From: a virus
IMG/VR virus record: IMGVR_UViG_3300031621_000012
Location: 1-39,930 of that record
DNA length: 39,930 nucleotides
Direction: 5' to 3' (one strand)
Notes under the pieces: generated by a model
Seen by the model: only the letters and a program-made list of their open reading frames with translations
Told to the model about the DNA's origin: nothing
The model's database searches: none
Translations under genes and position numbers: made by a program
Shown: positions 1 through 39,930 of the stretch, in pieces
How the letters are laid out: every line of letters begins with the position of its first letter
How positions within the stretch are numbered: the stretch's first letter is position 1

Positions 1-127
1 GTGATGTGATCGTCTGATAGGTAGCCTACGTTCATCGCAAACGAGTGAGTCTTCGGTGATTCAGCGGTGATTTTCTTGCCCTCGTAGAGTATACGAAACG
101 CCTTTTCCTTGTTAGCATTGTAAGTGC
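1..127. repeat. terminal overlap, left copy
   Basis: These 127 bases are identical to the last 127 bases of the window (39804-39930). The copy lies inside one continuous reading frame that crosses the joint. A perfect repeat of exactly 127 bases fits the k-mer overlap left by an assembler on a circular graph better than a biological terminal repeat. It does imply a circularly permuted or terminally redundant genome of about 39,803 bp. The real T7-type direct terminal repeats would be collapsed in such an assembly, and their position cannot be read here. Confidence 0.95.
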
Positions 128-422
128 AAACGCTGACTGACTCGGCTGTCTTGCCTTGCTTAAAAGCATGTATACAGTTCTTGGTATCGATCCTGTTACG
201 TTCCCATTTGTTATTCGGTGATAAGGCTGAGAGAACGCTAGCTACTATGTAAGGATCGACTCGATAGGTCATACCGAGTTCTTTACAGAACTGCTGTGCT
301 TCTGCATACCATGCTCTGCCAGCTCTGACGTGATCGTCGGTAGCTTTGGCAAACCAGCTGTGGATATTACGCTTGATTTGAGTGTCGCTGAGAGATACTA
401 CGCTTCGTTTTTCGGTGGTCAT
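1..422 (-). CDS. early phage protein, N-terminal part (gene split by contig ends)
   Basis: This is the 5' part of a 203-residue gene that continues at 39803 and stops at 39614. The ATG at 422-420 follows an A/C-rich leader (CACACAATT) with no Shine-Dalgarno sequence. The first 140 codons are here. Visible segments include WYAEAQQF near residue 38, then VASVLSALSPNNKWERN and, past the joint, ITIDKWHIRA. That spacing of an ALSP-N-W-RN block, a K-T-xx-F block and a D-x-W-xxR block recalls phage proteins with a helix-hairpin-helix, DNA-glycosylase-like fold, but this is only a resemblance from memory. It is the first gene of the early block, so a host-takeover or DNA-binding role is possible. Function is not assigned. 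Confidence 0.85.
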   Translation of the reverse strand, partial: MTTEKRSVVSLSDTQIKRNIHSWFAKATDDHVRAGRAWYAEAQQFCKELGMTYRVDPYIVASVLSALSPNNKWERNRIDTKNCIHAFKQGKTAESVSVCTYNANKEKAFRILYEGKKITAESPKTHSFAMNVGYLSDDHI

Positions 423-511
423 AATTGTGTGGATTTGATGTGATTCGATTGAGACGAGAGCCGTCGCATAACTTTGTCAAAGAACGGAACTGCGTACGAG
501 GCGAGCGCATG

Positions 512-534
512 CTCGTGTTATATGTATGCACGAG
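512..534 (-). promoter_or_regulatory. inverted repeat enclosing a -10-like hexamer, early-gene leader
   Basis: On the minus strand CTCGTG, 11 bases, then CACGAG form a perfect 6-bp inverted repeat that encloses TATAAC (522-517), one base off the sigma70 -10 consensus. The matching -35 position falls in the T-tract of the upstream terminator and is poor. It lies 90 bases before the first early gene, where a host-type promoter is expected. A second hairpin, CGAGC-ATGC-GCTCG, follows at 501-514. A consensus TTGACA sits at 480-475 but has no -10 partner. Promoter activity is inferred only from position. Confidence 0.3.
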
Positions 535-539
535 AAAAC

Positions 540-565
540 AAAAAACATCTGTTTAAGAACAGATG
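540..565 (-). terminator. rho-independent terminator
   Basis: On the minus strand CATCTGTT, loop CTTA and AACAGATG form a perfect 8-bp stem followed directly by TTTTTTG and more T. It ends the structured intergenic region and isolates the early genes starting at 422 from upstream transcription. Confidence 0.85.
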
Positions 566-722
566 AGTGTGCTGTCGGAATCGTCGAGGTTCTCTCCAAA
601 CACGCGTTCTTCCTGTGTTTGAGAGCCTCTATCGGATTTATAATCCGTTGCAGTGCCGATAAACAGTAGTCTCTAGACTACTATGTGGCTAAAGCTGTGC
701 CAAACTCTACTCTTTAGAGTAG
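540..722 (-). ncRNA. candidate structured non-coding RNA ending at a terminator
   Basis: No plausible ORF exists here, but the minus strand holds five hairpins in 183 bases. In order they are: CTACTC with GAGTAG (707-722, loop TAAA); AGTAGTC with GACTACT (665-682, loop TAGA); CGGATT with AATCCG (633-647, loop ATA); a long composite stem of about 15 bp built from GAGG/CCTC, CTCTC/GAGAG and AAACAC/GTGTTT (586-629); and the terminator stem (546-565). This density of perfect stems next to a terminator suggests a discrete RNA or packaging and replication signals near the genome ends. A weak sigma70-like element (TTGCAA, 17 bases, TATACG) lies upstream near 749-777. No known RNA family was recognised. 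Confidence 0.45.
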
Positions 723-783
723 TAAGGGGGGTTAGCGGTAAACAACACGTATATAAACCCTCTCGGAAATTTGCAACAAAAAC

Positions 784-824
784 AAAAAACCCCCTCCAAG
801 GACTTTAACATCACAAGGAGAGGG
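784..824 (-). terminator. rho-independent terminator after the late operon
   Basis: On the minus strand CCCTCTCC and GGAGGGGG pair over 8 bp (one G-U) around a 19-base loop, followed by TTTTTTGTTTTTG. It lies about 70 bases beyond the stop of the last late gene (896) and would end late transcription after the terminase genes. Confidence 0.8.
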
Positions 825-895
825 TACACATATAACAACACACACGTTGAAATAATGATGGCACTACTCTTGAATTATTCTAGACGCAGTGCAAG

Positions 896-1144
896 CTAAA
901 ACTCACTATCTTCGTCATCTATTTCGTCACTCCAAGCACCATCCCAGTCAATATCTTCATCATCTACCATCTCGAATGTGGTCGATGCCATCTCATCTCT
1001 AGCCATTTCTAGCAATCCTCTGGCTGCATAGACGTTATCGTAGACATATTCCATCTCTAGCTCTGGATGAACGACCATTATAAAGTAGTTCTCAAAGTGT
1101 TCACCTGCAATGGCTTGAATCTGTTCTAAAGGATTATCCGACAT
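896..1144 (-). CDS. small acidic protein, last late gene
   Basis: An 82-residue protein. The N-terminal half (MSDNPLEQIQAIAGEHFENY) looks helical. The tail is strongly acidic, with runs such as DDEDIDWD and EIDDEDSEF. It resembles small acidic proteins seen near terminase genes in marine T7-like phages, but no function is known to me. The gene stands alone between the terminase operon (ending 1274) and a terminator at 784-824. The 130-base leader contains a possible phage promoter with a 5' hairpin (1218-1246). DNA mimicry or a terminase or packaging accessory role would suit the acidic tail but is speculation. Confidence 0.75.
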   Translation of the reverse strand: MSDNPLEQIQAIAGEHFENYFIMVVHPELEMEYVYDNVYAARGLLEMARDEMASTTFEMVDDEDIDWDGAWSDEIDDEDSEF

Positions 1145-1150
1145 AAGGTA

Positions 1151-1178
1151 TTGACAGGTTAAAAGTGACTATTATAAT
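1151..1178 (+). promoter_or_regulatory. consensus-like sigma70 promoter on the plus strand
   Basis: TTGACA at 1151-1156, a 16-base spacer and TATAAT at 1173-1178 give consensus hexamers at an acceptable spacing. It points away from all neighbouring genes, toward an antisense transcript of the terminase gene. No plus-strand gene follows. It lies in an AT-rich stretch, so a chance match is possible. Confidence 0.4.
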
Positions 1179-1200
1179 TATTATATACTAATACGAGATG

Positions 1201-1246
1201 GTGCTAGCACTAGATAAGGAGACCTAGTCTCCCACTAGTCAAGAAT
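1201..1246 (-). promoter_or_regulatory. possible phage-RNAP promoter with hairpin start, plus palindromes
   Basis: Read on the minus strand, GACTAGTGGGAGA (1240-1228) matches the -8 to +5 part of the T7 promoter (CACTATAGGGAGA) at 10 of 13 positions. The putative transcript would begin with GGAGAC-TAG-GTCTCC, a perfect 6-bp hairpin (1218-1232), flanked by ACTAG/CTAGT (1209-1213 and 1235-1239). A perfect 10-base palindrome, GTGCTAGCAC, lies at 1201-1210. Its place just after the large terminase parallels the T7 right-end promoter phi-OR. The upstream -17 to -9 part is not well conserved. Confidence 0.35.
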
Positions 1247-1273
1247 TAGACCTTATATATTATATATATTATA

Positions 1274-2959
1274 TTATATCCAAGAGGACTCTGGTCTATT
1301 TGTTCTCTTATAGTAGGTATCCACGAATTTACTTAGCTCTTTGCTAGCTGTATCTTCTCTTCGTTCCTTAATCTTCATGTCTGCGTCTTGAGCCATTTGT
1401 TCTACCCAGTAGTTACAGGCTATACTAAGAGCATCTAGTCTATCGTCGTTCCTTAAGGCTCCTCTGAGTCTTGTTAGTCTAGTCAACTGATACATCATCA
1501 TGTATCTTAGGTGTTGTTCTGCTGGATACTTCTGAGCTGACTTGTAGTCGTTCTCAATAACAGAGGGTGCTATAACGAGCCTATGGGCTGCTAGGAGAGG
1601 CTCAAGGGTGTCTATGATCCGTTTCTCTTTCTGTTGATGGTGACGTACCTCTTCAAGACTGACAGGGTATTCTCGGCTAAATATGGGCGTTATGAGTTGG
1701 TTGAACATACCATCACCGAAGTTACTCTCCGTAATGACAGCATTTACCTTGTTCCTCTTAGCAATGCGGACTAGTTCTAGCAAGGTAGGTTCTTCGTAAC
1801 CTCCTTTGAGTCCACCAGCTTCTGGAACATACAAGGTGCCATTACACATCTTTACTACAGCATACCCAGTCTCATCCTTACCTCTACCAGAGGGGTCGAT
1901 GGACATCACTGAACCAGTGTAAGGTATCATGTCACCTAGAATCTTCATAGGTCTGTAGAACCTGTCACCTCTTAGTCCTACGTTGGGTAGCCTGTCCCAC
2001 TCTAGCTCAGGTGTCTGCGCCCATACTAGCTTCTCTGGCGCAACATCTTGGTCAATGTCTTGCACAACCAAGTTGCCAAGTTTAAGAGGATAACGGTCAA
2101 GGTCAGCAAGGTTAGGGTTGAGCATGAACTGCATCGCGTAACCAGCTGAGCCATAAGATATTTTTCGCTCTTGCAAATCAAAATCTGTAAAGCGCGTAGG
2201 TTCGGCAGAATCGCCTTGGGTATCCTCATCTATACAGAGGGTAGACAGGGTATCGCCATATGTGTTCATCGCCTTCTTAGGGTCTACCTTCTCAGCAGAC
2301 CACACCTTGGACGTAAACCCTCTCTCTTGTAGTTTACTGTAAAGGCTGTCCTCACACTGAGGCGTACCTAGAACAAGTATACGAGATGTCTTATTAGGCT
2401 TAATGATGGCATCAAATTCTTTAATCTGTTCTGACAGCTTGTCTCTCATCTGCTGTGTAGCAGAGTTGTTTGCTACCTCAACGTCATCCGCAATGATGAT
2501 GTCAGCACGAGAACCTGTCAGCTGGGAAGTTATTCCCAAGCTCTTAACACTAGGTGCGTGAGAGGCTCCAGAGGGTCCTACGTCAAACGATACCTTAGAG
2601 AATCTCTGGTCAGCATGGGGCTTCAAGAAACTCAGAATAGGGATGTCATGAATCAGTCTCAACGTGAACGTAGAGAAGTCATCAGAACGTGTCTTCGATG
2701 CAGAGACAACTAGGATGTTCTTAGAGGGGTCTAGGAACAACTGATGTACTACGAACGCAGAACAAATCCAAGACTTGCCAACTCCTCGAAAGCCTTGCAC
2801 CACAGCCCGCTTTGGACCATGCTGCATGAAATCAGCTATATCGTATTGTATGTCAGTTGGGTCACGCTTGATCTGTTCTAGCGAGTGCCAAATGTAATAC
2901 AGGAAGTTTCTGAAGTCTTTAAGTTCGTTAGGTATTTGTGGCTGCTCTTGGCTCATCAT
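1274..2959 (-). CDS. terL: terminase large subunit (T7 gp19-like)
   Basis: The 561-residue ATPase/nuclease that cuts concatemeric DNA and pumps it into proheads through the portal. The ATPase P-loop GFRGVGKS is at residues 56-63 and a Walker B segment IIIADDVE at about 154-161. The C-terminal RNase H-like nuclease begins with MSIDPSGRGKDETG at about 350, and a later acidic block DRLDALS completes it. Length is close to T7 gp19. It starts at ATG ATG inside the end of the small terminase gene (32-base overlap), so the two are translationally coupled. It is the last large gene of the late operon. Confidence 0.95.
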   Translation of the reverse strand: MMSQEQPQIPNELKDFRNFLYYIWHSLEQIKRDPTDIQYDIADFMQHGPKRAVVQGFRGVGKSWICSAFVVHQLFLDPSKNILVVSASKTRSDDFSTFTLRLIHDIPILSFLKPHADQRFSKVSFDVGPSGASHAPSVKSLGITSQLTGSRADIIIADDVEVANNSATQQMRDKLSEQIKEFDAIIKPNKTSRILVLGTPQCEDSLYSKLQERGFTSKVWSAEKVDPKKAMNTYGDTLSTLCIDEDTQGDSAEPTRFTDFDLQERKISYGSAGYAMQFMLNPNLADLDRYPLKLGNLVVQDIDQDVAPEKLVWAQTPELEWDRLPNVGLRGDRFYRPMKILGDMIPYTGSVMSIDPSGRGKDETGYAVVKMCNGTLYVPEAGGLKGGYEEPTLLELVRIAKRNKVNAVITESNFGDGMFNQLITPIFSREYPVSLEEVRHHQQKEKRIIDTLEPLLAAHRLVIAPSVIENDYKSAQKYPAEQHLRYMMMYQLTRLTRLRGALRNDDRLDALSIACNYWVEQMAQDADMKIKERREDTASKELSKFVDTYYKRTNRPESSWI

Positions 2960-3170
2960 CTTCTCGGAACGGCAGCACCTCTACTAAATTTTGCATGGTG
3001 TTGTCTTCACTAACTGAGGCAGTGACTTGGTTGTCTTTGAGTAGCTGCCTAGCTACATTAAGGATTGCTGGGTTTGATTCTCCAGACTTGATGACAGTCA
3101 GTAGCTCTTCAATAGTTAAAGCCATTAACTCATCTAAAAGTTCTTTGTTCTTATTGTTTGTCGTCGTCAT
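2928..3170 (-). CDS. terS: terminase small subunit (T7 gp18-like)
   Basis: An 80-residue protein placed directly before TerL, exactly where T7 gene 18 lies. The N-terminal part (NKNKELLDELMALTIEELL) reads as a helix-rich DNA-recognition and oligomerisation region. The C-terminal third is acidic and polar, as expected for the part that contacts the large subunit. It overlaps the holin-like ORF upstream by 20 bases and TerL downstream by 32 bases. The assignment rests on position, size and composition rather than a diagnostic motif. Confidence 0.7.
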   Translation of the reverse strand: MTTTNNKNKELLDELMALTIEELLTVIKSGESNPAILNVARQLLKDNQVTASVSEDNTMQNLVEVLPFREDDEPRAATNT

Positions 3171-3321
3171 CTTCTTTAAGCTCCTTTAAGATTTTGATTA
3201 CTAAATATGTGAACGACGTTAAGCCAACTAGAATGGCTACGAGCGCATTCACGTCCGATAGGGTTAATGTCCCGAGGATTCCTAAGAAGCCTACGAGGGA
3301 TGGAGTATGTTCTGAGTTCAT
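3151..3321 (-). CDS. small membrane protein, holin candidate (T7 gp17.5 position)
   Basis: A 56-residue ORF with ATG at 3321 and TAA at 3151. The N-terminus MNSEHTPSLVGF is followed by hydrophobic stretches: LGILGTLTL, then VNALVAILVGLTSFTYLVI, which is a clear membrane helix. The tail is highly charged (KILKELKEDDDDKQ). Order and overlap (fibre genes, this ORF, TerS, TerL) match T7 17-17.5-18-19, where 17.5 is the lysis holin. It ends within the first 20 bases of TerS, which suggests coupling. A second membrane-protein candidate for lysis lies at 19868-20272. Confidence 0.7.
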   Translation of the reverse strand: MNSEHTPSLVGFLGILGTLTLSDVNALVAILVGLTSFTYLVIKILKELKEDDDDKQ

Positions 3322-3326
3322 AATTT

Positions 3327-3875
3327 TTAAGCTAGTACCTCCATTAGTGTTATGGTTGATAGAGCATTTTGATAACTAAAAAATATTTGTCTATTATTAC
3401 CTGATGTATCAAGTTTTTGTTGTACCTTGTAAGTAACCGTACTAGCTGTTGAGGGTGAGTCTAGGGCTGTATAAGAAGAAGAAAATGCAGCTTGAACACC
3501 CGCTGTACCATCAAATCTTGCACCAATATATTCTGCTATTTCTGTGCTTCCTCTTACAAGTCTAACTAATCCTTTTTGATTATTAACAGTTCCTGTAGCA
3601 AGACCTACAGAAGCAGAAACTATTACAAAAATTTTAGAAGAAGCAGCAGTAGGAGTTATAGATACTGACAAACCTACATCATCGTAAGTTGTTGTACCAT
3701 TATTAACCTCTGTTGAAGTTGTTGCAAATACTACCTGACCAATCTTACCACCGCCAACCGTAGTGCTACCACCTAAGGCGACTGCACTTCCGTTGATTGT
3801 TATGGAATCGTTCTCCAGTTGGCTATTAGGCAAGCTGCCCTCTAGCATCCGAGTGTTGTTTTTTGTTAAACTCAT
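3327..3875 (-). CDS. tail fibre-associated protein
   Basis: A 182-residue protein. Its N-terminus, MSLTKNNTRMLEGSLPNSQL, then a short ND-ITINGSAVALGG segment, is a pattern common in marine phage fibre or fibre-tip proteins. The remainder is rich in S, T, G and V, as in beta-structured, trimeric distal fibre domains. The N-terminal NSQLENDSIT segment echoes the ITxxQLAG/KLAG repeats of the fibre gene just upstream (3899-5197), so it may attach to that protein. It is a plausible receptor-contact part and is likely to vary between relatives. Confidence 0.65.
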   Translation of the reverse strand: MSLTKNNTRMLEGSLPNSQLENDSITINGSAVALGGSTTVGGGKIGQVVFATTSTEVNNGTTTYDDVGLSVSITPTAASSKIFVIVSASVGLATGTVNNQKGLVRLVRGSTEIAEYIGARFDGTAGVQAAFSSSYTALDSPSTASTVTYKVQQKLDTSGNNRQIFFSYQNALSTITLMEVLA

Positions 3876-3898
3876 ATATCATTTTTTGGGGTTAATTT

Positions 3899-5197
3899 TT
3901 AAGATAAGGCGTGGAACTCCACATTGGCAGTTATTGAGGCGTTGGTATTTTGATCGGTTAAGCTTATAGACCAAGAAGCTCCTTTCTTAATAGGAATTGT
4001 TGCCGTAGCATACTTATTTCCATCGGTGAGGGTAGCACTATTTAAGTACTGTTTATAGGTATGTCCATCCGCAACTATCGTGGCTAAACCTCCATAATAA
4101 TACGCGCTACTACCAGAACCCCATTGCGCACCATTAATTTGTATCACCAAGAATCCAGATGATGGAGCTGTACCTGAATTACCGACAGCGGAAGGAGATG
4201 ACAAGCTTGGGCTACTAGCATCCACATAAGCCTTGATACTCGAAGAGCTAGCCAACGAGGTTGTTGACACACCAGAGGTCATCGTGTCATCATCTATAAC
4301 CTCAGCGAGTTTACTTGTTGGAATACTTCCAGCAAGTTTATCTTCTGTAATGCTTCCAGCTAACTGTGCGTTAGTAATACCACCTGCTAGTTTATCCTGA
4401 GTGATACTCCCCGCTAACTCTGAATTAGTAATGCTAAGTCCTGCTAGTTTATCCTGTGTGATACTCCCAGCTAGTTTATCGTTAGTTACACCAAGGTCTT
4501 TAATCTCAGCCTTGTTAACACTTGTAAGTCCAATCGTTACGTCATCCACCGAGACCGAACTAGCGGCACTAGCGGCTGTTACTACAACAATCTTAGAACC
4601 ACTTGGAGGCGCGGCTGTTCCTTTAAATTCTATTGTAGAGTTAGTCATACTAATCTCATAGGAATCTATAGGCGACTGCATCACACCATCAATAGACACA
4701 CGATAAGCCTCCTCTTTTTCTGTTTGAGGAGTAAACGCTGTGAGACTAAACACTTTAGTTGCTCCGTCGCCTGTAAGGGCTTGGCTTGCAAAGTTTGACA
4801 GACTTGTACCTGCTTGTAGACCTTGGGTAGCGATTGCGGCAAACTGAGAAGTACTAGCATCTTCGGCTATCTCTTGTGCCACAAACAGTCCTTGTTGGTA
4901 AGCTGTATCTAGGTCACTCTCGGATAGTCGTGAGCCGTTCTGGAAGTCTACTAGCTGTGCTGTAGAAGTAGCACGATACAACCGAATTTTTGTATAAGAA
5001 GCAGCGGGGGTATCAGCCAGTGTAACCGTCTTGTTTATTGCGTCTGTAGGACTAGATGCGTCTAGCGCGAGTGGAGTCCACTTGCTCCCATTAAATCCGA
5101 TTACATTTACATCGTTGATGATGATGTATTTGAATGGCACGTTGTAGGTTGTAGCGGATAGTTCTCCACTGCTGTATTCTTTATATGATTGTGGCAT
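3899..5197 (-). CDS. tail fibre protein with T7 gp17-type N-terminal domain
   Basis: A 432-residue protein. The first ~150 residues (MPQSYKEYSSGELSATTYNV, with LYRATST and DLDTAYQQGLFVAQEI) match the T7 tail-fibre N-terminal domain that docks on the tail. A middle section of tandem about 11-residue repeats of the form ITxDKLAGS, at about residues 235-300, suggests a trimeric beta or coiled shaft. The C-terminal domain from about 330 is serine/glycine-rich and probably binds the host. ATG at 5197 follows an AAGGA Shine-Dalgarno sequence. It is the first of two fibre genes, after the large internal core protein. Confidence 0.85.
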   Translation of the reverse strand: MPQSYKEYSSGELSATTYNVPFKYIIINDVNVIGFNGSKWTPLALDASSPTDAINKTVTLADTPAASYTKIRLYRATSTAQLVDFQNGSRLSESDLDTAYQQGLFVAQEIAEDASTSQFAAIATQGLQAGTSLSNFASQALTGDGATKVFSLTAFTPQTEKEEAYRVSIDGVMQSPIDSYEISMTNSTIEFKGTAAPPSGSKIVVVTAASAASSVSVDDVTIGLTSVNKAEIKDLGVTNDKLAGSITQDKLAGLSITNSELAGSITQDKLAGGITNAQLAGSITEDKLAGSIPTSKLAEVIDDDTMTSGVSTTSLASSSSIKAYVDASSPSLSSPSAVGNSGTAPSSGFLVIQINGAQWGSGSSAYYYGGLATIVADGHTYKQYLNSATLTDGNKYATATIPIKKGASWSISLTDQNTNASITANVEFHALS

Positions 5198-5217
5198 GAT
5201 TATTTTTCCTTGTTAAT

Positions 5218-8200
5218 TTATGCGTCTAGCAATGCTTGTAATGTTTCGGTTGATGCACCTCTTTGTGCTTGAGTGTTGATAGAGCGCATACGTTTGTACT
5301 CTCGTTCGATTTCTGGAAACTCTTCCATCATCAAACTTAGAGAGCGCGAACGATACTTACTCATTACTTTATTGATAAGTTGTACTCTAGGACTCTTTAA
5401 TGCTCCGTCAGTGAGTGGAGAGAGTCGCTGGTAACGTTTGCTACTAATTAACTTCTCAAGTTCTTGTCGAAGAGTTTTGCCTCTGATCTTTGTGTCACTA
5501 AGAAGTTCTAAGCGTCTGTCGTAGGCAGACTGTCCTTTATCATTAACGAACTCCGTCATGTCGATACTACGGTCAAGTGTTGTGCTTGTCTGTGTAAAGC
5601 CATGTTCAAGTGATGCTAGTTCTTCAAACACTACGTCACCGTCTCTTGTAGAGATAGCTGAAGGATTGAACGGACCAACGAATGGAATCTGTTCCATGAT
5701 TACAGGCTCACCTAAGATGTTACGTTTAGGGTCTAGGTTGTCGTTACCCATTGGTAGCTTCTTCATAAATGCGTCACTGAGGCTGCGGACTTCTCTCAAA
5801 GTCGTGTCACCCATAACGGATTGACCTTGATAGAGAACGTTGGGAACAAACCCACCAGCAATGTTTCGGACTGCTCGTTCCATCTTACGGTCTGGCTCTG
5901 AGATAGCATCAGTCAGGAATTTAAGACCTGCTAGGTAAGACTTCTCAGTTACGTTACGAGATAGAGAGATAGAGGCTGCTGCAAACATCTGCTCAGCCAG
6001 CGTTGTGTTACTACTGGCGTGGTCGTCCAACTGCTCAACAATATCTACAAGGACACCAAAGTGTGTGCCGAGAGGATCGAGACCCGCAAAGCCAGCATAC
6101 TTGTTTCCAAACTTGAGTGAATACTTTTGCCATCCTGTAGCTTCAAGAGTCTTGCGTTGTGCGGTATCTTTTGGACCACCGCCCGTGATAAAGTCACGGT
6201 TTGCCATAATCATATAAATCAACGTGCTGTTGATCATAACAGATGTAGCAATCTTACCTCTTGTTCGTGCAACCTCGATAGGGTTACGAGACTCTAGCTT
6301 CATACGCAACTCATCTTGAGTTCGCTTGAGCATTGGCATGTCAGGCATCATAGCAAGTGCGCTACGTCCTGCATCCATTGCGCCACCTGATGCTCGATCA
6401 AATGAGAACTTCAGAATGTTTACTGGAGTACGAATGAACGGAAAGATTAAACGTAGCGGAGGAACTTTAGAAGTCATGGCTTGTGCCAAGTCTGCAAACG
6501 CACCTGCATCGTTTGTGAATGTACCGTAACGTGCTTGCTCTAGTGAGCGAGCTGCTACGTTGTCAATGTCAGAGATGTTCTCTATTCCGAGTCCACCTTC
6601 CTCAACTGACTTTAGCATGTCTGCGCGTTTGTTCGTCTCTTCGCCTATGATACGATTCACTTCGGAACCTCTCTTCTGTGGAGACATTGGTTTCTTACCA
6701 CCAGCTACAAGTGCGTCATCCATCTTCTTGACGGTTGCTTGTGCAAACTTCATGACACCTGCATCAGAGAACGCACGTTCACCATCCACAAGGACAGCGT
6801 CCATACCTCTCATGACATACTCGGTCAATGCGTCAGGGTCTTTGATTCCTAACTTCATGCCTTTGAGTGTCCACTCCATCTTTGCGTTCGAGCGGAACAG
6901 AGATTGCTTAAACACTTCGTCCATCGCCATGAGGGTCTTAGCTGGAATGTTAACAACATTCTCACTGAACCAATTCATGGAGTTCTTCATCGTTTCTTCA
7001 GGAGCAGCATTATCAAAGTATTTTGGAATACCAGTGTTTGCTGTGTTCTCAAGTGGGTTACGTCCGATGTCTAACAACTGGTCTTTCATCGAATACACAT
7101 CTAAGAAATACTTCATAGACTCACGGAACGATTCAAACGTTGACATTTCTTTCAGCACCATACGAGTGATGGCTGGGTCTACAGATAGTCCACCGATTGC
7201 TAGCTCTGTTTGGAGAAGGGTCTGGGTAACCATGTTACCAACACCATTCTTCATCATAGTCCTTGGACCAGATAGTAGGGAGTTGATGAACCAGTTCTGT
7301 GCCATCTCCATGAACTTGCCACCTTCGGCAGCGCGTCCTGCTTTAACGACACCAAGCATCTGGTCAATCATATCCTTAGCGGATGCGTTCTTAGGGTCAC
7401 CACCTGCAAGAATAATTCTGTTAATTAGGACATCAAAGTTCTGCTTCTCTCCTTTGTTGCTAGCCATGTATTGGTTAACAATCTCTTGAGAGCGTCTCTC
7501 TGCTGCTGATAGACTTAGCTTAGTTCTGGCGAACTGTGTTGACTGTAGACCTTGACCAAATCCTCGACGGAGGTTGGAGCCAGCAGCAACTAGGTTCAAC
7601 ATCTTCTGGATGTCTCCCATTAGTTCTGCTCGGTCTGCGTCAGTAGCTTCAGCACTTTGCGATGCAATCTTCTTAGCTTTCTCTACGATGTCAGCACCTT
7701 GCTGAACAGCGATAGATTCTACTGTGTACATACGAGCTGAAATTCTACGAAGCGCAGCTGCGTCTTTACCTGCTGCTCGAACTTCTGACTCAACTATGTC
7801 AATCTTTTGACCAGACATCTCAGCACTACGTCTTGCTTGCTCAACTGCCTGAACGATACCGCCACCCTTAAGTCCATCAGAACCTTGTAGCTTACCATCT
7901 TCGTAGAAGCCTATGCTTCCAGTCTTTTCCATTTCCTCTAGGACTTGCGTCTCTGCCTTCGCTAATACTTCGCCAAGGTCATAAGCTGATTCAACTTCAC
8001 TAATAGCTTTGACGGTTCCTTTAACAGCAAGCGTACCGCCTCTGTTTTCTATAGTGATTTCTGGTCTACCTTCGCCTGACTTCTGGAAGAAACGATTCTC
8101 GTTTATCCGCGCACCTCTTGATTTGATAGGATTTCCATAAGGAGTCTTATAACTTTCTATAGAATGCTTGCGGTTCTGCTTACTAATTAGGTCAGCAAAG

Positions 8201-11169
8201 TTAGCGACTGTGTCTCCTAGTAATGTTCCCTTAGCGTCAACGCCCATAAAGTCTTTCAAGACTTGTATAATATTATCCCATAGAGTTGTGTCGCCAGTCT
8301 TAACACTTCTTAAGTAGTTCTGGAACTTAGTGTTGCTCATGGCTTCAGCCAAGAACTCGTCTACGTTAGTAAGACCATACCACTCTCCAATACGCGAACG
8401 CATTCCAGAGCTGTCCAAGAAACCTGTGGCATCATTCAAGCTGCCCATGATTCCTTTAAACTCATCAGGGGCGTTATCAAGAGCAGTCTTATAGCTCTCT
8501 AGTAAACGCTTGAGCGGAGGAGCTGTGTCAGCACTGGCGATGAGTTCATCAACCTTTGCTAAATAGTCAGCTCCTTTAAGGTTACTGATTGTAGATATTT
8601 CTGGTGGGATGAAACGAACCTGAGCTGCGTGTGTTATTTCATGAAGCAGCGTTGCTTCTGTAAACACGGCATCTCTTGCCATTTCTCCCTGCGATATTTT
8701 TGTACGGTTCGAGTAAAGCTCGATGTTTTGTTGGTTTCCTTTGAACCCAAACGAACCAAATGAGTCAGAGTCTTCTATAATAGTACGAACAGTTGTTTCA
8801 AGAAACTCGTTGTCCTTTCCTAAAATTTCTAAAAGACCAGCTGCTATGTTCTTAACTTGAGGTGTCGATCCATTCTCAGCAAAACGCTCTAGTGCAAACT
8901 TAGCGTTTGTCTCTCCAGCAATGTTTCCAGAAAAGTCACGCTCCATTCCCACAACTTCCTTGTCGTTTATGTAACGAAGTGCGGGAAGCTGCATTACTTG
9001 CGCGAGGGCTGAATCGGTAATCTCTCCGCTATTCTTTGCTTCATCACCAGTCATCAATCCCCATGTGCGAATCTCCTTTACGGAGTTCCTCATGCCATCG
9101 TTTAGTTCGATAGAGAAAGAATCTTTAGGGTTGTCAAAGTATTTAGATGAAACCTCTGGGTTGTATTTTCTGAAGTGTCCAATTAAAGTTTCTTCAAGTA
9201 GATCAAGAATATCATCATTTTCCAGAACGTTATACGCTTGTGATTTTAAGTCGTTAAAAGTTTCCAAGAAATTAAGGTCATCTAGAACGTCTTCATCTAA
9301 ATTAAGTTTATCTAGTTCATTATAAAAATCTGCAATAAAAGCTTTTTCAGCAAAAACTGTCCGACCTCCTCTACGAACTTGAGCTTGTCTCCATTGATAA
9401 AATAAATCAGAATCATTAAAGCCATCGAGTATATCGCTGGGGTTTTCTAAAAGGTCTTGTTCTTTTAAAGTTTTTACAAGATCATCATACTCGCCTTTAA
9501 GTGTTTTTGGACCCTTTGCCCTGTCTGTCTTAGACATTCCAACCTTACCGCCAAAAGGTTTAGCCACTTTGTTGACAGCAGAAACCATTTTATCTTTGTA
9601 TTGGTTGTAACTCTTAGCATCTTGGCTGACCGCAAAGTCTTGTATCTCATCCCCTTCTTTAGTAAGTCTTTTGTTTAAAGTTTCAGAGGCATTCTTACCG
9701 AATACGTTTTCTGAATCTTCCGCATTCTTTACTATTTTTGTGACTGTTTCCCCGTCTGCCTTTGTGATGTCGTAAGATCGACTACCGTCCGCATTGAGAG
9801 CATTTAGTTTAATGTTATCAACTGTTGTGCCATACAGCGAAGCAATCTGATTCGGAGTAGACCACGATACTCTATCATAACCTTCCTTCGCAGCTAACTG
9901 CATTATCATACGCATAGATGCGGGTATGTAACTATCTTCTAGAGGTAGCTTACCTTTATCAATCGCTCCGTCTCTGATAGCTTGACGTTTTCCTTGAAGT
10001 ACGTCCGATTGAACTTCTTCAACATAAAGAACCCTTTGATTTGTATTTGCGTCTGTGCGGTCTGTAGTTCTAAAGTGTAGAAGAGTGTTATCCTTGAAGT
10101 GCTGGTTAGCATTATAAAGTCTAGCTTGTGATGAAGTTCCATCGCCAGCTTGTAAAACAAACTCACGGTAGTTATCTCCCCCTTCTTGATTTCCTAACCT
10201 TTCATAAGTTTTATTGGTATCTAGACCACTACGCTCTTTAAGCATATACTTAAACTGGTTCTCATTTAAGAACTCATCAACTTCTTTCTGTGTAACACGA
10301 TCCTTACCTTTTGATTGCGCCCAGTCATCGAAGCCCATCCAGCGTAACTCTTCAGCTGTGCCTTTCTCACCAAACTTGATAAGCTCTTTCTCCATGACAT
10401 TAACAGGAACAGATTTATTCTTGTCTATTCTCTTGGACTGAGTGAACACATTCTTAGATGCTTTAACGGCAGGACTGTAATCCTCTACTTGCACAGTTCT
10501 AATTTGTTTGAAGTCCATGCCTTCACCAATCTTCTTGGCTCCCACCGCATCGCCTCCTTTGAATTTCTTGTGCGCTCTAAGAGCCAGACCGAACGTACCC
10601 GCCATAGCTCCAGTGATGCCTAGACCTTCTAAGGTATTCTTGAAACGACCTTCGAGTTCTGAGTCATCACCGTCTGCTGCTAGGTATTCAGTGACAGGAT
10701 TAGCTACGGATGGGAAAGCTTGTATTAGATTAGAGAGACGTTCTTCTTGTGCGTCGAACGCTACAAAGTCTGTAGCTGCTTCGGATGCTAGAACACCTTT
10801 CCAATTCAAGACTTCTTTACCCTTCTTGTTTACCTTCATGAAAGGCTTGGCAAACTTAGTAGCCTTACCAGCTGCGCTGAGACCTTTAGATATAGCACCG
10901 TAGGGAACGAGGAACTGCGTGATACCTTCAACAAGAGAGCCAGCAATAGTCTCTGATCTGCCTAAGAAACGGTTATCATAGTCTGGTAGGTAATCAAATG
11001 TTGCCCAATCAGCTAATTGATAGACACCTTGGACCGCTCCTTCAACACCTCGAAACGGTGCAGCGAGGATGTCCTTGACCATGCTGGGGTCTTTTTGGTT
11101 CTGTATCAGCTCATCTCCACCGTTATTAATGTTTTTGAGTATTTCGTCTGTGTTTAATCCAAGTGCCAT
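5218..11169 (-). CDS. very large internal virion/ejection protein (T7 gp16 position) with zincin motif
   Basis: A 1983-residue protein in the place of T7 gp16 (1318 residues), so far longer than that family. Visible pieces in order are: an N-terminal region of about 200 residues; a polyvalent-protein-type segment with YVEEVQSDVLQGKR near 380; LLHEITHAAQ at about 841-850, an HExxH zinc-metallopeptidase motif; long helical stretches with coiled-coil potential (1100-1350); a segment GPRTMMKNGVGNMVTQ; and a C-terminal half with hydrophobic helices (SVMINSTLIYMIMAN) like ejected membrane-channel proteins. No T7-type N-terminal transglycosylase was recognised. It should be ejected into the cell with the neighbouring core proteins. 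Confidence 0.8.
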   Translation of the reverse strand: MALGLNTDEILKNINNGGDELIQNQKDPSMVKDILAAPFRGVEGAVQGVYQLADWATFDYLPDYDNRFLGRSETIAGSLVEGITQFLVPYGAISKGLSAAGKATKFAKPFMKVNKKGKEVLNWKGVLASEAATDFVAFDAQEERLSNLIQAFPSVANPVTEYLAADGDDSELEGRFKNTLEGLGITGAMAGTFGLALRAHKKFKGGDAVGAKKIGEGMDFKQIRTVQVEDYSPAVKASKNVFTQSKRIDKNKSVPVNVMEKELIKFGEKGTAEELRWMGFDDWAQSKGKDRVTQKEVDEFLNENQFKYMLKERSGLDTNKTYERLGNQEGGDNYREFVLQAGDGTSSQARLYNANQHFKDNTLLHFRTTDRTDANTNQRVLYVEEVQSDVLQGKRQAIRDGAIDKGKLPLEDSYIPASMRMIMQLAAKEGYDRVSWSTPNQIASLYGTTVDNIKLNALNADGSRSYDITKADGETVTKIVKNAEDSENVFGKNASETLNKRLTKEGDEIQDFAVSQDAKSYNQYKDKMVSAVNKVAKPFGGKVGMSKTDRAKGPKTLKGEYDDLVKTLKEQDLLENPSDILDGFNDSDLFYQWRQAQVRRGGRTVFAEKAFIADFYNELDKLNLDEDVLDDLNFLETFNDLKSQAYNVLENDDILDLLEETLIGHFRKYNPEVSSKYFDNPKDSFSIELNDGMRNSVKEIRTWGLMTGDEAKNSGEITDSALAQVMQLPALRYINDKEVVGMERDFSGNIAGETNAKFALERFAENGSTPQVKNIAAGLLEILGKDNEFLETTVRTIIEDSDSFGSFGFKGNQQNIELYSNRTKISQGEMARDAVFTEATLLHEITHAAQVRFIPPEISTISNLKGADYLAKVDELIASADTAPPLKRLLESYKTALDNAPDEFKGIMGSLNDATGFLDSSGMRSRIGEWYGLTNVDEFLAEAMSNTKFQNYLRSVKTGDTTLWDNIIQVLKDFMGVDAKGTLLGDTVANFADLISKQNRKHSIESYKTPYGNPIKSRGARINENRFFQKSGEGRPEITIENRGGTLAVKGTVKAISEVESAYDLGEVLAKAETQVLEEMEKTGSIGFYEDGKLQGSDGLKGGGIVQAVEQARRSAEMSGQKIDIVESEVRAAGKDAAALRRISARMYTVESIAVQQGADIVEKAKKIASQSAEATDADRAELMGDIQKMLNLVAAGSNLRRGFGQGLQSTQFARTKLSLSAAERRSQEIVNQYMASNKGEKQNFDVLINRIILAGGDPKNASAKDMIDQMLGVVKAGRAAEGGKFMEMAQNWFINSLLSGPRTMMKNGVGNMVTQTLLQTELAIGGLSVDPAITRMVLKEMSTFESFRESMKYFLDVYSMKDQLLDIGRNPLENTANTGIPKYFDNAAPEETMKNSMNWFSENVVNIPAKTLMAMDEVFKQSLFRSNAKMEWTLKGMKLGIKDPDALTEYVMRGMDAVLVDGERAFSDAGVMKFAQATVKKMDDALVAGGKKPMSPQKRGSEVNRIIGEETNKRADMLKSVEEGGLGIENISDIDNVAARSLEQARYGTFTNDAGAFADLAQAMTSKVPPLRLIFPFIRTPVNILKFSFDRASGGAMDAGRSALAMMPDMPMLKRTQDELRMKLESRNPIEVARTRGKIATSVMINSTLIYMIMANRDFITGGGPKDTAQRKTLEATGWQKYSLKFGNKYAGFAGLDPLGTHFGVLVDIVEQLDDHASSNTTLAEQMFAAASISLSRNVTEKSYLAGLKFLTDAISEPDRKMERAVRNIAGGFVPNVLYQGQSVMGDTTLREVRSLSDAFMKKLPMGNDNLDPKRNILGEPVIMEQIPFVGPFNPSAISTRDGDVVFEELASLEHGFTQTSTTLDRSIDMTEFVNDKGQSAYDRRLELLSDTKIRGKTLRQELEKLISSKRYQRLSPLTDGALKSPRVQLINKVMSKYRSRSLSLMMEEFPEIEREYKRMRSINTQAQRGASTETLQALLDA

Positions 11170-11175
11170 AATTTT

Positions 11176-13782
11176 TTATTTATCCTTTTTTGAAAATCCA
11201 AATCCAACAAGAGTGTAAGCGTTCACCTGATAGCCTACCATTTTTTGTATTATTTCTAGTGTACCAGCCTCATCCATGTTGGATGTATCATATAGTGATG
11301 ATGCGTATTCTCTTAACATGACCTCTTCTTGAGTAGTTAGATTGTCAGAGTCGGTGAAGGCTTTGTCAACCAAGTCATAAGGAAGAATGACTATCGCTGA
11401 TTGGCTGATTTCTGTGGCAGAGAATTTTACACCATTGATACTTCCTGAACCAAGTTCTTCTAATGTAATTGGAGCAGTGCCGTCTTCGGAAGCACGTTTT
11501 AAAGTCTCTCCGTGTAAATATTCTCCAGCTTTTTCCTGATATTTAATGGCTTGTTTAGCTAATTTTTCATCAGATAGTCTAACCTTTTTATTGCTGTTGT
11601 TTATATTGACATAAACCATATCGAACTTCCCGTCTTGCCAACTCACTACATCATCCCCTTTAACCTCGTGTCGGGTAGCCCCATCTCTGTAGGAACCCAT
11701 ACCAAAACCTCGGCTTGTGCTATTTAGGTCTTTAAGCATTTTCATTCGATTAAATGCCCCGTTTTGTAGTGCCTGATATGCGGGCGTTCCACTTATAAAT
11801 CCTTTTTTGCCGTTCAAAGCGTGTGGGACTAAGCCGCTTATTTCTTGAAGTTCAACAACAGGTTGCTCAGTTTTTTCGCTCGCTGTCTTCTGATCTTCTA
11901 ATACGGTTGCTGGGTCTTCTTCCGCACCTACTCGACCGTCAAGCTTACCATCAGCCATGTCAGCTTTTAGGTCAGCCTTACGTCTTAATCTTAACTGTTT
12001 GCCTTCTTCAATTTTCTTTTGATAGAAAGCTTCACTAGTCAGATTTGCTTCTTCAGTAGAAGGCTCTCTGTTAAGTATTTCGTTTGCTAGAACATCGGTC
12101 TCAGCTTCATACTCAGTTGCTTTTTCCAATGCCTCTGGTGCGCGTTCAAGGACTTTGGGGTCTACTGAATCTCCCACCATTGAATCAAGTTTATAGCCAT
12201 CTATAATCATTGACGAATATGTTTCTGTATCGTCGCCCCCAATATCATCCTGAAAGCGTAGCTCTTTTATAGACTCTTCTTTGTCATTAACGAACTGATC
12301 GTGATCCTTCTTCTTCTCAGCAACAAAGATCATTCTAGCCTTCATTGCTTGTGCAGGTTTATCGATAGGGTCAATATCAGGATTGGCGTAGATAGCATCA
12401 ATGATAGGATTTAGTTCTTCCAACCATTCTTGTGTCTGGTTCGCTCTATCTAATTCCGTATCCATTCTTTCGTAAACTGGATTACCTGCTGAATCTTTAA
12501 CAGCCAGAAAATCCATAAACTCGGAGCTTGCTACATTTACTCCTGAATTTGTTCGCTGTGTAACAACCCTCATTTGTTCTTTAACAACCTCGTCCGAGAA
12601 CTGTCTTACTATTAATGCCTTGGTTCCTTCAGATATACTTTTATCATCCTCTGGAATCTTAGCGACAGCGTCTGACACAGCCCTAGCAACATCAGCAGCG
12701 TTCTTTGCTTTCGATGTATCAACTGTGATTGTAAGACCGTCATTTATGAATAGTTCTGTAGATGGTGGAAGGTCTTGCCCTAAAGCGATAGCGTTAGAAT
12801 AAATTGCTTGGAACTCACTAACGGAGTCATTACGTTTTGTCTCTACGCCCTGAGCTATTAGGTCTAGTCTTTTATCTTCATTAGACCTAGCATTTTGTAG
12901 CTGGTCCAAAAACTCTTCGTTGACCGCTCCGTTACCTATTTTTATACCACCCTCTTCATAAAGCTCAATTATTCGATCTGCTTTTGCTGGGTTCTTTTCT
13001 CTTAAATTAGTAACAACGCCTACAAGTATATCTTGATTTTGCTCAACCGTTCCCGCACCAGTAGCATCATCCCAATCAGGTGCTGACCAAGTTGAGTCAG
13101 AAAATTTCTGAGATATGTCTGTAATAGTTTCAGCCTTGTGTTCACGAATCATGTGAGCGTTCTTGAGTTCCCCAAACCTAGCCTTGGTTGATTCACTGAT
13201 GCTGTTAATCTGTTTATAGAACTCTTGTTCTCCTAGACCAGTTAATCCGTACTGCTCCGATATCTCATCCGCTTTAGTCTGAAAGTCAAAGCTTTCATCC
13301 TCAGCGTATTTGTCCATGTTAGTCAAGTAGTCTTCAGTGAAGACACCAGCCACACGACTACCCACACGCCTGTAAGCACGTTCGTAGTTGTTAGGGTTCT
13401 CAGCGAAGGTTATGAGCTTCTTACGTTGAGCCTCATCTATTTTCCTTTTGTCGTTGTTGATTGATTCAGTAAGACCAGAGGAGTCTCCAGCATCTAATAA
13501 CTTAAGTTGCTCAGGTGTTAACAACTCCGTAGCATCTGCCATAGCAAGAGACTGTTGCTCTTTAATGTTTGCGTAACCTTTGAGTATTGGACCAGAGTAA
13601 CGCTCTAGCGAGTCTGAGAGCTGCGACAAGGCATTTGTTTTGGAGTATACAGGGGCAGCTACCGAATAGTTACCAGCACTCACTTGAGGAGCGCGGAAGG
13701 TCTGCTCGTCAAGGTTAAGGTCTACATCAACACGTGAGTCATTTCCTCCGAGGAGGGATTTGAGAGTTTGTTTTCTTGCCAT
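11176..13782 (-). CDS. internal virion protein (T7 gp15-like)
   Basis: An 868-residue, mostly helical, charged protein between the gp14-like and gp16-like genes, the place and approximate size of T7 gp15 (747 residues). It starts MARKQTLKSLLGGNDSR and is rich in E, K, D and Q with no membrane segment. It overlaps the upstream gene's stop by one base and is followed after 6 bases by the gp16-like gene. It probably forms the middle of the internal core and periplasmic ejection tunnel. The call is from synteny, length and composition; no catalytic motif was seen. Confidence 0.75.
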   Translation of the reverse strand: MARKQTLKSLLGGNDSRVDVDLNLDEQTFRAPQVSAGNYSVAAPVYSKTNALSQLSDSLERYSGPILKGYANIKEQQSLAMADATELLTPEQLKLLDAGDSSGLTESINNDKRKIDEAQRKKLITFAENPNNYERAYRRVGSRVAGVFTEDYLTNMDKYAEDESFDFQTKADEISEQYGLTGLGEQEFYKQINSISESTKARFGELKNAHMIREHKAETITDISQKFSDSTWSAPDWDDATGAGTVEQNQDILVGVVTNLREKNPAKADRIIELYEEGGIKIGNGAVNEEFLDQLQNARSNEDKRLDLIAQGVETKRNDSVSEFQAIYSNAIALGQDLPPSTELFINDGLTITVDTSKAKNAADVARAVSDAVAKIPEDDKSISEGTKALIVRQFSDEVVKEQMRVVTQRTNSGVNVASSEFMDFLAVKDSAGNPVYERMDTELDRANQTQEWLEELNPIIDAIYANPDIDPIDKPAQAMKARMIFVAEKKKDHDQFVNDKEESIKELRFQDDIGGDDTETYSSMIIDGYKLDSMVGDSVDPKVLERAPEALEKATEYEAETDVLANEILNREPSTEEANLTSEAFYQKKIEEGKQLRLRRKADLKADMADGKLDGRVGAEEDPATVLEDQKTASEKTEQPVVELQEISGLVPHALNGKKGFISGTPAYQALQNGAFNRMKMLKDLNSTSRGFGMGSYRDGATRHEVKGDDVVSWQDGKFDMVYVNINNSNKKVRLSDEKLAKQAIKYQEKAGEYLHGETLKRASEDGTAPITLEELGSGSINGVKFSATEISQSAIVILPYDLVDKAFTDSDNLTTQEEVMLREYASSLYDTSNMDEAGTLEIIQKMVGYQVNAYTLVGFGFSKKDK

Positions 13783-14360
13783 TATGTTTTGATAGAGCTG
13801 AGAGTTCCGTAAGTGTTAAGACCTGTGTTTGCACCTTTCAGGATTCCCCCAAGGTAGTCAGGCTGTTCGATTGGCTTGTTAATAGCAAGCAGACGCTGTG
13901 AAGAACCTAGAGCGTTGTCTTGCATACGTAAGTCTGTAGCAATTCCAGATTGCTCTAGTTGTCTTGTAAGTCCAAAGCTGTAAACTGCTTGCTTACGTGT
14001 TAGGTCATTCATTAGAGCGTCAACGCTGATACCAGATACGCCAGCCTCACCAGCAGATACACGAGCAGTTGCTCTAGCTTCTCTTGCCTTAGTAACGGAC
14101 TTCTGTAATTGAGTAGCAGCTTGCTCCTCTTGGAATCTTTGATTGATACGTTCAGCAGACTGTTGTTGGAGAAGACGTTGTTGCTCTGCCTTAGTTTGGT
14201 TTGCTTGAGCTTGGGCTTGCGCCTTGGCTGCCTGTTGTTGTCCTCTTATACTGAGAGCTGAAGTAGCTACTCCCATCGTAGTAGACAGAATAGTAGCACC
14301 TACTCCAGCTGCCGCTGCACTGCTAGCTCCTGCGGCTAATCCTATTGTTACTGGACACAT
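13782..14360 (-). CDS. internal virion protein (T7 gp14-like)
   Basis: A 192-residue protein. The N-terminal ~45 residues are small and hydrophobic (IGLAAGASSAAAAGVGATIL), a membrane-inserting segment. A long Q/A/R-rich coiled coil follows (AKAQAQAQANQTKAEQQRLL to about 110), then GVSGISVDAL and a C-terminal glycine-rich tail. This layout matches the T7 gp14-type core protein that forms the outer-membrane pore after ejection. It sits directly before the gp15-like gene with a one-base overlap. Confidence 0.8.
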   Translation of the reverse strand: MCPVTIGLAAGASSAAAAGVGATILSTTMGVATSALSIRGQQQAAKAQAQAQANQTKAEQQRLLQQQSAERINQRFQEEQAATQLQKSVTKAREARATARVSAGEAGVSGISVDALMNDLTRKQAVYSFGLTRQLEQSGIATDLRMQDNALGSSQRLLAINKPIEQPDYLGGILKGANTGLNTYGTLSSIKT

Positions 14361-14361
14361 A

Positions 14362-14847
14362 TTATTCTTTCTCCTTTTTGGTTATTGTAAATTCATAGAA
14401 GGGGTGGTCAGAGAATTTATACTCTTGCCCCATCTCCGCACCACACCACTTAAGCCAAGCGATGGCTGCTTTATTATCTTTGTGAACAAAGTTCTTTGCT
14501 CTTGTGTATGACTCAACGAGTGTGTTAACCACAAACCTAGAGCCTCTTATAAAATCGTATTTGCAATCAACCACTGAATCTGTTGATAGCATCCATATAT
14601 ACCCATCACCCTCAAAGTTGAGGGAACCAGTTCCAAACATACAGAACGGTACATCATACGGATCGAACACTGTGTAAGTCACCGTGTCGGCACCTAGTGC
14701 TACTTCCAAAGCTTCCTTCGGAGTGTAACCCATGCACTCACACTCAATCTTATCTACCTGCCTCATGAACGGATAGATGTGTTCTATGTCGTCCTCAACG
14801 GACTCACACATATAAATCTTACCTTGTTGATAGATTTTCTTACGCAT
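14362..14847 (-). CDS. internal virion protein A-like, GNAT-type fold (T7 gp13 position)
   Basis: The preferred ATG at 14847 gives 161 residues starting MRKKIYQQGKIYMCESVEDD and only an 8-base overlap with the tail-tube gene end (14840). A longer frame opens at 14925 but would overlap by 86 bases. The body (GADTVTYTVFDPYDVPFCMF, then GYIWMLSTDSV, and a C-terminal FVHKDNKAAIAWLKWCGAEM) follows the layout of the small acyltransferase-like phage proteins (DUF2833) found at the gp13 position. Whether it is catalytic or only structural is unknown. Confidence 0.7.
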   Translation of the reverse strand: MRKKIYQQGKIYMCESVEDDIEHIYPFMRQVDKIECECMGYTPKEALEVALGADTVTYTVFDPYDVPFCMFGTGSLNFEGDGYIWMLSTDSVVDCKYDFIRGSRFVVNTLVESYTRAKNFVHKDNKAAIAWLKWCGAEMGQEYKFSDHPFYEFTITKKEKE

Positions 14848-17755
14848 AGCGTGATGATCTGGAGTGCATGAATGATTCAAACTCTGCCGATTGAAAGTTA
14901 GATGGCAAAGCTGAATCGTTCTCAATACTTATTTTAGTATCCTGTGCTTTCGTAAGAACAGGGAAACGATAGAACCCGCTGTCTAAGTTAAGAGTTCCTA
15001 TTGTAGTGGAACCCACAACATCAGGAGTAAAGATATTCTCATAGGTATCACGGAACTTAGGAGTCACCTTGACCTTAAAGAAAGCCGTATTGTCAAAGTA
15101 TATAGAGCCATTGCGTATCAACAACTTAGCGGCATTAGATGGGCTTGTGCTGTTGCCCGCCTTGGCTTTAAATAGTTGCTCAGAGAAGGTGTACTTCATG
15201 GTATAAGAGATGCCTACCCATACATTTGTATCTATATCATTACCAGCAGTATCAACATCGTTAACCGCTTGTGTAAGAGTAACAGTGGCTCCTGAGTTAG
15301 TAGCATTGAGCTTGAGTCCGTCTGTCGTGTAAACCTCTACAGAGTTGTCTGCTGGGGTGTATGGTAGGGTGATTGTAGAGGAGCCATGTGTAACAGTCTT
15401 AGCTACTCGCATATCAAGGTGAGTAACGTAACCAGCAGCATCCTTTAAGCCAGACTCTAGAGGCATCTCAATGAGATTAGTTTCGGTTCCATTAGTCATG
15501 ACTGCGTATAGAGTAGACTCAATGAACTCAATACCTCGTATCTCCCCTGTAAAGGTAAACTTAGACCAAGCACTTAGGACTTTCTGGTTATTATTCCAGA
15601 AGTAATTGTAGATATATAGGGAGCCTTTCTCTTCACCACTGAGTAACACAATCATATCCTCGGAGGTAGTCCCTGCCATATCAATAATGTTACTAGGAAT
15701 GTAAGCGGGAACGTGTTCAGTAACCTCAGTGGAATCGTAATTATCCGTAGAGGCATTTACAGTGAACTCTCTCATCCCCGTAAAGGCTCCACGAGTGAAC
15801 GGGAAGTAAATATAAGAACCTAATGGTAATGGGTCTACTTGGTCTTCAAAGCTGAAGTTAGTAATAGGGGTGATGCTGACTGTCTTAGGGGTCAACACAT
15901 CGCCACCCTTGAGAACGAACTGTCCATTCTCTGAGAATAAAATAAGATTCTCTTGGAAGCCTTTAGCGGACTTAAGGTTAGTCACTCGACTACTTGCTAC
16001 TGATATGTCAATAGGGTCGGAGTCTAACAAAGTAGTTACTGTAGTGCGTCCAAAGTTATACTCCAGATTTCCAGAAGTATCTACAGCACCTAGTCCACTT
16101 TCAGATAGAATGACATTTTCTCCGCTAAGAAAACCCAAGCGATTCTTAAAGAAGAATATATTTGAAATTCTGTTAGCGACAAAGGAGGGGAGTGGATTAG
16201 TTATGTCGTCCCCCGCAATTCGTTCGCTTAGGGAGATGTCCTGTAGTTTAAAAGAATCGACTGCATCGTTTATAAGCAATAAAGGCATTGATGTAGGTTC
16301 AACTCCTTTAGATATACCAAAGCCAACTGTCTCTACCCAGCTTCCTTCACCAAAAGACTGTCCGTTAGCTGTTTCAAACTTAACATAGTAGTCGTCTGCG
16401 CTTATTTCAGCGTCTCCTCTTACCTTTACTTTAAAGTTATTGAAGCATTTGAAAGGTAGGGAAGATATTGAATCTACTTCCTTGTGTACTGCCTGTAACC
16501 CGCTGTCAGCTAAGGAATCGGTTGTAGATATTGCCATCGAAGTGAGTGCTACATCTGCAACTATCTTTATAACACTGCCGCTCCTAGATGCTGTAAAGTA
16601 ATTGTTTATTACAGTGTTGTTATTAATCCTCGTTACCAAATCAGCCGCGATTAAATTTGTATTCGCATTTGTGCCAGATGAACTGGAGCCAGAGGAATGA
16701 GTAACGGAACTTGATACACTTGTTCCTGAACCAGTGCTTGTACTTGCTGTAACTGTAGGTGCGTTAGAGTTTGTGGTTGTGGTACTAAGCAGACTGCCTA
16801 CCCTGCCACCGCTGTTAGTATTAACAATAGTGGTTACACTACCTCCGTATCCAGCATAGTCGCCACGATTAACAACAGATACAGAGCCTACACGTCCGTT
16901 ATTATTAGCCTCCATATTTACTTGGAGAGTAGCGTGACTGTAAACCCCATGAGTTGACTGAAGCTGTATGGTAGCCGTTCCTACCCCGTAACCTGCCCCT
17001 TTTTCGTTTACTGTGACGCTTCCTACTCTGTATCTTTTTGTCATATTAATGTAATTAATCGCACCAATACTGCTAGTGTTGTAAGAGTAATTATAACTAG
17101 ACATATTCACCGTTAAAACGGCTGGTGTAGTTACTCCTCCAGTGTCAGCGGTATTTGCTGTTAGAGTAATCGTATAACTTTTATCATAAGCCCCTTGACT
17201 AACGAAAACTAAACCTTCGGTTTCTAGCTCGTCTGTGTTAACCGACTGAGACTCAACGCTGTGATTAGTGTTTAACAAGAACGAAGAGTCAGCAACAGTT
17301 ACAGCCTTTAATATGTTTCTTGGATTAGTTGTATCTAGGTATGTGCTACTTACTGGATAACCTGTCGCAACATACGTCGTAGTATTTCCTGCAGAAGCGG
17401 TGTTGTGTGCTGTAACTTCGGCAGAGGTAAATGACTTTTTGTAGATGTTAGTGCCTACTTGTATAGTGGCTTCATTACCTGTTGTTATATTGTAGGCGTA
17501 AAGACATATCCCGTCATGAATAACCACATACTTCTCAGAGCCATTTCGATTGATAAAGTGAACAAAGCTATTAGCATCAATAGCACTCGAAAGTAACTTA
17601 CCAACGTGCCTAGTATTAGGGCGTTTCTTAAGTCCATCCGCAACAGAGCTAAGAGCGTTTTCCTGCTCCTCACATTGACCAGCAAAGCGAGTTGCGTCTG
17701 GTTGTTGAGATACCCCTTGGATGAGGTTAGGGACTGCTGTGTTAATTAAAGGCAT
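14840..17755 (-). CDS. tail tubular protein B / nozzle (T7 gp12-like)
   Basis: A 971-residue protein beginning MPLINTAVPNLIQGVSQQPD, the classic start of this family (NLxxGVSQQP), followed by QCEEQENALSSVADGLKKRP. A large serine/threonine/glycine-rich insert (about residues 220-380) carries repeated RVGSVTV / RVGSVSV / RVGSLLS strands and is extra relative to T7 gp12 (794 residues). The last part returns to family-like sequence (NFQSAEFESFMHSRSSR). It forms the tail nozzle below the gp11-like adaptor, whose gene ends two bases upstream. Confidence 0.9.
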   Translation of the reverse strand: MPLINTAVPNLIQGVSQQPDATRFAGQCEEQENALSSVADGLKKRPNTRHVGKLLSSAIDANSFVHFINRNGSEKYVVIHDGICLYAYNITTGNEATIQVGTNIYKKSFTSAEVTAHNTASAGNTTTYVATGYPVSSTYLDTTNPRNILKAVTVADSSFLLNTNHSVESQSVNTDELETEGLVFVSQGAYDKSYTITLTANTADTGGVTTPAVLTVNMSSYNYSYNTSSIGAINYINMTKRYRVGSVTVNEKGAGYGVGTATIQLQSTHGVYSHATLQVNMEANNNGRVGSVSVVNRGDYAGYGGSVTTIVNTNSGGRVGSLLSTTTTNSNAPTVTASTSTGSGTSVSSSVTHSSGSSSSGTNANTNLIAADLVTRINNNTVINNYFTASRSGSVIKIVADVALTSMAISTTDSLADSGLQAVHKEVDSISSLPFKCFNNFKVKVRGDAEISADDYYVKFETANGQSFGEGSWVETVGFGISKGVEPTSMPLLLINDAVDSFKLQDISLSERIAGDDITNPLPSFVANRISNIFFFKNRLGFLSGENVILSESGLGAVDTSGNLEYNFGRTTVTTLLDSDPIDISVASSRVTNLKSAKGFQENLILFSENGQFVLKGGDVLTPKTVSITPITNFSFEDQVDPLPLGSYIYFPFTRGAFTGMREFTVNASTDNYDSTEVTEHVPAYIPSNIIDMAGTTSEDMIVLLSGEEKGSLYIYNYFWNNNQKVLSAWSKFTFTGEIRGIEFIESTLYAVMTNGTETNLIEMPLESGLKDAAGYVTHLDMRVAKTVTHGSSTITLPYTPADNSVEVYTTDGLKLNATNSGATVTLTQAVNDVDTAGNDIDTNVWVGISYTMKYTFSEQLFKAKAGNSTSPSNAAKLLIRNGSIYFDNTAFFKVKVTPKFRDTYENIFTPDVVGSTTIGTLNLDSGFYRFPVLTKAQDTKISIENDSALPSNFQSAEFESFMHSRSSRYA

Positions 17756-17757
17756 TA

Positions 17758-18339
17758 TTAAATATCGTAGTTACGGTTTAAACCTATTCTTGTGGCTGCA
17801 TCAAAGTTGTCAAATATAGTTCTATCAGAGCCTCCATAGTCGGACTCCTCGAGTCGAGAACGCGCTTGGTATTCATCGCGCGCTATCAATGCTTCAAGCT
17901 CTCGCGATCCCACTACCCGTCCTTGAAAAATTCTAGAGGCACGTAGTGTAATATATCTACGCGCTTCTTCTGGAAGAGAGTCCCAATCAAGTAACCGCAT
18001 TAGGTTGACCTTGATACTCTTTGTAAATGTGGATGTGTTGTTGGTGCGGTCAAATAAAGATGAACCTCTTTGTACTATGTCTAGCGATTTATCATCAGCG
18101 TCTACTTGAACTGCGTCCGTAGGAACAGTGATGCTTCCATCGACTGGAGATAGGGTGACATTCTTCTCAGAGTTGAAGTGCCAGCCCTCTGATTGTATCT
18201 CTTTGCTTACTTCATTCAAAGCAGATAGAGCAGTGGTTGCACTTACAGGTAAAGAACCTGTTAATGAATTGATGGGGGACTCACCGATGTGACCCAACAT
18301 CACGTTAACGGATTCTAGTTGAGAAGTTAAAGTTGCCAT
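17758..18339 (-). CDS. tail tubular protein A / adaptor (T7 gp11-like)
   Basis: A 193-residue protein with the family start (LESVNVMLGHIGESPINSL), then EIQSEGWHFNSEKNV near residue 50 and a C-terminal RITLRASRIFQGRVVGS-like helical region. It joins the portal to the nozzle. Its ATG shares one base with the stop of the small basic ORF upstream (TAATG), which suggests translational coupling. Confidence 0.9.
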   Translation of the reverse strand: MATLTSQLESVNVMLGHIGESPINSLTGSLPVSATTALSALNEVSKEIQSEGWHFNSEKNVTLSPVDGSITVPTDAVQVDADDKSLDIVQRGSSLFDRTNNTSTFTKSIKVNLMRLLDWDSLPEEARRYITLRASRIFQGRVVGSRELEALIARDEYQARSRLEESDYGGSDRTIFDNFDAATRIGLNRNYDI

Positions 18340-18467
18340 TATTTGCCTTTCTTTTTAGGGAAACCCTTTTTCATGTTGCTGTAAGACTTATTGCTTACGG
18401 TTGATTTACTCTTGGGACGACTGATTCCAAGCTTACGTCTGCGGTTGATATTTTCGTATAAACTCAT
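18339..18467 (-). CDS. 42-residue basic protein between capsid and tail tube genes
   Basis: ATG at 18467 and TAA at 18339, reading MSLYENINRRRKLGISRPKS, then a serine/lysine-rich middle and MKKGFPKKKGK at the end. It is extremely basic (about one third K/R). Short basic ORFs starting MSLYENIN with the same layout occur at this position in many marine T7-like phages, which supports a real gene. It lies just downstream of the capsid terminator and is coupled to the tail-tube gene by TAATG. Binding to DNA or to the acidic interior of the portal is a guess. Confidence 0.75.
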   Translation of the reverse strand: MSLYENINRRRKLGISRPKSKSTVSNKSYSNMKKGFPKKKGK

Positions 18468-18485
18468 ATTAACATTTCCATTAAT

Positions 18486-18515
18486 AAAAAACCCCACCCC
18501 CATTTGGGGGCAGGG
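18486..18515 (-). terminator. terminator after the capsid gene (T7 T-phi analogue)
   Basis: On the minus strand CCCTGCCCCC, loop AAAT and GGGGGTGGGG pair over 10 bp (two wobbles), followed by TTTTTTATT, 12 bases after the capsid stop. T7 has its single phage-RNAP terminator at the same place, where partial read-through sets a high capsid-to-tail ratio. Confidence 0.95.
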
Positions 18516-18527
18516 CTTGATTAATTA

Positions 18528-19562
18528 TTAAGCAGGCTTCACTGCAACAGCACACTCAGGACGGAGAACTCCGTGACCCATTGCGTACTTAGCAACGAAG
18601 AGCGTGCCTTGACGCTCGATTTGGTATTCGCTTTCAGTAGCAAGATCAAGAAGCTTGACCGTACCGATTGCTTCCTTAGTACCGCAAAGCATGCCGTACT
18701 CAAGGGTTGGTCCAGAACCAGTTGTCAATGGAGAGAAGTCTCCGTTGTAACCACTACCACCACTGAATACAGTGTTGTTGGACGAGCCATCACCAGTAGC
18801 GACAGCTGAGTCATCACCTAATTCAGCGATGTCAACAAGGTGGTTGCTCTTTACGAGACGGATACCAGCAACGCTTGCAACAGTACCAGCATTGACGTTA
18901 CCGCCAGAACCAGTGTCCTTGTTGATAGCAACGTTGTCAGATGTTAGCAACTTGTAGTAAGTAGCTGGAGCAAGGATCGCGAAGCGACCTTCATCTGGAG
19001 CATCATTCTTGTCAAGTGTTTCAGCAACAGCGTATAGAGCATCGATGATGCCAGCAGCTGTGTTTGTAGTAGCACCAGTGATGCTTGTACCAGCAGGGGT
19101 GTTGGTCAAGTTAGCACTGTCTTGTGAAGCAGCATAGAGAGTCTTCATCGTTGCGATGTCGAAACGTTTTGCTAGAGCCTTACCAAGTTCAGCAGCGTAG
19201 ATGCTACGAACGTCATAATGCTTTTTGAGTTCATCAATGTTTGCGATGAATGTCGAAGAAACAAGAACGTCATCAATAGTGATGATCTTCTCGTTCATGC
19301 CAATGTTGGATAGGTATCCAGTTGACGCTTCGACGATGTTTTCGCCTACGCTGTGATATTTAGCAGTAGCTATTCCAGAAACTGGGAACTGTGCAGATTT
19401 CCCTGAAGAAATCGTGCGAAGCATGTGCAGTTCTTTCATGACGTTTGTCTCAGAGAAACTCGTAAGAATTTCACCAGAGAAAACTTTTAGAAAGAGTGCA
19501 TCATTGTCAGACCCACCTTGGATTAAACCACTACGAGTTGGGGAGAAGTCTCCGTTTGCCAT
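18528..19562 (-). CDS. major capsid protein (T7 gp10-like)
   Basis: A 344-residue HK97-fold coat protein. It starts MANGDFSPTRSGLIQGG and continues with ALFLKVFSGEILTSFSETNV and HMLRTISSGKSAQFPVSG, the hallmarks of T7-like coat proteins. A later segment, AELGKALAKRFDIATMKTLY, is also typical. The ATG follows an AAAGGAAAA Shine-Dalgarno sequence. The leader carries a hairpin (19596-19612) and a possible promoter. A strong terminator follows at once. No obvious slippery extension like T7 10B was seen before the terminator. Confidence 0.95.
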   Translation of the reverse strand: MANGDFSPTRSGLIQGGSDNDALFLKVFSGEILTSFSETNVMKELHMLRTISSGKSAQFPVSGIATAKYHSVGENIVEASTGYLSNIGMNEKIITIDDVLVSSTFIANIDELKKHYDVRSIYAAELGKALAKRFDIATMKTLYAASQDSANLTNTPAGTSITGATTNTAAGIIDALYAVAETLDKNDAPDEGRFAILAPATYYKLLTSDNVAINKDTGSGGNVNAGTVASVAGIRLVKSNHLVDIAELGDDSAVATGDGSSNNTVFSGGSGYNGDFSPLTTGSGPTLEYGMLCGTKEAIGTVKLLDLATESEYQIERQGTLFVAKYAMGHGVLRPECAVAVKPA

Positions 19563-19595
19563 AGTATTTTCCTTTGTTTATTTATTGATAGAAAT

Positions 19596-19621
19596 GAGAA
19601 CAGAATGTTCTCGTTAGTTTT
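19596..19621 (-). promoter_or_regulatory. capsid leader hairpin with T7-like promoter remnant
   Basis: In the capsid leader the minus strand reads ACTAACGAGAAC, then ATTCT, then GTTCTC: a 6-bp hairpin GAGAAC/GTTCTC directly after an ACTA box. The same order (ACTA, two bases, purine-rich start, immediate hairpin) occurs at 1218-1240. T7 phi10 transcripts also begin with a 5' hairpin. Two sites are too few to define a consensus. Confidence 0.35.
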
Positions 19622-19707
19622 GTGGTCTTTCAGTCCGTGTATATTTTACGATCAGTGAGTTGTCTGACGTATCAGGCTCAGTCGCTACTTTAAACTTAGA
19701 GTAGAAA

Positions 19708-19863
19708 TTATTTTTTATGCTTGTTATGGAAGTCGAAGAGTATCTTTACCTTCTCCTTCAAGACCTCGATGCTGTAGTGCATCTTAGACAGTATGATAAC
19801 TAGCGTAATAAATCCGATTAGTATTGGCGTTACTACCGAAGCAATTTGTAATGCCAATTCCAT
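19708..19863 (-). CDS. 51-residue single-span membrane protein, possibly frameshifted
   Basis: ATG at 19863 lies 4 bases after the stop of the upstream membrane protein. It reads MELALQIASVVTPILIGFIT then LVIILSKMHY, a clear N-terminal membrane helix, and a basic cytoplasmic tail ending NKHKK. The frame ends at a run of six A followed by TAA. With one base fewer in that run, translation would continue for about 32 more codons through a polar segment (FYSKFKVATEPDTSDN, then LIVKYTRTERPQN) to a stop at 19621. This is either a short gene, a frameshift site or a sequencing indel. A lysis accessory or holin-regulator role is possible from the pairing with the neighbouring membrane protein. Confidence 0.6.
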   Translation of the reverse strand: MELALQIASVVTPILIGFITLVIILSKMHYSIEVLKEKVKILFDFHNKHKK

Positions 19864-19867
19864 AAAA

Positions 19868-20272
19868 TCATTTTACTTGAGATGATCCAAAGTAGAACCC
19901 TACAATGGCAAGCATGGATTGCCGAACCTCTGGAAGAATAACAAATCCTTCTAGAGAGTTCCATCCTCCTCCCCCTATACCTAAGAAACCAAGCAACCCT
20001 CTGGGTGCTGACTTCTCGACGGTAACGGGAGTGTCTAAGAGTGACAGAATGAATGGAGCTAGAATAACAGCGAAGAGTACAAACAATACGAACGTACGTC
20101 TTACCCACACACCGCCTCTTGTTGAAGCTTGCTGTGCGGACTCATCGGCTGCTTTCTGTTTAGCCAACTGCATCTCAAGGAGACGAGTTTGTGATTCAGC
20201 TTGGGAAGCGAGCATCTTCATAACGAAGCCGCTCAAACCACCACCAAGCATTGCTATTAGTTCCATACTCAT
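19868..20272 (-). CDS. membrane protein, 3TM-holin-like candidate
   Basis: A 134-residue protein. The N-terminus has a glycine-rich hydrophobic stretch (IAMLGGGLSGFVMKML), a charged coiled-coil segment rich in Q, E and K (about 22-50), a strong membrane helix (TFVLFVLFAVILAPFILSLL, about 60-79) and a C-terminal hydrophobic segment (QSMLAIVGFYFG). This resembles the 3TM holins of marine phages and gene transfer agents. It lies among structural genes, between scaffold and capsid, and is followed after 4 bases by another small membrane protein. Confidence 0.6.
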   Translation of the reverse strand: MSMELIAMLGGGLSGFVMKMLASQAESQTRLLEMQLAKQKAADESAQQASTRGGVWVRRTFVLFVLFAVILAPFILSLLDTPVTVEKSAPRGLLGFLGIGGGGWNSLEGFVILPEVRQSMLAIVGFYFGSSQVK

Positions 20273-20274
20273 AA

Positions 20275-21084
20275 TTAGAATGCGTTAGAGACAGCGATGC
20301 GCTTCTCGATTTGTTCACGGTATGCTGGGTCGTTCTTATACCTTGGGTCTTGCATAGCCTCTACCATAGAAGCTGCGGAACCAAATGACTTAACACCACC
20401 CGTGCCTGATGTAGCACCTTGAGCAAGGTTGGGAGCTTTGCCTCCAGCCCCTAAGAACTGAGCGTACATACCTTTCACGGCAACACGTGCTTGTTCAACA
20501 GAGCCTCTTTCAACAATATCGTTGTAAGCTTGTAGGTCTCCGTCAGCTAGATTCTCTCCAGCCCATTCGCTCATGGCTGCATAGTTTGCATTACCACCGA
20601 TGGACTCTTGAATCTCTAGAGCTGATGCCGTGGAGATAGCTTCTTGTCCATGAATGTAAGCCTCAACGAACTCACGCGGAATACCCGCCTTATCAAGCTC
20701 TATGAAAGCTTTGTCAGATAGCTTACCAGTTTCTGTAAACTCTTCTGTAGCTTTTTGTACAGCGTTACTAGTGCTTGTGTTGATTGGCTCAGGAGTTTCT
20801 TCGCCTTCTGCTTGATCTTCATCTTTAGTGGTTTCCTTCTTGGATTGTTTTTGTTGTAGCTCTTTATAAGCCTTTGCTAAATCTTCTGGGTTTTCAAACT
20901 TTTCATCTAGCCACTCAGGACGTTCAGAAGTCTTTTCGACTTCTTGTTTGCCCTCGTCAGCACTCGACTCTATAGTCTGACCCCGTTGTTGAGCAGCTTC
21001 GTCTTGCATAGCTGCTTGCTTCTCAAGAGATATATTCTCTTCGTTTGTGTTCTCGCTTACTGTTACTGACTGATAATTAGCCAT
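20275..21084 (-). CDS. capsid assembly scaffolding protein (T7 gp9-like)
   Basis: A 269-residue, very acidic, Q/E-rich protein between portal and capsid genes. The block RPEWLDEKFENPEDLAKAYK near residue 54 is a signature of podovirus scaffolding proteins. The middle is low-complexity and charged, and a helical C-terminal part should contact the coat protein. It guides prohead assembly and leaves before packaging. Confidence 0.88.
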   Translation of the reverse strand: MANYQSVTVSENTNEENISLEKQAAMQDEAAQQRGQTIESSADEGKQEVEKTSERPEWLDEKFENPEDLAKAYKELQQKQSKKETTKDEDQAEGEETPEPINTSTSNAVQKATEEFTETGKLSDKAFIELDKAGIPREFVEAYIHGQEAISTASALEIQESIGGNANYAAMSEWAGENLADGDLQAYNDIVERGSVEQARVAVKGMYAQFLGAGGKAPNLAQGATSGTGGVKSFGSAASMVEAMQDPRYKNDPAYREQIEKRIAVSNAF

Positions 21085-21087
21085 AGT

Positions 21088-22632
21088 TTACTGTTCCTCT
21101 CTCGCTTCTGGTTGTTGTAGTTTTGCTTCTTCTGACATAGCCTTGATACCTGCTGGTCCAAGTTTCTCTGCCATCTGCATTTGTTGAGCTTGCTGGGCTT
21201 CCTGCGCCATCTGCTCTTGGTCTTTAATTAGACCGCTTGTTTTAATGCCGAGCGATGTAGCTCTGCGTTTAAAGTATTCTTCTACGTTAATAAATTGTTG
21301 TACAGCTTCTGGACCCACAACCTGAGCTGCTCCCGCTAGGAACATATCTAGCTTCTGTAGGTCGTTACCTCTACCTAATGCTTCTACACCAGTGATGATA
21401 ACAGGACTCACAACCTTCTCAGGTAACTTAGGTAGAGACTTGTTCTTGTTCATGATGGTCATCAAACGATTGACCATAGGTAGCTGCATCTCAGTGCTTA
21501 GTAGAGAGTAGAGACCACCGATAGCAGACTCTAGTTCTTGTCCAAGCATACGAATCTCTTCAGCTGTCACACGCTCTGCGTTACGAACAACACCAGAGGT
21601 AAGTAGGAACGCGTGTCCCATACGCTCTTCAATTTTAGCCATGCTCTCTTGCACAACTCTGAAGTCATTGAACTTGTTTAGTTGTAGAACTGACACATCC
21701 TGAGCATTGCCTTGAGTGATAGCACCGTTAGGAGACTCAGCTAGAGTTCTTGCTCTGGTAGTTCCATTAGGATTGACCATGAACAATACTTTGGCTGCTG
21801 CTGAGCTGCCTTCGACAAGTGCTTGGGTAAGTTTCTCAAGAGACTGTAAGTCACCCAAGTATTCTTCTACGTACCCTCTGCCGTAATCTTCTCCGTCAAT
21901 GCGAGAGAACCTTAGAGGAATGAAAGGGTTCTTATCTAAGGGGTATGATCCTTCGGAGGAAGGAATCATCTCTCCATTAATCTCTTGCCATACATACCAC
22001 TTGTCGCTCTTACGACACACAGCTGTGTATAAACAAATCTCTTCGTCTGGTGACTCCATGTCTTGGACACCAACAAGACTCTTCATCTCATCTGTCAGTG
22101 ACATATAAGATAGGTCTTCCTTAGTGCATATATAAATCACGTTGCCCATTGAGTCACGCTCTACACAGAAACGATCAAGATGGAACACACGAAGACCTGA
22201 GTCATCTGGTAGATATATAAGTGCGTTACCTGTGATGATAAGATGTTTAAGAGCTTCGTGAATACCTGTGCGGTAAGTGTTGCCACTGATCTCATCCATC
22301 ACTGCTTCCTCTACTTGTTGTAGCGAGGACTCTATCTCAGTGATGAGTTCATCAGGTGCGCCTTCAGCACGTAGCTGATACTCATCTATCTTTAAACGAA
22401 AGAACGGAGCGTTGGGAGGTAGAAGTGCCAACAGTAATTTAGAAGCGAGGTTGTTTACTCCTCTTGCCCCAACGCCCTGAAATGGTGTATCCAAACGACT
22501 GTGAGAACCGAAGCCCTCATCTGGCATGACGTATGGAAGTGTAAGTTTTGCTGCTTTTCTAGCCCTGTCCAAGTAGGTGTATCGTTTACCTTCAAGGGAT
22601 TGATATAATGATTGGGCAGATTTGTTACTCAT
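21088..22632 (-). CDS. portal / head-tail connector protein (T7 gp8-like)
   Basis: A 514-residue dodecameric portal. It begins with SLYQSLEGKRYTYLDRARKA and LPYVMPDEGF, as in T7 gp8 (536 residues), and contains GARGVNNLASKLLLALLPPN near residue 55 and ERVTAEEIRMLGQELESAIG around 350. The C-terminus is Q/A/E-rich. It lies 8 bases after a small ORF and 4 bases before the scaffold gene. It forms the packaging vertex and binds both terminase and tail adaptor. Confidence 0.95.
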   Translation of the reverse strand: MSNKSAQSLYQSLEGKRYTYLDRARKAAKLTLPYVMPDEGFGSHSRLDTPFQGVGARGVNNLASKLLLALLPPNAPFFRLKIDEYQLRAEGAPDELITEIESSLQQVEEAVMDEISGNTYRTGIHEALKHLIITGNALIYLPDDSGLRVFHLDRFCVERDSMGNVIYICTKEDLSYMSLTDEMKSLVGVQDMESPDEEICLYTAVCRKSDKWYVWQEINGEMIPSSEGSYPLDKNPFIPLRFSRIDGEDYGRGYVEEYLGDLQSLEKLTQALVEGSSAAAKVLFMVNPNGTTRARTLAESPNGAITQGNAQDVSVLQLNKFNDFRVVQESMAKIEERMGHAFLLTSGVVRNAERVTAEEIRMLGQELESAIGGLYSLLSTEMQLPMVNRLMTIMNKNKSLPKLPEKVVSPVIITGVEALGRGNDLQKLDMFLAGAAQVVGPEAVQQFINVEEYFKRRATSLGIKTSGLIKDQEQMAQEAQQAQQMQMAEKLGPAGIKAMSEEAKLQQPEAREEQ

Positions 22633-22639
22633 AAATTTA

Positions 22640-22870
22640 TTAGTCCTCTCCGACTTCTAGGGGTGAATAGGTATCAACAGTAGCCGACTCTTCGGACTCG
22701 TCGAGGTCATAATCATCAACATCTAAAGCCCACATACCGTCAGCCGTAGGGACTGGCTTAGTCAACCAGCGGGTTCCCTTGCCATCAGTCCAGTAGGAGA
22801 AGTTAAGGTCTTTGCCTTCTTCGTCGGCTCGCTCAATGGCGGCTTCTTCGCTTGCGTAAATTAGATACAT
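22640..22870 (-). CDS. small acidic hypothetical protein before portal
   Basis: A 76-residue protein starting MYLIYASEEAAIERADEEGK, with a middle of aromatic and glycine residues (SYWTDGKGTRW) and a strongly acidic end (DVDDYDLDESEES). Its first base is the last base of the upstream tail gene's stop, so it is coupled to it. Short ORFs of this type (MYLIYxSEExAxxR start) occur before portal genes in related phages. No function is known to me. Confidence 0.7.
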   Translation of the reverse strand: MYLIYASEEAAIERADEEGKDLNFSYWTDGKGTRWLTKPVPTADGMWALDVDDYDLDESEESATVDTYSPLEVGED

Positions 22871-25374
22871 TAGTAGATGTCGTATTGATTGTTAATGTTA
22901 GCTTCGATGGCGGGACGGTTAGCCGTCTGGTCGGAGGTATATACAATTATTTCGTTTATGGGCTGGGAGTAAAAAGAAGCAGCCCGAAAAGTAAAATTAC
23001 AGCCAATTCTAAATTTTCTTGTGCCCGTGCTTGTTTGATTTGGGGATACCATAGAACTTGAGGCAGCCGCAGTTCCACCGTCCCTCGAAATAGAAGCGTT
23101 GGGGAAAGTACTAACTAATGATACTAGAGCTTCGCTACTTGTCACACTTGTAAATATACCAGTCAAAGCGCTGTTACCTTTACTTTGAGTTAGGAGCCCT
23201 ACAGTGTCACTATAACCATTTAGAGTTAACACCCAACCCCCATAACTTGTGCTATTTGAAACGGTTGCCCCACAAGAAAAGGCGGCTGTTTGACTAGCCG
23301 CAATATGTGGAGTTAATACAGTAAACAAAGAGAGTTGTGGTACGTTACAAATGTCGGAGTTAGTTGTCTCAAGGAAAGTATCAGTCCCATCAAGGAAATC
23401 TATTCCTCCTGTTACCAAAGAACCAGCATCAACAATCTTAGGTTGGCTTCCAGCAGTCAACTGTGTAGCATCACTGCCGTTACCTGACTGGTCATACCAA
23501 GTCTCTACAAAGCCGTCCACTGTGTCGTCATACGCAGGGATACCAGTGATGCTGTAGGCTTCACCGATATTAGCTTCAATGGCTGTGCGGTTGTTTGTTT
23601 GGTCAGTGTCGTAAATGATAATTTCTTTTACTGTGCCTTCTAGGAAACTTAAATCCCTTCTTGCTCCAATTTGATTAGCAACGGTTGAAACATTTGCCTC
23701 TCCTTGATTTGCGTCTGGAATTCCATCAACAATTAAAGAACTGTTAACAAAGGATGTTACATTTGGGTCATTTGTTGTTCCATCGTGCAGAGCCGTAAAT
23801 AGTGTTAATCCAGATGTGCCACTACTATTATCAATGTCGATTGCATTAGTAGTATAATACCACCTTGTTTGAATATTTCTAAATCCTATACCTCTATTGT
23901 TGTCAGAATTTCCTAGCGTGAAGTCATTGGATGAATCTTGTCCGTCCTGAAGAGAGAAAACGCAACCCGCTTTATTTTGAAAGCTAATATCACTAGTTAA
24001 AGAAAAGAAATCATTACTACCATCGAACTCAAGACCACCGCTAGTATTTAAAGCTCCAGCACTAACAATTACAGGTTGGTTTGCAGGTGTAGCTTGAACT
24101 GCGTGGTGGTCGTTACCTGATTGGTCGTACCATTTGGATACGAAGCCAGTCTTTGGTAATACCTTAATTGAGTTAAATGTAATTGTTCCACCGCTTGAGG
24201 CTATGGCAGTCATAGCAAAATAACCAGCACTACCAGTTAAATTAAGCGTAATGTCTTGGTTGTCTCCGTTGCTAATAGATGAACTACCAACGGTAGTATT
24301 AGTGTTAGTCGTCCGAACCCTCAGCGTTCCTGCACTATCTAAACCAGATACTGAGATATTAAGAATTACTTGGTCACCCGAAGAGCCTAAGAAGTGATGA
24401 GCGGGTTTCTCTCTAATTAAACTTGCCTCTCCCGTAAATGAAATGGTAGCTGTTGTGGCTGTAGAAGATTGAGAAGTAACACTACCAGTTCCTACGGCAT
24501 TTGCAAAGTTAGGTTGTTCATTCCATCCTACCTGAGCGTCAGTAACAAAAGCCAACAAGGTTCCATCAGTAACCTGAGTCGCTGTGAATCCTTGCACTGT
24601 GTCATCGCTAGAACGTCTTACATCAACGACATTACCTGTGTAGTTCTTACTAAGGTTACGTAGTGAGTAAGCCGCCTTTGCGGGTATTACTGAGCCTGTG
24701 CGTCCGTCATCTGTGAGTGCCTGTATGTCCAGTGGTAGGACTGTCTGAGTATTTACCCAGTTCTTGAGTGTACCATTAGATACCTCCTTGGCTAAGAAGT
24801 CACGCTCGTGGTTGTCACTAGCACGACGAACACGGACAACCTTGTTGTTACCCGCTTTGTCGTTAAGGTCACGTAGCGAATATGCTGCTGCTGCCCCACC
24901 AACTACTTTACTTAGTAGTGGACGAGACTCACCCTTGCGGTCTGAATCTATTACTTGTGCTGTGCGGTCTACTGTGACTGTCTCTGTTAGCGGAAGCCCA
25001 GTAATAGTCCAATATACAGTCGAAATCTTCCAAGGTCTGTCCGAACCATTCGCACCGTCAAAACATCCCCACGTTTCAGAATCCGCAATCGCATAATCAT
25101 AGCCATTTGTCTCGTTGAAATTACAGGGGAAAATTGTAACCCCGCCTCCCACTTTAGTCCAAGTGGAATTTCCAGTAACAGGAGCCGTAGTATTATATAC
25201 TCCATTAAACTCAGGTTTATTTGGAACGGTTACTTGGATTGAGGTAGTATCGTCAGTAAGAGGGGCTGCGCCCGCTGTCACCGACATAGTTCTAACACCA
25301 GCAAACTTATCAGTATTGATATGTATTGTATCGGTGGCTCCACCTTGAACTCGTGTTAGAACTCTATCTGCCAT
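22870..25374 (-). CDS. tail or receptor-binding protein with two LamG-like domains
   Basis: An 834-residue, glycine/threonine-rich protein. After an N-terminal region of about 150 residues there are two copies of an AAYSLRxL-type repeat (about 163-208 and 234-278). Two concanavalin/LamG-like modules follow, each opening with WYDQSGN (W415 and W626), followed by FDG or LDG, and each closing with an EIIxY-xxDQTxNR-xAIEANI block (the second at the C-terminus). Such modules bind polysaccharide. It lies upstream of the portal, away from the fibre genes, and may be a head fibre or an additional tail adhesin. No catalytic residues were identified. Confidence 0.7.
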   Translation of the reverse strand: MADRVLTRVQGGATDTIHINTDKFAGVRTMSVTAGAAPLTDDTTSIQVTVPNKPEFNGVYNTTAPVTGNSTWTKVGGGVTIFPCNFNETNGYDYAIADSETWGCFDGANGSDRPWKISTVYWTITGLPLTETVTVDRTAQVIDSDRKGESRPLLSKVVGGAAAAYSLRDLNDKAGNNKVVRVRRASDNHERDFLAKEVSNGTLKNWVNTQTVLPLDIQALTDDGRTGSVIPAKAAYSLRNLSKNYTGNVVDVRRSSDDTVQGFTATQVTDGTLLAFVTDAQVGWNEQPNFANAVGTGSVTSQSSTATTATISFTGEASLIREKPAHHFLGSSGDQVILNISVSGLDSAGTLRVRTTNTNTTVGSSSISNGDNQDITLNLTGSAGYFAMTAIASSGGTITFNSIKVLPKTGFVSKWYDQSGNDHHAVQATPANQPVIVSAGALNTSGGLEFDGSNDFFSLTSDISFQNKAGCVFSLQDGQDSSNDFTLGNSDNNRGIGFRNIQTRWYYTTNAIDIDNSSGTSGLTLFTALHDGTTNDPNVTSFVNSSLIVDGIPDANQGEANVSTVANQIGARRDLSFLEGTVKEIIIYDTDQTNNRTAIEANIGEAYSITGIPAYDDTVDGFVETWYDQSGNGSDATQLTAGSQPKIVDAGSLVTGGIDFLDGTDTFLETTNSDICNVPQLSLFTVLTPHIAASQTAAFSCGATVSNSTSYGGWVLTLNGYSDTVGLLTQSKGNSALTGIFTSVTSSEALVSLVSTFPNASISRDGGTAAASSSMVSPNQTSTGTRKFRIGCNFTFRAASFYSQPINEIIVYTSDQTANRPAIEANINNQYDIY

Positions 25375-25378
25375 ATTA

Positions 25379-25585
25379 TTAGTAGTTCAAGTTTGCGCCA
25401 GAACCAGATGAACCTGTGTTAACAGTTGCCCTACGAACCGTTAAGGCTGAAGTACCGCGCTTCTTACCTGAACTACTACGGTTCTTAAGAGATTTGTTCT
25501 CTACAACCTTAGCCGTCTTGGTAGGTGGGGGAGGAGGTGCTGGTGGTGGAACTGGGTCTGGGATTTTGGGAGCTGATGTACACAT
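25379..25585 (-). CDS. small proline-rich virion-associated protein
   Basis: A 68-residue protein with a proline run near the N-terminus (KIPDPVPPPAPPPPP), then a basic lysine/arginine/serine-rich part ending SGSGANLNY. Short MC-start, polyproline proteins are common just before the head genes of marine T7-like phages and are usually annotated as structural or hypothetical. It is 4 bases from the LamG-protein gene. Confidence 0.65.
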   Translation of the reverse strand: MCTSAPKIPDPVPPPAPPPPPTKTAKVVENKSLKNRSSSGKKRGTSALTVRRATVNTGSSGSGANLNY

Positions 25586-25592
25586 GGTTTTA

Positions 25593-25808
25593 TTATTCCT
25601 TTGGATTTAATATATTATCTTGTTGGTTAATTAGATGGTGTTTTAAGAACCTAATCACTGAACGCTGACCATAATGGTACATCATCTCATCCTTACTGTT
25701 TTCAGGAGAGAACTCCTTAACTGCAAAGATGGCATCTAGTTCTGTGACTAAGGTGCTAGAGATCGGTGGCAAAGTTTCACCACGACCTTTCATATAGTTG
25801 TCACTCAT
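25593..25808 (-). CDS. small conserved hypothetical protein
   Basis: A 71-residue protein, MSDNYMKGRGETLPPISSTL, then VTELDAIFAVKEF and a helical GQRSVIRFLKHHL. Similar small ORFs with an LPPIxSTLVxELDAIF segment and a GQRSVxRxL helix are frequent in marine T7-like phages next to the exonuclease cluster. It overlaps the preceding gene by 8 bases. The function is unknown. Confidence 0.7.
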   Translation of the reverse strand: MSDNYMKGRGETLPPISSTLVTELDAIFAVKEFSPENSKDEMMYHYGQRSVIRFLKHHLINQQDNILNPKE

Positions 25809-26046
25809 CCCCTAACTCCTCTAATACTTGTTGTTTGTCTTGGCACATAACGGTGAAACCGTTTCCAGCATTCACGCCAATGACATTAAAATTAACATAC
25901 TCCTCCGCTTCCTCGCTAGTCATCTTGTCTCTAACTCGAAACACATTAACCATTTGGTAGTAGTCGTAGACTATCAAACCGTTCTGGTCTAAGCCGACGA
26001 TGGCTGTATCTAATCCATCAAATCTAACTGCTCCTTCTGCTATCAT
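25801..26046 (-). CDS. small conserved hypothetical protein
   Basis: An 81-residue protein. IVGLDQNGLIVYDYYQMVNV followed by VRDKMTSEEAEEYVNFNVIG is a layout seen in a widespread family of short phage proteins (a predicted YD-x-x-x-x-x-L/V-x-x-R-D-x-M-x-x-E-E-A pattern). The family role is not known to me. It starts 4 bases inside the end of the diphosphohydrolase-domain gene and overlaps the next gene by 8 bases, so it is part of a tightly packed cluster. Confidence 0.75.
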   Translation of the reverse strand: MIAEGAVRFDGLDTAIVGLDQNGLIVYDYYQMVNVFRVRDKMTSEEAEEYVNFNVIGVNAGNGFTVMCQDKQQVLEELGDE

Positions 26047-26402
26047 AGGTCATCAAGCTCCTTTGGAAGTTCGCCTCTCTCTATTGCATCCAGTGTTTCG
26101 ACGAGGCACATAGCGTTCCAGATCACAGCACCGCCATGATCTTCTTTAGTGTCCTTCTCCATGAGCTGCCATAGATGACGATACAAAGCATCAATGTAGC
26201 GAGAGACTGGTATGCCCTTCTTCCAGTTGTCTCGTCCATACTTAGTAGCTCCGTCCTCGAACCGTTTGGCTACGGCTCTGAGTGCAGATACAGGCATGAG
26301 GCTAGGCATTCCTTTACCGCTCATCGCGTCACGCACTGCACCAGTTTTAAACTCAGAGCGTTTGCCTGAGTCTGGTAATGTTGGGGGTTGTTCAGTTTTC
26401 AT
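26043..26402 (-). CDS. dATP/dGTP diphosphohydrolase N-terminal domain protein
   Basis: A 119-residue protein. RSEFKTGAVRDAMSGKGMPS, then ALRAVAKRFEDGATKYGRDN and a helical RYIDALYRHLWQLMEKDTKE match the short phage domain (DUF5664-type) annotated as the N-terminal part of dATP/dGTP diphosphohydrolases, which resemble all-alpha MazG-type NTP pyrophosphatases. It would hydrolyse purine dNTPs and adjust the nucleotide pool. Only this single domain is present, and no purZ partner for 2-aminoadenine synthesis was seen. It overlaps the exonuclease gene by 11 bases. Confidence 0.7.
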   Translation of the reverse strand: MKTEQPPTLPDSGKRSEFKTGAVRDAMSGKGMPSLMPVSALRAVAKRFEDGATKYGRDNWKKGIPVSRYIDALYRHLWQLMEKDTKEDHGGAVIWNAMCLVETLDAIERGELPKELDDL

Positions 26403-27102
26403 AGTCAGGTCTCCAGTTTAGTTTCTCTTCGTGTGTGTGTAATATGCGAGCAAGGATAGCGTTCGTAGTGCAATCATCCTCAGTCTGACCTGCCGACAGG
26501 AAGGCATCAAGAACAGAGTTCCATGTAGCTCCTTTATCTTTCAGCCATTTGGTTGTCTTCTTAGGTCCGAACCCTACAGCTCCCTTGAAGTTATCAGCAA
26601 CGTCACCCACCATTGTCTGATACTTCAACCAGTAGGCTGCGTCCTCTTCTGTGATAACGTGCAATGAACCTTCCCTGAATAGATTGCAAGGAATGGTCAG
26701 GAAGTCTTTGTCTACTGACCAGATCACCGTGTTCTTATCTTCGACGGCACGTATAGCCAGAAGGTCATCTGCTTCCAGTGTCTCCACAATCTCTGCATCA
26801 TAATTATCCATCAGGTATTGCCTACAGAACTTGAGTCCAAGAGGTTTACGTTTACCTACACGATTAGCTTTGTAATCTGGATAGACATCCAACCTGAAGT
26901 TGTTCCTGCCTGACAGAGCTACATAAGTTTCACCGCAGTGTGTATCCCTTAAGGCTTGTTCAATGAGAGTCTCTATAGAATCTCCCATGTCTCTCTCGCT
27001 AGAGTGAAGAGTCCATGTGTCTTCATCCCACTTAATGGGGATTTCTGAAACAAAAGCAGCCTTGTAAGCTACTTCGTCTCCGTCAATTAATACTGTCTTC
27101 AT
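26392..27102 (-). CDS. 5'-3' exonuclease (T7 gp6-like)
   Basis: A 236-residue FEN/5'-nuclease. Acidic metal ligands are visible at the N-terminus (LIDGDE, D7/D9), in EADD at 110-113 and in SVDKDF at 129-134. A helix-three-turn-helix DNA-binding part is seen in GAVGFGPKKTTKWL. The segment YPDYKANR (74-81) is the usual arginine/lysine-rich arch start. It removes RNA primers and degrades host DNA in T7. It overlaps the nuclease gene upstream by 20 bases. Confidence 0.9.
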   Translation of the reverse strand: MKTVLIDGDEVAYKAAFVSEIPIKWDEDTWTLHSSERDMGDSIETLIEQALRDTHCGETYVALSGRNNFRLDVYPDYKANRVGKRKPLGLKFCRQYLMDNYDAEIVETLEADDLLAIRAVEDKNTVIWSVDKDFLTIPCNLFREGSLHVITEEDAAYWLKYQTMVGDVADNFKGAVGFGPKKTTKWLKDKGATWNSVLDAFLSAGQTEDDCTTNAILARILHTHEEKLNWRPDYEN

Positions 27103-27604
27103 TTGGTTTCGGTAGTGTGTAGTGTGAACATGTTAGTAGGTCATCAACGTGTACCTTAGTAAGTAAGTCCTTACGTCCGACACGTGAGTATAGGTTATAC
27201 ATACACTCAGCAGGACTGAGTACGTAGTCATCCATGTCCACTAGGTTATCAATTAGTTCGCATAGGCTGAGGCGTTTAACAACTAGGTATTTATCCTCTC
27301 GCTCGAAAGCGATGTAGTCAGCCTCGTTGTAGACCCAACCCTTGCGTCCTTGTACGTTTTTTAATTCTAGCCATACTCGTTTGGCATCAGGAGAAGCATC
27401 CCCTCTACGGGTACGTCCTCTCGACTTAACGTCAACTCTACCACTCAGGTCTACGTGATAGTCTATCCCTTTGAACTGCTCTGCTAAACTTGAAGGAGTT
27501 GCTGTTCCCCCAATCTTATCTATAAGAGTAGCAAAAAGATTCTCTGCCCGCTCTCCGTTCTGACTGCACCTGCCCGTGTGATCGTGTTGATTTCTGTATG
27601 TCAT
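27083..27604 (-). CDS. PD-(D/E)XK-type nuclease candidate
   Basis: A 173-residue protein. Residues 46-60 hold GIDYHV and then RVDVK, an arrangement like the D-x(n)-(D/E)-x-K core of restriction-type nucleases, preceded by a helix with conserved-type acidic residues (NGERAENLFATL). LELKN follows at about 79-83 as a second beta strand. The gene lies between DNA polymerase and exonuclease, where T7 has no such gene. It may act in recombination, host DNA breakdown or as a resolvase. Confidence 0.65.
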   Translation of the reverse strand: MTYRNQHDHTGRCSQNGERAENLFATLIDKIGGTATPSSLAEQFKGIDYHVDLSGRVDVKSRGRTRRGDASPDAKRVWLELKNVQGRKGWVYNEADYIAFEREDKYLVVKRLSLCELIDNLVDMDDYVLSPAECMYNLYSRVGRKDLLTKVHVDDLLTCSHYTLPKPNEDSIN

Positions 27605-27606
27605 AT

Positions 27607-29430
27607 TTAGTGGGTCTCAGCCCAGTTGTTTCCCACTTTGTATTCGCCATCTACTCGGCAGCGAAACTTAAGATAATCACCCGCTTGCCTGATAGACATC
27701 TCAGCGATTCTGCCATACTCATCTTCTCGTCCTTCAATGACCTCCGATTGGATTTCATCGTGGATGTTTCCGACGAACGCAAAGTCCTTGCCGTGTACCC
27801 AACCCGCATTAGTCAGGTTATAGTATAGGTAACAACTTGTTGTCTTCATGAGGATAGCACCACAGCTTTGTAGTAATAGGTTCAGTGCTGAGTGGCTGGA
27901 GCGTACGTGCAGCCTCCTACCATCAATAGCCTTCAGATACTTCTGCCCTTCAGCTACCTTCTTCACATCCTTTAGTAATCTATCGAGAGCTGGGAGTTTA
28001 CTGAGGAAGCGTTTACGTAACTGTCCTCCTGCTTTAACTCCACCACCTATCATCTCCCCCAAAAGTTGGTCTCCACATCCATAAAGATATGCATAGATAA
28101 ATCGCTTCGCCTCTGGGCGTGTGGCTAGTCCCGCTGCTTTCTGATTAAGTGTGTGGATGTCGCCATCAATAACTTCCTTAGCGTAGGCACCTTTGTCATA
28201 CGGTGTGAGGTAGTGACCAAGACAACGTAGTTCTAATCCAGAAGCATCGAAGCCTACAAGCTTGTAACCTTTCCTAGCTCCAAACAAAGCACGGCACTCT
28301 TTACCATACTCTGCTCCTGTTGCTGGTACCTGTGCTACGTTAGGATGCCTGTGACTGCAACGTCCAGTGACTGTCCCGTTGGTAACAACCTGTCCCCTCA
28401 TCACTCCATCCTCTGCTAGCTTGAGCCAAGCCTCTTGACCTTCGGCTACCTGACCAAGACGTTTGATACATAATAGATATTGGAACAGTATGTCAGCTTC
28501 TGGTTTACCTATACCTTTGAGAACTGTCTCATCAATCTTAGGCTTACCTGATGCAGTGAATAGCTTAGGCTTCCACCCATACTTCTCCGTTAACCGTTCG
28601 GCAATCTGGTCACGTGATGCAGGATTGAACAACACCTTCTTAGTGGTGAACCCATCCTTCTTCACATCTACTGGTTTGTATCCAGCTTCCGTTGCTTGCT
28701 TCTTAGTCTTCCATATTTTTCCGTCATCAGTTTTCCAGACTGGCGTCTTGGTTGAAATATCTTTTGGAGGAAATGATTCCTGTAACTGTTTCTCTAGGTC
28801 AGCGCGCCTCTGCATTATATCACTGGTCAACGCGCGGCATCCATCTGTATCAAACTTCCAGCCGTGTACCTCTTGCATCTTCATTAACTCAGCGAACTTG
28901 TGTTCGATCTTCATCATTGTATCTGCTGGCTTAGAAGACATGAGATGTTTATAAAGTGTGAACGTGACAGCTACGTCCTGCTCACAATAATCTATCATCT
29001 CTCTCGTACACACAGACCAATCGGTTGTGTCCCCGTAGTCTCCCTTCAAGGCACCGAGCCGAACGCCCCATGCTTTAAGCGATTGTCTGCCAATCAACTC
29101 TCTAGGGAACTCTGGCTTTTGTAAGTCAGTAGCTCTGACATCACCAAACATAGCGGATGCCATTACTAGTGTGTCCCTTACCGTTGGGAAAATAATAGTA
29201 GGGTGCAGCTTCTTAATAGCTGGGATGTCGAAGCCAATCACGTTGTGACCAATCACTTCGTCATGTTGCACAAGGTAAGCAATACCTTCCTTAACACCAT
29301 CACCACTGAAAGAGATACACTTACCATCATCTTCGGATAGAACAGAGATACAATGTATCTTGTCCATACCCTCTAATGTGACCCAGTTGTCTACTGCTGT
29401 AGTTTCTATATCGAAGTAAGCTCTCCTCAT
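27607..29430 (-). CDS. family A DNA polymerase with 3'-5' exonuclease (T7 gp5-like)
   Basis: The preferred ATG at 29430 gives 607 residues. It has a GGAGG Shine-Dalgarno sequence 7 bases upstream and overlaps the endolysin stop as ATGA. The exonuclease site YFDIETT is at once N-terminal (D7, E9). Polymerase motif A, DASGLELRCLG, is at about 395; motif B, KRFIYAYLYG, carries the tyrosine typical of T7-like enzymes; motif C, HDEIQSE, is at about 557. At 607 residues it is shorter than T7 gp5 (704), so the thioredoxin-binding insert may be reduced. It replicates the phage genome. Confidence 0.96.
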   Translation of the reverse strand: MRRAYFDIETTAVDNWVTLEGMDKIHCISVLSEDDGKCISFSGDGVKEGIAYLVQHDEVIGHNVIGFDIPAIKKLHPTIIFPTVRDTLVMASAMFGDVRATDLQKPEFPRELIGRQSLKAWGVRLGALKGDYGDTTDWSVCTREMIDYCEQDVAVTFTLYKHLMSSKPADTMMKIEHKFAELMKMQEVHGWKFDTDGCRALTSDIMQRRADLEKQLQESFPPKDISTKTPVWKTDDGKIWKTKKQATEAGYKPVDVKKDGFTTKKVLFNPASRDQIAERLTEKYGWKPKLFTASGKPKIDETVLKGIGKPEADILFQYLLCIKRLGQVAEGQEAWLKLAEDGVMRGQVVTNGTVTGRCSHRHPNVAQVPATGAEYGKECRALFGARKGYKLVGFDASGLELRCLGHYLTPYDKGAYAKEVIDGDIHTLNQKAAGLATRPEAKRFIYAYLYGCGDQLLGEMIGGGVKAGGQLRKRFLSKLPALDRLLKDVKKVAEGQKYLKAIDGRRLHVRSSHSALNLLLQSCGAILMKTTSCYLYYNLTNAGWVHGKDFAFVGNIHDEIQSEVIEGREDEYGRIAEMSIRQAGDYLKFRCRVDGEYKVGNNWAETH

Positions 29431-29888
29431 AATCCTGCCTCCATCTCTGCTTTTACTTTGTGCCAATACTCTAGTGTGTTTCTATTAGACATGCCTTTGG
29501 GTCCTCCATTGTGTAGACGTGCGTACTCTTCTAGGGTGTGTAGGCGAGCGTACCTATTCCAGTAAGCCCGCATCACTCTTACTGATCTGTCAACGTATAG
29601 ACAGTTGTATGTCCACGTGCCTCTGATGCCTGAGTCTACGAAGTAGTTGTATGAGATTTGGAATGGACCAATCTCTTGGTATCTTCCTACAGCATAAGTT
29701 GGGTTAGCTTCTCCACCTGTCTCTATCTTCATGATGGCTGAGATAAGTAAGCCTACCTCAGTCTCTGTTGGTTTAGAATGGTTCATCGATACCCCCCATA
29801 ATGGCGATACTTTTTGTTGGGTCGCTTGCGCTGTCATCGTTAGTAGTAGGCTGATTATCATCAGCACCGAAGTATGTGTTTTGTTCAT
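29427..29888 (-). CDS. lysozyme-like endolysin with N-terminal signal sequence
   Basis: A 153-residue protein. The start at 29888 is supported by an AGGAAG Shine-Dalgarno sequence 5 bases upstream. It lies 116 bases inside the primase-helicase gene in another frame. MNKTHTS, a hydrophobic core VLMIISLLLTMTA and QATQQ look like a Sec signal or signal-arrest-release anchor. The enzyme domain follows: ISAIMKIETGG with candidate catalytic E56, GPFQIS, and a C-terminal ARLHNGGPKG. This is the lysozyme/transglycosylase-like family common in marine podoviruses. A second ATG (29786, after GGGGGG) would make a form lacking the signal. It degrades peptidoglycan at lysis. Confidence 0.85.
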   Translation of the reverse strand: MNKTHTSVLMIISLLLTMTAQATQQKVSPLWGVSMNHSKPTETEVGLLISAIMKIETGGEANPTYAVGRYQEIGPFQISYNYFVDSGIRGTWTYNCLYVDRSVRVMRAYWNRYARLHTLEEYARLHNGGPKGMSNRNTLEYWHKVKAEMEAGL

Positions 29889-31428
29889 GTAATCTTCCTG
29901 TGTGTTTGTTGTATTCTAGAGTGCAAGCAACGCCTGTCTCTCCGCTAAATCTATTCTTGAGTACGCGTATGGTAGTCTGGTTCTTAACCTCTTCGTCTTG
30001 CTGGTTTCTTTCTAAGCCAATGACCATGTCACTGAGTTGTCCTAGTCCAGCGGAACCTCTGAGGTGTCCAAGAGTTGTCTCTCTTCCTTCCTCAAATCCT
30101 CTGCCCTCTGGTCTCTTCAAGTGCGATACAAGAATCATTCCCACACCTATCTCTTCAACAAGAGAACGAAGCTTAGTCATCAGCATGTCCAACATCTTAC
30201 GCTCGTCACCTTCTTGACCACTGACACATATCGATACGTGATCTAAGAATATCCACTTGCATCCAAGACCTCTGTTCATGTAACGGATACGATTAATAAG
30301 GTTGTCTGATTCAATAGAACCCCAGTGGTCATAGGTAACAAAGTTTCCACTACCTACTGTGGCATCGAACGCCTTCTTGAGTTCTTCTTCCTTAACCTCA
30401 GTGCCAAGGTGCAGTGTCTTATCTATAGCTAGACCCATGATGCCTTGAGCTGAACGCTTGATGCTTTCTTCTAGTGCTATATATCCTACCTTCTCGTTGT
30501 TCTTGATTAGGTGGTAAGCAATCTCACGGCACACGGCAGACTTGCCAACACCACTTCCAGCAGCGAAACAAACGATCTCGCCAACGCGTAATCCTCTAGT
30601 AATTTTTGTCAGTCCAGCAAAGGGATACTCTGCTGAGTCTACTATCTCTGTCTTGCTGACGATGTCCCACATGTCCTCACCCGCGACGATACCATCTGGT
30701 CTGTACTGAGTAGCATCCCAGAATGACTGGATGATTTCACTACCTCTATTCTCCATCAACAATTCGTTGGGGTCTTTAGATGGTAGGTTAGCAATGAATG
30801 CCTTACCAACTGGCAACACTGCTGCACATTTTCTGGATGCTGCAACACCTACCTCATCCATATCAAACATGAGAACAATCTCATCAAAGTTATTGAGATA
30901 CTCTAGGTTGTGCTTGATGGCAGCCATAGCTGACTGCGCTCCTGATGGCACACTGACTACCGCCCACTTACCGTTGAAAGCTGAGGACACACTCATCGCA
31001 TCTATCTCTCCCTCTGTGATGGTGATGCGTTTACCTTTACCGAACAGGTGCATACCAAAGAGCGTACGCACTGTGCCTACTGTCTCAAAAGATTTATCTG
31101 GATACCGTAGCTTCTGTCCTACTAGTTTACCTGAGCTGTCTCTGTAGTTAGCTATCTGGCAAGCCTTTGATCGGTGGTCACCCACTGTGTATCCGTACTT
31201 CTTACAAATTGATTGGGGTATGTTTCGCTTTACTAAATCTTGGTAGTCTCCTTGGATTGGTGTCATGTTAATTGTGTGTGTTGTTGTTGGTGTGTGTTGT
31301 TTGTTGCTCGGTTTGAACATCCCGCAGCTGAAACATTTTGTGCTGCCATCCTCGTTTTCACATAGGGCATCACTGCTTCCGCAATCAGGACAATTCGTGT
31401 GTGTGTTGATTGTTTTTAAGTCGTCCAT
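29773..31428 (-). CDS. DNA primase/helicase (T7 gp4-like)
   Basis: The ATG at 31428 gives 551 residues; an upstream GTG frame to 31458 is also open. A zinc ribbon lies at the N-terminus with cysteines 13, 16, 32 and 35 (CPDC and CFSC). A TOPRIM-type primase centre (TITEGEIDAMSV) and an acidic segment LMFDMDEVG follow. The DnaB-like helicase part has the Walker A AAGSGVGKS (K near 296), and WIFLDHVS as Walker B. It unwinds the fork and synthesises primers for the family A polymerase. It overlaps endonuclease I by 13 bases and the endolysin by 116. Confidence 0.95.
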   Translation of the reverse strand: MDDLKTINTHTNCPDCGSSDALCENEDGSTKCFSCGMFKPSNKQHTPTTTHTINMTPIQGDYQDLVKRNIPQSICKKYGYTVGDHRSKACQIANYRDSSGKLVGQKLRYPDKSFETVGTVRTLFGMHLFGKGKRITITEGEIDAMSVSSAFNGKWAVVSVPSGAQSAMAAIKHNLEYLNNFDEIVLMFDMDEVGVAASRKCAAVLPVGKAFIANLPSKDPNELLMENRGSEIIQSFWDATQYRPDGIVAGEDMWDIVSKTEIVDSAEYPFAGLTKITRGLRVGEIVCFAAGSGVGKSAVCREIAYHLIKNNEKVGYIALEESIKRSAQGIMGLAIDKTLHLGTEVKEEELKKAFDATVGSGNFVTYDHWGSIESDNLINRIRYMNRGLGCKWIFLDHVSICVSGQEGDERKMLDMLMTKLRSLVEEIGVGMILVSHLKRPEGRGFEEGRETTLGHLRGSAGLGQLSDMVIGLERNQQDEEVKNQTTIRVLKNRFSGETGVACTLEYNKHTGRLHEQNTYFGADDNQPTTNDDSASDPTKSIAIMGGIDEPF

Positions 31429-31784
31429 TCTTCTGGTATACTGGGTCCTTGGCACCAAGGTATGTTGTTTTTGTCAGCCCAATCAGCGTAGCTTGTCTTG
31501 CTACCCTTATAGATTTTACCCTTCGCTCTTTGGAACACGAAGCGTAAGTCTATGTCTGGGTGTTGTTGCTTTACCCACTCATGCTTCTTACGGTCGGCTG
31601 TTGTTAGTCTACCCTTGACCTCAAGGATGACACCGTTCGATAAGAAGAAGTCAGGTGTGTACTTACGTTTCTTCTCAGGCTCTATGAAAGAGATTCTGTC
31701 TATCTCATAGGCGTAGTGAACACCCTCCCTCGAAAGAGAGGATGCCACACGTTGTTCAAAGCCTGATCTAAAAGTCCCCATCAC
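31416..31784 (-). CDS. endonuclease I, Holliday junction resolvase (T7 gp3-like)
   Basis: A 122-residue enzyme with the full catalytic set of the family: FEQRVA with E10, YTPDFFL with D45, and LEVKGRL with E55 and K57 (compare T7 E20, D55, E65, K67). It is slightly shorter than T7 gp3 (149 residues). It resolves branched replication intermediates and helps degrade host DNA. It overlaps SSB by 17 bases and primase-helicase by 13. Confidence 0.93.
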   Translation of the reverse strand: MMGTFRSGFEQRVASSLSREGVHYAYEIDRISFIEPEKKRKYTPDFFLSNGVILEVKGRLTTADRKKHEWVKQQHPDIDLRFVFQRAKGKIYKGSKTSYADWADKNNIPWCQGPSIPEEWTT

Positions 31785-32352
31785 CCACTACAGATTCGAG
31801 AGACTCACCACCGCTAGAGAAACCTTCTTCTTCAGCTGTAAATCCAAACGATGAAGCTCCTGCGCCCGAAGCACTAGGTGCTACAAGCTCGATGATTTGT
31901 AGGGCTTTGAGTTGGAGGCTTATACCGAACCCAAGGCTTGGGCTATACCAAGTGTATGGCTTGATTGCCATCTTCACTTTAGAACCACCACCTACTTCAA
32001 CGTCACAAGCTTTACCTTGAGCATCGAAGAGTTTAATGTTGAACTCATACACCTCACCAGTGCGGGAGTTCTTACTCTTAGCTTTTTGTTTACTGCGAAT
32101 AATCCACTGACCATCTTCAGTTTGTTTAACAGGGAATGCATCGCAAACACGAATCTTTTTACCTGTCTTCTTTTCTTCCATCTCGTGAGCTTGGTCACGG
32201 ATAGCCGTCATCTGAGAGGTGAACTCTTTAGCTTCACCTTCTGTTACTACGATGTCACAAGAATATGCGCCATCAGGATCGAACGTAGTGTTCGGTTTAT
32301 TTACGTGTGGGTAACGTGCTGTACCCACCATTGTTGTTATGGTATCATTCAT
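31768..32352 (-). CDS. single-stranded DNA-binding protein (T7 gp2.5-like)
   Basis: A 194-residue protein in the T7 gene 2.5 position. A predicted OB-fold body (GTARYPHVNKPNTTFDPDGA, then aromatic strands such as KPYTWYSPSLGFGISLQLKA) is followed by a serine/glycine-rich linker and an acidic tail ending in phenylalanine (VVGDGDF). That is the gp2.5 C-terminal signature which contacts polymerase and helicase. Its ATG overlaps the RNA polymerase stop by 4 bases (ATGA). Confidence 0.92.
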   Translation of the reverse strand: MNDTITTMVGTARYPHVNKPNTTFDPDGAYSCDIVVTEGEAKEFTSQMTAIRDQAHEMEEKKTGKKIRVCDAFPVKQTEDGQWIIRSKQKAKSKNSRTGEVYEFNIKLFDAQGKACDVEVGGGSKVKMAIKPYTWYSPSLGFGISLQLKALQIIELVAPSASGAGASSFGFTAEEEGFSSGGESLESVVGDGDF

Positions 32353-34766
32353 GAGAATATGTACTCCGATTTATATATGTTGTTTATGTTGAATGTCCCC
32401 TTCACTGGAAGAGGGTCTAGTTTTACTCCGTGCTTATTTTCTAAAGAGTCTTTCAACTCTTGAAGTAGGTCAGGTGTAAATTGTTTAACGAACACATCAC
32501 GTATAGTAGCTGCAAGTTCATTGCACTTAGTTGTGTGTGTAGCCATCGAGTCGTGAACCATTGCGAAATCTCTGACATTGAAATTGGTAGCAGACTCATT
32601 GACTGTCGAGTGTAAAATTGAGGCATCAAGTGAATGGATATAATTAGGGGATGCACCTTGTGCTTGTCGCTTGGCGCATAGCTTGTCTGTGTCCTCACGA
32701 AAGCGTACTCGCATAATCTTGTCACCAAGTTTCGTCTTAATTGATTTAGTTTCCCACTTCATGTAGGACTGGTGACAAGGAAAACCACTCGGTGATACCC
32801 AGTAAAAAGGTTTGTCTTCTTGTGCTAAGATACGAGCTGTAGATTGTAACCAAGCCATAGCCTCTCTCGGTTTACCAACGACATCGTTGATGCCTTGCCA
32901 TACTTTACCAGCTAGGTAAGCAGTAGCTTGAAACTTATCCGTCTCATCGAACGGAACATCTTCTCTCTTGCGTGATGTCTCGCCATACCAGTCGCTGATG
33001 TATTGTCGGCATGAGTATAGAGTAGAGCCATAGCTCTGTGTCATTGTCGGTCTCTTACAAGCTGCTCTATCTATACCGTAGGATAACCACTTGTCAGCAT
33101 AATCAGAGTCTCCATCTTGTTTAAGGAACTCAATAGTTTTGTCCGCTACAATACCGTAGATGTCTTGTGGGTAGTTGCTTGGTGCAACGTTCGTAGCTAA
33201 GCAGGAAGGTTCGTCACGTGTAAGAACACCCAACAACTGTAGTCCGTTGTTACTTGCATCCATCGCACACGGAAGGGTTGTCATGAAGCCAACACCTGTA
33301 GCCATGTAGTCTGCCCACTCAAAGCAGAACGCAAGGAACTGAAATGGTTCATCGCACTCGCGCCACAAATCAACGTGAGCCATTGGATCTTTGGCTATCT
33401 TAAATATATTATGTCGGTTCTCTTCTACCCAATCAACGCGCTGAGTGAATGTTCCTTTGATACCGTAGCAGTTGGCTCCGTGTATAGCTAACCACTCGAC
33501 ATCGTTATCGTCTTTAATTTTTTCACCTCTAGCAAAAGTTAGTAGGCTCTTCTGGAAGTCGGCTCCCATGTGGTTGACGTAGCTAGGCACCGCATAGCAT
33601 CTGCCCCTGAAGTCTGTCTGGTGTGGAAGGTAGAACTTCTTGTCTCTATATTTCTTAGCAAGCCACTGCGTGTTGAGTACAAGGAGCCGTCTACTCTTTG
33701 TAGCTGCGTTGTGATCATAGATTGCAGCAGCTCTACGCTTCCACATCTTCTTCTCAATAGGATCACAATCATCTGACGGGTAGGGTGGTAGCTCTTCGTC
33801 TTCCCGTTGGGGAATGCCATCTACATCTATGCCCTGCTCCCAAGTCTGGTGTAATACATTAAGAACTCGTTGGTTAATCTGCCAAGGTGTATTCTGTAAC
33901 AGATTAACTGCGTTCATAACATCAGTCATAGGCTCTGTGTTCTCACGCAAGAAAGCTTTGTCTCTTGTTTTAATAAACGGTAAGGGTGGTAGTCCAGACT
34001 CGATCTCGTATCCACCTGACCACTTGTCTACCCACTGCTTTGGAAAATCTATCAACGGCATCCAGAAAGGACACAACAATTCGTTGTCCTTCATCATGTC
34101 TTCAATCCATTCAGATGTCTTGTCTGATGCGGTAACAAATCGAGCGGGTCCTCGCTTGCCTGTTGCTATCATGACGTAATCAATCAGACCTGTTGTAGTT
34201 CTGATCGTATCAATTAACACAGTGCCTACGTGTAACTTGATGCGCGTTCCCCAACGCTCCCACTCATCCGTCTCACCCTTTGCGGCTTCACCCTTCTCAG
34301 ACTTAATCAGGTAGTATCGTTTCTTGCGATAGCTCTCTCTGCGTTTAGCTCCTTGTAGTATGCCTTGCCACTGCGGGTGGTTACTGAAGTGAGCGAACCT
34401 AACCTCGTCTTCGACTAGTGCGCCTATGCGTACAGCTGCGGATGCTAGTGTGCGCTTCTGAGTAATAGAATCTAGTATAGATTTAAGAGCTATGAAGGCA
34501 GCTGTCTTGGCTGGAAGTTCTTGGAGCTTGTAATAAGCGTTCCCTGCAATGGGTGCTTTCTCTTGTTGTTTCTCCCACGATTCCAGACCATCGACGAGCG
34601 GAGGAAGTGCTGCCTTCAGTAGCCGTTGACCATACGGTGTTTCGCATTCGCTTTCCCTACGTCTGCTAGAATCAATCTTAGATCGAAAACGGTTTACACC
34701 ACCCTCGAGCATATCATTCTCTATCGGACGGTTTTGGGACGGAAACGTCTCACGAATTGACTGCAT
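32349..34766 (-). CDS. single-subunit DNA-directed RNA polymerase (T7 gp1-like)
   Basis: An 805-residue enzyme. Catalytic motifs line up with T7: MDASNNGLQ with D503 (T7 D537), KRPTMTQSYGS with K571 and Y579 (T7 K631, Y639), and HSLDAS with D714 (T7 D812). It transcribes the replication and virion genes from phage promoters. It is about 80 residues shorter than T7 RNAP. The ATG has no Shine-Dalgarno sequence. It lies downstream of the integrase module and a tRNA, as in integrase-carrying marine podoviruses, so its expression may depend on read-through from that module. Confidence 0.97.
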   Translation of the reverse strand: MQSIRETFPSQNRPIENDMLEGGVNRFRSKIDSSRRRESECETPYGQRLLKAALPPLVDGLESWEKQQEKAPIAGNAYYKLQELPAKTAAFIALKSILDSITQKRTLASAAVRIGALVEDEVRFAHFSNHPQWQGILQGAKRRESYRKKRYYLIKSEKGEAAKGETDEWERWGTRIKLHVGTVLIDTIRTTTGLIDYVMIATGKRGPARFVTASDKTSEWIEDMMKDNELLCPFWMPLIDFPKQWVDKWSGGYEIESGLPPLPFIKTRDKAFLRENTEPMTDVMNAVNLLQNTPWQINQRVLNVLHQTWEQGIDVDGIPQREDEELPPYPSDDCDPIEKKMWKRRAAAIYDHNAATKSRRLLVLNTQWLAKKYRDKKFYLPHQTDFRGRCYAVPSYVNHMGADFQKSLLTFARGEKIKDDNDVEWLAIHGANCYGIKGTFTQRVDWVEENRHNIFKIAKDPMAHVDLWRECDEPFQFLAFCFEWADYMATGVGFMTTLPCAMDASNNGLQLLGVLTRDEPSCLATNVAPSNYPQDIYGIVADKTIEFLKQDGDSDYADKWLSYGIDRAACKRPTMTQSYGSTLYSCRQYISDWYGETSRKREDVPFDETDKFQATAYLAGKVWQGINDVVGKPREAMAWLQSTARILAQEDKPFYWVSPSGFPCHQSYMKWETKSIKTKLGDKIMRVRFREDTDKLCAKRQAQGASPNYIHSLDASILHSTVNESATNFNVRDFAMVHDSMATHTTKCNELAATIRDVFVKQFTPDLLQELKDSLENKHGVKLDPLPVKGTFNINNIYKSEYIFS

Positions 34767-34794
34767 GGTAGTTTGGATTATTGGGATATGGTTT

Positions 34795-34821
34795 AAAAAA
34801 GGAAGTAATCCCTACGGATTA
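34795..34821 (-). terminator. weak terminator or attenuator before RNA polymerase
   Basis: On the minus strand TAATCC, loop GTAG and GGATTA form a 6-bp stem. CTTCC and six T follow, so the T-tract is 5 bases from the stem. It lies between the tRNA and the RNA polymerase start and could limit read-through from the integrase module. Confidence 0.45.
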
Positions 34822-34848
34822 GTCACGGATATTTAATTATGCAACGGG

Positions 34849-34922
34849 TTTTGAGTCCGATGGTGTGGTAGGTGTGAGAGGACTCGAACCTCCAAATCAT
34901 TACTGACAGTAGATTTTGAGTC
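34849..34922. other. attachment-site candidate: duplicated tRNA-Leu anticodon-loop segment
   Basis: The 9-base sequence GACTCAAAA (minus strand) occurs twice 65 bases apart: in the anticodon loop of the tRNA-Leu gene (34914-34922) and just past its 3' end (34849-34857, in the context ATCGGACTCAAAACCCGTTG). Tyrosine integrases often exchange strands within a tRNA anticodon loop. Marine podoviruses of this type carry attP between int and the RNA polymerase gene. Which copy, if either, is attP cannot be decided without a host sequence. Confidence 0.35.
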
Positions 34923-34951
34923 TACCGTGTCTACCATTCCACCACACACCC
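34866..34951 (-). tRNA. tRNA-Leu (anticodon CAA)
   Basis: An 86-base cloverleaf. The acceptor 5' strand GGGTGTG pairs with CACACCT (one G-U), followed by discriminator A and an encoded CCA. The D-arm is GTGGAATGGTAGACAC. The anticodon stem GTAGA/TCTAC encloses CTCAAAA, giving anticodon CAA for UUG codons. A long variable arm typical of Leu is present, and the T-arm is GGAGG-TTCGAGT-CCTCT. It lies between the integrase module and the RNA polymerase gene, and may be a translation aid or part of the integration site. Confidence 0.93.
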
Positions 34952-34994
34952 ACATTTTTGGTGGCAATATAGACACATAAAAGGCACATGTCAC

Positions 34995-35192
34995 TTATTC
35001 CTTTTCATCCTGATTGATTAAGACTCTCTCCTGTAGCCTCTCTACTTTCATCCTGAGCTTCTCAATATCTTTATTGAGTAGGTCATTCTGAGTAGACAAG
35101 GCATCACAGGCTTTAGTCATGGCGTTGAGTCCTTTGACCAGAACCTTCTCGGTATCTGGACGGAACAGTTGAACGGTTGATTTATTAGGCAT
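34995..35192 (-). CDS. small coiled-coil protein after integrase
   Basis: A 65-residue protein. Polar start MPNKSTVQLFRPDTEKVLVK, then a heptad-like helix (NDLLNKDIEKLRMKVERLQE) predicted to form a coiled coil, and an acidic end. It overlaps the integrase stop by 8 bases, so it belongs to the same operon. It could be a recombination directionality factor or an oligomerising accessory by location, but it shows no excisionase-like winged helix and is not recognised. Confidence 0.65.
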   Translation of the reverse strand: MPNKSTVQLFRPDTEKVLVKGLNAMTKACDALSTQNDLLNKDIEKLRMKVERLQERVLINQDEKE

Positions 35193-36285
35193 TAGTATTT
35201 TGCTTACGTTTTTTATTTAGTGTATCGAGCGCATCAAAGACAGCATCTGGAGATAGCTTAGCGTATCGCATGGTGACTTGTATAGACTTGTGTCCCATCC
35301 AGCTTTTGACAGCGAGTAGTGGGACGGATGCTTGCACTAAGCGAGTAGCACAAGTGTGTCTACACAGGTGAGGAACAAATTCCTCGTCCTCCATGTAGCC
35401 TAGTATATCACGAACGTTGTTCCATTGTGTGCGTATGTTAGATTTTGTGTAGTTGAATAACTTATTATTACGGAATGTAATAGAGGCTACGCTATGATCT
35501 ATGCTAGGATGGTTAGAGGATGGGTCAAGCCCATTCCACTTATTAGTAATGATTTCCACAACCTCATCCGATAGTGGCACGATACGCATCTCACCATTCT
35601 TAGTTCTGTAGTCGTGACCTCTCGCCCATACATACATCTTCCATCTGCCTGATTCCTTCACGACATCTTTGTATTGCACTCGGCATAGCTCGCCCGTGCG
35701 TAGACCTGTGTCTATGAGAACCTTAACGAACCCAGCGAAGTCTTCCTGTCCTAGCCTCTTGTTGGTGGACACGATCATCTCTTCCTCTTCAGGCGAGAAG
35801 TATCGTAGCCTACCTTCGGATGCTTTGTATCGCTTGAACTTAGGCACGTTACGTATCCACTCCCTGTCGTGTGCATACTTAAGGCATACCATTAGAGCTG
35901 ACATCTTGTTGTTGATGGTGCCGTTACTGTTGCCTTGGCTCTTCAGTGCCTGAATGATTTCATCAATCACTATGGTATTGATTTCCTCTACCCTAAAGTT
36001 GGTGCCTATAATCCGCTGGATTAATTCTACATTACGTAAGGCGTTAACCCCGTTAGCTGTGTCCTTCCAGACCGCTTCGTAAACTGTATCAGTTAAACCT
36101 CTTAGGGTTAGGCTCGCATTCTTGGAGCTAAGTATGTGCGTTACGTTAAGACCTAGTTTACTTCTGTGTTCTAGGTTGTTAACAAAGTCTTCAGCATCTG
36201 CCAGACTCTTGAATAATCTACGGACTCGCTTACCCGCTACGTGTGCGTCCGCTTGCCAGCTCTTTCCTCTTTTTCTGATCTTCAT
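35185..36285 (-). CDS. int: tyrosine-family site-specific integrase
   Basis: ATG at 36285 has a GGAGG Shine-Dalgarno sequence 6 bases upstream and gives 366 residues; the frame opens further (36327) but without a good start. An N-terminal arm-binding AP2-like region (KIRKRGKSWQADAHVAGKRV) is followed by a SAM-like core-binding domain and the catalytic domain. The catalytic residues are R196 in TGLRTGE, K229, H306 and R309 in HLCRH, H332 in GHKS and Y341 in TMRYAKL. All are present, so it should be active. It integrates the phage, probably at a host tRNA gene. It overlaps the regulator by 56 bases. Confidence 0.95.
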   Translation of the reverse strand: MKIRKRGKSWQADAHVAGKRVRRLFKSLADAEDFVNNLEHRSKLGLNVTHILSSKNASLTLRGLTDTVYEAVWKDTANGVNALRNVELIQRIIGTNFRVEEINTIVIDEIIQALKSQGNSNGTINNKMSALMVCLKYAHDREWIRNVPKFKRYKASEGRLRYFSPEEEEMIVSTNKRLGQEDFAGFVKVLIDTGLRTGELCRVQYKDVVKESGRWKMYVWARGHDYRTKNGEMRIVPLSDEVVEIITNKWNGLDPSSNHPSIDHSVASITFRNNKLFNYTKSNIRTQWNNVRDILGYMEDEEFVPHLCRHTCATRLVQASVPLLAVKSWMGHKSIQVTMRYAKLSPDAVFDALDTLNKKRKQNTNA

Positions 36286-36610
36286 CGTTTTCCTCCGTGT
36301 GTGTGTGTAGACAGGCATCGTTCTCAAGCTCTAACATACGTAGCTTAAGGTTCTTACCTGCTTGTGTCATGTGTAAATTGCACTGCCTTTTATCGTGCGG
36401 GTATTTATCCTCATATATAAGGTCTTTCTTTTTTAAAGAAGCTAAACCTCTGGATACCTGAAGCTTGGAGAACTCAGTATCCTTTATGATACGACCGCAC
36501 CTGACCTCAGTATAGTTACTATCAGCTATAGCTAGAAAAATCCTATATTCACAGGCACTTAGTGAAGCCGTAAGCTCGTAGCGTTCTATATATCCCTTGA
36601 GTAATCCCAT
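36230..36610 (-). CDS. winged-helix (MarR-type) regulator of the integrase module
   Basis: The chosen ATG at 36610 gives 126 residues; the frame is open to 36670, but that region contains the promoter. Residues 40-65 (RIIKDTEFSKLQVSRGLASL) form a helix-turn-helix. The segment LIYEDKYPHDKRQCNLHMTQ is the beta wing, followed by AGK as in MarR proteins. The C-terminus is basic. The start lies 7 bases after a -10 box, implying a leaderless mRNA. A perfect 7-bp inverted repeat overlaps that promoter, which suggests autorepression and control of lysogeny. Confidence 0.8.
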   Translation of the reverse strand: MGLLKGYIERYELTASLSACEYRIFLAIADSNYTEVRCGRIIKDTEFSKLQVSRGLASLKKKDLIYEDKYPHDKRQCNLHMTQAGKNLKLRMLELENDACLHTHTEENDEDQKKRKELASGRTRSG

Positions 36611-36613
36611 TGT

Positions 36614-36646
36614 TAGTATCCTATGTGATACTATATGTCCTGTCAA
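36614..36646 (-). promoter_or_regulatory. sigma70 promoter with operator for regulator-integrase operon
   Basis: On the minus strand TTGACA (36646-36641), 17 bases, TAGGAT (36623-36618), then 7 bases to the ATG at 36610. A perfect inverted repeat, TAGTATC-N6-GATACTA (36614-36633), covers the -10 element and the start region. A bound dimer would block RNA polymerase. A strong terminator immediately upstream (36690-36718) isolates this unit from early transcription. Confidence 0.75.
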
Positions 36647-36689
36647 TAGTAGAAAACTGGCGGGAAACATAGTAAGTTTACAAATAGAT

Positions 36690-36718
36690 ACGAAAAAACC
36701 CCACGCTTTCGCATGGGG
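36690..36718 (-). terminator. strong rho-independent terminator ending the early block
   Basis: On the minus strand CCCCATGC, a GAAA tetraloop and GCGTGGGG make an 8-bp stem (one G-U), followed by TTTTTTCG. It follows the last early gene (stop 36734) by about 16 bases. Confidence 0.95.
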
Positions 36719-36733
36719 CTTAGTGTCTCGCGG

Positions 36734-37015
36734 TTAGGGTAGATATACGGTAGGCTCGTCGGACTCGACGCTGAAGCCTTCAAACTCAGCCAGAGATTTG
36801 ATAGGACACTCGATCTCGTCGATGTTGTTATCATACCAGCCAGATAGATAGACATCTTGGAACGCATCATCTTCCAGAGCTACGCGTTTACCCTTACACG
36901 CCATCACATCCATACCGATTGGGTAGCCTGTGTAGTTATCGTATATCACTACGCGGTTAGTCCCTGAGTGACACAGGTAGCCTGCTCGCTTGGGTAGTTT
37001 GATTGCGTACTTCAT
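36734..37015 (-). CDS. early hypothetical protein
   Basis: ATG at 37015 follows GAGGAG at a 5-base spacing and overlaps the upstream stop as ATGA, which decides the start (93 residues; the frame is open to 37057). The sequence MKYAIKLPKRAGYLCHSGTN, then VVIYDNYTGYPIGMDVM and an acidic C-terminal half reads as a small globular protein. It is the last gene of the early block, before the terminator at 36690-36718. It is not recognised. Confidence 0.75.
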   Translation of the reverse strand: MKYAIKLPKRAGYLCHSGTNRVVIYDNYTGYPIGMDVMACKGKRVALEDDAFQDVYLSGWYDNNIDEIECPIKSLAEFEGFSVESDEPTVYLP

Positions 37016-37359
37016 GTGCGCTCCTCTCTTCGCCCAACGTGATCGTCTATTGCCCACTCAATCGTGTCCCAAGACACACCTATACAGGCATCGAACGCGC
37101 TCTCAACGTGAAGGATTATTTCATCCGCCTCCTCTGCGGTTATCTTGACTCCCATACTGCTGGCGAGGTGCTGGACATCCTCCTCAGACCATCCGCAGAC
37201 AAATTTCTGTTGATACTTGAGCTTGTCCTGTAGGTCTACGATGTCCTGCTTGAGACGTGTGATCACGTCATCCTTAGCGAGTGACTCGTGCTTGAGCTTC
37301 GCATACTTCTGCTTGTGGTAATAGATGGTGTCCATTGTGTGTTGTGCTATATCATTCAT
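37012..37359 (-). CDS. early protein: coiled coil plus small alpha domain
   Basis: A 115-residue protein. Residues 10-50 form a charged helix (HKQKYAKLKHESLAKDDVIT and on) with coiled-coil character. The C-terminal half (WSEEDVQHLASSMGVKITAE, then HVESAFDACIGVSWDTIEWA) has the same W..eDv, EAD.i, DA.IG..WD.i pattern as the 59-residue early gene at 38914-39093, so the two share a domain. The leader (37360-37408) has a 6-bp hairpin TGAGCA/TGCTCA and no Shine-Dalgarno sequence. The function is unknown. Confidence 0.75.
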   Translation of the reverse strand: MNDIAQHTMDTIYYHKQKYAKLKHESLAKDDVITRLKQDIVDLQDKLKYQQKFVCGWSEEDVQHLASSMGVKITAEEADEIILHVESAFDACIGVSWDTIEWAIDDHVGRREERT

Positions 37360-37408
37360 AATAAAAGTGAGCAGTTTTTCGTCATGCTCAGGACATTTGG
37401 GGTTTCAG

Positions 37409-38395
37409 TTATGCAGACATCAAAGTCTCACCAGTGTTGATAAGCTCACGCCCTCTTGTGATGTGGAGTCGACGTGAACCTTCGGCAGACAGGGCATCTA
37501 AGGCATCTGCCTTTTGTATGGCACCTGCTCCTAGCTCTGACGAACGCCATACTGCGGAGCGATCTTTAGACGTATGGCGATCACCGTGAGTGAGTAGCTC
37601 CGTCACACCGTTGAACATGTCGTAGGCTGTCTGACCGCTGTTGCCTGTGCCACTGATGGCAAGTCGACGAGCCTCGTGAGCCTTGTTACTGCTCACAGTA
37701 GACAGCTTGTTGGACTTGTTGAAGAACGAAGTAGCCCAAGCAATCATCTCTGGATAAGCCATGCCAGACTCAGCGGTCTGGTTCAGCTTCTCGTAAGCAA
37801 CCCTGCGGTTGTTGAACATGGACTCAAGGTGTTGCATGACGTTCTCGAAACGCACCTCTGCATTCCTAGTGTGTCGCACCTTGAGCTTGAACGCTCTACC
37901 GCCTTGCTGTTTAGCCAGACGGAACGTATTCTGGCAGATCATACGGACACTAGTGTCGAACATCTCGAAGGCAGAACTGCCATCGTGAGAGCTGTAGAAC
38001 GTAACGTAGTTGTCGAACGCATCACCGTTGACCGTGAAGTCCTCGTCCTTGACCTTAGTCTGAACGAATACTCGACCACCGTCATGAGTGTATCCACCGC
38101 CAGCAACCTCGTGCTTGGTGCCATCCAGTGCATTGTGCAGTGCTTCCCAGATACGAGAGTTTTGAATTGGCTCGTAGCCTGCACCGACAACACCGATGGA
38201 CTTGTTAGTGTCTGAGCGGTTGATGCTGACGTGAGTGTCGATAGGTAGAGGATACTTGCCCTCTAGCAGAGCTACCATAGGAGTCTTTTGAACGTCCCAG
38301 TTAAGACCGATGTCCTCAACAGAGTTGATGGAGTCAGTGATTTTATTAGACCAGCCGTTTTGCTGGGTGTTTACGATGTATGTATCTTGTTGCAT
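37409..38395 (-). CDS. DUF932 / phage-plasmid-like protein
   Basis: A 328-residue protein of the DUF932 (TIGR03299-like) family. It shows VVGAGYEPIQNSRIWEALHN near residue 70, GGGYTHDGGRVFVQTKV, VTFYSSHDGSSAFEMFDTSV and RMICQNTFRLA near 150, and a C-terminal NGVTELLTHGDRHT. The family occurs on phages and plasmids, and its biochemical role is unsettled. The ATG has no Shine-Dalgarno sequence but an ACACACAC leader. A hammerhead ribozyme fills the gap to the upstream gene (38431-38486), so its mRNA 5' end would be set 65 bases before the start codon. Confidence 0.88.
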   Translation of the reverse strand: MQQDTYIVNTQQNGWSNKITDSINSVEDIGLNWDVQKTPMVALLEGKYPLPIDTHVSINRSDTNKSIGVVGAGYEPIQNSRIWEALHNALDGTKHEVAGGGYTHDGGRVFVQTKVKDEDFTVNGDAFDNYVTFYSSHDGSSAFEMFDTSVRMICQNTFRLAKQQGGRAFKLKVRHTRNAEVRFENVMQHLESMFNNRRVAYEKLNQTAESGMAYPEMIAWATSFFNKSNKLSTVSSNKAHEARRLAISGTGNSGQTAYDMFNGVTELLTHGDRHTSKDRSAVWRSSELGAGAIQKADALDALSAEGSRRLHITRGRELINTGETLMSA

Positions 38396-38430
38396 ATGCA
38401 GTGTGTGTATCTGATTATGTATAAGCTGAC

Positions 38431-38486
38431 AGGCTCGTCAGTGTTGGAAGATTACCAACAGACAGGGAATTAACCCTGTTTCGCCT
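38431..38486 (-). ncRNA. type II hammerhead ribozyme (copy 2)
   Basis: Read on the minus strand: stem II strand AGGC, then GAAA, then stem III CAGGG-TTAATT-CCCTG closed by the core A-U pair, cleavage triplet GTC, stem I TGTTGG-TAATCTT-CCAACA, core CTGACGA, and stem II strand GCCT. All conserved core bases of the hammerhead are present, including the G10.1-C11.1 pair. Stem II is the open one, hence type II. Predicted cleavage lies between 38461 and 38460. The first base is the last A of the upstream TAA. Downstream, CTGACG can alternatively pair with TGTCAG (38426-38441). Confidence 0.93.
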
Positions 38487-38662
38487 TAGTCAATTTTGTT
38501 GAGTGCCTCTATTATATCATCCTTGTCAAGTGCCTGTTTTTCGGATGGGATTTGCGCCTCTATTTTGGCGAGTAGTGTGGAGACAAGGTCGGCATGGTAT
38601 GCGTCCTTGGTTTTGAGCAAGCGATTGAGCTGTTTACAGGTGGATAGGATTTGATTGAGCAT
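38486..38662 (-). CDS. small helical early protein
   Basis: ATG at 38662 (AACATC ATG context, 5 bases after the upstream stop) gives 58 residues: MLNQILSTCKQLNRLLKTKD, a helical middle and an acidic end (KDDIIEALNKID). The frame is open to 38716, but that would overlap the previous gene by 50 bases. There is no Shine-Dalgarno sequence. Its stop codon touches the 5' end of the hammerhead at 38431-38486, so ribozyme cleavage would leave this gene's mRNA with the stem III hairpin at its 3' end. The function is unknown. Confidence 0.65.
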   Translation of the reverse strand: MLNQILSTCKQLNRLLKTKDAYHADLVSTLLAKIEAQIPSEKQALDKDDIIEALNKID

Positions 38663-38666
38663 GATG

Positions 38667-38909
38667 TTATATTTCTGGATATAAGGTGATGTAGGTGAAC
38701 TCTTCGTGTTTTTCAAAAGCTCCCTGTAAGTGCCATAGGTATGAGCTGGATACTGTGCAAGACATTACGTCTTCCTTCATTACGCCATAGCCGACCCAGT
38801 CTGGATCAGATGCCATCTCCTCGAACCAAGGTATGTTAGAGGCTGTAGCCCACTCCTCGAAGTCGGCACAAACTATGCCTGCTAGATATGTAATTACTCG
38901 TGTTTTCAT
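38667..38909 (-). CDS. small early hypothetical protein
   Basis: The preferred ATG at 38909 (AACATC ATG, 5 bases after the upstream stop) gives 80 residues starting MKTRVITYLAGIVCADFEEW, with an acidic and aromatic middle (WFEEMASDPDWVGYGVMKED) and a C-terminal YITLYPEI. The start shares its ATC-ATG context and lack of Shine-Dalgarno sequence with its neighbours. It is not recognised. Confidence 0.65.
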   Translation of the reverse strand: MKTRVITYLAGIVCADFEEWATASNIPWFEEMASDPDWVGYGVMKEDVMSCTVSSSYLWHLQGAFEKHEEFTYITLYPEI

Positions 38910-38913
38910 GATG

Positions 38914-39093
38914 TTATGATATGTATTGGTGAATAGCGTAGAGGATGACATCCCAGTTGATGCCAATATTTGCGTCGTGACTGTCACCTACTATGCCAAG
39001 TATAGCATCAGCTTGTGACTCGCTAAGTGTGATGTCGTGTTCTTCGGCAACATCCCAGATGTCATCGGTAGTCCATGTGATTTTGATTTCCAT
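38914..39093 (-). CDS. small early protein, shared alpha domain
   Basis: ATG at 39093 gives 59 residues (a GTG at 39117 would add 8). MEIKITWTTDDIWDVAEEHD, then SESQADAILGIVGDSHDANI and GINWDVILYAIHQYI. The W-x-x-x-D-(I/V), AD-x-I, V-x-x-x-x-DA-x-IG-x-x-WD-x-I pattern repeats in the C-terminal half of the 115-residue protein at 37012-37359. Short proteins with this layout are common on phages and plasmids, and their role is unknown to me. Confidence 0.7.
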   Translation of the reverse strand: MEIKITWTTDDIWDVAEEHDITLSESQADAILGIVGDSHDANIGINWDVILYAIHQYIS

Positions 39094-39118
39094 AATTTTG
39101 TCGGCATGAATCGCCACT

Positions 39119-39364
39119 TTACTTTGTCTTGATTGTGCTACGCAGACTATGCATGAATCGCTCAGCCTCTTGCGGGTCAGCCTTAACGTATCTAGCCAGT
39201 CCCATCCGAGTCATCCGATTACTAAGCATCCTAGAGCGACCATTTTTGAGGCTAGGCTGACTCTCAACAAACTTGAAAGTTTCTTCGTGTGCTTCCCATC
39301 TATCGCCTCCTATGAGATTCCATAGACCATCTCTGATCTCGTATATATCTGTTATTTTTTCCAT
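39119..39364 (-). CDS. small basic early protein
   Basis: ATG at 39364 in an ACACACAAACATACAATC leader, 19 bases after the upstream stop, gives 81 residues; the frame opens further up to 39427 but overlaps the upstream gene. MEKITDIYEIRDGLWNLIGG is followed by a basic C-terminal half (RSRMLSNRMTRMGLARYVKA). There is no Shine-Dalgarno sequence. It is not recognised; a nucleic-acid or host-protein binding role would suit an early basic protein. Confidence 0.65.
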   Translation of the reverse strand: MEKITDIYEIRDGLWNLIGGDRWEAHEETFKFVESQPSLKNGRSRMLSNRMTRMGLARYVKADPQEAERFMHSLRSTIKTK

Positions 39365-39383
39365 GATTGTATGTTTGTGTGTG

Positions 39384-39533
39384 TTATTTAGTGGAGAATT
39401 TAAGAACGTATTCGCCCACTTGTCCAACTTCGTGACAACCGATTAGCTCGTCTTTGAAGTCGCGCCAAAATTGTAACATGTGTGCCTTTGTTGCGAATGT
39501 TTTTTTGTGTGTTTTCATAGTGTGTTTTTCCAT
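39384..39533 (-). CDS. small early protein downstream of hammerhead copy 1
   Basis: ATG at 39533 (ACACAATC ATG GAA AAA, the same context as the gene at 39364) gives 49 residues: MEKHTMKTHKKTFATKAHML, then QFWRDFKDELIGC and EYVLKFSTK. The frame is open upstream to 39647 but runs through the hammerhead ribozyme (39561-39610), so those codons are probably not coding. An ATG at 39518 is an alternative. After ribozyme cleavage the mRNA would begin 55 bases before the start codon. The function is unknown. Confidence 0.65.
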   Translation of the reverse strand: MEKHTMKTHKKTFATKAHMLQFWRDFKDELIGCHEVGQVGEYVLKFSTK

Positions 39534-39560
39534 GATTGTGTGCTGGTTAGTGTAGCTGAT

Positions 39561-39610
39561 GGACTCATCAGTGACGTAGTAAACGCCAGACCCATTTTTG
39601 GGTTTCGTCC
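39561..39610 (-). ncRNA. type II hammerhead ribozyme (copy 1)
   Basis: Read on the minus strand: stem II strand GGAC, GAAA, stem III CCCA-AAAA-TGGG closed by the core A-U pair, cleavage triplet GTC, stem I TGGCGT-TTACT-ACGTCA (one G-U), core CTGATGA, stem II strand GTCC. Every conserved hammerhead core base is present and all three stems are perfect apart from the wobble. Stem II is open, hence type II. Predicted cleavage lies between 39589 and 39588. It starts 3 bases after the TAA of the gene at 39614 and ends 27 bases before the next ATG. CTGATG can alternatively pair with CATCAG (39556-39571). Confidence 0.95.
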
Positions 39611-39613
39611 TTG

Positions 39614-39930
39614 TTATCGACCCCATGATTCTTTGATCGCTACCCATATGATAGCTTGATACTCGTAGCCAGTCATGCCAGCCGCACAGTCTACGGTTAG
39701 CGCCTCCAATCTACGATACTGTTTTGCCGTCACGCTGTCTACAGTTGGAACAACATCGTCCTCTGGAGTGCATAAGCAAGCTCTGATATGCCACTTGTCG
39801 ATTGTGATGTGATCGTCTGATAGGTAGCCTACGTTCATCGCAAACGAGTGAGTCTTCGGTGATTCAGCGGTGATTTTCTTGCCCTCGTAGAGTATACGAA
39901 ACGCCTTTTCCTTGTTAGCATTGTAAGTGC
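39614..39930 (-). CDS. early phage protein, C-terminal part (gene split by contig ends)
   Basis: This is the 3' part of the 203-residue gene whose start is at 422; bases 39804-39930 repeat 1-127. The visible C-terminal half includes MNVGYLSDDHITIDKWHIRA, then RRLEALTVDCAAGMTGYEYQ and IIWVAIKESWGR before TAA (39616-39614). Only 3 bases separate the stop from the hammerhead ribozyme, so cleavage would leave this mRNA ending in a GUC 3' end behind the stem III hairpin. See the entry at 1-422 for the family discussion. Confidence 0.85.
   Translation of the reverse strand, partial: TYNANKEKAFRILYEGKKITAESPKTHSFAMNVGYLSDDHITIDKWHIRACLCTPEDDVVPTVDSVTAKQYRRLEALTVDCAAGMTGYEYQAIIWVAIKESWGR
39804..39930. 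repeat. terminal overlap, right copy
   Basis: Identical to bases 1-127. It marks the closure point of a circular assembly; unique sequence ends at 39803. Confidence 0.95.

Follow-up and report, generated by a model that had tools for sequence, protein, structure and literature searches.

Why would a phage place a hammerhead ribozyme, an RNA predicted to cut itself, between two of its early genes? In T7, host RNase III cuts the early mRNA between cistrons, both ahead of the phage RNA polymerase gene and around it. The locus studied here belongs to an IMG/VR virus record (IMGVR_UViG_3300031621_000012), of which the whole 39,930-nt stretch was analysed and is called the window. Reading the letters alone, the original prediction had placed a complete type II hammerhead on its minus strand, within 50 bases between two early phage genes. 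Here, we describe this element (ribozyme 1) and a second one (ribozyme 2), and weigh what they may do in the early transcript. The coordinates of the features are collected in Table 1.

The 127-bp direct terminal repeat marks the contig as a complete genome, about 39.8 kb in size. Every large gene is encoded on the minus strand, and their order is T7-like, with early ORFs, integrase, tRNA-Leu, single-subunit RNA polymerase, primase/helicase, DNA polymerase, connector, capsid, tail and terminase. With its single-subunit RNA polymerase, this gene order and the terminal repeat, the window belongs to the Autographiviridae (T7-like) and is a complete integrase-carrying T7-like phage. Among described polymerases, the nearest belong to marine Autographiviridae, with 39% identity to MedDCM-OCT-S45-C18 and only about 33–35% to pelagiphages. 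The tRNA-Leu(CAA) gene (34866-34951, minus strand), located between the integrase and RNA polymerase genes, is possibly the attachment site; LUZ100 likewise has a tRNA-Leu next to its integrase, and exact-match scans of GTDB genomes for a host with the phage tRNA-Leu region gave no match. The genome also carries a perfect sigma-70 consensus promoter (TTGACA-16-TATAAT; 1151-1178, plus strand), which opposes all genes and is antisense to the terminase gene, and a very large ORF of 1983 aa (5218-11169, minus strand) within the structural region.

Table 1 Features of the 39,930-nt window and their coordinates.
Feature	Position	Strand	Remark
Direct terminal repeat, 127 bp	1..127	no strand	Identical to 39804-39930
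Terminase large subunit	1274..2959	(-)	On the early region's other side
T7-type single-subunit RNA polymerase	32349..34766	(-)	Marks the early region's end
Tyrosine integrase	35185..36327	(-)	
DUF932 gene downstream of ribozyme 2	37409..38395	(-)	Start 35 nt past the ribozyme
Ribozyme 2 3' tail, GUCAG	38426..38430	(-)	Complementary to core CUGAC
Hammerhead ribozyme 2, type II	38431..38486	(-)	Descriptor and independent covariance model
Predicted cleavage site of ribozyme 2	between 38461 and 38460	(-)	
76-aa ORF upstream of ribozyme 2	38486..38716	(-)	Ribozyme overlaps its stop codon
49-aa early gene downstream of ribozyme 1	39384..39533	(-)	Other genes take its place in relatives
Ribozyme 1 3' tail, AUCAGC	39555..39560	(-)	Core-complementary; alternative hairpin CUGAUG/CAUCAG
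Hammerhead ribozyme 1, type II	39561..39610	(-)	Core and stems, RNAfold, descriptor, independent covariance model
Ribozyme 1 stem II, 4 bp, GGAC/GUCC	39610-39607/39564-39561	(-)	
Ribozyme 1 GAAA	39606-39603	(-)	
Ribozyme 1 stem III, 4 bp, CCCA/UGGG	39602-39599/39594-39591	(-)	Plus A15.1-U16.1 pair
Ribozyme 1 GUC triplet	C17 = 39589	(-)	
Ribozyme 1 stem I, 6 bp, UGGCGU/ACGUCA	39588-39583/39577-39572	(-)	One G-U included
Ribozyme 1 CUGAUGA	39571-39565	(-)	
Predicted cleavage site of ribozyme 1	between C17 39589 and 39588	(-)	GUC position behind stem III
Early gene, 203 aa, upstream of ribozyme 1	39614..39930	(-)	Crosses the terminal repeat into 422..128

The minus-strand RNA of ribozyme 1 (39610-39561) reads GGAC GAAA CCCA AAAA UGGG U C / UGGCGU UUACU ACGUCA CUGAUGA GUCC. 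The whole hammerhead consensus claimed for this position is there, with the core bases, the three stems and the C39589/U39588 site, and so are the claimed distances of 3 bases from the upstream gene's stop (TAA, 39616-39614) and 27 bases to the next start (ATG at 39533). Its location between two early genes is confirmed as well, in the early region of a T7-like phage. In isolation, a 56-nt stretch with ribozyme 1 folds in RNAfold into exactly the three-way junction (-16.1 kcal/mol), and in a longer transcript an inactive alternative is the minimum-energy fold. Ribozyme 2, which the original prediction had not listed, reads AGGC GAAA CAGGG UUAAUU CCCUG UC UGUUGG UAAUCUU CCAACA CUGACGA GCCU (38486-38431), and it begins on the final nucleotide of the 76-aa ORF's stop codon. 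Both cores are in type II order (CUGAUGA/GAAA/GUC in ribozyme 1, CUGACGA/GAAA/GUC in ribozyme 2), stems I and III are loop-closed and stem II is open, and both elements are found in the early region, ahead of the RNA polymerase gene. Judged by their sequence, they are complete type II hammerheads for which self-cleavage is predicted.

Requiring 4-bp stems, a type II descriptor matched twice in the 40-kb window and not once in 20 Mb of sequence generated by a first-order Markov model of the window, which bears out the earlier statement that a chance origin is very unlikely. The Rfam type II model (RF02276), proposed at the same time as a check, did not find ribozyme 1: no hammerhead was reported in the window at the gathering score, which is a detection threshold and no defining feature of the hammerhead class, nor at E<=10. 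In a control phage contig (L149), Rfam passes 2 of 11 descriptor-found type II hammerheads at the cut-off; hence, the miss in the window reflects a sensitivity limit of the Rfam model. Rfam matches in the cultured phage HTVC109P are also sub-threshold. A covariance model built on 28 phage hammerheads, with the window's lineage left out, scored ribozyme 1 at 43.7 bits (E 3e-12) and ribozyme 2 at 54.3 bits (E 1e-15) in a search of the window, and gave no other match there. Whether ribozyme 1 is catalogued had been left open; its class is (Rfam RF02276, Perreault et al. 2011), but Rfam does not detect this copy.

The stems also covary. Among the hammerheads of other phages behind the covariance model, 129 alignment cells were changed on both sides compared with 35.5 after shuffling, 97.8% of cells were paired, and sliding the stem partners abolished the signal. 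An alignment of the window's lineage and pelagiphages, fitted to the covariance model, gave 103 double changes versus 24.5. Compensatory base changes were found in all three stems in both sets. The least biased evidence comes from three collection patterns in which the core and part of stem II were fixed and stems I and III unconstrained, because pairing of the latter was no selection criterion; all three stems form in 124 of 131, 151 of 162 and 86 of 113 matches to these patterns. Core, stems, covariation in relatives and the independent covariance model thus support the type II reading. An 87-aa frame does pass through ribozyme 1 in the window, but given the covariation and the empty 20 Mb of random sequence, we assign a negligible probability to a chance structure or protein-coding conservation. 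A coding origin of ribozyme 1 via this frame was rejected, as stops break the frame in three relatives (L004, L025 and L031).

Among contigs with a polymerase or DUF932 protein of 80–97% identity, those that include the early region each have one to four type II hammerheads. Ribozyme 1 and its upstream gene are conserved among relatives, with changes confined to loop III and the tail; the downstream gene differs in most of them, and the leader as far as the ATG remains similar. The site upstream of DUF932 has a hammerhead in 10 of 14 related contigs and cleanly lacks it in the remaining 4, so ribozyme 2 is dispensable. Its spacing to DUF932 is constant (35–36 nt) in ten contigs. In a single relative (L031, 5062-5111 and upstream), 24 nt are inserted between the conserved stop codon and ribozyme 1. 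Presence that varies among close relatives, together with near-identical cores scattered over many junctions, could be the mark of inert or selfish relics that spread with phage DNA through recombination and are functionless in the transcript. However, the stems carry compensatory changes and are conserved although the surrounding genes diverge, the core is intact almost everywhere, and strand and stop-codon position are fixed, all of which makes a relic very improbable.

The position of phage hammerheads relative to genes is highly regular. A same-strand ORF stop lies within 3 nt of the 5' strand of stem II in 63% of 223 phage hammerheads, compared with 2.5% of random positions, and with 6% when the opposite strand is considered, and the commonest layout is one in which stem II shares the stop codon's last base. 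Across 15 early regions, in which related genomes are counted repeatedly and counts are non-independent, a shared upstream gene with a different downstream gene went with presence of the ribozyme in 68 of 86 comparisons (79%), against 18 of 91 (20%) for a shared downstream gene with a different upstream one. This asymmetry links the ribozyme with the upstream gene's 3' end. It also bears on a role at the other end of the cut. RiboJ is a synthetic part that serves as a 5' insulator, and cleavage in the phage might similarly provide the downstream gene with a constant 5' end. Such a role would suit the fixed spacing before DUF932 and the similar leader behind ribozyme 1 despite downstream gene swaps, but a ribozyme that goes with the upstream and not the downstream gene makes it unlikely. 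The idea that hammerheads mark gene-order breakpoints was unsupported, with next-gene conservation of 57% at hammerhead junctions and 43% elsewhere. Some phage contigs carry dense arrays: L149 packs eleven type II copies into about 5 kb (2224-7239), nearly one per gene, and L043, L046 and L144 have further arrays.

Hammerheads also occur in cultured pelagiphages. HTVC109P has type II copies at 563-621 and 2325-2378 and type I at 1107-1162; Eistla EXVC025P has type I at 8789-8843 and 10043-10102 and type II at 9264-9326; HTVC031P has type III at 291-341 and 40981-41031, type II at 1301-1361 and type I, with one 3-bp stem, at 2073-2151; HTVC142P has type I at 665-724 and type III at 39624-39675; and HTVC019P has type I at 2950-3006 and type III, with one 3-bp stem, at 972-1028. 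As in the window, these hammerheads are intergenic in an Autographiviridae early region and mostly at or near stops, whereas types I and III beside type II set the pelagiphages apart. Strict matches are confined to the early region and the bordering genome end, and matches elsewhere in cultured phages need one mismatch allowed. The regions scanned of several T7-like relatives (HTVC105P, HTVC121P, HTVC200P, HTVC120P, CRP-125, CRP-361, LUZ100 and MedDCM S45-C18) gave no strict match. In HTVC109P (MH598805.1; locus L157), the annotated starts of gp03 (589) and gp05 (1121) are probably misannotated because they lie inside the hammerheads at 563-621 and 1107-1162. A literature search for hammerheads in pelagiphages or T7-like phages, with most subscription papers and preprints outside its coverage, returned nothing relevant.

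Our preferred explanation, to which we give a probability of roughly 0.78, is that both elements are active type II hammerheads that cut the polycistronic early mRNA of this marine phage directly behind stop codons, at the place where T7 has its RNase III sites. The analysis shows the architecture, the covariation, the stop-codon position, the shared strand, the confinement to the early region and the inheritance with the upstream gene; actual cleavage, mRNA stabilization and the comparison with RNase III are what we infer. The ribozymes would mature each early message with no need for a protein nuclease. Cleavage of a type II hammerhead would fall between two closed hairpins, stem III and stem I, and the upstream mRNA would therefore end in stem III and the downstream mRNA start with stem I. 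By established hammerhead chemistry, the upstream 3' end would carry a 2',3'-cyclic phosphate behind the stem III hairpin, and the 5'-OH of the downstream message would be blocked by the stem I hairpin. Resistance to nucleases is expected of both ends, to 3' exonucleases for the former and to the 5'-phosphate-dependent RNase E for the latter. The ribozyme would be part of the upstream gene's 3' end and move along with that gene.

The sequence past stem II suggests that cleavage might in addition be controlled. In short-loop-I hammerheads this tail is often RUCAG, the complement of the core CUGAY. Among 376 clusters, the base at position 7 and the tail covary (P = 8e-8; C7 with 14 GUCAG versus 1 AUCAG, U7 with 29 AUCAG versus 4 GUCAG), and the covariation was replicated in a separate sample (P = 8e-4), both P values being optimistic as the sequences are related. 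Core–tail helices scoring at least 5 occur in 55 of the 376 clusters (about 15%) versus 8.5 (maximum 15) with shuffled tails. The stem III and upstream controls were not enriched in these clusters, nor was an extension of stem II by tail and upstream sequence. The core-complementary tail in about 15% of hammerheads is possibly new. Large-loop-I hammerheads have a loop I–tail pseudoknot (37 of 376 versus 6.6 shuffled), which is common but not obligatory in type II, and no loop I–tail pairing of at least 4 was seen in the window ribozymes.

Predicted folds of the 3' products of both window ribozymes contain two abutting hairpins, with the core–tail hairpin beside stem I, and the core–tail hairpin competes with stem II. 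It could inactivate the ribozyme or lock its product, and may time cleavage or block re-ligation. A ribozyme regulated in this way would cleave only during synthesis, or after ribosomes leave the stop, and then be locked off by pairing of its tail with the core CUGAY; in a variant, the hairpin forms only after cleavage and prevents re-ligation. The replicated covariation, the enriched helices with flat controls and the adjoining product hairpins argue for such timing, which we regard as possible but short of probable, since the tail feature occurs in a minority of hammerheads and the ribozyme 2 tail can extend stem II instead. Close relatives of ribozyme 1 (L004 and L025) have the tail AGCAAG and no hairpin, and the hairpin is therefore not obligatory. 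More tentative still is a division of type II into two architectures, one with a loop I–tail pseudoknot and one, represented by both window ribozymes, with a core-complementary tail as a built-in switch. Cleavage would then be limited to a short window of transcription, or to the moment a ribosome clears the overlapping stop codon, and the hairpin would lock the core against further cutting or re-ligation and cap the 5' end of the next message.

The elements form no new class, as their kind has been known since 2011. Perreault et al. 2011 had already found type II hammerheads in phages and suggested that they process mRNA (PMC3088659), and phage hammerhead clusters cleave in vitro and in E. 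coli, with processing into gene-length mRNAs as their proposed role (PMC3088659). The preferred reading, self-cleavage of the early mRNA between cistrons, is consistent with this proposal. The window ribozymes share with the RF02276/Perreault class the order GAAA - stem III - UH - stem I - CUGANGA, the open stem II, all core bases, the occurrence in phage genomes in several gene-flanking copies and the proposed processing of long RNA. They differ from the Perreault consensus in the short loop I, the missing loop I–tail pseudoknot and the core-complementary tail, are missed by the Rfam model, and lie in a T7-like early region as opposed to prophage contexts (PMC3088659). To what was known, the present data add a second copy, regular early-region use that includes cultured phages, the association with the upstream gene and the tail complementary to the core.

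By analogy, self-cleaving intercistronic processing would replace RNase III sites in the early mRNA. Like those sites in T7, the ribozymes would cut early mRNA between cistrons and leave the upstream message with a 3'-terminal hairpin; unlike in T7, the RNA is predicted to cut itself without a host nuclease, leaving a 2',3'-cyclic phosphate and a 5'-OH. The number of hammerheads in phage genomes is probably underestimated, given that the Rfam model misses such copies. Their role has been a question since their discovery, and regular, stop-anchored elements in the early region make their purpose testable. Pelagibacter is among the most abundant marine bacteria, and the existing phage–host system suits such tests. 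If cleavage proves true, these phages would mature their early mRNAs by RNA enzymes where T7 relies on a host protein.
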